64,000 nucleotides of DNA, from positions 174,374,923 through 174,438,922 of the forward strand of contig NC_050097.1 of NCBI RefSeq assembly GCF_902167145.1. Direction: 5' to 3'. The translations under genes were made by a program, and so were the position numbers. This DNA is from Zea mays (Eukaryota > Streptophyta > Magnoliopsida > Poales > Poaceae). Positions 1 to 64,000 of the stretch are shown one piece after another (the stretch's first letter is position 1; the number at the start of each line of letters is the position of its first letter). The notes beneath the pieces are model-generated. The model worked only from the letters and a program-made list of their open reading frames with translations, was not told where the DNA came from and did no database searches.

Positions 1-702
1 AGAGCTCTTGTAATGAATGTGATACTCAGAAATCTTGGATGCTTGGGGTTGTGGTGGTTGGGGGGTATTATAGACCTCAACCACCAACAAGCCGTTGGGG
101 ATGACTGCTGTCGATGGGTGCACCGGACAGTCCGGTGTGCCGCCATGTCACCCAACTGTTAGGGTTCTGGAGAAGTTAACCGTTGGAGTCTTTGTCCTCA
201 TGCGGCACCGGACAGTCTGGTGCCACACTAGGTAGGTCCTGTTCACTGTCTGGTGCGCCTCTGACTTCTGCTCTGACTTCTGATGTGCACTGTTCGCGTA
301 CTGTAGCGTTGTGAGGGTGCCGTTGCAGTCGACTGTTGTGCTGGATAGTCGTTGCTCCGCTGGTGCACCGGACAGTCCGGTGGCACACCGGACAGTCCGG
401 TGAATTATAGCGGAGGGCGTCTGGAGAAACCCGAGAGTGGCTGGTTTGAGCTGTACGGTCCTAGCACACCGGACACTGTCCGGTGGTGCACCGGACAGTC
501 CGGTGCGCCGTTCCTCAGCACACTCTGGTTTCTTTTGCTCCTTTGTATTTGATCCCTAACTTGAATATAAATTGGTTTGTGTTGAACCTTTATTCACCTG
601 TAGAACATATATTCTAGAGCAAACTGGTTAGTCCATATATTTGTGTTGGACATTCAACCACCAAAATTAATTGTGGAAAAGGTTAACCCTGTTTCCCTTT
701 CA
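1..702 (-). mobile_element. Opie/Ji-like copia LTR, truncated by window edge
   Basis: This is the end of a long terminal repeat whose minus-strand start (TGAAAGGGAAACAGGG) is at 702. The minus-strand orientation is inferred from elements A and B, whose LTRs also begin TGAAAGGG on the minus strand. The segment has several ACCGGACAGTCCGGT-type palindromes (about 124-137, 364-402, 468-505), the signature of this LTR group. The sequence right of 702 is not the purine tract expected before a 3' LTR, nor a clear tRNA primer site, so it may be a solo LTR or the outer side of an element lying to the left. The other end and its target duplication are outside the window. Confidence 0.7.
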
Positions 703-1157
703 CCGGCCCCTGGTATACTGGCTATCCTAACCGTCTCGGATCAATATTGTAGCAGGAGACAACCTTGTGTATCGCTTAAGGTCGTTGTATAGCAGCGCAC
801 CCTCAGGACCCTTACTTCTGTTGTATTCAATCCATCTAATCATGCATCTAAGTCTTGCCGAACCCAGTTTCGGGACTAGCCCTTGAATCAGTACGAGGTT
901 TGGACTTCTAGGTACCCGGTCTAGAAGGTACTAAGTTAGCTATTCTAGGGCGGTGGAAGGTGTAGGCTTATGGTACAAGACCAGGCTAAGCGGCTACCTA
1001 GCTCTGGATCACCTTGGAGAACATAGACTTTTCTCTTAGACCAAGTTCCTAGTAATCAAGTCCTCATTCATCATCAAGTCAGGTCCAAAACCAGGTGTAA
1101 GGCTAGATACATAATTTTGACTTCATGATTACAACAGAAGTTTGGACCCACCGAAAG
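703..1157. other. Unassigned flank, target of element E
   Basis: No reading frame of note. Low-complexity features and recognisable termini are absent. The sequence is contiguous with 14864 onward once element E (1163-14858) and one GATAG duplicate are removed. It is probably old repeat material, but I cannot assign it. Confidence 0.4.
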
Positions 1158-1162
1158 GATAG

Positions 1163-1832
1163 TGTTGGGGGCCTTCGTCTTCCGAAGGTCCTCAAAAACA
1201 TGATTTAACAATGTTTTCCAAGTGTAATATATGTACAGGTACCTTCGGACTCGGGTTAAAACTGTACACAATATGAAAAGCATGGTCGAGACGAAGGTTG
1301 ATGCAGCTCCGAAGCTACGCGCAAGGGAGCCTCGGCTCAGCGGCAGAAAAAGGAACTGACTTAAAGGGGAAAAGGCTATCTAGTCCTCGTTGGATTGTCC
1401 TTAAGTCAATAGTAAACATAAAGGGCATGAATGTAATTTTACACAGGCTACGCCCTGTGCCTATAAATAGATGAATAGTACCCCCGTACTGTTCACGCTG
1501 GCTTGTATTCACTCGTGCGTCACACTTGGACTTTTGCCTTCTGTCAAGCCAAAGGTACAAATGTAATTTAATATTGTTCTTATTCATCCATGATGATATA
1601 ATAAAGATATATTAATGATGTCATATGATTATTCATGTTATTTCCCATGTTTCATATGCTTCTTCTTTCATTAACGTATACTGTGATGATGAAGGTACGT
1701 CCTTCATGACCTTCGTCTGAAGATCGTTATATCCTAAGGGAGATAATGCTTCGGAGGACGAAGGGCATTAACCTTTAACATTTTGTGTTGCCTTGTTCTT
1801 AACTCATAGCATTTGAGAACAAGTCCCCAACA
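1163..1832 (+). repeat. Element E 5' LTR
   Basis: It starts TGTTGGGGGCCTTCG and ends AAGTCCCCAACA. It matches 14189-14858 base for base except for scattered substitutions. The Pol II core promoter TATAAATA lies at 1462-1469, about 300 bp from the start, so U3 is about 330 bp. The sequence right after it (TTGCGCGCCCACC, from 1833) corresponds to the TTTGGCGCCCACCG that follows the 5' LTR of element C, and is the candidate tRNA primer-binding site. Confidence 0.93.
1462..1469 (+). promoter_or_regulatory. TATA box in element E 5' LTR
   Basis: TATAAATA preceded by a C/G-rich stretch. The same box is present in the 3' LTR at 14488-14495. It would drive the sense (gag) transcript. Confidence 0.65.
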
Positions 1833-1894
1833 TTGCGCGCCCACCTTCTGGTGTACTCACTTCCACAATCTTCGGTAAAGCATCAACCTTCGTC

Positions 1895-3153
1895 ATGCCG
1901 GTGAAGAAGATAACAGCGCCAGGGGCTGCACTGTAGCCACTGGACACAAACCAAGAGACTCTCTCTCTCCGAGAGGCCAGAAGCCAAAAGAGAAAGGCCA
2001 TTAGTCCAACACTTCAGGAGGAGGAGTTGGACCAGGAGATCAGGGACCTAGAGATCATTCACCAGCAGGTGCAAAGGAAAAAGGAGAAGATGGCTCGGCT
2101 GGCCGACCTTCAGAAGAAGATCGATGAAGCTAATGAGGAAGTGCGTCATCTTACTCAAGATGATCATGACCTAAGGCCCCAACACAGGGAGCTTTGTCAA
2201 GATGGCTCATTCAACGAAGATGAATGGTACGATGATTTTAATCATGGTACCTTTACTTTTGATGATGCTTCTCCCCTGGCAGCAGAATTGCAGGCTATCC
2301 CATGGCCACAATCCTACAAGCCACCTCAGCTACCCATGTACAATGGGCACTCGGACCCAAAGCAATTCTTGATGAGCTATGAGGCAACAATATCCTCATA
2401 TGGAGGCAACGCGACTGTCATGGAAAAGTCCTTCGTCATGGCAGTCTGAAATGTGGCCCAGACATGGTACTCTTCTCTCCGGCCGGGGACAATCACGTCA
2501 TGGCAGAAGCTCAAGGACATGCTGGTTACCAGTTTTCAAGGCTTTCAGACGAAGCTAGTCATAACTCAAGCCTTGTTCCAGTGCACACAAGACCATGAGG
2601 AATACCTTCAGGCGTATGTCCGAAGGTTCTTGCGACTGAGAGCATAAGCGCCCACAGTGCCCAATGAAATCGTCATTGAGGCCATGATCAAGGGTCTTCG
2701 GCCAGGACCTACGGCCCAATACTTCGCCAGGAAACCCCCCAGACTATGGAGAAGCTACTTCAGAAAATGGATGAGTACATCCGGGCTGATAATGACTTCC
2801 GACAGAGAAGGGAGGAAGCTTACAAATTTTCTGAGATGATTAGGGGCTTCGGAGGGAGAATTCACGCTAGGCATGTCAGATCAATCCACAGCTCCAGTCA
2901 GAATGATGACAAAGGAAGCCAGCTTCAGAGGCCACAACACACCTCACAGTCTTTGGGACAGCAGCAAAGCTCCTTCAGGCCACCAGCTCTAAGGGGCAGA
3001 GGCGGCAGGGGCTTCAGAGGAAGATATGGGGATCAGCCCAGGAAAATCTATTACTTATTCTATGGTGAGGACAAGGGCCACACTACAAGAACGTGCCAAA
3101 TCACTATTTTGAAGCAAAAGGAGATTGCCGAAGCAGAAGCTCGGCAGAATTAG
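1895..3153 (+). pseudogene. gag: gag of element E, decayed
   Basis: The ATG at 1895 opens a short frame (MPVKKITAPG), similar in position and start to the gag of element C. The same frame then carries a TAG shortly after and stops at 2447-2449 and 2645-2647, followed by a frameshift near 2740. Recognisable parts are a charged coiled-coil start (about 2027-2160, EIRDLEIIHQQVQRKKEK), the Retrotrans_gag core (about 2330-2730, with YNGHSDPKQFLMSYEA and WYSSLRPGTITSWQ), and a glutamine/glycine-rich tail. It ends in a damaged zinc knuckle (GEDKGHTTRTC, about 3065-3100) in which the first Cys is replaced. The capsid precursor would have packaged element RNA. With three stops and a frameshift no functional Gag is expected. 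Confidence 0.85.
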
Positions 3154-3559
3154 CCGAAGTAGGTTTTACACACTGCTTCGTGCCACTCTCCTTACATACC
3201 AGAGTATGTGGGCAACCAACCTGCAGCTTCTGTTGCTTCGGCAAGCCATTCACAAGCTTCTTGGCCTCAGCTCCCACCGCCACCACCACTGCAGCCTACC
3301 TATTCCCGAAGCTAGCAGCCAGAAGGGCGTCAATAATCCCAACAACAACGTGACTTCAGGGAGGAGTCCGAAGCTCGTACAGTCAATAGTACTATACCAG
3401 AATCAAAACACATATACTGACCGATATCCTGCTTCTGAAATACTTTTACCTTCTAGGCTATTTTACTTTTTGAATAAGGAACATGCAATGAAAACTTAGT
3501 TTTAATTTCTTGTAATGATTTTGATTCTATCAGAATGAAATATATCTTCTTCACAGATT

Positions 3560-3960
3560 TACGAAGCTCAAAAGTCGTTCATAAGGGAATGCAGAGCCAA
3601 CATAAACGAAGCTATAAAAGTCATTCCCAAGGGAGCGCAACGTAAGTTTCGTGCTCAAAAGTCGTTCCCAAGGGAATGCAGAGCCAAATTCGACGAAGAT
3701 ACGAAAAGCCGTTCCTAAGGGATCGCAGCGTAAGTTTTCTGCTCAAAAGTCGTTCCAAAGGGAATGCAGAGCCAAATACCGCTGAAATATAAGGCGAAGA
3801 AGTTCAAAAGTCGTTTCTAAGGGGATGCAGAACTTATACCGCCGAAATAGAAGGCGAAGAAGTTCAAAAGATGTTCCTAAGGAGATGCAGAACTTATATC
3901 ACCGAAATAGAAGGTGAAGAAGCTCAAAAGTCGTTCCTAAGGGGATGCGGAGCTTATGTG
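3560..3960 (+). repeat. Tandem repeats of element E
   Basis: Units centre on CAAAAGTCGTTCCTAAGGG followed by ATGCAGAGC. The right-hand units repeat with an exact 60-bp spacing (unit starts at 3741, 3801, 3861, 3921); the left-hand units are more irregular. The block lies between the sense gag and the end of the antisense gene, the same relative place as the 77-bp repeats of element C. Non-coding tandem repeats in this position are a known trait of Tat-lineage plant gypsy elements. Confidence 0.85.
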
Positions 3961-4455
3961 TTCCAGTGTGGGTGTGTGGGTGTGTGTCTTCGGCATCCTC
4001 ATCATTTTGCATCATATCATCGCATCATTTTGCATAACATCACATCATACATTATATTGCACCAATGACACGAGAATTGAATATGGAGCTGATCTTCGGC
4101 AAATGCTTCGTCAAAATGAAAATGTGCTAAGGCGCGAAGTAAGCTTCGGGAAATACAATTTTATCAGCCTTGTCATAAGAAGGGATCTCTTTTTGCGAAA
4201 CATGGTTATCTTTCTTTACGAAGCATGAATCTTTTTCTTTACAAAGCATGAAAAGAAGGGAAGGTGTTTTTTCGTCGAAGGCTAAAAACGATATGTATAT
4301 AAGTTTCATGCATCACAAAGAAATAAATTACAATAATTTACATATTCGATTCAAAGTTACACACATCAAATATTACAGTCTTGTTACAATAGAAGCATAA
4401 TGTCCATTCTAGTGTCTCATACATCGACCATTTCGAAATGTTTTTACAATAAAGT

Positions 4456-6132
4456 TTATTCTTCTCTGAGAACTTTTTTTGCAACTTCGTTTAAAAGTTT
4501 GTCGACAACTTCGTCGTTAATGGAATCCGCCATATTTATAATGTCCAGCGCTTCCTTCATTTATGGATCAGCTAGGGGATCGTACAGTTCCGGCGGCGGA
4601 GATAGTTCAGCTGAAGTAGGAAAATTAATTAATCCGAAGCCACAAAACAAATACCGAAGCTAAAAACCAAAAAATAATACCTATACGCTTTTCGCGCTCT
4701 GCAGCCTCTTCAGCTCGTCTTGCTTCTGCTCGGGCATCATGGGTGTCTTTTTCACTCTTTTTTATAATTTTATGGGCCATCTCTCGGCCACCATTCACCC
4801 AGACATCATTGTAAAATTTCCCGCCCATCAAGGTTGCTTCAGCTGAAGGATCCTTCGTATCATCCACGGAGAAGGCAGTTTCGGCCTGGGCTATGGCTTT
4901 AATGTGATCGCATCCGGCCTTCTCCAAGATGGCTGAAATTCCCCACGCATCGGAAAACGCGCAGACGTCCCCGCGATCACTCAAAATTTCTTCGAAGGCT
5001 TCGGCTTCTCCACTTATCCATTCAATGACGCCTTCGGGGTCACCTCGTATGAAGTTTTCTTCAGCAGAGTACGCACCCACTTTGGCAAAGCTAGTTTTTA
5101 ATTTTCTCACGCAATCCAAGGATTTCTCAAAGCACCTTTCCTTGGATTCACGAAGTTCTTTAACATTTTTCTCTAGATAATTTTTCCAATATTCGCTAAT
5201 TTCTTGGTTAGCATGTGCGAGTGCGCAGTTTACCTTAGCTTCGGCCAGTTGTCTCCGATGGTCTTCAATTTTAGTTTTCTGGGTTTTGGCCTGAGCTTTG
5301 AAACTAGCTTCGTCTTCCTTTACTTTGTTTACCAATGAAATTAAGATTTTGTCTTTTTCCAGACCTTCGTTTCTCAATTAAATCACCTCTGAATGAAGGT
5401 TATTAAGAGCCATTGTATATCCTTCGTCTTCAATATTCTTCTGCGCCCTAAGGGCATTACTAAGAATTAAGCCCTGCAAAGAGGAGGAAAGATTTGAGCA
5501 TGACAAATAAAATACTTCATTATCAAATTCAAAGCTAACTTCTATACCTTTATACTATTGTATGCTAGGCTGTCAGCGAGATCATCCTTCGACAAAATCG
5601 AAAGACCATCTTCCAGCTTCGGGAATCCCATGCTCTTACCTATCTCCCGGCAAACGGATATTTCTTTGTTGTCCGGGAGACAGTATAAGAAGTCGTCATC
5701 ATTAGTGCTGTTAAACACTAAAGCTTCCTTCGGATATTTCAACTTTCGTGCATAATGTCTAGCTTCCAGAATTTCTTCTTCGGACAATTTCTTCCCTGAA
5801 GCGTGTCGAATGATGTAGTCAACATTTTCGATCGGAGCTTCGGGAGCAGGAGTCTCGATCTTTTCAGGTAAAATCTGCTCTACCATTTTTTCCTCAGGCG
5901 CGACAGGCTTTGTCGCGGCGGGCGCTGAAAGGCCCACTTTCGGCTTCAGCCTGAGTTTTTGTAGCTTCGGCTTCTGATTTCCCAGTTTCGGCTTCGGCTT
6001 GCGCGTTGGCAGCTTCAGCAATTTTCTTCGTAGGAGCAGGGCTCAAGGCCTTTGTAGTCTCCATCACAGCATCCAGCACGTTGGCCATCCTCCTCCTCTT
6101 GGGAGTCGCGGCAGAAGCCTTTTGCATCTTAG
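4456..6132 (-). pseudogene. 3' half of element E antisense gene
   Basis: This continues the minus-strand gene that starts at 13890, beyond the solo LTR. Reading right to left: a basic Pro/Lys segment (ATPKRRRMANVLDAV, from 6127), a frameshift near 5950-6010, then an exon ending at 5548. A 74-bp intron (5547-5474, GTATAG...TTGCAG) is followed by a coiled-coil exon (5473-4687) with a nonsense codon just before residue stretch LRNEGLEKDK. A second intron of 76 bp (4686-4611, GTATAG...TTCAG) leads to a last short exon ending at TAA 4456-4458, with one internal stop. The segment GGREMAHKIIKKSEKDTHDA corresponds to GSHGREVVRERAETARAQ of the element C homologue. Function is unknown. Confidence 0.75.
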
Positions 6133-9100
6133 TGTGGCGGAACCGCTCGAATTATTCTAGCTTAAGTGGCCAAGTCGCACCCTTAAGGGCAGCAACACAC
6201 TTAAACAGGAATAACCAGTCAGTCCCTCGGATCTAGTCCGATAAAGCCACTTACCAGGATCGAATACCACTAGCTCACACGAAGGTGAGGCACAGAGAAA
6301 TACAATAAAGCATAATACCACAAATTTAATAAGTATCAATAGTGATTACATTATCGGAGTTTTAGAAATAATAACCATAAATTTTAATGCAGCGGAAATA
6401 ACTAACGGAGAAAACCGAGTAACATGGCGAAGCCTGGCCACGCTACTCCTCCTGGTCCTCTCCTGCGGAAGCAGTAACCCACTCGACCGTCTATCCCGGT
6501 GGCAGGGATGGAGGCCAAGTCACACCAGGAACCAATCACCCTAAGGGGTACCTGCAAAAATTATGCCACAAGCAAGGCTGAGTATACTAATACTCAGCTA
6601 GACTTACCCGGTGTGAGGAGTCTACTCCTCTACCTTTAGACATGCAGCTGTTTGGCTGAGGGGTTTGGTTTGCCAAGAGCACTAGCTGAGTCTAAAATCA
6701 AGTTTTAGCTTTTCAAGTTTTAGTATGCTCCTTTTTAAACTAGATGAGTACCTAGCTACTCATACATGGTATCAAACATTTTTAGCAATCAACATCTTTT
6801 GCCAGTCAACTCATTTCCACTTATTACTCAATGCAGTACAATGGATCAAGCAGTCTCATTAGCTGCGAGAAGCAGACGATTCGAATCGAGTTTTTATCCT
6901 TGCAAGGTAAACCTAAACACACGATGTGGCGAGACACTCCGTCCCCACACACATCAACCGTCCCCATCGATTCCCTGGCAACAGATCAGGGCTCACCACC
7001 TTGGCGTACAATGCCTCACTGACCCCGGCTGCCGTCGTGCAGTGACCGCACTTGTACCCACCATAACCGGAATGGGAGACCACGTCTCAGGTCGCGTGAG
7101 GGGATATGTCTGCGGGCAGGTTCAATCAGGTACTAGGCTTACCGATTTACCATATTTCTCGGCATATGTTTAGTACATTCAAACGCTTGACACAGGTATC
7201 CGCACGTTAATCCTTATTCCAATTTCATCTCGTAGACCACGCATCCCCATGGATCCGTGTCCACAGACCAATCATCAATATTTTATGAAAGTGGGTACAA
7301 CCAATTCCTGACCTCGCGCGAGTGCTAGAAAAATCACTCGACTTCTACCGAGATCCCTAATTAGTAAAGCAGCTACTCGACCTAGCATACTAGTATCCAT
7401 CTCAAAAGGTATCCTGAGTCATGCAACTAAGGTTCCAAACAACTCCTACACTTAAGTGCACAATATAAGCCTACAAACATTAAGTGTAGTAAAATATCAT
7501 ATATATAAACGGTTATGCATAAAACCGGGGCTTGCCTTTAATTTAACACTTCGATAGTGTTTGCTGGGGTGGGTACTCGCTTGGCGAGCATCCACTGGTT
7601 AAGTCCATTCTTCAGGTCGTCCACCAACTGCATCTGGTGGTTGGCACCACATCACTTGCTCGATCATCATCTCTCGGTCCTAAATGAGATGCAAGATGCA
7701 TATGTATGAATATATTGAAAGTAACACAAGATATACAATGACACAGTGACGAACTAAACGTTAAATGAGAAGACACCGTAAACAACCATACACTAGCATT
7801 AGTTATCTACACGTTATCGATGTCCAACATTAACACCTTTAAAAAGACCACAACATTTTATTTATTTACGCAACACAACTATGACATTATAAGTACGCGC
7901 ACTTTATTTGTTTGGATACGACTTTTCATTAGTTCTCCTATTGATCGCGCACAAGCATCACCGACAACACAAATTCACTAGAGGATATAAGCGTCAATAT
8001 CTATGGAACTCCTATATCGCAATCACTAGAGAAAGGAACATATAAAACATGACACACATGCATTATTAAGCCTAGTCATGGCAAGCCTATATTAATTTAG
8101 TGCTAACCAACCATTTTTAGCCAAAAAGTGTGAACTAACAATCAAATAAGCACTAGCAGAATTTTTGGACAGCAATACAGTAGTCACTTGTTTTATTCAT
8201 AACTCTTCAATTATTAGGCCAAAAATATCAAACTAGGACTTTCTGAAAAGCTGAAAAAGTGAACTACAACTTTGGTATTTTCATCACAACATGATTCAAC
8301 ACTTAGTAAGGTTGAATTGTGGAAACACAGCAGCTCTGTCCAGATTTGGACAGATTCAGACTTGCAACTTCAAAAATTCACAACTAAAGATTCAGACATC
8401 CAAACAAATTGATCCTAGACTTTCTAGAAAGGTAATGAAATTGTTTACATACCATTTGTAAACATCTCAAGGTGATTCAATATTTAACTAAGGATAAAAT
8501 ACACTAGAAGACTTTGCTGTCCAAAACTGGGCAGATTCAGTATTCACACTTCAAACACATGTAACTTAATCTTCAGACCACCAAAAAGAGTGATCCAAGA
8601 CATTTTAGAAAGCTTAGCAAAAGTACTACACAACTTTTGTAATCACCAAGGGGTGATTCCATGTTGAACTGAATCAAACAATTCAGTTTTCGAAATTTGT
8701 TCTGTCAGTGGACAGAACACAGCGACCAGTTTGTAAAATTCATAACTCCTAAACTGTCAGGCCTATGGCTGTCAAATTTTAACACAAGAAAGATAATAAA
8801 ATTATCTACCACTTTTCTATAGCACATATCTACAGAAAACACAATTTAGTTCATCAAACATACAACATACCAAAAACAGTACGTGCAGCCCAAAACAGCA
8901 ATCAATACATTTCAGCTTCTATACAATTCAAGAATTGCCGCGTTCTAGAGACTTGAATTATTATAACATTTTGACATTTGTTAGAGTTAAAATAACCAAG
9001 TGAGAACTAACAAGTGGACTTACTAATTTTTATCCGTGTCATTATGAGCACTAGAAGTACCATATTTAATTAACAACGCATTCTCCCCGATAATCGATAT

Positions 9101-12100
9101 CGAAGTGTTGTTCACACAATAATTTGCATTTTAACTTAGACCTCACATGAGCACTAATACTTTTCATCCGTGACCACAACCATACGTATTTAGACTACAA
9201 CAAGCAAATCATCGTGACCACGAGCTTAACTAAAGTCATCTAACAAGTTGGTTAACCAGTATAAAACTTAGCAAGTATTTTAGACTTCGCAACTCAAAAA
9301 CATAGGTGGGAGCAGGTTAATTAGTTTTTCTTAACCATTTTCTCAACTTAATCTGGACAACACACAATTCACTTAAAACACCATATTTTAGGAGACCTCA
9401 CATGTCGAGCATCAATTTATAACCTAAGTGACTCAACCTCTATCACACTTGACAACTACCACATCACCCGATTTATCTATTTGGAACACCGCCTGCCTAG
9501 CGTACTACTAGTACCCCGCATTTTGACTCGACTTAAAAACATAGAGGAAGCGATGACTACTTCGGCATGTCACCACCTCACTACACAAGCCAAAATTATT
9601 ATTATTTAACCACACGCCTAGATAAGCATGATTTCAATTCAACTTGCCCATATTTTAAATCTCGGCATAAGCTTGGCTATTGGCTAACGAAGTGACCATT
9701 TTCTAATTACCAACATACACCACCTTCACCATTTGTGGATACTTGCACGACACACGGCTATTGTAATACATCACAAGTACATACAGCCCCATCAGTAAAG
9801 CACCAGCACATTTCCAAAAATTCCCCGAGACTACGACGACAAGGCATCGATCCGCCATACAACAAAAATCATGACGAAGACGATAGGTGCTATCAACTAA
9901 TCGTTTAAAAATATTAGACTTACTTCTCGCTTTGCCACTACAACACCCTTTAGTCATATGAACATCGGAAGCATCCTTCACACGGTTATACGACAGCAAT
10001 CTAACGTTGTGTTACACCAGACATACATCTTCCTTCGTTGCGAGTATAACCATATTACGGCATATACCCGCACACTTCAAACAAATATCTTACGCCACCA
10101 TCACTATGATACACCACGGCACACACGCACATATGTGTCCCCACGTTACGCACAAGGCCTCAACAGCATAGTGACTCTAACAGGATTAATCATACTCCTC
10201 ATTCGCGTCGACTATCCCAATCATCGATCACATGCATAAAACAATACACTTTTCACGTAGACACCCATCGATGCATTCCCCAACACATAATCCGCATTTT
10301 AAAAATTTATCCTCACAGCAAACCACACATCAAACACATTATTACCGAAACTTAAAAACATCTGAGCCCTCTTTCTAACTCGTTTTCTTTCGCCACAAAC
10401 TTCAATCCATACCAATACAATTTTTACACATATACACATATGCACAACATTGACCAAAGCTTAAATAGATTAATCCACAAAATACCAAGTGAACAACCTG
10501 GACGAAACGAGATTAGTCACATGGGTTGTCCACAAGGCTCGGCGTTTCGTCGAACGGACAAGGCACGAAGCGCGGCGTCGACGGTTGCTGCGATGACACA
10601 AGAGTTCATGAATTTGGCATATCGTCGAACACCACGGACACAAAAACAGCAAGGATAGCGGGGTGTCTCACCGGGGGTCGACGACGTCGCGAGCGGGGCT
10701 GCGCACAACACAATATTTCACACGGGCATTTCGTCGAACAGCCAAGGGGCATTTAAGAGAACCGCAAGGGGCGCTCAGCTAGGGGAGGGAAGCAGGGGTG
10801 CTGCGCTACGGGGAGAGGGAGATAGGGGCGCTGTCCTTGGAAGGAAGAAGAGCTCCTGCGCGTCGGGGGAGGCTGCTCGCCATGGACGACGACGAGCTCG
10901 CTGTGGCTGCTGTTTTGTGGGGAAGAGAGGAGGAGCAGGGGAGGGCGTCGGGGATCCACTGCGGTATGCGCGCTGGGGCTTGGGGGAGGGAGATGTTGCT
11001 GCTGTTGGGCGTCGACAAGAGGTAGAAGAAGGGGCGCTGCTTCTTGCTGCTGAAGGTACAAGAAAGGGGACGAGCCCATATGGGAGCAGGGAGGGAGCTC
11101 GCCCGCACCATGGAGGGCAGAGGCACGGCGCCGTGTACCAGGGACATAGGAGCAAGGAGAAGCGACGGCCGATGGGGGAGTTCGGCTGCTCGAGCTTTGC
11201 CGGCGCCATGGGAGTCTCTGCGCACGCACAAGAGAACAGAGGGGAGGAGAAGGAGCTGTCGCCTAGCCTGAAGGGGGCGCGCTGGAGAGGAAAGTCTGGG
11301 CGCTGGGAGGTGGAGGCGTCATGGCTGCTGGCTTGCTCCCTGCGCGCTAGCGAGAAGGAAGGGAGGAAGCTCCCTGCGCGTCGCCGTGGACAGCAGAGGG
11401 AGGAAGAAGAAACGTGCTGGCTGTTGATGCCGTGAAGGAGAAGGAGACAGGAAAAGAGAAGGTGGCGGCTAGGAAAATTAGAGGGGTGGGAATGGAAAAT
11501 TGCCAAGGGCAAGGGGAGAGGGGTCCTATTTATAGACATGTGGTAGGGTTAGGGTTTTCTTAGTGGGCCTATTGGGCTGGGTTGGCTGGCCCAAAACGCT
11601 AAATCGGGCCGCTCTAATTTATTACCATTTTATTATATGGTGTTTTGGTTAAACACGGATTATCCGATCGCTAATTATTTCCCGGAATACAAACGCTCCT
11701 GCGGAATTCGTCTCTACGGAGAACAGAGCGAATTTGGGTTTCAACGAACGGACGATTGAGCGATTAATTCAGCCGAGAGTTGGATTTGATTTCGCTCGGA
11801 AATAATTCCTCGCACACTATTTTAGAAATAAATGTTTCTCTCAGACTTCTGATCGACTTCGGATTTTTAGTCGGAGAAATCGGATTGTGACATTTTAAAA
11901 TCGTTGTTGATACGGGGTTTTGAGTTCAGTCCAGACATGAGATATTTGGCGGAGTGGAGTAAGAATTAATTAGAGGACGACATATTGAGCACTCCGTTTG
12001 AGAGTACAGACTTGGATAAAATAGTCGGACATAGATCAACGTTCGAGGAATTAAAATCGGGCTCAGACCAAATAACAGCCGTCGAGAGTTTGATTTAATG

Positions 12101-12348
12101 AGCTTTTAGATGAGATTTATAAATTGAGATTGATTAACGAGTTTGCATTCGCGCTGAGAATAAAAAGTTTTAACACGCTCCAAAATTGGTTGTTTCTCGC
12201 GATCGAATAACTCTGAATTCGGTGAACTTCCAAGAGAAAGCCTCATAAACAGAGATAGGCACGATCGAGAAATAGAAATTTTCACTGAGCATCCGAGATT
12301 AGGATAAATCTCTCGACATAACACGAAATAAACACCTGGGGTGTCACA
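6133..12348 (-). mobile_element. 6.2-kb solo LTR inserted in the antisense gene of element E
   Basis: On the minus strand it starts TGTGACACCCCAGGTG (12348) and ends GGTTCCGCCACA (6133), with the perfect target duplication CTTAG at 6128-6132 and 12349-12353. I see no direct repeat of either end within it, so it is best read as one LTR left by LTR-LTR recombination, unusually long at 6,216 bp. The candidate TATA box is at 11528-11535, placing U3 at about 820 bp and leaving a very long transcribed part. The middle is AT-rich and non-coding. The stretch 10750-11520 is GC-rich with overlapping open frames on both strands. The end region (about 6133-6560) has a compact Pro/Gly-poor sequence typical of grass LTR 3' ends. 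Confidence 0.85.
11528..11535 (-). promoter_or_regulatory. TATA box of the 6.2-kb solo LTR
   Basis: TATAAATA on the minus strand, followed by AGGACCCC and a pyrimidine-rich leader. It is about 820 bp from the minus-strand start of the LTR, a reasonable U3 length, and supports the minus orientation. Confidence 0.6.
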
Positions 12349-13890
12349 CTTAGGTAGTTTTGCCTCTATTGGAGGGCTCAGAATTTCTGGCATTTTCATC
12401 ATTTCTTCAACCTTTGGCTCTTCAGCCTTATCAACTTTAGCTTCGACTCGCTCGACTGTAGGCGTCTTCGGCATTACAGTTGGTTCTTCAACGCTCTGTG
12501 TAATTGAAGCAGCCTGTCTTGCTTCAGCAGTTGAAGAGGCTCCTTCGGCAAATTCAGGCACCACAGCCGGTTCAATATAACGCGGACGGTGGGTCAGAAC
12601 CTTCACCTTTTTGCCCTTCAGCACAACTCTGGTGGTCGAAGCGGCAATCTTCCTCTTTTTTCCTTGCCCTCGCAGCGGGCAGCGATAATCGGGGTATTTG
12701 AAGCCAATCACATCAAAGACCCTGTTCAGTCTTTTCTTCCCCCGACCTCCGAAGGCTGCGGACAAAGCATTATCTTCGGCCTTGGAGTAAGCTCCAAGTA
12801 GCTCATCACTGGTAGCTTCGATACACTTCAGCCAGTCGTCGTCTAGCTCATCAAACTTCTCCCTAAATCTGAAGGTATACTTCAGTCAAACTAGACCACC
12901 ATCACTAGAATCAGCGGTGGTCTCCTTTGGCATATCCCAGCTTTCCACAAGTGGCCATACCCTGAAGGATATATGCTCTTGAATCAAATCTCTTGTGCCA
13001 ATGAAGGCACAAACAGTGCTAAAAGCCCTCTGACATGCTTCAACAGCGTCGTCAATTTCCACCTTCGGCCTTCGGAGGCCGAAGCGAGACCAGATGGGGC
13101 GCTGGATGATTTCTTTGATGTCTTCCCTTGCCTTTAAATCATTTTTAACGTAAAACCACTCCTCCATCTAGGCCCCGGGCCACCTTTTCCGAAATGTTGG
13201 CACCGGGTGGCTTGCATTGGGGCGAGCAATAAATCCATAACAACCGAAGTTATTGTGGTACTGTTCTTTGCCAGTAGCCTTCGTCTCATATAAAAGCTCG
13301 TGCATACTGTAGAAGCACTTCGCGCTTGGCTCTAGCCCCTGACTTCGTACAGCCCAGACAAAAATCCCCATCCTCGTTATAGCTTCGGGGGTGATCTGAT
13401 GAAGGAAGATCTGGTATATCTTCAGCACTTCAACCACAAACTTGCTCAAAGGGAACCGGAGACCAGCTTTAAAAAAGCTTCGGTAGATAACAACTTCATT
13501 TTCCTCAGAGGCAGGGACGATGTTGTCTCCACCAACTCTCACGATAGACATGTCACGAAAGTACCTTCCTCTCATGTTGTCAAGATGACTCTGTTTAATA
13601 GTCGATTTCCGAAGACAGTATGGCTTGGTCGCTAGGGCTGATCTTCAGAATCTTCATCCCCACTTTCCACATCATAACTATCACTATCATCAGTATCTTG
13701 AGACAAACCCTCCAGTATCTCTTTAGTAATCTTCTCTGTGTTTGTTTTTGACATAGACTCAATAAACCTTGCGATAAAAAGGATCCATAGTTTTCTTTTC
13801 TTCAAACAACTTTGTTTCCTCAGTCATCTTCGTCTCCTCAGTCACCCTTTCCTCAGTCACCCTTTCCTCAGTCATCTTTTCCCCAGACAT
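12349..13890 (-). pseudogene. 5' half of element E antisense gene (Transposase_28-like)
   Basis: The candidate start ATG is at 13888-13890, downstream of a TATA box, and opens an acidic repeated N-terminus (MSGEKMTEERVTEERVTEE). Frameshifts and stops follow. From 13575 to 12349 one frame stays open apart from TAG 13168-13170 and TGA 12886-12888. Its core matches the element C protein: EVVIYRSFFKAGLRFPLSKF here against ELVVFEAFFTASLRLPAHRF there, then a shared HQ(I/L)TP, EEWFYV / NEFWFYV, and VWPLVESW / VWPLVHGW. This is the domain annotated in grasses as 'putative gypsy type transposon' (Transposase_28). Downstream comes a basic segment (RGQGKKRKIAASTTRV). The 6.2-kb solo LTR sits at 12348, and removing it with one CTTAG keeps the frame into 6127. 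The biochemical role of the family is unknown. Confidence 0.8.
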
Positions 13891-14025
13891 GGTGAAAACA
13901 CGTCTTTAAACCGAAGCTCGAAAAGCTTGAAAATCAGGCGAGGGCTAGTGAGCAAGAGCTAAAAAATTTGACACAATAACACAAATGGCAGAAATGACGT
14001 GCAAAATGTTGCCGGTGTGGGTTCA

Positions 14026-14033
14026 TATTTATA
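14026..14033 (-). promoter_or_regulatory. TATA box of element E antisense gene
   Basis: TATAAATA on the minus strand, 136 bp upstream of the antisense ATG at 13890 and about 155 bp inside the 3' LTR. The element C antisense gene has the same box at an equivalent distance from its LTR and ATG, which is the main reason to believe it. Confidence 0.6.
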
Positions 14034-14188
14034 CGCCCAGTGCGTTGCAACTTGAAGGGCCCCATATGTAATTGACTATTGCTATTCTACCAAAGGGAAG
14101 GTGTTTTTTTGGACCTTCGACTTAAGGCCTTCGTTCATGTCGTAGTCTGAATTCATTGTTATAACAAATTAATACTGCAAGGGGCTAC

Positions 14189-14858
14189 TGTTGGGGGCCT
14201 TCGTCTTCCGAAGGTCCTCAAAAACATTATTTAACAATGTTTTCCAAGTGTAATATATGTACAGGTACCTTCGGACTCGGGTTAAAACTGTACACAATAT
14301 GAAAAGCATGGTCGAGACGAAGGTTGATGCAGCTCCGAAGCTACGCGCAAGGGAGCTTCGGCTCAGCAGCAGAAAAAGGAACCAACTTAAAGGGGAAAAG
14401 GCTATCTAGTCCTCGTTGGATTGTCCTTAAGTCAATAGTAAATATAAAGGGCATGAATGTAATTTTACACAGGTTGCACCCTGTGCCTATAAATAGATGA
14501 ACAGTACCCCCGTACTGTTCACGCTGGCTTGTATTCGCTCGTGCGTCACGCTTGGACTTTTGCCTTCTGTCAAGCCGAAGGTACAAATGTAATTCAATAT
14601 TGTTCTTATTCATCCATGATGATATAATAAAGATATATTAATGATGTCATATGATTATTCATGTTATTTCCCATGTTTCATATGCTTCTTCTTTCATTAA
14701 CGTATACTGTGATGATGAAGGTATGTCCTTCATGACCTTCGTCCGAAGATCGTTATATCCTAAGGGAGATAATGCTTCGGAGGACGAAGGGCATTAACCT
14801 TTAACATTTTGTGTTGCCTTGTTCTTAACTCATAGCATTTGAGAACAAGTCCCGAACA
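14189..14858 (+). repeat. Element E 3' LTR
   Basis: Starts TGTTGGGGGCC at 14189 right after the polypurine tract (TGCAAGGGGCTAC, 14176-14188), ends CCCGAACA, and is followed by GATAG. The terminal CCCCAACA of the 5' LTR is mutated here to CCCGAACA. The TATA box is at 14488-14495. Confidence 0.93.
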
Positions 14859-14863
14859 GATAG

Positions 14864-15380
14864 TGAAAACCAACATGTGTTAATAGGAAAAGAAATTGAT
14901 GGATGAGAACATATTCTTCCTTTATAACTAGATACATAAGATCTGTGCAGTAAACACCAGAGACCGGGTTTATAAGGGCAGCCCTCACTTGGCTGGTACA
15001 AAGTTGACGCTAGTCGAGCTTACGAGGGTCGAGCCTTACCGGTTGGGCCATAGATAAATGTTATCCTATTACATAGGGAGAATACATTCTCATGCTTTTT
15101 TCAAACAGAGTGTACATGGCTAACCTATGTTGTGCGAGCACTGCTTACTTGGAACACCAAATGTCAGAGAGAAATATCTAGTTGGGTAAGAAACTTTGGC
15201 TTAGAGTTTTGAACTAGGAGGAGGGTGACACTCATGAACACTTCAAAAAAAATTTCAAGTTGGATGGAGATGCCCTTGGTATTTTTTGTATGGAGCCGTC
15301 ACGACCTAAACAACTTTGGGCCAGTCTTCTTTCTACTGAGTGCGCCATGTAAGGGAGGGGCTTACATGGTGTCTGATCCC
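14864..15380. other. Unassigned flank right of element E
   Basis: Joins directly to 703-1157 when element E is removed. No gene, terminal repeat or tandem repeat recognised. Confidence 0.4.
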
Positions 15381-16304
15381 CAACAAGTGGGCCCAGGGAT
15401 ACGAAGAGATCACAGGGTAATTCTAGTGGATTGAAGTCTTCCACGTCCGATCTTGTCCTCTGTCCGGTCTTGTTGGTGTGTGGGCGAAGGCTATGGTGTA
15501 GGTTGCGGCATAGGTGATCATAGGGAGAATACGGACAGTGTTGTCCCGTCCCCTCTGCCTATCCCTTCACACCTCAGTAATGCGCAAGGAATAATAGAAG
15601 TCATAATGAGGGGCGCCCAAGTGACGCAATGAGTCAATGGTCTTGCCTTGGTAACACGCGAGCTTCTGACGCGACATAGGCCTTGCGGGCTATGCATGCC
15701 ACCTGCATTCAATGAGTGGTGCGTGCCACTTATGACTGTTGTGATCATCCGCGTGCTCTGCCTGCCTTGAATGTAGGAGGGCCCCTTCTGCTAGAGGCTT
15801 ACGTCCAGTTCTTCCCGACGGCTTACGTCACACGCCATATGACACATGGCAGCATCGGGTCTCCAGCCTAGCAGGGAGCAATTAGCTAGGAGTCTATGTA
15901 GACGTGGCAGATCTAGACCACCCCTAACTGGGGGTTCAGAAGGTATTCAGAGGAGTCCAGGTCCCTCTTACACAGGCCTAGACACGTGGTAGCACCGAAC
16001 CTCTTAAAGTGGGAGGTCCGGGTAGCATACGCAGGTGTCCGGGATCATCTAGAGAGGGTCTGGCTCCTGGGCATAACTGCAGGGAGTCCTCATGCTTGGG
16101 GCATGTGGAGGCTCCTGAGCCCTACTGTTGGGGATCTGGAGAGCCCTACATGGAAGCTGGCCCTCTCCTAAGGCCAGTGGTCCCGTTGGACGAGCTTATA
16201 TTTTGAGACAGGGCGGACTACCTGCGGCTATGCAACTAGGGATAGACATAGGGGTCTCGTCTTGATCCAGTAGTAGTGGATACCCCAGTCTCGAGGTACC
16301 GACA
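15381..16304 (-). mobile_element. LTR-like remnant, gypsy type
   Basis: The right end reads on the minus strand TGTCGGTACCTCGAGACTGG, the usual look of a grass gypsy LTR start. The following sequence (GGATACCCCAGTCTCG, ACAGGGCGGACTACCTGCGG on the plus strand) fits such LTRs. No matching second LTR or target duplication was found, and the left border is a guess. It is non-coding. Confidence 0.4.
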
Positions 16305-16307
16305 ACA

Positions 16308-17484
16308 TTTTAGGTTAAAGTACCATGGTATTCTCAAATGTCATAGTACTGTCTTGGGACTACAAAAATATAGTGTCCCCAAACATGCCCTTAGGTTGTT
16401 TGCACCAAACCGTACGTAAGGTCATGCAAAATATTGTTTTATAGTATTTTGTAGTGTTTTTACTGTAGATTATACAAAATGTTGTTTAAAATAGTGAATG
16501 GAATAGGAAATGATGTTGGAGATAGCCTTAGAGTCAGCAATAGTAAATCCCCACCGCTTATTGCTATCACATATGGACGACGAAAAACATTCCTATCGAA
16601 CCATCTATATCCACTGGTGGTATATATTTTCACTCGTACCCATATACACAGAGGTAGATCCAGGAATGGATTAAAGGAGGGGCTAGTAAGCCATCTAACT
16701 AGAGTGATGGTGGCCTAGTGACAGGCAACTGGTACCTTGTAGTGGTCAACTTGACAGATAGCCACTACCGTTTACTGATCTAGAGCCTGGGTGTGGGTGC
16801 GGGTGCATGTCGATCATGGACGTGCCATAGATGAGATGGAGGGCAATCATTAAATAGACAACGACGCGCCGACAACTACGAGTAGCACGGTCACCATACA
16901 TCATACGACTAGGGTTAGGATGTAGAATGAGGCAAGGCCAGTGTTGTGGTGCGCATATGCCGGATGGGAACATTTAATCTTTTGCCATATTTTTGAATGA
17001 CACTAAATTATTAGTCATTGACAACTGAATCATTAATATAGCATTTTGTGTGACATCTATCTCGTAAAGATGACAAAAGATTAAATTGTCATGTTAGATG
17101 CGGATGTAGATGATATATGATGGGTTACAGAATGAGATATTTAGGCTAGTTTGAAGACATGATCCTATTCTTTTAACCCACAGTCAAGCAGGGCTATAGC
17201 CATGAAAACCCCCTTGCATATACATGTGGGTCAAAATCACCTGTCGGGTCATCATACCCACAAATATTAAACATCTATCAAAATAACACATTACATAAAT
17301 GGTAGGCTTTGACTACAACAAGAGGTGGACGAGATTTAGCAACTGACGGATCCGACGAGGTATGAGGACGAGAGGGTTTTTGATTATTCGCTACTCTCTA
17401 TCCGGTGGCCAATGCTCAAGATCTTCGATGTGCCCGTGGTTTGGTGGCTGGCGGTCGAGTTCTAAAATGTCTCTTTGATGTGAG
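16308..17484. other. Gene-free repeat debris
   Basis: AT-rich sequence without a credible reading frame. There are no identifiable termini, tandem repeats or RNA genes. Confidence 0.5.
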
Positions 17485-17529
17485 ACAAACACACATGGTT
17501 TGCTTTTCTTTTTGAAAGCTTGCCTCAAA

Positions 17530-17595
17530 ATAACATCAAAGTTAAGCATGTTCAACTTGGAAAAATTATGGGATGGGTGACAAACCAGGAAGTTT
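17530..17595 (+). other. 5S rRNA-derived segment (not a functional gene)
   Basis: AAAGTTAAGCATGTTC matches the plant 5S A-box region (AAGTTAAGCGTGCTTGG). GGGATGGGTGACAAACCAGG matches the C-box region (AGGATGGGTGACC...CTGGGAAG). The spacing between them is as in 5S rRNA, but the rest of the gene is missing or changed. The same segment occurs at 63300-63360. Confidence 0.6.
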
Positions 17596-17689
17596 TACTG
17601 GGAGGAAAATCACAGTCATTGGGGTTCGTATGACTGAGATATTGGTCTGTTAGGTTTTAGGTGAGCTGAACAGCATGATGGATGAGCAA

Positions 17690-18060
17690 TAAATAATTGG
17701 GTGATCAGACAAACAATGAATAGTAGGTATGAATGAACGATGAATAGTTGGTATGAATGAACGATGAAAAGTTGGTATGAACGAACATTGAACGATGAAT
17801 AGTTGGTATGAACGAATGATGAACGATGAATAGTTGGTATGAACGAATGATGAACACTAAATAGTTGGTATGAACGAACGATGAACAATGAATAATTCAT
17901 ATGAATGAACGATGAATAGTTCATATGAACAAATGATGAATAGTTGGTATGAACAAACGATGAATGATGAATAGTTCATATGAATAAACAATGAACGATA
18001 AATAGTTCGTATGAACGAACGATGAATTGTTCATATGAACGAATGATGAATAGTTGATAA
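17690..18060. repeat. Tandem array of GAATAGTT-(G/C)-TATGAACGAA units
   Basis: More than ten imperfect copies of a roughly 24-bp unit (ATGAATAGTTGGTATGAACG or with GTTCATATGAAC in place of GTTGGTATGAAC). Some occur as about 37-48-bp double units. The variant GTTCATATGAAC is a perfect 12-bp palindrome. The reading frames through it are repeat artefacts (NYSSF, SYQLF). Confidence 0.85.
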
Positions 18061-18725
18061 GAATGATCAGACAAACTATCGGACGAATGAATGATCGGAA
18101 TTTTGGCAGCATGACGAATGAATAATAATTTAATTTGGACGAAATATGAACAATTGGATGAACGATCGAATGAACAACCAAACAATCCTTGTGCTTGTGT
18201 GGGTGTGGAAGTGGGAGTGGGTGAGTGGGTTGCCATGAAATGGCTTGGGATGGCATGAGGGAGTCCCTTGCCCCTCTATTTATAGGCAAGGCGGGGGATT
18301 AGAGGGAGGAGTCGAGGATTAGTGGAAGGAGTCGAGGTTTAGTGGGAGCTAAGCATGTGATTAGTCGAGGATAAGTGAAATTAGTTTGTAGAGCTCATTG
18401 TATGACACCGGAGGCGTATCTATGTGTATGAGCATAAGGAAAATTATTAAGAAAATATTTGTAGAGATTTTTAAAAGTATTTCGAGGGTATTTCTCAAGA
18501 GAAAAATATTTGTAGAAATATCGGGGAAATATTTAGGCACATTTCTGGAGGGGATTTGAAGAGAATCACTTGGGGAATATTTGTAGGATATTTTGGGAGA
18601 CTTTTAGAGAGAATATAGACCACCATATTTTCTTTATTCGCATACAAACATTTTGAAACAAAATTTTAAAAGTCATTTTGAATTGTACAAGTTCTTTCTA
18701 GGTTTAAATTTTTGGGGTGTCACAG

Positions 18726-20334
18726 ACCTACCCCACTTAGAAGGGTTATGGGTATAGCTTTACTTTAGATACATATCTTCATTATGCAGACTCTTAGGTG
18801 AGATGAAACTTCAACAATATCTGGCCTTTAAGGAGCATCTTATTGCTGGTTGCAAACGTTTTTTCTGGCTAGCCAATGATCAGCCTCAGGCTTCTAGTTT
18901 TCGTATGGCAGCTAGCTTATTGAAGAAGCATCGATACCAACACGCAAACCTTTCTCTTACAAACTCACCCATGGATTCCATCCTTGATTGGTCATCTGGT
19001 GCTTCATCAACAAAACTTGGGTGACCACTTCTCTTCCATAAACTTATATACTTGGAAGATCTGGTCCTCCTCAAGCTTGCTTCATATACATGTCTTCTTT
19101 TTCTCCAAAGCAGCAACCCCACTGGAACACTGCCCCACCTAAAAAGAATGTGGGTAGAACTCTTGAATCTTGGGGGTTTCAACTCCTTGAAATAACGAAT
19201 AGCATGGGTGTTATGGGGGCTTCTTATGTTGTTTCTGCTCGAGTAGGCTACAGAGAGATAATTAGCATAAGGTTGATTTTGGGATAACCTTCTTCTCATC
19301 TCCTCTTCGCTATTTTCTTTTATCTTTTCACTACCCCTTTCTTCTCTTTATTCTTCCCACTAGAAGGCTCTATCAAAAAGTATTACCATCACACAGAGGA
19401 GGAAACCAAAGACTATGAACCATGTAGCACAATCTTCAACCCATGAATCACCAAGCATTGTGATTACAGAGGCGAGGGAGTGGAAAAAGGAGTTGTTTGC
19501 GATTAGGTAGAGAGGGTTTTATCGGGAGTGTTTTTCTCTGAGCATGATGGAACTGAGGGAACTGGTTGTGATGGTGGTGCTCGAGGTGCGGAGCTACGAT
19601 TATGGAGCAGGTGCCACGTGGTAGCAGATGCGATTGTGGGGAGGGGGTCTGGTGTTTACCGGTAATGATGGCAGTGGTGGGTGCGTGGCAAAGGGGGTGT
19701 GGGCAGTTGTAGTGCGCATGCAGGCGGGCATGCGTGCGAGGGGCATTGGTGATTGGTGGGATCTATATGACCCTTATGTTTGTGGTCTCTAGTTCCAAGA
19801 ATATTTGCCTCTTTGTATGGTATTAACTTTTTTCCATGCCCTTTTACTTTTCTTATTTACTTTGACTCAGGGGCAGTACTTTGATTCTCATGGTCGGTCC
19901 TTTTGACTGAATGACTGGACATGTCCCTTGTGTAGCTTATTCCAGACTTCAAGGATAAGCTTCTCGGAATATTCTTGGGTAAGGTGCTTTACTCTTGAGA
20001 TGGGTTAAGAGGAGAATGGAAGCATAAGGTGAGGATTAGCTCTAGTTTGTGATCTGTGTTTTAGAGAATATTTTTTAAAAAAGAAAACACACAAGCTCAC
20101 CATTTTAGCGGCAATTATATCTCTGCTAAATTTATGAACCACAAAGTTCACATTTCCAGCATGTACTAGAAGTTTTTTATATCTTGTGACCCGAAACTGA
20201 GGGGACTTACTATGAGTGGAAAGACTATGTGGAAAACCCATTAGGGTACTTACAATGACAAGCATAAACAAATCAATTGTTTTGAATGGGAGAGGAATAG
20301 AGTTTTTAAATCATGGACTACTCGGATTCAAGGG
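18726..20334. other. Unassigned, possibly internal part of a retroelement
   Basis: The best frame is on the minus strand at 18886-19299 (137 codons), containing HAIRYFKELKPPRFKSS, which vaguely recalls gypsy gag starts. I cannot identify it. The purine tract at 18726-18739 next to the LTR start at 18725 suggests that this is the internal side of that element. No other structure was seen. Confidence 0.3.
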
Positions 20335-20344
20335 CTAAGCGTAA

Positions 20345-21939
20345 TAGATCTGAGCAAGGGCTACCCGACCCGATCAACCCGACCTGACCCGCCCGAAAAA
20401 ACCTGACCCGGACGGGCCGAGCCAGTGTGTCGGGCGGGTTCGGGCCACGTTTTTAACCCAGCGTAAAATTCGGGTCGGGCTCAGGCCAAAATTTAAACCC
20501 GCGGGGCGGCCCGTTGGCCCGACATAAACTGTGTCCATCGGCTGGGCCTAGCCGACTGACCCAACAACATGTCTTGCATCCCATATATAACTCTAATAGT
20601 CTAACTCCTAGCGTAACCCTAAAATCCTCTCCTCCCCTACGCAGTCCTCACTCCTCAACAACTATCACGCCGTCGCCGTCGCCATCAAAGCTCGGAGGCC
20701 AGCTAGGACGAGCGAGCGACTGGTGACTTGGCGACTCCGGTGATGCGCGCCTGTATATCCTCCGCTCTACAACCATCCAGTATTTCTGTACATTGGTTAT
20801 TGCCATTTGCTTCAAGACATGGCAAGTAGCAGCAGGAGTGAAGAAATCGAAGTGGTTGATGCTGAAGCAAATTTAGAGCAGCAACAGGATGACAGGCAGC
20901 AAGATGGAGCTGTCGAGCCAGAGAACTTGACAGAAGGAGCAAGTGCACAAAAACATGGAAACAAACGAACAAGATCTGTGGCAAATTCATCTACAGATCA
21001 ATCGCAACCAAACTCTCACAAGTCCAAGGTATGGAAAGACTTCACGATTATTTCACGAGAAGGTGAATCTGAAGTGGCTGAGTGCAAGCACTGTAAGAAA
21101 AAAAATTGCTGCTAACACTTAGAATGGAACATCTTCTGTGCTGAGGCATGTTAAAACAAAAACATCCCACTACTAGAGCTGAAATGGGCAACTATTTCTT
21201 AAAAACTAAAAAGGGTGATGATGGGTCAGTTGCACTTAAAAATTATAAGGTGGATTTGTCTGCTGTTAGAACTAGAATAACTATGTTTCTGCTTGGAGGT
21301 GCACATCCATTTACAGTACTGGAAGAACACGTCTTAAAAATATGCTTAGTTTAGCTTGTCTTCAGTACAAGCATGTTGGTTGTTCTTTTCTTGTCAAATT
21401 AATATAGAGTTGACAAAGAGTTGTTTGCTGATTTTTTACCTATTGTATCCAACTTCATCCAAATATTTTTCAGGAAATGAAGCTCAACATAAGGCCAGAA
21501 CTCAAGAAGTGAAGAACTAAAGAAGTATTTGCATGCTGTTGTACAATATTAATTTATGCGATGTGCCATGTGACATTTGTACCATGAATGTGTTTGTTTG
21601 TGTGTGAGTCTGTGAGACAGTGAGGTTTAATTTCAAATGTGTGACAATATGAGATTGGAGATGTGTATTTTGAATTTGTTATTTCTAAACTCTGTGAGAC
21701 TCCATTTGTACTGTGTAATATCACTGTTCTGAATTATGTTTATTGGCATTTGTACTAGTCTACACGCTGCATTTCACACTTGTAAACAGTTGTATGTCGG
21801 GCCATCGGGTCGGGTCATCGGGCAGGCTCGGACCATGATTTTGCAGATTCAGTCGGGCCACGGGCGGGCTCGGGCCAAAGAGTTTTCAAGTCGAGTATTG
21901 CATGGCCCGACCGGAACCCGAACCGGTAAATGATCATGT
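20345..21939 (+). mobile_element. hAT-type DNA transposon, internally deleted
   Basis: Ends are imperfect inverted repeats: TAGATCTGAGCA on the left, TAGACATGATCA as reverse complement on the right (9 of 12 match). They are flanked by the direct repeat CTAAGCGTAA at 20335-20344 and 21940-21949. hAT elements make 8-bp duplications, so the exact border is ambiguous by one or two bases. Both subterminal regions are packed with CGGGC/GCCCG motifs (20355-20520 and 21795-21925), typical of plant hAT elements. The interior carries a BED-finger transposase remnant. At 1.6 kb with no catalytic or dimerisation domain it is non-autonomous. Confidence 0.75.
20819..21354 (+). pseudogene. hAT transposase N-terminus with BED zinc finger
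   Basis: The ATG at 20819 opens an acidic, Gln-rich N-terminus, then KSKVWKDFTIISREGE and ECKHCKKK: the aromatic start and Cys pair of a BED finger, which binds transposon ends. An extra A in the A-run near 21100-21108 shifts the frame. The rest of the finger (NGTSSVLRHV, HPTT) lies in another frame with a further stop, and a second indel falls near 21160. After the finger comes a linker (RAEMGNYFLKTKKG, typical of plant hAT proteins), which stops at 21354. The RNase-H-like catalytic core and the hATC dimerisation domain are absent. Confidence 0.75.
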
Positions 21940-21949
21940 CTAAGCGTAA

Positions 21950-22196
21950 CTACTACTGATTGGCTCCTGAGCTGAGAACTAAGCTAAACGCAACTTACGA
22001 GCATTAACGACAAAGCATCACATATGCACATAAAAGGGGAGCAAACATCAAGCACAACTCATTTTGAAATGCCCTAGGGGGACTCACATACTTAGATTTT
22101 TTCAAAACACACGGCTACACGATTACATCTCATACATGCATGGCTCTATCTACAGTGAAGAAAAACTTCACTACCCAATGCAATTACTGGGCATAA
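21950..22196. other. Flank between hAT element and element F frame
   Basis: No gene recognised. It lies downstream (minus strand) of the stop codon at 22197-22199 and may be 3' untranslated or internal sequence of element F. Confidence 0.35.
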
Positions 22197-22408
22197 CTAA
22201 CTTCGGGCCAGACAACTTCTCTTCTGGCGAGGCTGGTGAACAACTTCATTCTGAGACATCTCTTGGTAGGTCAAGAGAGAGTTGATGTTGATGACTTCTT
22301 CTGGCGATGATTGAGATGGCAAGATAGAGTCATACGCTTCTCCAAGCGAAACTGACTCTTGTAGCTCCAAGGTGACCTCAGAGGGCGGTGGTGCAGGTGG
22401 GGTGCTTT
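22197..22408 (-). pseudogene. C-terminal piece of element F reading frame
   Basis: An open minus-strand frame of about 70 codons, rich in Ser/Pro/Glu (ESVSLGEAYDSILPSQSS), ends at TAG 22197-22199. It runs straight into the left end of element A. When A and one copy of its target duplication (GCTTT / GCTTC) are removed, the frame continues without shift into 59895-60368. This makes it the tail of one old coding region interrupted by A. I do not recognise the protein. Confidence 0.6.
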
Positions 22409-23744
22409 TGAGAGCACCTAGAGGGGGGGGGGGTGAATAGGTGATCCTGTAAAATCAAACTCTAAATAGCCACAAAACTTAGATATTATAGCGTTAGCGT
22501 GACTAAGTAGCTTTGGAGCGAGTTCTTGTGAGCACAACAATCACAGAGAATCCAACACAAGAGACACACGATTTTTATCTCGTGGTTCGGCCAAGTAACA
22601 CTTGCCTACTTCCACGTTGTGGTGTCCAAATGGACGAGGGTTGCACTCAACCCCTTTCAAGTGATTCAATGATCAACTTGAATACCACAGTCTTTTTGTT
22701 TAGAGTATCTTCTCGTTTGCGAGGAATCTCCACAATTTGGAGTCTCTCGCCCTTACAATAAAGATCACAAAGAAAGCACGGAGTAAGGTTGGGAGAAGCA
22801 ACGCACACACAACACAATTCCGCAGCACACACACGCACACAAGCCAAGACTTGAGCTCGTAACATAGCACAGAGAGTTCACAACTCGAACGGAGCTCAAA
22901 TCACTAACACAATCGATCAAATGCGCGGAGGCGGAGTGTGGGAGTCTTAGAAGGCTTAGTGAATGCTTGGGTGACTCCTCCATGCACCTAGGGGGTCCCT
23001 TTTATAGCCCCAAGGCAGCTAGGAGCCGTTGGAGATAAACTTGGAAGGTCATCCTTGCCTTCTGTCGAGCGGCGCACCGGACAGTCTGGTGTGCCACTAG
23101 ACAGCTACTATAGTCTGTCCGGTGCGCGATTGTCTTCCAAATCGAGCAAAGTCGACCGTTGCAGCTCCGGGCCCATTAGCGCACCGGACAGTCCGATGAC
23201 CCCTGCCGACCGTTGGAGCTGCCACGCGTCGCCCACAGATTTCGCGGCCGACCGTTGGCGCTGGCGACCATTGACTCACCGGACAGTCCAGTGAATTTTA
23301 GCTGTACGCCACTGATCCTTTTCCCGAGAGCGACGAGTTCACCGCGGATGACTCACCGGACAGTCCGGTGCACCACCGGACGGTCCGATGATTTTTAGTC
23401 GTACGCCGCCGTCGAATCCCGAGAGCGGCGAGTTCACCGAGGACCAGCCTAGCGCACCGAACACTGTCCGGTGCACCACCGGACAGTCCGGTGTGCCAGT
23501 TCGAGCTGAAGTTTGGCTGTTCACAGCCAAGTCTTTTGCAATCTGATTCCTCTCTTTTCGGCACTGTTTCTAGCACTTAGACAAACAATGTTAGTTCACA
23601 AAAATAATGTACTAAGTCTAGAAACGTACCTTTTACTTTGATTTGCACCTTTCACACATTTAGCACATTAGTACTCAAATAATGTGTTGGGCATCTAATC
23701 ACCAAAATACTTATATAAATTGCCCAAGGGCACATTTCCCTTTC
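22409..23744 (-). repeat. Element A 3' LTR
   Basis: On the plus strand it opens TGAGAGCACC and closes TTTCCCTTTCA. It has a long G-run near 22421-22433 and a palindrome cluster at 23070-23500. The minus-strand polypurine tract (AAAAAGGGGGAGAT) is at 23745-23758. Confidence 0.93.
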
Positions 23745-24531
23745 AATCTCCCCCTTTTTGGTGATTTATGCCAACACATCAAAAAGCAACAAAAAACGTG
23801 CAACATCAATTCAATTTGAAGATCCAATTGTTTTTACTATAATTTGGCATATTTGGATCACTCTTTTCCACCACTTGGTTTGTTTTTGCAAATCAAATTC
23901 TTGTTGCTATCTCTAGGCCAATCACACTTGTTTGGGCAAAACGAGAGATATTCCAAGAGAAAAATTGATCAAGTGCCAAAAACTCCACCTTTTTCCCATA
24001 ATCAAAATTCTCTCCCACAAGAGACCAAATTTTGCAATAAGAGTATTTTGGACAAATCAAAAGTTCTAACTCTATTGTTTTCAAAATTCACAAGTGGTAG
24101 CTGATCCATTTGCTTTGGCCTTAATTTCTCCCCCTTTGGCATTAAGCACCAAAACGGGATCATTGTCGGCCCTTTAACCCCATTGCCTCACCAAAAATGT
24201 CAATTAAGAGCAAAAAGGCAATGAGAGCATAAGTGTGAACTTGGAAGTGAGTACACTAATACCGGAATGCAGTGAAAGTCTTTGCATCGTCCAAGTTCAC
24301 CTTTCCATTTCAATGCACTTTTGAGACTACATCAAGTATACTCAAACACAAAGGTTAGTCTCAAAGGGTCAAGTTGTAGCATATCTCCCCCTAAATATGT
24401 GCACCATTTGCATATGGACTTGTGAGGTCCGGGGAGGTCATGGACAACTTGAGCACCACAAATATACAACGAGTAATGTAAATGCTTCAAAGTAACATGA
24501 TCAAAGGCATAGAGCACATGTATGCTATAGA
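23745..24531 (-). other. Element A untranslated region between pol and 3' LTR
   Basis: AT-rich non-coding internal sequence with the polypurine tract at its left edge. It is homologous to 27732-28523 of element B (shared GGCATATATGGATCA-like and CTCCCCCTTT segments). Confidence 0.8.
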
Positions 24532-26451
24532 TCAATCCAAGTTACGTGAATCTAAGACATTTAGCTCACTACGCAACCTGCAAAAAGTTTTCTCATCCAA
24601 CGGCTTGGTAAAGATATCATCTAGCTGGTTCTCGGTGCTATTATGGTACACCTCGATATCTCCCTTTTGCTGGTGGTCTCTCAGGAAGTGATGCCGGATG
24701 TGTATGTGCTTAGTGCGGCTGTGTTCAACAGGATTATCCGCCATGCGGATAGCACTCTCATTGTCACATAGGAGTGGGACTTTGCTCAGATTGTAGCCAA
24801 AGTCCTGGAGGGTTTGCCTCATCCAAAGTAGTTGCCCGCAGCACTGTCCTGCGGCAACATACTCAGCCTCAACGGTGGATAGGGCAACAGATGTTTGTTT
24901 CTTTGAACTCCAGGACACCAGGGACCTTCCTAGAAATTGGCATGTTCCTGATGTACTCTTCCTATCAACTTTGCACCCAGCATAATCGGAGTCTGAGTAT
25001 CCAATCAAGTCAAAGGTAGACCCCTTTGGATACCAGATCCCGAAGCAAGGCGTAGAAACTAAATATCTAAGAATTCGCTTAACGGCCACAAGGTGACATT
25101 CCTTGGGGTCAGATTGATATCTAGCACACATGCATACACTTAGCATAACGTCCAGTCTACTAGCACATAAATAAAGCAATGAACCTATCATGGACCGGTA
25201 TGCCTTTTGATCAACGGACTTACCTCCTTTGTTGAGATCAACATGCCCGTCGGTTCCCATCGGTGTCTTTGCGGGCTTGGCGTCCTTCATCCCAAACCGC
25301 TTGAGAAGATCTTGTGTGTACTTCGTTTGGGATATGAAGGTGTCATCCTTGAGTTGCTTCATTTGGAACCCAAGGAAGTAGGTCAACTCGCCCATCATTG
25401 ACATCTCGAACTTTTGTGTCATCACCCTGCTAAACTCCTCACAAGACTTTTGATTAGTAGAACCAAATATTATGTCATCGACATAAATTTGGCACACAAA
25501 AAGATCACCATCATAAGTCTTGGTAAAAAGAGTGGGATCGGCTTTCCCAACCTTGAAGGCATTAGCAATTAAGAAATCTCTAAGGCATTCATACCATGCT
25601 CTTGGGGCTTGCTTAAGTCCATAGAGCGCCTTAGAGAGCTTGAACACATGGTCGGGGTACCTGTCATCCTCAAAGCCAAGGGGTTGTTCCACGTATACCT
25701 CCTCCTTTATTGGCCCATTGAGGAAAGCGCTCTTCACATCCATTTGAAATAGCCTGAAAGAGTGGTGAGCGGCATAGGCTAATAGAATTCGAATAGACTC
25801 TAGCCTAGCCACAGGAGCAAAGGTCTCCTCGAAATCCAAACCCGCGACTTGGGCATAACCTTTTGTCACAAGTCGAGCCTTGTTTCTTGTCACCACCCCA
25901 TGCTCATCTTGCTTGTTGCGGAACACCCACTTGGTTCCCACAACATTTTGCTTTAGACATGGCACCAGACTCCAAACTTCATTTCTCTTGAAGTTGTTGA
26001 GCTCTTCCTACATGGCCAACACCCAATCCGGATCCTGCAAGGTCTCTTCTACCCTGAAAGGCTCAATAGAAGAGACAAATAAGTAATGCTCACAAAAGTT
26101 AGCTAATCTTGAGCGAGTAGTTACTCCCTTGCTTATGTCACCCAGAATCTGGTCAATGGGGTGATGTCGTTGGATCGTTGCTCGGACTTGAGTTGGAGGG
26201 GCACGTGGTGCTTCTTCCTCCATCACTTGTTCTTCCTGTGCTCCCCCTTGATCCTGTCCCTCTTCTTGAGGTACCTGTTCACCATCTTGAGTTGGAGGAT
26301 GCACCATTGTGGAGGAAGATGGCTGATCTTGCTCCTGTTGTTCCTGTGGTCGCACATCACCAATCACCATCGTGCGCATTGCGGCCGTTGGAACATCATC
26401 TTCATCTATGTCATCAAGATCAAATTGCTCTCTTGGAGAGCCATTAGTCTC
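24532..26451 (-). pseudogene. pol: Element A pol, RT and RNase H part
   Basis: This is the 3' part of the copia polyprotein, after the insertion site of B. It contains the RT core ([30 protein letters not shown], and the catalytic [11 protein letters not shown]). RNase H follows ([41 protein letters not shown]), with its conserved D, E, D. The frame is open except for one amber codon at 26008-26010, where element B reads CAG (VLAMQEEL), and it ends at 24532. Many substitutions against B were seen. The upstream portion continues at 35444 after removal of B. Confidence 0.88.
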
Positions 26452-27731
26452 TGAGAGCACCTAGAGGGGGGGGGGGTGAATAGGTGATCCTGTGAAAACT
26501 TAAACTTATAGCCACAAAAACTTGTTAAGTGTTAGCGCAATAATTGCCAAGTGGCTAGAGAGGAGTCACAACAAAACACAATACCACAAGAGATCAAACA
26601 CAGAGATGACACAGTGGTTTATCCCGTGGTTCGGCCAAGACCAACGCTTGCCAACTCCACGTTGTGGCGTCCCAATGGACGAGGGTTGCAATCAACCCCT
26701 CTCAAGTGGTCCAAAGACCAACTTGAATACCACGGTGTTTTGCTTTGCCTTTCAATATCCCGTTTGCGAGGAATCTCCACAACTTGGAGCCTCTCGCCCT
26801 TACACTTAAGATTCACAAAGAAATACGGAGAAAGGGAGAACTAGCAACGCACACAAGACTCAAAATCAGAGCAACAGCACGCACACAAGTCGCAACAAGA
26901 GCTCGCAACACAACTCAATGAGTTCACAACTCAACAAGAGCTCTAGATGCTATCACAATGAACCAAATGCGTGGAATCGATGTCTTGGTGCTTAGGGATG
27001 TTGCAGGAATGCTTGGTGTACTCCTCCATGCGCCTAGGGGTCCCTTTTATAGCCCCAAGGCAGCTAGGAGCCGTTGAGAACAAATCCAGAAGGCCATCCT
27101 TGCCTTCTGTCGTCGGGCGCACCGGACAGTCCGGTGCACACCGGACACTGTCCGGTGCCCGATTTCCTTCCTTAAACAGCGCAGTCGACCGTTGGAGATC
27201 TGGGAGCCGTTGGCGCACCGGACATGTCCGGTGCACACCGGACAGTCCGGTGCACACCGGACAGTCCGGTGCCCCCTTCCGACCGTTGGCTTGGCCACGT
27301 GTCCCGCGCAGATCGCGCGGCCGACCGTTGGCCCGGCCAACCGTTGGCTCACCGGACAGTCCGGTGCACACCGGACAGTCCGGTGAATTTTAGCCGTACG
27401 TCGCCAGTCAACTCCCGAGAGCGGCCAGTTCGCCCGAGGCAGCCTGGCGCACCGGACACTGTCCGGTGCACCACCGGACAGTCCGGTGCCCCAGACCGAA
27501 ACAGCCTTTTGGCTGTACACAGCCAACTCTCCTCTTTTCTTCTTCTTCCTGTTTCTGATACTTAGACAAGTATATTAGTACACAAAACCAATGTACTAAG
27601 ACTTAGAAACATACCTTTGCTCTAGATTTGCACTTTGTTCATCCATGGCCATTGAATCACATTTAAGCACTTGTGTTGACACTCAATCACCAAAATACTT
27701 AGAAATGGCCCAAGGGCACATTTCCCTTTCA
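26452..27731 (-). repeat. Element B 3' LTR
   Basis: Plus-strand ends TGAGAGCACC...CCCTTTCA. The minus-strand TATA box (TATAAAAG) lies at 27044-27051. The palindrome cluster is at 27118-27492 and carries one unit more than the 5' LTR near 27240. The polypurine tract is at 27732-27745. Confidence 0.95.
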
Positions 27732-28523
27732 ATCTCCCCCTTTTTGGTGATTTATGCCAACACAACATAAAGCAACTAGAACAAGTGCAATATCACTTCA
27801 ATTAAAAACTCAAATTAATTTTGATTCAATTTGGCATATATGGATCATCCTTTGCCACCACTTGGTTTGTTTTTGCAAATCAAACTCAAAATCCTATCTC
27901 TAAGTCAAATCCACTTGTAGAGACATAAAGAGAGGTTTTCCAAGGAAAATTGATTCAAGATTCCAAAAACTCCCCCTTTTTCCCATAATCAACAACACTT
28001 CTCCCCACAAGAGGCCAACTTTTGACAAAAGAGACAATGCAAGAGTTTTGACAAACCAAAAGCTCTATTCTACTGTTTTTTTCAAAGTTTCTCAAGTGGT
28101 AGCTGATCCATTTATTGCTTTGGCCTTTATTTTCTCCCCCTTTGGCATCAAGCACCAAAACGGGATCAATCTTGGCCCTTTAACCCCATTGCCTCACCAA
28201 AATCTTCAATTAAGAGCAAATAGGCAATAAGAGTTTAAAGATGAACTTGGAATAAGTTACCCTCTCATCGGAGTGCAGTGGAAGTCTTTCATGGTCCAAG
28301 TCCACCTTTTCCCTTTCAATCCTCCTTCGAGACTAAATCATCAACTCAAGCACATGGTTAGTCTCAAAGGGTCAAGTTGTAACACATCTCCCCCTAAACA
28401 TGTGCATCACTTTGCAACGGACTTGTGAGGTCCAGGGAGTGTTTGTACAACTTGAGCACCATAATAAGCAACAAAATGCAGAAAGGAACATGATCAAAAG
28501 CATAAATACAAGTATGCTACAAT
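27732..28523 (-). other. Element B untranslated region between pol and 3' LTR
   Basis: Non-coding, AT-rich, with the polypurine tract next to the LTR. It matches 23745-24531 of element A. Confidence 0.8.
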
Positions 28524-31500
28524 TCAATCCAAGTTCCACGAATCTAAGACATTTAGCTCACTTCGCAGCCTGCAAAAGGTCTTCTCATCTAGAGGCTTGG
28601 TAAAGATATCGGCTAGCTGGTTCTCGGTGCTAACATGAAACACTTCGATATCTCCCTTTTGCTGGTGGTCTCTCAAAAAGTGATGCCGAATGTCAATGTG
28701 CTTTGTGCGGCTGTGTTCAACAGGATTTTCCGCCAAGCGGATAGCACTCTCATTATCACATAGGAGTGGGACTTTGCTCAGATTGTAGCCAAAGTCCCTG
28801 AGGGTTTGCCTCATCCAAAGTAGTTGCGCGCAACACTGTCCTGCGGCAACGTACTCGGCCTCAGTGGTGGATAGGGCAACGGAGGTTTGTTTCTTAGAGT
28901 TCCATGACACCAGGGACCTTCCTAAGAATTGGCACGTCCCCGATGTACTCTTCCTATCGACCTTACATCCAGCATAGTCGGAGTCTGAGTATCCAACTAA
29001 GTCAAAGGTAGACCCCTTTGGATACCAGAGCCCGAAGCAAGGCGTAGCAACCAAATATCTAAGAATTCGCTTCACCGCCACTAAGTGACACTCCCTAGGA
29101 TCGGATTGAAATCTAGCACACATGCATACGCTGAGCATAATATCCGGTCTACTAGCACATAAGTAAAGTAATGACCCTATCATTGACCGGTATGCTTTTT
29201 GATCAACGGACTTACCTCCTTTGTTGAGGTCGGTGTGTCCGTCGGTTCCCATCGGAGTCTTTGCGGGCTTGGCGTCCTTCATCCCAAATCGCTTCAGCAG
29301 ATCTTGCGTGTACTTCGTTTGAGAGATGAAGGTGCCATCATTGAGTTGCTTCACTTGGAACCCAAGGAAGTAGTTCAACTCGTCCATCATCGACATCTCG
29401 AATTTCTGCGTCATTACCCTGCTAAACTCTTCACAAGACTTTTGGTTAGTAGAACCAAATATTATGTCATCGACATAAATTTGGCACACAAACAAATCAC
29501 CATCACATGTCTTAGTGAAAAGAGTTGGATCGGCTTTCCCAACCTTGAAAGCATTAGCAAGTAAAAAGTCTCTAAGGCATTCATACCATGCTCTTGGGGC
29601 TTGCTTAAGTCCATAGAGCGCCTTAGAGAGCTTACACACGTGGTCGGGGTACCGTTCATCCTCGAAGCCAGGGGGTTGCTCCACGTACACCTCCTCCTTG
29701 ATTGGCCCGTTAAGGAAAGCGCTCTTCACATCCATTTGGAACAACCTGAAAGAATGGTGAGCGGCATATGCTAGCAGAATACGAATTGATTCTAGCCTAG
29801 CCACAGGAGCAAATGTCTCCTCAAAGTCCAAACCTGCGACTTGGGCATAACCTTTTGCCACAAGTCGAGCCTTGTTCCTCGTCACCATCCCGTGCTCGTC
29901 CTGTTTGTTGCGGAACACCCACTTGGTTCCCACAACATTTTGCCTGGGACGAGGCACCAGTGTCCAAACTTCATTGCGCTTGAAGTTGTTGAGCTCCTCC
30001 TGCATGGCCAACACCCAGTCCGGATCTAGCAAGGCCTCCTCTACCCTGAAAGGCTCAATAGAAGAGACAAAGGAGTAATTCTCACAAAAATTAACTAATC
30101 GAGATCGAGTAGTTACTCCCTTGCTAATGTCACCCAGAATTTGGTCGACAGGATGATCCCTTTGAATCATCGCTCGAACTTGGGTTGGAGGTGCCGGTTG
30201 CGCCTCTTCCTCCAACACATGATTATCTTGTGCTCCCCCTTGATCATACGCCTCCTTTTGATGGACCTGTTCATCGCCTTGAGTTGGGGGATGCACCATT
30301 GTTGAGGAAGAAGGTTGATCTTGCTCCAATTGTTCCTGTGGTCGCACTTCACCAATCGCCATGGTTCGTATAGCGGCCGTCGGAACATCTTCTTCATCTA
30401 CATCATCACAATCAACAATTTGCTCTCTTGGAGAGCCATTAGTCTCATCAAATACAACGTCGCTAGAGACTTCAACCAAACCCGATGATTTGTTGAAGAC
30501 TCTATACGCCTTTGTATTTGAGTCATAACCTAATAAAAACCCTTCTACAGCTTTGGGAGCAAATTTAGAGTTCCTACCCTTCTTCACTAAGATGTAGCAT
30601 TTACTCCCAAATACACGAAAGTACGATACAATGGGTTTGTTACCGGTTAGTAGCTCATACGAAGTCTTCTTGAGGAGGCGATGAAGGTAGACCCTGTTGA
30701 TGGCGTGGCAAGCCGTGTTCACGGCTTCCGACCAGAAACACTCGGGGGTCTTGAATTCTCCAAGCATTGTTCTAGCCATATCGATTAGCGTCCTGTTCTT
30801 CCTCTCTACCACACCATTTTGCTGTGGTGTGTAGGGAGCGGAGAACTCGTGCTTGATCCCTTCCTCCTCAAGAAACTCCTCCACTTGAAGGTTCTTGAAC
30901 TCGGACCCGTTGTCGCTCCTTATCTTCTTCACCTTGAGCTCAAACTCATTTTGAGCTCTCCTGAGGAAGCGCTTGAGGGTCCCTTGGGTTTCAGACTTAT
31001 CCTGCAAAAAGAACACCCAAGTGAAGCGGGAAAAGTCATCAACCATAACTAAACCATACTTACTTCCTCCTATGCTCAGATAGGCGACGGGTCCGAAGAG
31101 GTCCATATGCAGCAGCTCCAGGGGTCTTGAAGTGGTCATCACATTCTTGCTGTGATGTGCTCCTCCCACTTGTTTACCTGCTTGACAAGCTGCACAAGGT
31201 CTATCTTTTTCGAATTGAACATTGGTTAGACCTATCACATGTTCTCCCTTTAGAAGCTTGTGGAGGTTCTTCATCCCCACATGTGCTAAGCGGCGATGCC
31301 ACAGCCAGCCCATGCAAGTCTTAGCCATTAAGCATGCATCTAGACCGGCCTCTTCTTTTGCAAAATCAACTAGGTAAAGCTTGCCGTCTAATACACCCTT
31401 AAAAGCTAGTGAACCATCACATCTTCTAAAGACAGACACATCTATATTTGTAAATAGACAGTTATACCCCATATGACATAATTGACTAACAGATAGCAAG

Positions 31501-31730
31501 TTATATCCAAGACTCTCCACTAGAAACACATTAGAGATAGAATGCTCATTGGAGATTGCAATTTTACCTAGCCCTTTTACCTTGCCTTGATTCCCGTCAC
31601 CGAATATAATTGAATCTTGGGAATCCTTATTCTTGACGTAGGAGGTGAACATCTTCTTCTCCCCCGTCATATGGTTTGTGCATCCGCTGTCGATAATCCA
31701 GCTTGAACCCCCGGATGCATAAACCTGCAA
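28524..31730 (-). CDS. pol: Element B Pol polyprotein (copia)
   Basis: 1,068 uninterrupted codons. Domains in order: aspartic protease ([19 protein letters not shown], near residue 10); an HHCC zinc-binding domain (HRRLAHVG...CAACQAGK, about 147-190); the integrase DDE core ([30 protein letters not shown], about 205-330); RT ([30 protein letters not shown], about 600-850); and RNase H ([34 protein letters not shown]), ending SWNLD. The integrase-before-RT order defines Ty1/copia. Protease, integrase, RT and RNase H catalytic residues are all present. The frame is +1 to gag and is open for about 45 nt upstream across the gag stop. Translation therefore needs frameshifting or a spliced mRNA, and the first ATG (31730) may not be the true start. 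Confidence 0.93.
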
Positions 31731-31737
31731 GACAAAT

Positions 31738-34107
31738 TTAGGCTTGGGACTTAGGTACCCAACTCTTGTTGGGTCCTACAAGGTTAGTCACAATTGTCTT
31801 AGGGACCCAAATGCAAGTTTTATCACCCTTGCATTTTGCCCCTAACTTCCTAGCAATCACCTTTCTATCCTTTCTACAAATTGCAAAGGAAGCATTCAAA
31901 GCATAATATATTGTAGAAGGCTCATTAACTTTCCTAGGAATATTAACAACATTTCTCCTAGGCATATTATGAACAACATTCCTTCTACCAACATGCACAT
32001 ATGAAGAACTAGAAGCAAACATAGCATGAGAAAAATCATCGTAAGCATTATAACTCCTATAAGCATTTCTAGTTTGTCTCCTATCATGATACAAAAAGGC
32101 ATGATTCTTTTTAGCACTAGTAGCCATAGGGGCCTTCCCTTTCTCCTTGGCGGAGATGGAAGCCTTATGGCTTGTCAAGTTCTTGGCTTCCCTTTTGTAG
32201 CCAAGTCCATCCTTAATTGAGGGATGTCTACCAATCGTATAGGCATCCCTTGCAAATTTTAATTTATCAAATTCGCTTTTGCTAGTCTTAAGTTGGGCAT
32301 TAAGACTAGCCACTTCATCATTCAAATTAGAAATTGAGACTACGTGTTCACTACAAGCATCAATGTCAAAATCTTTACACCTAGTACAAATTACAACATG
32401 TTCTACACAAGAATTAGATTTATTTGCTACTTTTAGTTTAGCATTTAAATCATTGTTGACACCTTCTAAAGTAGAAATGGTTTTATGACAAGAAGATAAT
32501 TCACTAGAAAGCACTTCATTTCTTTTAACTTCTAAAGCATAGGATTTTTGTGCCTCTACAAACTTATCATGTTCATCATACAACAAATCCTCTTGCTTTT
32601 CTAAAAGCCTATCCTTTTCATTCAAGGCATCAATCAATTCATTGATTTTATCTATCTTAGATCTATCTAAGCCTTTGAATAAGCATGAATAGTCTATGTC
32701 ATCATCATCACTAGACTCATTATCACTAGAGGAAGCATAAGTGGAGTCTCGAGTACTCACCTCCTTCTCCCTTGCCATAAGGCATGTGTGACGCTCGTTG
32801 GGGAAGAGAGATGACTTGTTGAAGGCGGTGGCGGCGAGTCCTTCATTGTCGGAGTCGGTGGAGGAGCAATCCGAATCCCACTCCTTTCCTATATGTGCCT
32901 CGCCCTTGGCCTTCTTGTAATGCTTCTTCTTCTCCCTTTTGTTCCCCTTTTCCTGGTCACTTTCATTATCGGGACAGTTAGCAATGAAATGACCAATCTT
33001 ACCACATTTGAAGCACGAGCGCTTCTCCTTTGTCTTGGTCTTGCTTGGCTGTCCCTTGCGACCTTTAAGCGCCGTCTTGAAGCGCTTAATGATGAGGGCC
33101 ATCTCCTCATTATTGAGCCCGGCCGCCTCAACTTGCGCCACCTTGCTCGGTAGCGCCTCCTTGCTCCTCGTTGCCTTGAGAGCAAGGGGTTGTGGCTCGT
33201 TGATCGGACCATTCAAGGCGTCGTCCACGTATCTTGCCTCCTTGATCATCATTCGCCCGCTAACGAATTTTCCGAGTACCTCCTCGGGCGTCATCTTCGT
33301 GTACCTGGGATTCTCACGAATATTGTTCACGAGATGAGGATCAAGAACGGTAAATGACCTTAGCATTAGGCGGACGACGTCATGATCCGTCCATCGCGTG
33401 CTTCCGTAGCTCCTTATTTTGTTGATAAGGATCTTGAGCCGGTTGTATGTTTGCGTCGGCTCCTCACCCCTTATCATCGCGAATCGTCCGAGCTCGCCCT
33501 CCACCAACTCCATCTTGGTGAGTAATGTGACATCATTCCCCTCATGAGAGATCTTGAGGGTGTCCCAAATCTGCTTGGCATTGTCCAAGCCGCTCACCTT
33601 GTGATACTCGTCCCTGCACAAAGAGGCTAGCAACACAGTAGTAGCTTGTGCATTTTTATGGATCTGTTCATTAATAAACGAAGGACTATCCGAGCTATCA
33701 AATTTCATTCCACTTTCCACAATCTCCCAAATGCTTGGATGGAGAGAAAATAGGTGTGTACGCATTTTGTGACTCCAAAATCCGTAGTCCTCTCCATCAA
33801 AGTGAGGAGGCTTGCCAAGTGGAATGGGGAGCAAATGAGCATTTGAGCTGTGCGGAATGCGCGAATAATCAAAAGAAAAGTTTGAGTTAACCGTCTTTTG
33901 TTTGTCGTAGTCGTCGTCCTTGTCAGAAGAAGTAGACTCGTCGCTGTCATAGTAGACGATCTCCTTGATACGTCTTGTCTTCTTCTTCTTCCCATCTTTA
34001 CGTCTGTGGCCCGAGCCAGAGTCGTTGGATTTGTCATCTTTTGGCTCGTTGACGAAGGACTCCTTTTCCTTGTCGTTGATCACGATTCCCTTCCCCTTAG
34101 GATCCAT
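31738..34107 (-). CDS. gag: Element B Gag (copia)
   Basis: 789 codons from ATG 34105-34107 to a TAA at 31738-31740. The N-terminus is charged ([17 protein letters not shown]), followed by the UBN2/copia-type capsid domain (about residues 90-300, [36 protein letters not shown]). A CCHC zinc knuckle ([14 protein letters not shown]) comes near residue 380, then an acidic and coiled-coil C-terminal half ([20 protein letters not shown]), unusually long for copia Gag. It assembles the virus-like particle and binds element RNA. It starts 50 bp downstream of the primer-binding site, as expected for the first gene. It ends SWVPKSQA; the corresponding region in A ends SWVPKTQA. Confidence 0.93.
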
Positions 34108-34145
34108 CTCTTCGGGCGGTTAGTCCCTTTCTTGAAGAGAACGGC

Positions 34146-34157
34146 TCTGATACCAAT
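34146..34157 (-). promoter_or_regulatory. Element B primer-binding site (tRNA-iMet)
   Basis: Minus strand: TGGTATCAGAGC, two bases after the 5' LTR, complementary to the 3' end of plant initiator methionine tRNA. It primes minus-strand cDNA synthesis. Confidence 0.88.
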
Positions 34158-35438
34158 TGAGAGCACCTAGAGGGGGGGGGTGAATAGGTGATCCTGTGAA
34201 AACTTAAACTTATAGCCACAAAAACTTGTTAAGTGTTAGCGCAATAATTGCCAAGTGGCTAGAGAGGAGTCACAACAAAACACAATACCACAAGAGATCA
34301 AACACAGAGATGACACAGTGGTTTATCCCGTGGTTCGGCCAAGACCAACGCTTGCCTACTCCACGTTGTGGCGTCCCAATGGACGAGGGTTGCAATCAAC
34401 CCCTCTCAAGTGGTCCAAAGACCAACTTGAATACCACGGTGTTTTGCTTTGCCTTTCAATATCCCGTTTGCGAGGAATCTCCACAACTTGGAGCCTCTCG
34501 CCCTTACACTTAAGATTCACAAAGAAATACGGAGAAAGGGAGAACTAGCAACGCACACAAGACTCAAAATCAGAGCAACAGCACGCACACAAGTCGCAAC
34601 AAGAGCTCGCAACACAACTCAATGAGTTCACAACTCAACAAGAGCTCTAGATGCTATCACAATGAACCAAATGCGTGGAATCGATGTCTTGGTGCTTAGG
34701 GATGTTGCAGGAATGCTTGGTGTACTCCTCCATGCGCCTAGGGGTCCCTTTTATAGCCCCAAGGCAGCTAGGAGCCGTTGAGAACAAATCCAGAAGGCCA
34801 TCCTTGCCTTCTGTCGTCGGGCGCACCGGACAGTCCGGTGCACACCGGACACTGTCCGGTGCCCGATTTCCTTCCTTAAACAGCGCAGTCGACCGTTGGA
34901 GATCTGGGAGCCGTTGGCGCACCGGACATATCCGGTGCACACCAGACAGTCCGGTGCCCCCTTCCGACCGTTGGCTTGGCCACGTGTCCCGCGCAGATCG
35001 CGCGGCCGACCGTTGGCCCGGCCAACCGTTGGCTCACCGGACAGTCCGGTGCACACCGGACAGTCCGGTGAATTTTAGCCGTACGTCGCCAGTCAACTCC
35101 CGAGAGCGGCCAGTTCGCCCGAGGCAGCCTGGCGCACCGGACACTGTCCGGTGCATCACCGGTCACTGTCCGGTGCACCACCGGACAGTCCGGTGCCCCA
35201 GACCGAAACAGCCTTTTGGCTGTACACAGCCAACTCTCCTCTTTTCTTCTTCTTCCTGTTTCTGATACTTAGACAAGTATATTAGTACACAAAACCAATG
35301 TACTAAGACTTAGAAACATACCTTTGCTCTAGATTTGCACTTTGTTCATCCATGGGCATTGAATCACATTTAAGCACTTGTGTTGACACTCAATCACCAA
35401 AATACTTAGAAATGGCCCAAGGGCACATTTCCCTTTCA
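34158..35438 (-). repeat. Element B 5' LTR
   Basis: Carries the active-side promoter: TATAAAAG on the minus strand at 34748-34755. The palindrome cluster is at 34822-35194, with one extra unit near 35160 and one missing near 34940 relative to the 3' LTR. GTCTC follows at 35439. Confidence 0.95.
34748..34755 (-). promoter_or_regulatory. TATA box of element B 5' LTR
   Basis: TATAAAAG in the context GGGGCTATAAAAGGGACCCC (minus strand). The same box is found in all A and B LTRs (27044-27051, 59147-59154). Confidence 0.65.
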
Positions 35439-35443
35439 GTCTC

Positions 35444-36316
35444 ATCAAATACAACGTCGCTAGAGACTTCAACCAAACCCGATGATTTGTTGAAGACTCT
35501 ATACGCCTTTGTATTTGAGTCATACCCTAGTAAAAACCCTTCTACTGCCTTGGGAGCAAATTTAGAATGTCTACCTTTCTTCACTAGAATGTAACATTTG
35601 CTCCCAAATACACGAAAATAGGAGACATTGGGTTTGTTACCGGTAAGGAGTTCGTAGGAGGTCTTCTTGAGAAGGCGATGCAGATAGAGTCGGTTTATGG
35701 CGTGACAAGCTGTGTTCACAACTTCCAACCAAAACCGCTCGAGCGTCTTGAATTCTCCAAGCATAGTTCTCGCCATGTCGATAAGTGTCCTGTTCTTCCT
35801 CTCTACCACACCATTTTGCTGTGGTGTGTAGGGAGCAGAGAACTCATGCTTGACGCCTTCCTCCTCAAGATACTCCTCAACTTGCAGATTCTTGAACTCA
35901 GACCCGTTGTCGCTCCTTATCTTTTTCACCTTTAGCTCAAATTCGTTTTGAGCCCTCCTTAGAAAGTGCTTTAGGGTCCCTTGGGTTTCTGATTTATCCT
36001 GCAAAAACAACACCCAAGTGAAGCGGGAAAAATCATCAACAATTACAATACCATACTTACTTCCCCCGAGGCTAAGGTAGGCAACGGGTCCGAAGAGGTC
36101 CATGTGAAGAAGCTCCAGTGATCTTGATGTTGTCATCACATTCTTGCTATGATGAGTGCTTCCCACCTGTTTCCCTGCCTGACATGCTGCACAAGGCCTA
36201 TCTTTCTCGAAAGAAACATTGGTTAGTCCTAACACATGTTCTCCCTTTAGAAGTTTATGAAGGTTCTTCATCCCAACATGTGCTAGACGGTGATGCCACA
36301 ACCAGCCCATACTAGT
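35444..36316 (-). pseudogene. pol: Element A pol, integrase part
   Basis: Piece of A's polyprotein between the insertions of C (right) and B (left). It holds the HHCC domain ([16 protein letters not shown]...CAACQAGK) and the integrase core with all three acidic residues in place ([30 protein letters not shown]). It ends in [15 protein letters not shown]. No stop occurs in this segment. The frame that continues rightward past 36321 reads only C's LTR and is not genuine. Confidence 0.9.
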
Positions 36317-36321
36317 CTTAG

Positions 36322-36796
36322 TGTTGGAACTTGCTCTCAGTTGCAAGGGGATCCAACAAGGGTGAACAGGGACGTTAACAGGGTTCTCACGCAAGATGGC
36401 AATAGCTCTGTTAATCTAGCCTCTCACGGGCACTGTGCGGGGGTATTTATAGGTGTCCGAGCGCCCAGCGTCTTGTGTTAAGGACGTATGTGCCCTCAGA
36501 CACCTAGGTTATCCCCAGAATATTCCCATAAAGCAGGGTTACAGACTGTAATTACAGGGATGCCTTTACAAATTAGGCCCGTAACACACAGCGGCCACGC
36601 AGGGCCCGTTACAGTGGGCCGGATCACACGTGGGCCTCCGAGCTGGACGAGGCCGCACGGTGGGATGACTTCGTCGCAGGCCTTCGTCTGATGTCGTATG
36701 GGGCGAAGGGTGTCCCTGCCCGTTTTATCTCCATTGGACCAACGACTGCAGCGAAGGCCTCGAGCGAAGGGTGGCGTCTTTGCCTTCGCCCCAACA
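36322..36796 (-). repeat. Element C 3' LTR
   Basis: On the minus strand starts TGTTGGGGCGAAGGC and ends GAGAGCAAGTTCCAACA. A purine tract (CTCGGAGGGCAAA, minus strand, 36797-36809) precedes it. A change of G to A near 36338 and C to T near 36485 distinguish it from the 5' copy. Confidence 0.94.
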
Positions 36797-36963
36797 TTTG
36801 CCCTCCGAGGGACCAGTTCGACAAAGTCATCTGGTGACGAAGACGTCGCTAGATGGCGGAGACGTTGCCCTCGCTCGAAGTGGTTCCGCGGGGGTTTTTG
36901 ACATGACCGTTGATTGACACCGTACTGTTGGACTGCGGGTTTCCCGAAGCGCCGCGCCCTGTG

Positions 36964-36971
36964 TATAAATA
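36964..36971 (+). promoter_or_regulatory. TATA box of element C antisense gene
   Basis: TATAAATA followed by GGGGCGGGGGTCGG, 168 bp inside the 3' LTR border and 163 bp upstream of the antisense ATG at 37134. A pyrimidine-rich leader (CTTCACTTTCCGCGCTCC) lies about 30-60 bp downstream, a normal place for transcription start. The element E homologue has the same arrangement. Confidence 0.65.
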
Positions 36972-37133
36972 GGGGCGGGGGTCGGCGCTTTTTGAACTTC
37001 ACTTTCCGCGCTCCGTGAAAACCCTAGCCGCCTTTTCCACCGTCTTGCTGCTCGTCTGCCCTCCTTGCTCTTGTTCGCCGGAGATCTGGCTCGAGTGAAG
37101 CAGACCGCCCGCCGCCGCCGACGGTACGTAGCG

Positions 37134-40100
37134 ATGTCGACCTCCTCTTCTTCTGCTACCGCTACGCCGCCGACCGATGCCTCGCCGCCGGCCGACGCCT
37201 CGTCTGAGGAGACGCTGAGTACTTTGGTGGCGGAGGAGTTGCGCGCCGGCGATACGGTGGATTTTGGTGTGTCGCGGATGTCGTCGGTCCGCGTGCAAGA
37301 TATGCAGCGACTGGGTTACTTTGGCGGCGGAGTTGCTCATGTCCCGGGGACGGAGGAAGTCCCCGAGCCAGAAGGCGAGTTGGTTGTGTTCGAGGCGTTC
37401 TTCACCGCCAGTCTCCGCCTGCCTGCGCACCGATTTGTTGGAGAAGTCCTGCGCAGATTTAACGTTCAGATACATCAGCTGACTCCGAATGCCGTGGTGG
37501 CTCTGTCGAAGTATGTTTGGGCGACGACTTCGTACGGCGGACAACCATCAGTCGAAGTCTTTGCGAAGTATTATTGCCTGCATTGGCAGAAGAGGATGAT
37601 TGGAGATGAAGTTGCCCAGTTTGGGTCCTGTACGTTTACGCCGAAGACCGGCAAGACCACGATGGAGGTAGTCGAGTTGGTTCCTTGCGCCCGCAACAAG
37701 TGGGGCAACTGGAATGAGTTTTGGTTTTACGTCGCGGAGGGTACCGTCGAAGACCATGAGGGGCTCCCCGTGTCCGAGATGTGTTCGCATTTTTACTCAG
37801 CATACCCGCCCTTTGAGGTGGCGAAGGAGGATGCGGACGAAGGGGCCCTTCGGTGCGCCGGCGGCCTGAGCAGTGGGCGCGATTTGGTTGAAGAATTTGT
37901 GGCGTACGGGGTATGGCCCCTGGTACATGGCTGGGCGTTGGGCGAAGTGTGCCCTCGCCAGATGCCTTCCCATGGTGGGAAGCTGGTGCGAAGTCCTGCC
38001 TTCGCACTAGATCTGCAAAGCCGCGATCCGGCCGCCTTTGTGCGTGAGGCGGAGGATGGGGCAGTGCGGATCGTTGGTCGGTACGTGCCGAGGACAGAGG
38101 GCTAGCGTAGCTGGGATATTCGCGGGTCGAATGACCGTTTGAACAGGGTTTTTGAATTGAATCGACTGCCGTACAATGGCTATCCCGGCCAAGACGATGT
38201 GGACCGCCGCGGGAAGAAACCGGTGGTAGAGACTGGAGACGACCCTGTGCCGGTGGCCGCCCCATCCTCTAAGAAGAGGAAACTAGGTACTGCTATGGGA
38301 GGACTTGGGGTTTCCGATGGTTTTGCTAGAGAATTGATGAGGACATGCGCGGCCCCGGGGGGAAGGATGTCTTCGCCCGAGCTCCGGGAGTCTTCGGCGC
38401 GGATGCTGAGGGTTACCGGGGGTTGGTGGCCTAGGAATGTTCCTATCCCCCGCGCGGCCGGCGAAGACTTTTTTACATCTCGCATGGTTCGTGAGTGGAA
38501 AGTGTTTCCTTACAGGCGGAATATTGCTGTTGTTGTGTCGGCAGTGATGGACAAGGATCGCCAGGGAGCTGCACAGAAGCGCCAGGCGGTTGTCAGGCTT
38601 CATGAAGCCAGGCCGAAGAGGCAGCGAGGGGCTGCAAAGGCTGCTGCCCCCGGCGGAGGCAAGCCGCCGCTGGCGGCGAAGTCGGCCATCCCTGCATCTA
38701 GCAAGGCACCGGAGGCTGCGGCTGGCGCCGGTGGTTCCAAGTCTGCGAAGACTGTGCCGCCGTCCGGCAGGGTGCCGGAGGTCGCGAAGGCGGCCCGAGG
38801 GCTGCCGTCGCCGGGCAAGCGCGTCGCCGACTTCGCCACCGATATTAGTGTGGACGACTATCTTGGTGGTAAGCCGTTGGCTCAATTTTTTTAATTCGTT
38901 GATACGTCGCAGGGTCGGTCGAAGGCCAACTTGTTATTGTTGCGCCTGCCGCAGCGACCACGGCGGCTGCCGTAGTGCCGAAGGCGAAGGGCGGTGGTCC
39001 TAGTGTCGGAGGCGAGATGCCGGCACTCGCTGCTGTCAGGGACGAGGCGGGCGCTGTGTCCCGCCAGCTGAAGGAGATGAAGGAGGCGCTAAGTCAGGTA
39101 CGTTGAGCTAGACTTGGGTTTTTTTTATCGGCTTTGTTGGGCCGCGGTCTTACGTGTGTTTTGCAGGCGGTTAACTTCGCAGACCGCGCGGCGTCGGGGG
39201 CCCTCACGGCAGTTGTGTCTGCCGAAGTCGAGAGACTTCGGACGCAACATGCCGACGCCGTCAGGGAAAAATCGGCCGCCGACAGTAAGTGCCGCAAGCT
39301 GGCGGACAAGGTGGCCGCGCTGGAGGGGGAGAAGACTGACCTCCGGCGCCGATTGGTGGAGGAGAGGAGGGAGGCCAATGAGGCCCTCGCTAAGGCGCAG
39401 GCTGCGCTGGCGGAGGCCAATTTGGCGCGGGCGGAGGGCAATCTTGCGAGGGAGCGCGCCGAGCAGTTGGGGGAGCGACTCAACGCTCTGCAGAGCCGTG
39501 TGGAGAGGACCGAGGCCGCGGCGCGCGCGGAGGCAGAGCGGACGCGCAAACAGCTTATGGATTCATACCATGAGCTGGGCGCGCAGACCGGTGACTTCGA
39601 AGTGCCGGACCGAGAGCCCGGACTTCGCTGCCTGGAGTGGGTGCAGGAGGAGTTGCAGGCACTCCCCACTATCATGGAGGGGTTTATGTCGTATGCCTCC
39701 CTGGTCACCTGCGAGGGGGCGATGAACGCGCTCTCTCGCGAAGGGTGCCGGCACTTTGAGGTCTTCGACCAAGCTGATGAGGATTTTGAACGAGATATCT
39801 ACAAGGTTGAGGACCCTATAGTGAAGGAATCCGCCGGAGCCATTTACGACCGGATGTGGGGTTCGCACGGTCGAGAGGTGGTCAGGGAGCGGGCCGAGAC
39901 GGCGAGGGCTCAGGTAACGTTTGGCTTTTGTTTGATGTTTGTTGGATGTGGGCTATGTGTGGGTTTGCTGAATTTGTGTGCTGTGTCTTAGGCGGCGCGT
40001 GGCGAGAGGGTGGATGATTTCGGGGCATTGAACAGCGCGCTGCCTGACCCGGAGTCGAACCTGGCGGAGGCCGTGTCCGAGGCCGCCCTGGAGCCGCCCC

Positions 40101-40830
40101 CGGAAACTGCCGAAGGCGCTCCTGATGCCCCCGCAGCCGCTGCGGCCGGTGGAGGCCCGCCCCCAGAGACCGATGAAGGCGCTCCTGATGCCCCCGCAGC
40201 CGCTGCACCGAGGGCTGAGGATCCTGCGACGGTGGCGGCGGAGGCAACAGCGGAGGCGACAGCGGAGGCTCCCGCAACGGCTGGGTCCTCGCAGGTGGCA
40301 TAGTGGGTGTGGGTAGTTAGGGAATTTTGGATATGTTGCTGAATTTTGGTTGCTGCGCAGGTTCAAGATTTTGGGCCTGCGCATGCAACCGCCACTACTG
40401 ATTTTTTGGCGGCTTCGACCGTGGATGATGGTAATGAATATGATGGGTCTGCGTCTGAGTTTTTTGATTTTGCAACTCTGGGAGCTCGGTTGAGTGGACT
40501 GAGGAGTCGTCGGAGGAGGACTTGGACTACTTTGCGGCCTTGGATGTGGCCGCGGCGGAAGCTTCATCGCACGCTGCGGACACAGAAGATGTGCCTGGTC
40601 CGAGTACCGGGCGCCGGCGGCGAAGGGCGGTTGCGAAGCGTAGAGTGAGTGGGGCGGAGGGAGGTCGGCTTCGTGTGAGTAGGGCTGGCCGGCAGGAACT
40701 ATTGTCTTTGCCAGCCGCCGTGAGTACAGGTGAAGGGGAATTGCGAAGTCTTTTTGCGGGTGAGGAGCTTAGGATAATGTTATTTAACTATAGGGAGATG
40801 GGAATTATTCCTAAGGTTGAGCCGATGTAG
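37134..40830 (+). pseudogene. Element C antisense gene: Transposase_28-like, five exons
   Basis: Exons 37134-38868, 38913-39097, 39167-39913, 39992-40294 and 40361-40830; introns are GT-AG and exons 3-5 join in phase 0. Intron 1 is only 44 bp and so less certain. The product (about 1,000 residues) has an Ala/Ser/Thr-rich start (MSTSSSSATATPP) and the 'putative gypsy type transposon' domain (residues about 40-300, ELVVFEAFFTASLRLPAHRF, NEFWFYVAEG, VWPLVHGWALGE). A basic Ala/Lys/Pro linker follows (ARPKRQRGAAKAAAPGGG), then a coiled coil (39200-39580), a conserved block (IYDRMWGSHGREVVRERAE), a duplicated EGAPDAPAAAA motif (40111-40215) and an acidic then basic tail (EESSEEDLDYFAAL, GRRRRRAVAKRR). 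One TAG (38103-38105) and one frameshift near 40490 are the only lesions, so it decayed recently. No catalytic motif was recognised; the linker suggests nuclear or nucleic-acid binding, an inference. Confidence 0.82.
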
Positions 40831-40964
40831 AGTGTGGTGCCCTCGCTTGTACATGTGTAAAGGCTTGTATGATGAGGTTGTGTGCCCCCGCACATTTGGC
40901 TATGCTTGCGAAGGCGTTATGTACTTGGTCAGGTGTATTTGTTATGCTGGACTGGTGCGCATAT

Positions 40965-41525
40965 AGTCGGTCTTGGCGCGGACCGTTTGGTGTGGTCGTT
41001 TTTGCTTTTGTTGTGCTAGTCCGGCTGCACCCTTAGGCGACTTCCGCACAGATAGTCTTCGTGGTAGACTTTGGTTTTTCGCACTTGTTGTGCTAGTCCG
41101 GCTGCACCCTTAGGCGACTTTTGCACGGATAGTCTTCGCGGTAGACTTCGGTTTTTCGCACTTGTTGTGCTAGTCCGGCTGCACCCTTAGGCGACTTCTG
41201 CACGGATAGTCTTCGCGGTAGACTTCGGTTTTTCGCACTTGTTGTGCTAGTCCGGCTGCACCCTTAGGCGACTTCTGCACGGATAGTCTTCGCGGTAGAC
41301 TTCGGTTTTTCGCACTTGTTGTGCTAGTCCGGCTGCACCCTTAGGCGACTTCTGCACGAATAGTCTTCGCGGTAGACTTCGGTTTTTCGCACTTGTTGTG
41401 CTAGTCCGGCTGCACCCTTAGGCGACTTCTGCACGGATAGTCTTCGCGGTAGACTTTGGTTTTTCGCACTTGTTGTGCTAGTCCGGCTGCACCCTTAGGC
41501 GACTTCTACACGGAGTTGTCGCACG
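40965..41525. repeat. 77-bp tandem repeats of element C
   Basis: Seven copies with an exact 77-bp period: the motif TTGTTGTGCTAGTCCGGCTG starts near 41007, 41084, 41161, 41238, 41315, 41392 and 41469. Units differ by single bases (TTTTGCACGG / TTCTGCACGG, CACGAATAG / CACGGATAG). The block lies between the 3' end of integrase and the 3' end of the antisense gene, so transcripts from both promoters converge here. Confidence 0.95.
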
Positions 41526-41744
41526 CGAGGGTGGCTAGCGCTGAGCCTCGCGGTGACTTCGTATTGGTCGAATGTCGAAGACCGTCGTCGCGGTCTTTTT
41601 TCGACGCATGTTTTTGCGGGGGATTTTTCACTTGTATATTACATGGCTCCGCCTCGTTAAAAACCTCACCCCCCGGGAGGAAAAGAGTGCGGGCTAGAAT
41701 AAAATTGTTTTTGCGAATTACAAGGGCGAATAGGCCCTGATGAG
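41526..41744. other. Element C spacer between integrase stop and tandem repeats
   Basis: Non-coding. The minus-strand integrase frame stops at 41745-41747. No further structure was seen. Confidence 0.5.
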
Positions 41745-44053
41745 TCAAACAAAAAATTTGCGGAGGTTGTCGATGTTCCAGGAGTGCTCCAGGTCATCGC
41801 CGCTTGGCGTTGTGAGCCTGTAAGCGCTGGGGGAAGCTTTCATCTTGACTATGAAGGGGCCCTCCCACCTGGGCTCCAGCTTGCCCCTGGACTCTGTCCG
41901 AGCTGTTCGGACGAGTACGAGGTCCCCTTCGTTGAATTCCCTTGGGACGACTGCATGGTCGCGCCATGCTTTTGTCTGGGCTTGGTATTTGTTCAGAGCT
42001 TGTAGGGCGAAGACTCGGTCTCCATCGATGAGATCCTTTGAAGTGGGCTCGTCCACGTCGGGGACGACTGAAGGGACTGTTCGCGGGGACCCATGTTTTA
42101 TTTCTTGTGGGGTCATGGCCTCCGATCCGTATAGAAGGCGGAAAGGAGTGAACTCGGTCGCCCTGCACTCAGTCGTGTTTAGTGCCCAGACCGCCTCGGG
42201 TAACAAATCGGCCCACTTGCCCTTTTTCGTCGAGGAGCATCTTTTTGACAGCTGTGAAGATTTTTCCATTGGCTCGTTCCACAACTCCGTTGGACTGCGG
42301 GTGATAGACTGAGGCGAAGGCAAGCTTGGTGCCGATGGAGAAGCAAAAATCCTTGAAGTCTTGGCTGTCAAACTGCTTGCCGTTGTCGACTGTTAGTTCG
42401 GACGGTACTCCGAAGCGGCAAACAATGTTTTGCCAAAAGAATTTTTGGGCAGTCTTTGATGTTATTGTGGAGACGGCCCTTGCCTCGATCCATTTGGTGA
42501 AGTATTCGACAGCGACGAAGGCGAACTTAAGGTTCCCCTGAGCCGTGGGTAGGGGCCCGACGATGTCTAGGCCCCAGCGCTGGAGAGGCCATGTGTGGGC
42601 GATCAGCTTTGTAAATTGCGAAGGGCTGCCTGATCGGGGGGAAAATTTCTGGCAGGCTTCGTAGGACCTTGTGACCCGATTTGCGGCGCAGATCATTGCG
42701 GGCCAGTAGAAACCTTGGCGGATCACCTTAGCAGCTAGGGCCCTTGGCCCTGCGTGAGAGCCGCAGGTACCACTGTGGACTTCGCGTAGGATCTGGACAC
42801 CTTCGGTTTCGGTGACGCATTTGAGCATTGGCTGACTGATCCCCTTCTTGTAGAGTTGGCCCTCAATCAGTGCGAAGTCCCGGCTTCGATGTTTGAGGCG
42901 CTTGGCCTCGTTGATGTCGGTTGGGTGGTAATACCCCTGTAGGAACAGAGTTATTGGTGCCCGCCAGTCTTCGGTCATGATAAGGTTGACTATTCGGTGG
43001 CCCTCGCTGTCATTGGTTATTTGGAGCCCTTCGGGGCTCCGGACGGCTGGTGTGCCGATGACGTGGTAGAACACGTCGGAGGGCAGGGACTCGCCACTGG
43101 CGGCAGCCTTGGCCAATGTGTCGGCCTCTTCATTCTTGGCCTGGTCCACATGCTGCAAAGTGAATCCCTTGAATTGTCTCTCGAGACTTCGGATGGCCGC
43201 GAGGTATTGCATGAGTGCGGGGTCCTTTGCTGCATAGTCTTTCTCGACCTGGCCGGCAACTACCTTGGAGTCTGTTTTGATGATGCAGGTGGTGACCCCA
43301 AGGGCCCTCAGCTTGCGGAGACCCAGGATGACTGCTTCGTATTCTGCTATGTTATTTGTGCATATGTCGGATTCCAGAGCGAAGCTGAGGCGAGCCGCAT
43401 ATTTGTGCTTGACTCCGGCTGGCGAGGTGATGACTGCCGCGGCGCCTGCTCCCGCATGGCACCATGCGCCGTCGCAGTGGATCGTCCAAACTTTTTCTGC
43501 GGACGAGTCCGACTGTGTTATTGGCCCAGTCCAGTCGACGACGAAGTCTACCAGGACTTGTGACTTGATGGCTGTCCTGGGCTCGAAATTGATGTGGTAG
43601 CCGGAGAGTTCGGCCGCCCACTTGGCAATCCTCACCGATGCTTCCGGGTTTCTGAACAATTCGCTGAGTCCCCTGTCTGAGGTGACCTGAACCTTGAATG
43701 CTTCGAAATAATGGCGCAGTTTGCGCGAAGACATGACGATTGCGTAGGCAATCTTCTCCAGCTCTGTCATGTTACATTTGGATGGCGTCAGCACTTCAGA
43801 GACGTAATAAATTGGGCACTGCCTGATCACGCCCTCAACTGTCTGCTCCTGCACCAGTGCCACGCTGACCGCATGCAGCGAAGCCGCAACATAGAGCAAC
43901 AGAGGTAGTGAAGGGTCGCGGCTTGTAAGGACTGCCAACTCCGACAGGTACTGTTTTAATGAGGCGTAGGCCGCCGCCTGCTCTGGTCCCCAAGCGAAGT
44001 CTTTTGCGCCACGGAGAGTTTTGAGGAAAGGGAGACTTCGCTCGGCGGATCTG
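41745..44053 (-). pseudogene. pol: Element C pol: RNase H, archaeal-type RNase H, integrase
   Basis: Continuation of the RT frame after removal of element D. In order: RT connection and remnant gypsy RNase H (TSRDPSLPLLLYVAASLHAV, TELEKIAYAIV); a second RNase H with D-E-D-D residues (IHCDGAWCHAGAGAAAVITS, NNIAEYEAVILGLRKL, IKTDSKVVAGQ, KNEEADTLAKAA), as known for the Tat lineage; the H2C2 zinc domain (HAGPRALAAKV...YEACQKF); and integrase D-D-E (RWGLDIVGPL, ELTVDNGKQFD, NGVVERANG). A frameshift near 42225, in the A/G run after LLDEK, moves the C-terminal integrase part (WALNTTECRATEFTPFRLLY, WEGPFIVKMK) into another frame. That frame stops at 41745. The lesion alone would disable integrase. 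Confidence 0.9.
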
Positions 44054-44058
44054 GAGAT

Positions 44059-45331
44059 TGTAGGATTACGGGGAGGCTACACTAGCGCAAAACAAAATTT
44101 TCAACCCCATAATACCAAGAACTACTGCGGTTATAGGTCATGGAATTACCACTAGACGCGCAGAGCAGCGGAAGACGTCTCGATGTAGACGAACGCGTCG
44201 AGCAGTGCCGTGCAGTCGCCGGCGTCCTTCACGTCCTCGCACGGTCCGTCCAAGTGCTCCAGATGCAGCACCTCCGAGGTATCCACACGTACAGGGAGGA
44301 AGCGCCGCGTACCGAACTGCTAGGTTCGCGACGGCGGCTTGGCGAGGGCGAGAGGTGGGCGGCGGCTGTTAGTTCGCTGGTGGCGAATTAGGTTATCCTT
44401 AACCGCGCCCCCGCCCCTCATTATATAGGCGTTATGGTGGGCTTCTGACGCCGAGGCCCATCATTAACCCTAAAGCCCAGTCTAATTTCGGATCTAATCT
44501 GAATTAGGCTTCCTTCCCCTTAAGTGTGTGACCCTATAGGTTCACGTACAAATAGACATAGCCCGAGTACTCTTACTTGGCCCAATAATTGACAGCGGCC
44601 TCTAGCAAGACATGTCAGCTCCTATGTGTACGTAAAGATCATATCGGACGAACCATTGCGACATTAAGTACATGCTGTTCTCTTTGTCTCACGATATTTG
44701 GTCTGGCTCTAAGCTGACCTCTCTTTCTCGATACTGTGAATTGGAATCCTTTCAATGGTTAACTCTTAACCCTAGCACGACCATGCATTTCTTGATCCAA
44801 TCACTCGAGGGGCCCAGAGATATCTCTCTCACAAAGAGAGGGACAAATTCCATCTTGACTGACCATGCCTCATAGCATGCTTCCTGACAAACCCAAAACT
44901 ACCTTTATAACTACCCAGTTACGGGATAGCGTTTGATAGTCCCTAAGTAAGTCAATTCACATCTTGAGAACATGCGACAATCTCAGGTCTAAGGATACAG
45001 TATTCATGTTGCAAGAAGAGAACTATATTACAATATCTCACGTTGGGTCGGTCCAGCCTCATGTCATACATGCGCCCACATTATTAATTTAACATCTCCA
45101 TGTTCATGACTTGTGAAATGTAGTCATCAACTAACACATGTGCTAGTCATCGACTCTGACTAGGGACATCATTTAGAATAACCATATAAGTAAAGAATCT
45201 CACAAACAATTCACATAATTGCTAATCAATACAAGGTGCCTTCCATGGATATTCAATTAAGCAATATATATATCATGGATACAAAGAAATATGCTCATCT
45301 CTATGATTATCTCTAGGGCATATTTCTAACA
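44059..45331 (-). repeat. Element D 3' LTR
   Basis: Plus-strand ends TGTAGGATTACGGG...GGCATATTTCTAACA. The minus-strand TATA-like TATATAAT is at 44420-44427. The purine tract GTGCAAGTGGGAGAC (minus strand) adjoins it at 45332-45346. Confidence 0.96.
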
Positions 45332-45351
45332 GTCTCCCACTTGCACTAGAG

Positions 45352-48300
45352 TTAATCTAGAAGATATCTAATACCCATAGATCTCACGTGTGCCTCATGC
45401 TTAGGTTGTGGAAGAGGTTTTGTCAAAGGATCAGCAACATTCAAATCCGTATGTATTTTGCATATCTTTATCTCACCCCGCCTAATGAATTCCCGTATGA
45501 GGTGAAACTTCCGCAGTACGTGTTTGTTTTTCTGGTGGTTCCTTGGCTCCTTAGCTTGCGCAATAGCCCCATTGTTGTCACAGTAGAGGTTCAATGGGCT
45601 AGATGCATTAGGAAACACACCAAGCTCGATGAGGAACTTCCTTATCCAAACACCTTCCTTCGCAGATTCAGAAGGTGCAATGTACTCGGCTTCTGTTGTA
45701 GAATCAGTCACAGTCTCCTGTTTGGAACTCTTCCAACTAACAGCACCACCATTTATTGTGAACACAAAACCTGATTGCGATTTTAACTCGTCTGGGTCAG
45801 TTTGGAAGCTAGCATCGGTGTAACCAGTTACAACGAGCTCCTCCTTACCCCCATATACCAGGAACATTTCTTTAGTCCTTCTTAAGTACTTAAGAATGCC
45901 TTTTACCGCTGTCCAGTGATCCTCACCTGGATCAGCCTGGTATCTACTCGTAGCACTTATAGCGTATGAAACATCTGGGCGTGTACTTATCATGGCATAC
46001 ATGATTGAACCAATTGCTGAGGCGTATGGTACCTTACACATGCGCTCCCGCTCATTAGCCGTTGCAGGACATTGCATCTGGCTAAGGTGTTTACCATGTG
46101 ACATAGGTATGAACCCTTTCTTGGACTGTTCCATGTTGAACCGTTTCAAAACCTTGTCAATGTACGTATCTTGACTTAATCCTATAAGCCTCTTCGACCT
46201 ATCTCTATAGATCCTTATGCCCAAAATATATGCTGCTTCCCCTAAGTCCTTCATAGAAAAACTCTTTTTCAGTGAAGCCTTGACGGACTCCAGCATAGGA
46301 ATGTCATTCCCAATCAATAATATGTCATCCACATATAAGATCAGAAATACAACAGCGCTCCCACTTTCCTTCTTGTAAACACAAGCTTCTTCTTCATTCT
46401 GATGAAAACCAAGCCCTTTGATCACTTCATCAAAATGAATGTTCCAACTCCGAGATGCTTGCTTCAACCCATAAATGGATTTCTGAAGTTTGCATATCTT
46501 TCCAGCATTGATCGGATCGACAAAACCCTCGGGCTGTATCATATACACGTCCTCATCTAGGTTTCCATTAAGGAAAGCTGTTTTGACATCCATCTGCCAA
46601 ATCTCATAATCGAAATATGCGGCAATAGCTAGAATGATCCGAATAGATTTAAGCATCGCTACTGGCGAGAATGTCTCGTCATAGTCAACTCCTTGAACTT
46701 GTCGAAAACCCTTTGCAACAAGTCGAGCCTTATAGATGTGAACATTTCCATCCATGTCTTTCTTCTTCTTATAGATCCATTTGCATTCTATAGGTCTAAC
46801 ACCATCAGGCGGGTCAACCAAGTTCCAAACTTGATTTTCTCCCATGGAATCTATCTCGGATCTCATGGCGACATGCCATTTCTCGGAATCTGGGTCCATC
46901 ATCGCTTCTGAATATGTTGCAGGTTCGTCGTTGTCTAACAACAACACTTCCCCATTGCCCAACAATAGCACTTCTCCTCGTGCCTCGCGAAGCCTTGCTG
47001 ACCTTCGTGGTTGTGGTGGTGATTCTCTTGCCATAGACGTCTCAACTTGTTCTGCTACATTAGCATCACTTGTTGAATCTTGTCCCACTGGCTCATCCTG
47101 AACTTCTTCAAGATACACCTTTTGTTTACTTTTCTCTCTTTTGAGAAACTCTTTCTCTAAGAACACACCGTTCCGGGCGACAAACACTTTGCCCTCTGAC
47201 CGGTGGTAAAAGTAATATCCTAAAGTTTCCTTTGGATATCCCACGAACATGCACTTGTCCGATTTTGGAGTGAGTTTATCCGACTGTAGTCGCTTGACGT
47301 AAACCTCACAACCCCAAATCTTCAGAAAAGACAAGCTGAGAGTCTTCCCAGTCCACATCTCATATGGTGTCTTAACTACGGACTTAGACGGTACCCTATT
47401 TAGTGTGAAAGCTGCTGTTTCTAGAGCGTATCCCCAAAACGACAAAGGTAGGTCCGACTGGCTCATCATTGATCGAACCATATCCAATAAAGTCCGATTA
47501 CGTCGCTCAGACACGCCATTCCTCTGAGGCGTTCCAGGCGGCATAAGCTGTGGAACAATTCCACAACTCTTTAGATGATTGCTAAACTCATGACTCAAAT
47601 ATTCACCACCACGATCTGATCGCAGTGCTTTAATTTTCTTGCCACGCTGATTTTCTACTTCATTCTGAAACTCTTTGAACTTTTCTAAGGATTCAGACTT
47701 GTGTTTCATTAAGTAGACATACCCATATCTACTAAAATCATCAGTGAAGGTTATGAAGTATTGGAATCCTCCCCTAGCTGTCGTACTCATTGGTCCGCAC
47801 ACATCAGTATGTATGAGTTCCAATAAATCTAACGTCCTCTCCGGTAAACCCGTGAAGGGCGCCTTGGTCATCTTACCAAGTAAGCAAGCTTCACATGTCT
47901 CGTATGATTCAAAATCAAACGAAGTTAAAAGCCCATCAGAATGAAGCTTCTTCATGCGATTCTCACTTATATGACCCAAACGACAGTGCCACATGTAGGT
48001 AGGACTTAAATCATTAGGCCGAGGCCTTTTAGCACTAATATTACAGATAGGTGTATCATCAAGATTTAAAATGAATAACCCATTCATAATGGATGCAAAA
48101 GCCACAAACATGCCATTCTTAGAGATCACACAACCATTGTTTTCACTCGCAAATGAATAACCATCCTTCATCAAACATGAAGGAGACATAATGTTTCGAC
48201 TCATACTAGGAACTAGATAACAATTATTTAACTCCAAAATAAATCCTGATGGGAGGTGGAGTTGCATCGTCCCGACGGTCAACGCAGCAACTCTTGCATT

Positions 48301-49317
48301 ATTGCCTACCCGGAAATCAACTTCTCCTCTTTTCACGCTTCTACTTCTTATCATTCCCTGCATCGAATTGCAAATATGGGCAACCGATCCGGTATCAAAT
48401 ACCCAAGAATTAATATAAGAATCAGCAAGAAAAATTTCTGTAATGTGAATAGCAAGTGTACCTGCTGCGGCTGTACCCTTACCGCCGCGATCCTTAATAG
48501 AGGCCAAGTACTGCTTGCAATTCCTTTTCCAGTGACCAAGTTCTTTGCAATAAAAGCACTCTGCATCTGCAGCTGGTCCAGCCTTGGGCTTTTGATTTGG
48601 CTTGGATACTGTATCCTTTGCCTTGCCCTTCTTCTTTTGAGACTTACCCTTCTTCTTAAAGTTGGGTTTGTTTTGGACCGCCATCACATGGCCGCTGCTG
48701 CCAGCGCTTTTCTTTATGTCCCCTTCTGCTGTTTTCAGCATGCCACACAGTTCATTGAGGCCCCTCTCCGCCCCATGCATATGGTAGTTCGTGATGAAGT
48801 TTCCATAGCTGGGTGGAAGAGATGCCAAAATAAAGTCAGTGGCCAACTCTTGGCTTATTGGGAAGCCTAGCTTCTCCAACCTCTGACTGTAACCAACCAT
48901 TTTGATTACGTGTGGCCCAACTGCTGCGCCTTCTGCTAGCTTGCATTCCAGAAAGGCTTTGGACACATTGAACCTTTCAGTCCTAGCCTGAGTCTGGAAC
49001 ATATCCTTGAGCGCCACGATCATATCGTGCACCTCATGGTTTGTCTCAAACTGCATCTGGAGCTCAGGCTCCATGCAAGCAAGCATTAGGCAACTCACTT
49101 CAAGATTAGCATCCATTGCTTTCTTGTAAGCGGTTTTAGCTGCAGCAGTTGCATTTTCACCAGGATCCTCTGGCAGTGGGGTGTCTAGAACGTCTTCCTT
49201 TTTTTCAGCCCTGAGAACAATTCTCAGGTTACAGATCCAATCCGTATAGTTTGTTCCATTTAACTTATCCTTTTCAAGAATTGATCGCAAAGTAAATGTT
49301 GGTGTGCTAGGTGCCAT
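45352..49317 (-). CDS. gag-pol: Element D Gag-Pol polyprotein (copia), uninterrupted
   Basis: 1,321 codons without a stop. Domains in order: capsid (about 1-210, LNGTNYTDWICNLRIVLRAE, LASLPPSYGNFI); a Lys-rich linker; a CCHC knuckle (CFYCKELGHWKRNC, about 255); protease (WVFDTGSVAHICNSM, about 310); an HHCC domain (HCRLGHISENRM...CEACLLGK); integrase (LIHTDVCGPM, ALRSDRGGEY, RRNRTLLDMV); RT (DETFSPVAMLKS, MDVKTAFLNG, LYVDDILLIGND); and RNase H (YTDASFQTD, STTEAEYIAPSES, CDNNGAIAQ). The end is SMGIRYLLD. All catalytic residues are in place. Gag and Pol share one frame, so Gag excess must come from another mechanism. The stop is only about 20 bp from the 3' LTR, a very compact design. Confidence 0.96.
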   Translation of the reverse strand: MAPSTPTFTLRSILEKDKLNGTNYTDWICNLRIVLRAEKKEDVLDTPLPEDPGENATAAAKTAYKKAMDANLEVSCLMLACMEPELQMQFETNHEVHDMIVALKDMFQTQARTERFNVSKAFLECKLAEGAAVGPHVIKMVGYSQRLEKLGFPISQELATDFILASLPPSYGNFITNYHMHGAERGLNELCGMLKTAEGDIKKSAGSSGHVMAVQNKPNFKKKGKSQKKKGKAKDTVSKPNQKPKAGPAADAECFYCKELGHWKRNCKQYLASIKDRGGKGTAAAGTLAIHITEIFLADSYINSWVFDTGSVAHICNSMQGMIRSRSVKRGEVDFRVGNNARVAALTVGTMQLHLPSGFILELNNCYLVPSMSRNIMSPSCLMKDGYSFASENNGCVISKNGMFVAFASIMNGLFILNLDDTPICNISAKRPRPNDLSPTYMWHCRLGHISENRMKKLHSDGLLTSFDFESYETCEACLLGKMTKAPFTGLPERTLDLLELIHTDVCGPMSTTARGGFQYFITFTDDFSRYGYVYLMKHKSESLEKFKEFQNEVENQRGKKIKALRSDRGGEYLSHEFSNHLKSCGIVPQLMPPGTPQRNGVSERRNRTLLDMVRSMMSQSDLPLSFWGYALETAAFTLNRVPSKSVVKTPYEMWTGKTLSLSFLKIWGCEVYVKRLQSDKLTPKSDKCMFVGYPKETLGYYFYHRSEGKVFVARNGVFLEKEFLKREKSKQKVYLEEVQDEPVGQDSTSDANVAEQVETSMARESPPQPRRSARLREARGEVLLLGNGEVLLLDNDEPATYSEAMMDPDSEKWHVAMRSEIDSMGENQVWNLVDPPDGVRPIECKWIYKKKKDMDGNVHIYKARLVAKGFRQVQGVDYDETFSPVAMLKSIRIILAIAAYFDYEIWQMDVKTAFLNGNLDEDVYMIQPEGFVDPINAGKICKLQKSIYGLKQASRSWNIHFDEVIKGLGFHQNEEEACVYKKESGSAVVFLILYVDDILLIGNDIPMLESVKASLKKSFSMKDLGEAAYILGIRIYRDRSKRLIGLSQDTYIDKVLKRFNMEQSKKGFIPMSHGKHLSQMQCPATANERERMCKVPYASAIGSIMYAMISTRPDVSYAISATSRYQADPGEDHWTAVKGILKYLRRTKEMFLVYGGKEELVVTGYTDASFQTDPDELKSQSGFVFTINGGAVSWKSSKQETVTDSTTEAEYIAPSESAKEGVWIRKFLIELGVFPNASSPLNLYCDNNGAIAQAKEPRNHQKNKHVLRKFHLIREFIRRGEIKICKIHTDLNVADPLTKPLPQPKHEAHVRSMGIRYLLD

Positions 49318-50565
49318 TTATCTACAACAAAATAATGCAAAATACTAAGACAAAATATCCATGACAGAGTAAATCATATTAAACATTTAATAGTCTACTC
49401 CCACTAAAATCAATATCCCTCGATTGATACTTAGTGATTCAGAACCCACAACTAACAAGTCTACTAGTGAGCTTTAGCATCACCGCTAGAAGACAAGGTA
49501 GATCGGTAAGCAACTCCTTGCTAATCATATCATATATATGACTCCTGTTGTTGGGTGACATCTCTATGTCTCGGCTCCCAACCTTATGCCTCAAAGTCCT
49601 TAACCATTAAGCTGACTTTGTTTAAGTTAACCAACCCTTTCTGCAGTTCGTATCCGATACAAACCTATCTAGTCAAGGAAAACTGGTGGCACCCTAATTT
49701 CATAGACCCACCACCAATTGTACAAGACTTATGATAGTGCAAGGTTTGGAGAGGCATTAAAGCTTAAACATTTATGAGGGATCGTCCTACTTATAACATC
49801 GCACGCAAGGAATTATATGCAATATAAACAAGTAGAACAATAAGAATGGCATTCACACAACAGTTGTGATTCGGTATGGCTTGTTTTCACATGGTGATCC
49901 CCATCTCCAAAAATCTGTTCATCACGATGATCTCCATCTCCATGATATAGGTATGCCATCCTCCAGGTGATGAGTCCTTCAAGACCTATCTAACGTATGC
50001 TGGTAAACAAATTACATATACGCTTTGGATCATCACATGTTGACACGCAGGTCATTACATTAAATTTGGACAATACATGTGGCTCCAGCCGTATTGCCCT
50101 GGTCACGACACGCAGGTCATGAATAACTTATTAACATGCATCATATACACATAATAGCCATACCGATCACATGTCCTGCAAAAACAGGTTAGACAAACAC
50201 GTTTCTATACGTTCGCCACTACAGCAGAAACCTCACAGGATTCCATGCATCATATGTATGGAAATTCCACTGGAAATCTCATGCGGTTGATCAAATCAAC
50301 CCAAATCCGAGACTTTCGACCCGAAGAAGATTACACTCATGACGTTGATCTGTTACGTCAATCTACTACTTGTGTACGCTGTTAGCCTCGAAGGTGATTC
50401 CAGCCGGTAGGGGCAAGTCACGCATACAACAGAGAAGGACGAACTGATCTCTCCAGTCATATCCGATGTAATCTACTTCAACCCTATCTTACCAATTGAT
50501 CTAATCAAACCGTGCATCAAGTAGATCCATCTCATGAACCTAGATCCAGACCTAAAACTACGCAG
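49318..50565 (-). other. Element D 5' leader
   Basis: A 1.25-kb untranslated stretch between the primer-binding site and the gag-pol start. No reading frame of note was seen. Leaders of this kind hold packaging and dimerisation signals in copia elements, which I cannot locate from sequence alone. Confidence 0.6.
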
Positions 50566-50584
50566 AACCTGGCTCTGATACCAC
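50566..50584 (-). promoter_or_regulatory. Element D primer-binding site (tRNA-iMet)
   Basis: Minus strand: GTGGTATCAGAGCCAGGTT directly after the 5' LTR, an extended match to the complement of initiator Met tRNA. Confidence 0.9.
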
Positions 50585-51857
50585 TGTAGGATTACGGGGA
50601 GGCTACACTAGCGCAAAACAAAATTTTCAACCCCATAATACCAAGAACTACTGCGGTTATAGGTCATGGAATTACCACTAGACGCGCAGAGCAGCGGAAG
50701 ACGTCTCGATGTAGACGAACGCGTCGAGCAGTGCCGTGCAGTCGCCGGCGTCCTTCACGTCCTCGCACGGTCCGTCCAAGTGCTCCAGATGCAGCACCTC
50801 CGAGGTATCCACACGTACAGGGAGGAAGCGCCGCGTACCGAACTGCTAGGTTCGCGACGGCGGCTTGGCGAGGGCGAGAGGTGGGCGGCGGCTGTTAGTT
50901 CGCTGGTGGCGAATTAGGTTATCCTTAACCGCGCCCCCGCCCCTCATTATATAGGCGTTATGGTGGGCTTCTGACGCCGAGGCCCATCATTAACCCTAAA
51001 GCCCAGTCTAATTTCGGATCTAATCCGAATTAGGCTTCCTTCCCCTTAAGTGTGTGACCCTATAGGTTCACGTACAAATAGACATAGCCCGAGTACTCTT
51101 ACTTGGCCCAATAATTGACAGCGGCCTCTAGCAAGACATGTCAGCTCCTATGTGTACGTAAAGATCATATCAGACGAACCATTGCGACATTAAGTACATG
51201 TTGTTCCCTTTGTCTCACGATATTTGGTCTGGCTCTAAGCTGACCTCTCTTTCTCGATACTGTGAATTGGAATCCTTTCAATGGTTAACTCTTAACCCTA
51301 GCACGGCCATGCATTTCTTGATCCAATCACTCGAGGGGCCCAGAGATATCTCTCTCACAAAGAGAGGGACAAATTCCATCTTGACTGACCATGCCTCATA
51401 GCATGCTTCCTGACAAACCCAAAACTACCTTTATAACTACCCAGTTACGGGATAGCGTTTGATAGTCCCTAAGTAAGTCAATTCACATCTTGAGAACATG
51501 CGACAATCTCAGGTCTAAGGATACAGTATTCATGTTGCAAGAAGAGAACTATATTACAATATCTCACGTTGGGTCGGTCCAGCCTCATGTCATACATGCG
51601 CCCACATTATTAATTTAACATCTCCATGTTCATGACTTGTGAAATGTAGTCATCAACTAACACATGTGCTAGTCATCGACTCTGACTAGGGACATCATTT
51701 AGAATAACCATATAAGTAAAGAATCTCACAAACAATTCACATAATTGCTAATCAATACAAGGTGCCTTCCATGGATATTCAATTAAGCAATATATATATC
51801 ATGGATACAAAGAAATATGCTCATCTCTATGATTATCTCTAGGGCATATTTCTAACA
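50585..51857 (-). repeat. Element D 5' LTR
   Basis: Identical to 44059-45331 apart from about five transitions, for example GATCTAATCCG / GATCTAATCTG near 51025 and CATATCAGACG / CATATCGGACG near 51170. The TATA-like TATATAAT is at 50946-50953 (minus strand), about 900 bp from the LTR start. Confidence 0.96.
50946..50953 (-). promoter_or_regulatory. TATA box of element D 5' LTR
   Basis: TATATAAT on the minus strand in CGCCTATATAATGAGGGGCG, a TATA box between GC-rich sequences, which is the usual core-promoter layout. Confidence 0.6.
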
Positions 51858-51862
51858 GAGAT

Positions 51863-53257
51863 GAATCTGTTGAGGGCGACCAATCTCCCCGTCAAGCGCT
51901 GGACGTCTCTGGCGGACTGCGGGGGCCTCATGTTTATGATGGCTTGAATTTTGGTTGGGTTGGCCTCGATGCCGCGGTGTGATACCAGGTAGCCCAATAT
52001 TTTGCCTTGGCGAACGCCGAAGACGCACTTTTCTGGGTTTAGGCGGAGTTGGGCGTCTCGCATGTTCGCGAATGTCTCGGCGAGGTCAGTGAGATGGTCC
52101 GCCTTGCTCTTACTGGCGACGACGATGTCGTCCACATATGTGAATATATTTCTGCCAACTTGCCCGTCGAGCACTGTCTTGGTAAGCCTGGAGAAGGTGG
52201 ACCCGACGTTCTTGAGTCCCTTCGGCATTCTGATGAAGCAATATGTGCCGAAGGGTGTTATAAAGCTGGTGCTAGCCTTGTCTTCCTCCTTCATGTATAT
52301 CTGGTGGTACCCGGAGAAGCAGTCGAGGAGTGACATGACTTCGCATCCGGCCGCGCTATCGACTATTTTGTCGATCCGCGGCAACGGGAAGTTGTCCTTT
52401 GGGCAGGCCTTATTGAGGCTGGTGAAGTCGATGCACATTCGCCACTTCCCGCTCTTTTTCTGCACCATCACAACATTGGAGAGCCACGTGGGGTAAGCCA
52501 CCGGCTCGATGAATTTGGCTTCCAGGAGGCGGTGCACTTCTGCCTTGGCGGCCTCTGTCTTCTCGTCGGACATCTTGCGAAGCCGCTGTTTTTTCGGCCT
52601 CACCGAAGGGTCGATTCCCAAGCTGTGCTCGATTATGGATCGGCTGACCCCGACCAGGTCGAGGGCTGACCAGGCGAAGACATCTTTGTTCTTGGACAGG
52701 CAGCAGAGGAGCTTCTCCTCTTCATGCGAAGTGAGGTCTTTGCTGATAGTGACTGTCTGCTTGGGCGTGGCCTGGTCGAGGGGGACAGTCTTGGTCCCGT
52801 CGTTGCTCTGCAGCTGTGCCTTGTCGTGCTGTTTATCGGTTGGGCTGGCGGGCGCGGGGACCTCGCGCTGGGCCGTGAGGCAGTGCACGTTTCTCTGACC
52901 GGGTACGAAGTCCCGCTCTATGTTGCGCGCAGTCTGTTGATTGCTGTAGACCGTAATAACGCCTAACGGACATGGTATCTTCATACATAGGTACAGTCCG
53001 TGAATGGCTGCTTCGAACTTATTGATGGAGCCCCGGCCCATGATGGCATTGTATGGATATACCATATCCACAATATCAAAGGTTACTTGCTCACTTCGGG
53101 CATTGGGTGCTACACCGAAGGAGAGAGGCAGCTCTATTTTGCCGACAGGAAAGGTGCCCTTGCCGCCGAAGCCATACAACGGGTTGTCCGAAGGCTTGAG
53201 CAAGCTGTGGCTTATGCCCATGCGATCGAAGGCATGGAGGAAGATGATGTCCGCCTA
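51863..53257 (-). pseudogene. pol: Element C protease-RT part of pol
   Basis: The protease active site VLVDNGS (about 53256-53280) is followed at once by an amber codon (53255-53257) where a Ser codon is expected. Beyond it the frame is open to element D: protease remainder (ADIIFLHAFDRMGIS), then RT (KFIEPVAYPTWLSNVVMVQK, RMCIDFTSLNKACPKD, LLDCFSGYHQI, TYVDDIVVASKS, EKCVFGVRQGKILGYLVS). The catalytic YVDD is intact. The frame continues after D at 44053 with no shift. Upstream, the gag frame and the protease frame differ by one nucleotide, with the shift near 53335, so gag and pol were originally one ORF. Confidence 0.88.
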
Positions 53258-53271
53258 ACTGCCATTGTCGA

Positions 53272-55209
53272 CTAGGACTTTGTGCAGGTCCCAGCCTGCC
53301 ACGCTGCAATTGATAACCATGGCGTCGCAGTGGGGGCGCTGCGCAGGTCGACGTCTCGTGCGTCGAAGGTTAGCGGTATGTGGGACCACTTTGTCTGCAC
53401 AACTGGGCCAGTGACGGCGACATGGTTGATGCTGCGGTAGTGGTCCCGCTTCTGCCGCTTTGTGTCGAAGTCAGTGCTGGACCCCCCAGTTATCATGTGA
53501 ATGACTCCGCGATACGGCTGATCGGCGAAGTCTTCCTGCTTCGGGGCGTGGGGGATGTTTTGATGTTGCTGGTGTGGTGGTGGGGGTGGGGGAGGTACGA
53601 TTTGTACTTCCTGATGGTGTTGGTAAGCGTGGTGCGGTGGATGCAGGGCGGGGGCGTGGATATATGGTGGAGGGGGTTGCTGGTATGTGTGTGCGACAAC
53701 TCTGGGGTTGTCGGCTGGCTGCGCCCGTGCCATCCTGTCTCTGGTGGCCTTCGTTTCTGGGCAGTCTTTGGTTTGGTGGGCGCAGTCTTCGCCATGGAAG
53801 AGGCAGTAGAATCGGCGCGGCGGCTGCGCACGCCCCCGACCCCTACCGCGAGTTCCATTTCCGCGGCCCTGGGGGGGATATTCCTGGCGACGAGGGGCGT
53901 CAGCAGCGGGGTGCTGGTTGGCGATGTTGTGCACTTGCTGTTGATTGCGGCCGTCTCGACCGGAGTCTGGCTGCGGAGTCCTCGTCCACGTGCGGCTGGA
54001 CTGTGGAGCATCTTTGGGCTTCCTTTGGGACTCAACCTTGCGCTGGTGGAGCTCTTCGGATTTTGCGTATTTTTCAAACAGCTGATATAATTCCTGGAGG
54101 TTCTTTGGCGGATCTCTGATGCAGTGGCTATAGAGGACGCCGACGCAAAGGCCACTGATAGCGTAGTGGATAGCGATCTGGTCATCGACTGAGGGCAGCT
54201 GTGACTTGAGTGTTAAAAATTTGCGGTAATACTCCCGCAGAGTCTCCTTTTCCAGCTGCTTGCAGAGTGAGAGTTCGGCCAAGGCGTCGGTGTCTGGGCG
54301 GTACCCTTGGAAGTTGAGCAGGAACTTGTCCCGGAGGCTTCTCCAGGAATCAATGGACATCGGAGGCAACCTGGTGAACCAGGTGAGAGCTGGGTCTTCG
54401 AGGGCGATGATGAAAGACTTGGCCATTGTGGCATCGTCCCCTCCGGAAGATGCAACGGCGACCTGATAACTCATTATGTATTGTGCTGGGTCGGTGCTGC
54501 CGTTGTACTTGGGATAGGTCCCTGCCCGGAAGTTAGCGGGCCAAGGCATCACTTGCAGGTGTGGCGCCAGGGGACTTCGCTCGTCAAGGTAGTTGACCCC
54601 TTGGAATGGCGCGGCGTGCGGGAAGGTGTGGTCGCGCTGGGGGAAACGTGGGTCTTCCGGTTGTGCGCGCTGGTGCAGGGGTGGCCCATGCTGCAGGCCG
54701 AGGTGGCCTTCGCGCGTGTCTTCCAGTTGTGCGCGCTGCTGCAGGGGTGGCCCGTGCTGCAGGCCAAGGTGGCCTTTGCGCTGCATCAGCGCGATCTCCC
54801 GCTCGAGGTCCTGGGCCTTCTGCTCTTCGTCACGAATCATTTGCCACACTTTGGCTAGTGCGGACACGCGTTAGCGCTTGGCCTCCAGTATCTCTTTCTG
54901 CCTCTGGAGATTGCGGTTCTTGAGGCGCAGGGTGCGCAGCTGTAGTTGTTCTTCCGCTGAGACGCCGAGGACTTCACCGTCCTCGGTGAGGTCCGCGCCC
55001 TCCAGTGTGGCGAAGCCTGGGGGTGGCTGCGATTGTCCTTCAGGGCCGCAGGTGCGGAGAGTGTCGTCTTCGCAGGTGCGGAGAACGTCGTCTTCAGTGG
55101 CCTCTTGGTGGGTGGATTGGGTGAGGGCGAGGGCCTTGCCCTTTCTTGCAGCAAGTAGTGCTGCCTTCGCAGCCTCGTCAGCCTTCGGGTTAGCTTTCTT
55201 GGGTGCCAT
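53272..55209 (-). pseudogene. gag: Element C Gag
   Basis: The ATG at 55207-55209 (MAPKKANPKADEAAK) starts 40 bp after the 5' LTR. One TAA (54871-54873, in the middle of a coiled coil, ILEAKR|RVSALAKV) breaks the frame, otherwise open to 53272. Features: a charged coiled-coil N-terminus; an internal duplication of about 66 bp (GHLGLQHGPPL(Q/H)QRAQ, 54660-54790); the Retrotrans_gag core (YPKYNGSTDPAQYIMSYQV, WFTRLPPMSIDSWRSLRDKF, EYYRKFLTLKSQLPSV); an Arg/Gly/Pro-rich basic region; a single zinc knuckle-like CLFHGEDCAHQTKDC; and a Pro/His-rich stretch. The last codons before 53272 are out-of-frame protease sequence caused by the shift near 53335. Confidence 0.88.
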
Positions 55210-55224
55210 CGCGGGTGGTTTTCT

Positions 55225-55249
55225 CGTAGCACGAACGGTGGGCGCCAAA
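55225..55249 (-). promoter_or_regulatory. Element C primer-binding site region
   Basis: Minus strand, right after the 5' LTR: TTTGGCGCCCACCGTTCGTG. TGGCGCC-type primer sites are usual in Ty3/gypsy elements. I cannot name the tRNA with confidence. Confidence 0.6.
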
Positions 55250-55724
55250 TGTTGGAACTTGCTCTCAATTGCAAGGGGATCCAACAAGGGTGAACAGGGA
55301 CGTTAACAGGGTTCTCACGCAAGATGGCAATAGCTCTGTTAATCTAGCCTCTCACGGGCACTGTGCGGGGGTATTTATAGGTGTCCGAGCGCCCAGCGTC
55401 TTGTGTTAAGGATGCATGTGCCCTCAGACACCTAGGTTGTCCCCAGAATATTCCCATAAAGCAGGGTTACAGACTGTAATTACAGGGATGCCTTTACAAA
55501 TTAGGCCCGTAACACACAGCGGCCACGCAGGGCCCGTTATAGTGGGCCGGATCACACGTGGGCCTCCGAGCTGGACGAGGCCGCACGGTGGGATGACTTC
55601 GTCGCAGGCCTTCGTCTGATGTCGTATGGGGCGAAGGGTGTCCCTGCCCGTTTTATCTCCGTTGGACCAACGACTGCAGCGAAGGCCTCGAGCGAAGGGT
55701 GGCGTCTTTGCCTTCGCCCCAACA
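55250..55724 (-). repeat. Element C 5' LTR
   Basis: Same length (475 bp) as 36322-36796. The CTTAG duplicate follows at 55725-55729. No obvious TATA box except AATACCCCCGCAC context at about 55370, where TATAAATA reads on the minus strand as CTATAAATACC (55372-55382), a plausible core promoter. Confidence 0.94.
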
Positions 55725-55729
55725 CTTAG

Positions 55730-56183
55730 CTATTAAGCATGCATCTAGATCGGCCTCCTCTTTCAAAAAATCAACTAAGTAGAGTTTGCCGTCTAATACA
55801 CCCTTAAAAGCTAATGAACCATCACTCATTCTAAAGACAGATACATCAACATTTGTAAAAAGACAATTGTAACCCATGTGACACAATTGACTTACAGACA
55901 GAAGGTTGTAACCAAGCGACTCTACTAGAAATACATTTGATATGGAGTGCTCGTTGGTGATGGCTATCTTGCCCAAACCTTTAACCTTGCCTTGGTTCCC
56001 ATCTCCAAAGATGATCATATCCCGAGAATCCTTGTTCTTGACGTAGGACGTGAACATCTTCTTCTCCCTCGTCATGTGGTTTGTGCATCCACTGTCGATA
56101 ATCCAGCTTGAGCCCCGGATGCATAAACCTGCAAGGAATTTAAGCTTGGGTTTTAGGTACCCAACTCTTGTTGGGTCCTGCAA
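55730..56183 (-). pseudogene. pol: Element A pol, protease part
   Basis: Start of A's polyprotein, cut on its left by element C. It carries the protease motif [19 protein letters not shown] and the region up to DLDACLIAK. The frame is open upstream across the gag stop ([14 protein letters not shown]), in the +1 frame to gag, exactly as in element B. Confidence 0.88.
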
Positions 56184-58505
56184 GGTTAGTCACAATAACT
56201 TTTGGAACCCAAATACAAGTCTTGTCTCCCTTGCATTTGGATCCCAAATTTCTAACTACTACTTTTGTATTTTTGCATGTAAGTACAAAAGAAGTATTGA
56301 AAGCATGATAAATGATAGAGGGTTTATTGCACATTTTTCTAGGAGCATGAGACATAGCATGATTTTTCCTAGGCCTACTTCTACCATAATCATGAGTGGA
56401 GCTAGAGGCAAACATAACATTTGAATCATAATAAGCAGCATGAACATAACTCTTATTATAATTGAAACGACTAGCAATTTTCCTATCATAAATAAATGCA
56501 TGGTTCCTTTGAGAACTACTAGCCATAGGGGCCTTCCCTTTCTCCTTGTTGAGAACGGGAGCCTTTTGGCTTGTTAAGTTCTTGGTTTCCTTTCGAAAAC
56601 CAAGTCCATCCTTAATTGAGGGGTGTCTACCAATAGTGTAGGCATCCCTAGCAAACTTTAATTTATCAAAATCACTTTTGCAAGTCTTAAGTTGAGCATT
56701 AAGACTTGCCACCTCATCATTCAATTTAGTAATAGCAATAATATGTTCATCACAAACATCAACATCAAAATTCTTGCATCTATTACAAATAACAACATGC
56801 TCTACACATGAACTAGTTTCATTTGCTTTCTCTAGCTTAGCATTTAATTCATCATTTAAACTCTTTAAACTAGAGATAGATTCATGGCAAGCAAATAACT
56901 CAGAAGATAGCATTTCATTTCTCTTAGTTTCTAAAGCAAGGGATTTTTGCACACTAACAAATTTGTCATGTTCCTCATACAATATGTCCTCTTGCTTTTC
57001 TAGCAGTCTATCTTTTTCATTTAGAGCATCAATTAATTCATTAATTTCTCTACTTTGGCTCTATCTAAACCTTTAAATAAACTAGAGTAATCTACTTCAT
57101 CATCAGATGATTCTTCATCACTAGATGAAGTGTACTTGGGTGTGTCCCGAACACGTACCTTTTTCTCCTCGGCCATAAGACATGTATGGCGTTCGTTGGG
57201 GAAGAGTGAGGATTTGTTGAAGGCTGAGGCAGCAAGTCCTTCATCGCCAGAGTCGGAAGAGGAGCAGTTCGAGTCCCATTCCTTTCCAAGGTGCGTCTCG
57301 CCCTTCCTGTAGTTCTTCTTTTTCTCCTTCTTCTCACTCTTTTCTTGTCCCTGGTCACTATCATTTTTGGAACAATTTGCAATAAAGTGACCAATCTTAC
57401 CGCATTTAAAGCAGGAGCGCTTTCCCCATGTTTTTTTCTTGTTGGGGTACTCCTTGCGTCCTTTAAGCGTGGTCTTGAAGCGCTTGATGATAAGCGCCAT
57501 CTCATCCTCGTTGAGGCCAGCAGCCTCCACTTGTGCCACCTTGCTAGGGAGTGCCTCCCTGCTACTGGTTGCCTTAAGAGCAGCAGACTGAGGCTCGTAG
57601 ACAGGTAGTGGACCGTTTAGAGCATCGTCCACGTATCGAGCCTCCTTCACCATCATGCGCCCGCTCACAAATTTTCCAAGAATCTCCTCGGGCGTCATCT
57701 TGGTGTACCTGGGATTCTCACGAATAAGATTGACAAGATGGGGGTCAATTACAGTAAATGACCTTAGCATGAGTCGGACGACATCATGATCCGTCCATCT
57801 TGTGCTTCCATAGCTTCGGATCTTGTTGACCAGGGTCTTGAGCCTGTTGTAAGTCTGAGTTGGCTCCTCTCCCCTGATCATCGCGAATCTCCCTAGCTTG
57901 CCTTCCACCAGCTCCATTTCGGTGATCATGGTGGCGTCATTTCCCTCATGAGATATCTTGAGGGTGTCCCAGATTTGCTTGGCGTTGTCCAAGCCGCTCA
58001 CCTTATTATATTCATCCCTGCAAAGTGAAGCTAGCAAGACAGTAGTAGCTTGGGCATTTTTATGAATCTGTTCATTAATTATCTCAGGGTTATCCATACT
58101 ATCGAAGTGCATACCATTCTCTACAATTTCCCAAATGCTAGGATGGAGAGAGAATAAATGACTACGCATTTTATGACTCCAAAACGAATAGTCCTCTCCA
58201 TCAAAGTGTGGAGGTTTTCCAAGGGGAATTGAAAATAGATGTGCATTTGAATTGTACGACATGCGAGAATAGTCAAAAGAGTAGTTTTGATTAAAGTTCT
58301 CTTTTTCGACGAAGAGTCGTCGTCGTCGTCTCTTGGTGAAGAAGAGGAGGCATCGCTGTCATAGTAAATGATCTTCTTGATGCGCCTCTTCTTCTTCCTG
58401 TCCCTCTTCTTGTGACTCAATCCTGAGTCAGTGGGCTTGTCGTCCCTTGGCTAGTTGAAGAGGGACTCCTTTTCCTTGTCGTTGACCACCATCCCCTTTC
58501 CTTAG
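56140..58505 (-). pseudogene. gag: Element A Gag, frameshifted
   Basis: Homologue of B's Gag. The start is damaged: a one-base deletion in MDPKG... near 58500 and a stop in the KEKES region near 58450. The capsid frame (58262-57033, [36 protein letters not shown]) includes the knuckle [14 protein letters not shown]. An indel near 57045 moves the coiled-coil C-terminal part ([10 protein letters not shown]) to the frame 56982-56140, ending SWVPKTQA and TAA. At least three lesions preclude function. Confidence 0.88.
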
Positions 58506-58548
58506 GATCCATCTCTTCGGGCGGTTAGTCCCTTAGATGAAGAGTACG

Positions 58549-58562
58549 ACTCTGATACCAAT
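58549..58562 (-). promoter_or_regulatory. Element A primer-binding site (tRNA-iMet)
   Basis: Minus strand ATTGGTATCAGAG next to the 5' LTR, as in element B. Confidence 0.85.
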
Positions 58563-59894
58563 TGAGAGCACCTAGAGGGGGGTGAATATGTGATCCTATA
58601 AAATCAAACTCTAAATAGCCACAAAACTTAGATATTATAGCGTTAGCGTGACTAAGTAGCTTTGGAGCGAGTTCTTGTGAGCACAACAATTATAGAGAAT
58701 CCAACACAAGAGACACACGATTTTTATCCCATGGTTTGGCCAAGTAACACTTGCCTACTTCCACGTTGTGGCGTCCCAATGGACAAGGGTTGCACTCAAC
58801 AACTTTCAAGTGATCCAATGATCAACTTGAATACCACAATCTTTTTGTTTAGAGTATCTTCCCATTTGCGAGGAATCTCCACAATTTGGAGTCTCTCACC
58901 CTTACAATAAAGATTACAAAGAAAGCACAGAGTAAGGTTGGGAGAAGCAACGCACACACAACACAATTCCACAAAACACACACGCACACAAGCCAAGACT
59001 TGAGCTCGAAACGTAGCACAGAGAGTTCACAACTCGAACGGAGCTCAAATCACTAACACAATCGATCAAATGCGCAGAGGCGGAGTGTGGGAGTCTTAGA
59101 AGGCTTAGTGAATGCTTGGGTGACTCCTCTATGCGCCTAGGGGTCCCTTTTATAGCTCCAAGGCAGCTAGGAGCCGTTGGAGACAAACTTGGAAGGCCAT
59201 CCTTGCCTTCTGTCGAGCGGCGCACCGGACAACTATTGTAGCTTGTCCGGTGCGCGATTGCCTTCCAAATCGAGCACAATCGACCGTTGCAGTTCCGGGC
59301 CTGTTGGCGCATCGGACACTGTCCGTTGCACACCGGACAGTCCGGTGCCCCCTGCCGACCGTTGGAGCTGCCACGCGTCGCCCGCAGATTTCACGGCCGA
59401 CCGTTGGCACTGGCGACCGTTGGCTCACCGGACAGTCCGGTGAATTTTAGCCGTACGCCGCTGATCCTTTTCCCGAGAGCGACGAGTTCGCCGCGGATGA
59501 CTCACCAGACAGTCCGGTGCACCACCGGACGGTCTGATGATTTTTAGTTGTATGCCGCCGTCGAATCCCGAGAGCGGCGAGTTCACCGAGGACCAGCCTG
59601 GCGCACCGGACACTATCCGGTGCACCACCGGACAGTCCGGTGTGCCAGTCCGAGCTGAAGTTTGGCTGTTCACATCGAAGTCTTTTGCAATCTGATTCCT
59701 CTCTTTTCGGCACTGTTTCTAGCACTTAGACAAATAATGTTAGTTCACAAAAACAGTGTACTAAGTCTAGAAACGTACCTTTTACTTTGATTTGCACCTT
59801 TCACACATTTAGCACATTAGTACTCAAATAATGTGTTGGGCATCTAATCACCAAAATACTTATAGAAATTGCCCAAGGGCACATTTCCCTTTCA
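58563..59894 (-). repeat. Element A 5' LTR
   Basis: Plus-strand ends TGAGAGCACC...CCCTTTCA. The TATAAAAG box is at 59147-59154 (minus). The palindrome cluster is at 59222-59645. It has a shortened G-run (about six G) compared with the 3' LTR, and dozens of substitutions. Confidence 0.93.
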
Positions 59895-61050
59895 GCTTCC
59901 AGCTTCTTCCTTGACCCTAGGGGTGGATGCTGGGATCTTCTTTATGGTGAGGGGCTCAAAAAACTCTAGTGGTGGATCTTGGGAGGGCTCGGGTTGTTCT
60001 TGATTTTACATAGCCTAAGGGGAGACTGGAATTCCTTTTAGGACTATGGCTCCTTCTGGGGGTTCCCAAGCCTTCCTCTCTCCTTTTGTAGAGACCAGGA
60101 GTCCCTCCAGAATCTAAGGCTCTTCAACTCTCATGTGTTGAACTGGGTTGGATGAGGCGGGCTCTTGGATCCACAAGGCTCTACGTTGGTTGTGGGTGAC
60201 CAAGTAGGTCTCAACCAGCTTCTGGACGTGCTTGTCCTTAGCTTGCTCTAGGGCTTCAACAACAATGAGTTTATGACTTTCCAAGGCAGCTGCATGGGCT
60301 TGAGCTATGGTGAGATCCACATGGAGCTGACGGTTGCACCGCTCTGCATGTTCTGCTTGGGCAATCATCTTACGGTTGTGCCAATCTAAGAGATCATATT
60401 GCGCATCCTAGGTAAGCAGCTATGTGGTGAGGTACACAATGGTAGGGTCATCCACCAGTTGTTGCTGCCCTTCTAAGGCACGCATCCAGACCATCCAAAT
60501 GAGATGGTCTCTCTAAAAGGGCAGAAAGAATCTAAGCGGGGTGTCAGACACTTCCTCTTCATAGATTTGACACAGGGACCTCAATGCCTTGCGAGCGGTG
60601 ACTTGGTAGGTGTCTCTAAATCTATACCTTGTAGCAGTGGCACTCCATTCCACATGGTGCAGACGGGATCCAATGTATACAATCACGACACCCTTCTCTA
60701 TGCCATGCTCGATGAACTCACGACCGTCGTACTCTGGTTGGCTCCTAATTTTGAGGCGTGATGTGCATGCTTTCAACAACTTGGGGGGAAACCATCTTCA
60801 TTCTAGCAATAGCTGGTTTGGCAGCAACCTCCATCTGACTTCTTAGAGAAGTAAAGGAGGGTAAATATAATTGAAATTGAGGGATGAGAGCAAGAATTCT
60901 TCTAAGAAAATAGTTTTGACTCAAAAGATTTTGTGCAAGCCTAAGGGTTACGTCTTGCGGCCAACCTACAACTCTGATATCACCTGAAATGTCCCATCCT
61001 TTGGGACTCAAATGAGATACAAATACTAGTCCATGCAGGCTAGTATACAC
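59895..61050 (-). pseudogene. Element F coding region, decayed
   Basis: Minus-strand frames at about 61050-60745 (PQDVTLRLAQNLLSQNYF), 60779-60513 (YDGREFIEHGIEKGVVIVYI, FRDTYQVTARKALRSLCQIY) and 60368-60114 (an Ala/Gln/His-rich coiled coil, HAERCNRQLHVDLTIAQAHA). They look like parts of one protein separated by stops and frameshifts. The last frame goes on through TAG 60114-60116 and further stops to 59895 and, after element A, to the stop at 22197. It starts right after a primer-binding site, so it is the first gene of a retroelement. I recall similar unnamed proteins in grass genomes but cannot name a family. No catalytic motif was seen. Confidence 0.5.
60972..60984 (-). promoter_or_regulatory. 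Degenerate tRNA-iMet primer-binding site of element F
   Basis: Minus strand TGATATCAGAGTTGTAGG against the canonical TGGTATCAGAGC. It is separated from the LTR end by GG. It sits between the LTR-like sequence on the right and the coding region on the left. Confidence 0.55.
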
Positions 61051-63145
61051 ATTTATACATCAGATGGTTCTAGATATGCTTAAATGAGACAAACCTATAA
61101 AGGTGGCGATCAACTTTAAGAGTTGGTCCACAACTCAGGACATATCATCACAGTGAGACTGAAGTAGTCCAATATACGTAGCGAAGCAAATCAGTGGTCC
61201 AACAACCACAAGCATGGTTGGGAAACATGTGTAACTCTTACACGATCAACGATTTCCTTCTTTGAAAAACAATAAATAAGTAAGAGTGAGTACTTACGTA
61301 CTCAGCAGCCCACCTTCACCCACGAAATGGGAAAATCTGATATACATGCATTGAGTATGTGGAGCTGAGACTATTCTGCAGAAATGCCTTTTTTGATGCA
61401 GGGCTATTTTGTAAAACATTTTATCATTTTCAAAGTGCATCCTCTCTTAAAGGAGGAGTAAATTTTCCAGTATAGAAACAAATCCCCTGGACTAAACCAT
61501 CCAGAAATCTCGGTAGTTTCCCACGGATTTTCAATTTCAAAAACAAACTACTGGACTTCCCGCCACCATAACTCACGACTCAACCACTGGACATTTCAAA
61601 ACTTTCTGGGAAACAAAACATTAATTGTCAAAACTATGCCATAACTTGTCCATACCGTGGACACAGACTATTCGAATAGATTTTTGACTCTACACAGAGG
61701 TGTACACTTTACCCACTAGTCTGGCTCTGCGGTCTCATTGCCTTGAGACCGAACACCAAAACTCTTTCCTCCCATGCACGACTTTATCTTAACGATTATA
61801 TCAAAAGGAGTGAGGCCACCACCTCGCCCAAACCAAGACGACAACATTCCCCCTCCTTTTCCTTTCGGTGCTCCCCAGCCACCGATAACCCTGGGATGCA
61901 GACCGTGCAAGTTCGGATTGAGAGACTACCCATACACTCTTGAGTGGTTGTGCTTGATAAGAGTATAGGCAGTGAAAATGACAAACTGATCCTTATTCGT
62001 GTTGGGACAATCCTTCATGCTCATCCTAACCCGGTTGAGCCAACTTCTTAGGGCCCTCCCAAACCAGGGAGTTTTGATCATCCTGCTCATGGTGGTGATG
62101 GTGATAACCGTTCACCCTTTTTTTTGAAAATCAAGTTTCTTTTGCAAAACCCACACCTTTTTTCAAATCATTTTGTAAAAAATTGTAAGGAGTATATGGA
62201 TGATTTGTGACAATGTTCTAAGATGGGTGGCCATATTATTATGTCTCTTAGCAGCAAAATAATATAGTGCATATATAAAAGCACGCTGAATGTTGTGTTT
62301 GAAATATATGTAATTTATGCATCAAAGGGATCCAGTGAGTTTGTCGTTGCTTTAACCTGCCAAAGGGTGAGAGCTCACCGTACTAGCTTCTGCAATCACC
62401 ATCTAGCATAGACTCGCAAAACTGACCTTCATATGACAACACGAATGCTCCGATAACTACGCACCAAGAACAAGCAAACATACAAACCAGTGAGTATATA
62501 AATAAATTATCATTACAATGTTCAAGAATTGTGGTAGATGGATGAATATATTTTTGGTAGAGTTTGTGTTGACAGTGTGGAGATGCTTACCCGAAGGGTA
62601 TATTGGAGGTGAACCAACACTAGAAGTGTAGTCAGTAGAGCACAATAACTAAGTGTGCTGGGGGGTTTGCCTTGCCTTATGGTGTTGAGGGTGTCGGCAG
62701 TGAGAGGGTAACTATCTAGGTGTATTTATAGCTGGGTACATATGGTTTAGTACGGTAGAGCTTACTGTTTATGGGATTAGTGGTGAAAGAATCGTCTGAA
62801 TCAATTCAAATGAGAAAATTATAGACAAAATATGAGACAAGAGTATTTTTAGAGTTTTGTAGAATATGAACCATACTTAAGGGATGACATGGTTGGATAG
62901 AGGATAATTTGATAAGAATTTAGAAATAAGATCCATCAAAATCAGAGTTTGGACAGAGGAGTTTTGGATTTTATAATCATAGAAATTAGAAAAAGAAAAG
63001 GAATATTAGTAGAATATTCTAAAATTTGAATATTTGGAAATTCAAAAACACAAATATATTTTGAGTGGAGTAACATGAAATAGTTTTAGGCTATTCATGA
63101 GCACAGGTTTATGTTGGTGGTAACTGTTCCTGCTACTGTGTCACA
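60985..63145 (-). repeat. Probable 5' LTR of element F
   Basis: It ends on the minus strand at 60985 with GGGACATTTCA directly before the primer site. A TATA box is at 62723-62730 (TATAAATA, minus). The proposed start TGTGACACAGTAGC at 63145 is the nearest TG-type terminus and is uncertain. No partner LTR was found in the window. It is non-coding throughout. Confidence 0.4.
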
Positions 63146-63299
63146 CAAGACAACAACTAAGCGGGACCTAGATAGCTAGAATACTGTGATATCCTGGCCG
63201 GAGCGGGTTTTGGTATCTTGGTCCACGTTTTAATAGGACTGATAGCGTAGTTATACAAACATGATTTGCCTTTTTTGGAAGCCTGCCTCAAAAGAAACC

Positions 63300-63360
63300 T
63301 CAAAATTAAGTGTGCTCAACTTGGAGAAGTTATAGGATGGGTGACGATCCAGGAAGTTCT
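63300..63360 (+). other. 5S rRNA-derived segment, copy 2
   Basis: Closer to 5S rRNA than copy 1: ATAGGATGGGTGACGATCCAGGAAG against the 5S C-box region. The remaining 5S helices are not preserved, so it is not a working 5S gene. Confidence 0.6.
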
Positions 63361-63464
63361 TTCTGGGAGAAAAATCACAATCACCGGGGTTCGTATGACT
63401 GAGATATTGGTCTGGTAGGTCTTAGGTGAGCTGAAGACGGATGGGCAATGAAAAATTGGGGGTT

Positions 63465-63600
63465 CGGACGAATGATGAATAGTTGTTATGAACGAACGAT
63501 GAATAGTTCATATGAACGAACGATGAATAGTTCATATGAACGAACGATGATCGATGAATAGTTCATATGAACGAACGATCGGACAAACGAACGATCAAAA
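63465..63600. repeat. Tandem array of GATGAATAGTTCATATGAACGAAC units, copy 2
   Basis: Four to five units, most with the perfect palindrome GTTCATATGAAC. It is shorter and more uniform than the array in copy 1. Confidence 0.85.
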
Positions 63601-64000
63601 TTTTGGTAGCATGATAGATGAATAGTAATTTAATTTGGACGAACGATCGACGATCGAATGAACAAAATATGAACAGTTGGACGAACGAACGACCGAACAA
63701 TCCTTGTGCTTGTGTGGGAGTGAGAGTGGGTGAGTGAGTTGCTATGAAATGACTTAGGATGGTATGAGGGAGCCCCTTGCCCCTTTCTTTATAGGCTAGG
63801 TGGGGGATTAGGGGAGAAGTCGAGGATTAATGAGAGATAAGCATGTGATTAGCCAGAGATAAGTGAAATCAGTTTGTAGAGCTTAATGTATGATACCAGA
63901 GGCGTATGTATGTGTACGAGCATAAGGGAAATTATTAAGAAAATATTTGTAGGAATTTTAAAAATGATTCAATGGTATTTCTGAGGAGAAAAATATTTGG

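What the first reader, a model, noticed from the sequence alone, without database searches (positions are those of the whole stretch)
36964..40830. Spliced antisense gene with its own promoter inside a gypsy retrotransposon
On the strand opposite to gag-pol, element C carries a TATA box, a leader, an ATG and five exons whose GT-AG junctions restore the frame at exons 2-3, 3-4 and 4-5 in phase 0. A gene with introns survives on the antisense strand because the sense genomic RNA is not spliced at those sites. The product combines a Transposase_28-like domain, a basic linker, coiled coils and an acidic tail. Extra antisense ORFs are known in Tat-lineage elements, but their function is unresolved and this copy shows an almost complete gene model.
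Basis: partly seen in the sequence, partly recalled or inferred. Interest (0 to 1): 0.85.

Follow-up and report, generated by a model that had tools for sequence, protein, structure and literature searches.

The report
Spliced antisense gene in maize retrotransposon
A jumping element in what looks like the maize genome carries, on the strand opposite to its own genes, a five-exon gene that natural selection has maintained in the family although this copy is broken; the gene type is known, its intron structure may not be.

Summary
The gene model is real and of a known kind: the antisense TRP28 (Transposase_28, PF04195) accessory gene of Retand/Tat-lineage Ty3/gypsy elements. The window copy is young (LTRs 98.7% identical) but broken. 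I aligned it with 29 other copies from the same genome. Seven of eight splice dinucleotides are kept in 29 of 29, the eighth in 28. Exon indels are mostly multiples of three; introns 1 and 2 vary freely in length. dN/dS is 0.20-0.40 in the gene frame against 0.78-1.61 in the other + strand frames. Variants shared between copies are more constrained than private ones (0.31 vs 0.56, Fisher p 3e-8), so selection acted while the family spread. A second family in this genome, 22-25% identical in the TRP28 part, also has a multi-exon antisense gene. No intronless copy and no spliced sequence turned up; splicing is inferred from DNA alone. Antisense TRP28 genes, and an own promoter and nuclear product for maize Grande gene23, are published. 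The two papers on these genes that I read in part do not use the word intron; the primary Grande paper was not held.

The parts
36322..55724 (-). element C, Retand/Tat-type Ty3/gypsy LTR retrotransposon (gag-pol on - strand), interrupted by a nested copia element
   Evidence: LTR pair 475 bp, 98.7% identical, TSD CTTAG/CTTAG; gag, RT, RH, second RNase H-like and integrase domains
36322..36796 (-). 3' LTR
55250..55724 (-). 5' LTR
36964..36969 (+). TATAAA of the putative antisense promoter, 167 bp inside the LTR boundary
   Evidence: present in 30 of 30 copies; promoter activity not tested
36996..37133 (+). leader, open in the gene frame but not clearly constrained
   Evidence: dN/dS 0.75, bootstrap 0.40-1.20
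37134..38868 (+). exon 1 (ATG; TRP28 domain; basic linker); in this copy interrupted by a stop at 38103-38105
   Evidence: PF04195 at aa 84-149, E 5.1e-14; dN/dS 0.30 in gene frame
38869..38912 (+). intron 1 (44 nt; 44-47 nt in 30 copies), phase 1
   Evidence: GT and AG kept in 29 of 29; length not a multiple of three in 22 of 30
38913..39097 (+). exon 2
   Evidence: dN/dS 0.40 in gene frame, no stop in 30 of 30 copies
39098..39166 (+). intron 2 (69 nt; 60-79 nt in 30 copies), phase 0
   Evidence: donor 28 of 29, acceptor 29 of 29
39167..39913 (+). exon 3 (coiled coil, then the most constrained part of the exon)
   Evidence: dN/dS 0.29, last third 0.09; helix 2-141
39914..39991 (+). intron 3 (78 nt in 28 of 30 copies), phase 0
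   Evidence: GT and AG kept in 29 of 29
39992..40294 (+). exon 4 (Ala/Glu/Pro-rich, acidic)
   Evidence: dN/dS 0.38; indels multiples of three except in 4 copies
40295..40360 (+). intron 4 (66 nt in 30 of 30), phase 0; if retained, an in-frame stop follows at 40301-40303
   Evidence: GT, AG kept in 29 of 29; stop at 40301 kept in 29 of 29 as TAG (26) or TAA (3)
40361..40830 (+). exon 5 (stop at 40828-40830); frame broken in this copy
   Evidence: 3' part dN/dS 0.20; TAG at 40828 in 29 of 29 others
41008..41514 (.). 77-bp tandem array, 6.6 units, between the antisense gene and pol
44059..51857 (-). nested Ty1/copia element that splits pol of element C
   Evidence: LTRs 99.6% identical, 1321-aa ORF with RVT_2; TSD GAGAT read from the flanks (the script's own TSD line was off by one base)

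Best explanation
The stretch is the antisense accessory gene of a Retand/Tat-lineage Ty3/gypsy element (genome by size and number of large contigs maize; inferred). In family members without breaks an RNA starting near the TATA box just inside the 3' LTR runs against the genomic RNA, is spliced at four short introns and gives a protein of roughly 1,100-1,150 residues: TRP28 domain, basic linker, about 140-residue coiled coil, conserved segment, acidic and basic C-terminal part. Shown here: coding selection in all five exons and in the propagating lineage, frame-compatible conserved GT-AG boundaries, and a multi-exon gene of similar layout in a second family. Inferred: transcription, splicing and function. 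The most likely function (about 40%) is a nuclear, oligomeric, DNA-binding regulator acting in trans on its own family's transcription or integration, as proposed in print for these genes and by analogy with HTLV-1 HBZ. The window copy is a relic that cannot make the full protein.
For: PF04195 hit; 29 other copies with the same exon boundaries; dN/dS E1 0.30, E2 0.40, E3 0.29, E4 0.38, E5 3' part 0.20, other + frames 0.78-1.61; codon-bootstrap upper limits 0.38, 0.68, 0.41, 0.52, 0.32; shared variants 0.31 vs private 0.56, p 3e-8, stop variants 7 shared vs 29 private; introns T-rich (36-47%) between exons with 11-26% T; second family L044-L046 with three GT-AG introns placed alike in its three copies; no intronless copy among the candidates scored. 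Literature: 97% of Retand clusters carry an antisense TRP28 ORF (PMC11963269); Grande gene23 has its own promoter and a nuclear product (PMC7264820).
Against: No RNA evidence. None of 330 proteins listed by three searches (best 120 of 1315, 1273 and 414 hits) shows a removed intron; readable junctions are 44 (3-4), 7 (1-2) and 1 (2-3), all with extra residues between the exons, as expected of calls made on DNA. Introns 3 and 4 have lengths that are multiples of three, so the length argument does not apply to them, and intron 3 is open in frame in those 44 proteins. Read as if coding, the introns give 1.04, 0.40, 1.65 and 0.40 (introns 1-4, few sites). Intron 1 (44-47 nt) is shorter than the 56 bp quoted as an experimentally validated minimum in PMC6310983, which also cites about 30 bp in humans. 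Constraint is weak in the last 117 nt of exon 1 (0.70; another frame 0.64) and absent in the first 87 nt of exon 5 (1.41, few sites). AlphaFold of the exon-1 part failed (pLDDT 33), so DNA binding has no structural support here. 24 of 30 copies have at least one stop in E1-E4.
Confidence: 0.78

Rival explanations
1. The antisense RNA, not the protein, is what matters: it pairs with genomic RNA and yields siRNA or interferes with packaging; the reading frame is a leftover.
For: Antisense RNA is proposed as a possible regulator in PMC7264820; 24 of 30 copies have stops in E1-E4.
Against: Frame-specific dN/dS of 0.20-0.40 over about 1,100 codons and stronger constraint in shared than private variants point to translation; frame is kept across introns 1 and 2 of free length.
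Confidence: 0.1
2. Separate ORFs rather than one spliced gene: a TRP28 protein ending in or after exon 1, or after exon 4, and independent small proteins from later exons.
For: Exon 4 is followed by a stop (40301) kept in 29 of 29 copies; intron 1 is very short; intron 3 is open in frame in many related proteins; the survey PMC11963269 lists separate antisense ORFs.
Against: All five exons are constrained, are bounded by kept splice-like sites, and introns 1 and 2 vary in length without regard to frame; the second family shows a similar pattern. Whether exons 2-5 have conserved start codons of their own was not tested.
Confidence: 0.12
3. One gene with regulated splicing: intron 4 retained gives a short form ending at 40303, intron 4 removed gives the long form.
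For: Stop kept as TAG (26) or TAA (3) in 29 of 29; donor GTGGCA is weak by eye; the lowest-diversity 75-nt window of the whole stretch spans intron 4/exon 5 (0.0157 vs mean 0.058).
Against: No RNA; three changes are too few to prove selection on the stop.
Confidence: 0.3
4. Captured host gene (transduction) rather than an old element gene.
For: Several spliceosomal introns are typical of host genes.
Against: Present in the 30 copies examined (which were chosen by this stretch) and, by PMC11963269, in 97% of Retand clusters, with no similarity to TRP28 found outside TEs. Host genes were not searched separately here.
Confidence: 0.05

Closest known systems
Antisense TRP28 (PF04195) ORFs of Retand elements (PMC11963269)
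   Same: Position between pol and 3' LTR, antisense, TRP28 domain, long 3' internal region, tandem array nearby
   Different: That survey lists ORFs; the word intron occurs 0 times in it. Here five exons under constraint
maize Grande gene23 (Gomez-Orte 2013, as described in PMC7264820; primary paper not held)
   Same: Antisense accessory gene before the 3' LTR, own promoter upstream of the gene, maize; nuclear product there
   Different: Element size and LTR differ (Grande 13.769 kb, LTR 631 in PMC3091746; here about 11.6 kb without the nested insert, LTR 475); whether gene23 has introns I could not read
maize Shadowspawn family (PMC3091746 table 1, passage)
   Same: Total size 11.526 kb and LTR 469 bp, close to 11.6 kb and 475 bp
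   Different: Size match only; no sequence compared
HTLV-1 HBZ (mentioned in PMC11963269; that it is spliced is recalled)
   Same: Works-like: antisense gene, nuclear regulatory product
   Different: No homology claimed; the HTLV antisense promoter lies inside the 3' LTR (PMC7264820), this TATA is outside the LTR
Ogre elements (PMC6317226, passages)
   Same: Tat clade; intron within an LTR element

Membership tests
Retand subclade of Tat (Ty3/gypsy) | additional RNase H domain between RH and INT (PMC6317226: Ogre and Retand) | tested here: met
   Pfam order RT_RNaseH 54-160, RVT_3 202-325, Integrase_H2C2 427-480, rve 497-593 in ORF 42172-44076; equating RVT_3 with the additional RNase H is my inference
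Retand subclade of Tat (Ty3/gypsy) | antisense TRP28 ORF between pol and 3' LTR | tested here: met
Retand subclade of Tat (Ty3/gypsy) | POL-3'LTR region 2,933-6,566 bp; internal region 7,380-12,869; LTR 315-1,194 (PMC11963269) | tested here: met
   about 5.37 kb from 36797 to 42168; internal about 10.65 kb without the nested element; LTR 475
Retand subclade of Tat (Ty3/gypsy) | RT groups with Retand references in a tree | not tested
   reference RT sequences were not fetched; the features above do not by themselves exclude Ogre except for TRP28 versus plant mobile domain
Transposase_28 (PF04195) | score over Pfam gathering cut-off | tested here: met
   52.7 bits vs 26.2
Grande gene23 type gene | antisense transcription from own promoter | not testable with these tools
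   only a TATAAA present in 30 of 30 copies
Grande gene23 type gene | nuclear protein | not testable with these tools
   basic segments only, seen by eye
Shadowspawn family | sequence identity to the named family | not tested
   size match only

The most novel reading that the evidence does not exclude
Retand elements as a group carry a full intron-containing, splicing-regulated gene on their antisense strand: the published single-exon antisense ORFs are fragments of it. Its introns (one only 44-47 nt) make it expressible only from the antisense RNA, and a conserved block at intron 4/exon 5 switches between two C-termini, so the element tells replication RNA from regulator mRNA by strand and splicing.
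Probability: 0.25. Interest if true: 0.65.

Novelty: new variant of a known kind. Interest (0 to 1): 0.45.

Why it matters
Antisense genes are a hallmark of Retand elements, which are abundant in maize and some other plants, but their function is open. The published survey that I read counts open reading frames and so would see only pieces of a gene like this. A multi-exon model with constraint in every exon says what full-length product to express, tag and knock out, and which splice junctions to look for in existing long-read RNA data. It would also be a clean natural case in which introns separate an antisense mRNA from the genomic RNA of the same element.

Tried and rejected
Rejected: that exon 1 simply ends at 38105. 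The frame continues unchanged after the stop and 28 of 29 other copies have no stop at that codon. Not supported: translation of the leader from an upstream start (dN/dS 0.75 in the gene frame; another frame gives 0.42).

Led nowhere: viral contig scan for exon 1, 10 pattern matches and no relative; AlphaFold of the exon-1 part, pLDDT 33, so no fold search was run; PDB sequence search with the exon-1 alignment, 0 matches; Pfam for the rest of exon 1 and for exon 4, 0 families; exon 3 gave only two Pfam matches below their cut-offs. Search for intronless copies with E2-E3 and E3-E4 junction probes: 40 of 1318 and 40 of 1701 candidates scored, longest match 51 and 60 of 96 nt, none spans the junction whole.

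Rows left out: of 46 loci, 30 (L009-L038, the window's own copy included) entered the family alignment; they are the 30 for which one search gave loci, out of 38 scored and 5468 first-look candidates, so constraint may be overstated by picking well-preserved copies. L001-L008 were used for pairwise comparison only, L039-L042 not at all, L043 not beyond its ORF list. In L044-L046 the script did not find the exon-4 start of L044, whose acceptor I then read by eye; the intron-1 donor of L045 was also read by eye. No dN/dS is given for that exon 4. Some synonymous distances in that family are saturated (up to 2.8). dN/dS columns are anchored on the window; insertions relative to it were ignored. 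Three of the exon-1 stretches were given out of frame and are read from their in-frame column.
Full report
What is there. Element C is a Ty3/gypsy LTR retrotransposon on the - strand, 36322-55724, with 475-bp LTRs 98.7% identical (6 differences, JC distance 0.0127) and TSD CTTAG on both sides. With the grass rate of 1.3e-8 per site per year (recalled) it inserted roughly half a million years ago. It is split by a younger copia element at 44059-51857 (LTRs 99.6%; TSD GAGAT read from the flanks). gag (53275-54870), RT (51842-53254), and RH, a second RNase H-like domain and integrase (42172-44076) were found by Pfam. The window lies in a 2.18-Gb genome of 655 contigs, ten of them large; I infer maize, no tool names it.

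The antisense gene. Between the 3' LTR and pol, on the + strand, lie TATAAA (36964), ATG (37134) and five exons. The frame restores at every junction: phase 1 at intron 1, phase 0 at introns 2-4 (read, boundaries checked). Exon 1 holds a Transposase_28 domain (PF04195, 52.7 bits against a cut-off of 26.2). Exon 3 is predicted as one long helix, residues 2-141 (113 of 249 residues at pLDDT 90 or more), followed by helices of low confidence.

Is it more than chance. I aligned the 3.9-kb stretch of the window with the 29 other copies for which one search gave loci (38 scored of 5468 candidates). Donors 1, 3, 4 and all four acceptors are kept in 29 of 29 other copies and donor 2 in 28. That alone is weak, because 105 of 250 GT and 149 of 274 AG in the stretch are equally conserved. 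Stronger: intron 1 is 44, 45, 46 or 47 nt (13, 8, 5, 4 copies) and intron 2 takes 15 lengths from 60 to 79 nt, while exon 2 never changes length and exons 1, 3, 4 and 5 change mostly by multiples of three (exceptions: 1 copy in exon 3, 4 in exon 4, and in exon 5 one other copy and the window). Introns 3 and 4 hardly vary (78 nt in 28 of 30, 66 nt in 30 of 30) and are multiples of three, so they give no such evidence. dN/dS in the gene frame is 0.30, 0.40, 0.29, 0.38 and 0.20 (exon 5, 3' part) against 0.78-1.61 in the other + frames. On the - strand, tested for E1-E4, one frame per exon is low (0.39-0.52); it is the mirror frame in which third positions coincide, and the other eight values are 0.80-1.50. 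The last 117 nt of exon 1 (0.70) and the first 87 nt of exon 5 (1.41, few sites) are not clearly constrained. Stops: 40 in the gene frame of E1-E4 in 30 copies versus 695 and 1186 in the other + frames; 6 of 30 copies have none; 26 of the 40 are single C-to-T or G-to-A changes relative to the commonest codon. Variants seen in two or more copies show a nonsynonymous-plus-stop ratio of 0.31, those in one copy 0.56, Fisher p 3e-8; stop variants are 7 shared and 29 private. So the gene was under selection while the family was multiplying.

The window copy is broken: a stop after 323 residues of exon 1 and a private one-base frameshift in exon 5. One other copy (L010) has a stop at the same exon-1 codon, although the closest relative of the window copy is L011, so recurrent mutation is as likely as descent. 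Copies without a visible break in exons, splice sites and start exist among the 30 (follows from the table).

Generality. A PF04195 search of this genome gave 150 matches, all over the cut-off, from 39000 candidates of which 150 were scored. Three copies of a different family (L044-L046; 21.7-25.2% identical to the window over 119-123 residues of the TRP28 part; 73-77% identical in DNA to each other over their longest matches) show the TRP28 exon followed by three GT-AG introns placed alike in the three copies. Lengths are 75 nt (two measured), 82-83 nt (three) and 70-80 nt (two); phases 0, 1, 0; dN/dS 0.22-0.41 in the short exon and 0.08-0.24 in the coiled-coil exon, with some synonymous distances saturated. 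The exon pattern resembles but does not equal that of the window family.

Was it ever spliced. No RNA data are at hand. Three protein searches found 1315, 1273 and 414 relatives and listed the best 120 each, 330 distinct. Every junction readable in these still holds the intron (44 at 3-4, 7 at 1-2, 1 at 2-3), as expected from DNA. No intronless genomic copy was found among the candidates scored, so copying back of the spliced antisense RNA was not detected, in line with the idea that antisense introns persist because the genomic RNA cannot splice them (CT...AC on that strand). Intron 1 is the doubtful junction: 44-47 nt lies below the 56 bp quoted as an experimentally validated minimum in PMC6310983, which also cites about 30 bp in humans (passages). 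For it speak that exon 1 is conserved up to the donor in related proteins of 63-92% identity while the stretch between varies from 13 to 22 residues.

Known. PMC11963269 (parts 1-3 of 5 and passages; [quoted passage not shown] PMC7264820 (parts 1-2 of 3 and passages): Grande gene23, own promoter, nuclear product; the authors ask that antisense and spliced transcripts be looked for. PMC6317226 (passages): Ogre and Retand domain order; Transposase_28 in 23% of Retand elements; sense-strand intron in Ogre. PMC3091746 (passages): family sizes, and Shadowspawn ESTs frequent in cultured cells. The word intron occurs 0 times in PMC11963269 (listing) and PMC7264820. Searches that might have shown a description of introns in such genes; I saw none in the listings, but the library lacks the primary Grande paper and the Steinbauerova survey. 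So the gene kind is known; the conserved multi-exon structure may be new.

Mechanism. Best guess: antisense Pol II transcript from the internal TATA, spliced, exported, translated; the protein returns to the nucleus, oligomerises by its coiled coil and binds DNA through TRP28, regulating the family in trans. Steps shown: coding constraint, conserved boundaries, domain content. All other steps are inferred. Most stops look post-insertional (private to one copy), so they say little about whether the protein acts in cis or in trans.

Noticed in passing
40323-40397: Lowest-diversity 75-nt window of the whole aligned stretch (0.0157 vs mean 0.058 in 30 copies; next lowest 0.0209) spans intron 4 and the start of exon 5; reason unknown.
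   Followed up: partly
38869-38912: Candidate ultrashort plant intron, 44-47 nt in 30 copies; 7 related proteins carry 13-22 residues between the two exons there.
   Followed up: partly
44059-51857: Young Ty1/copia element with 99.6% identical 1.27-kb LTRs, TSD GAGAT and a 1321-aa open frame, nested in pol of element C.
   Followed up: partly
35438-36321 and 55725-59442: Element C sits inside another retroelement: its flanks align to 30441-31324 and to 31320-35051 of a neighbouring related copy.
   Followed up: no
26452-27736 and 34158-35443; 1157-1832 and 14183-14858; 22408-23745 and 58562-59894: Further direct repeat pairs of LTR-like size (96.4%, 97.2%, 92.0% identical), a sign of heavy nesting.
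   Followed up: no
41008-41514: 77-bp tandem array, 6.6 units, 97% matches, between the ends of the convergent antisense gene and pol.
   Followed up: no
L010: This copy has a stop at the same exon-1 codon as the window copy although the window's closest relative is L011.
   Followed up: partly
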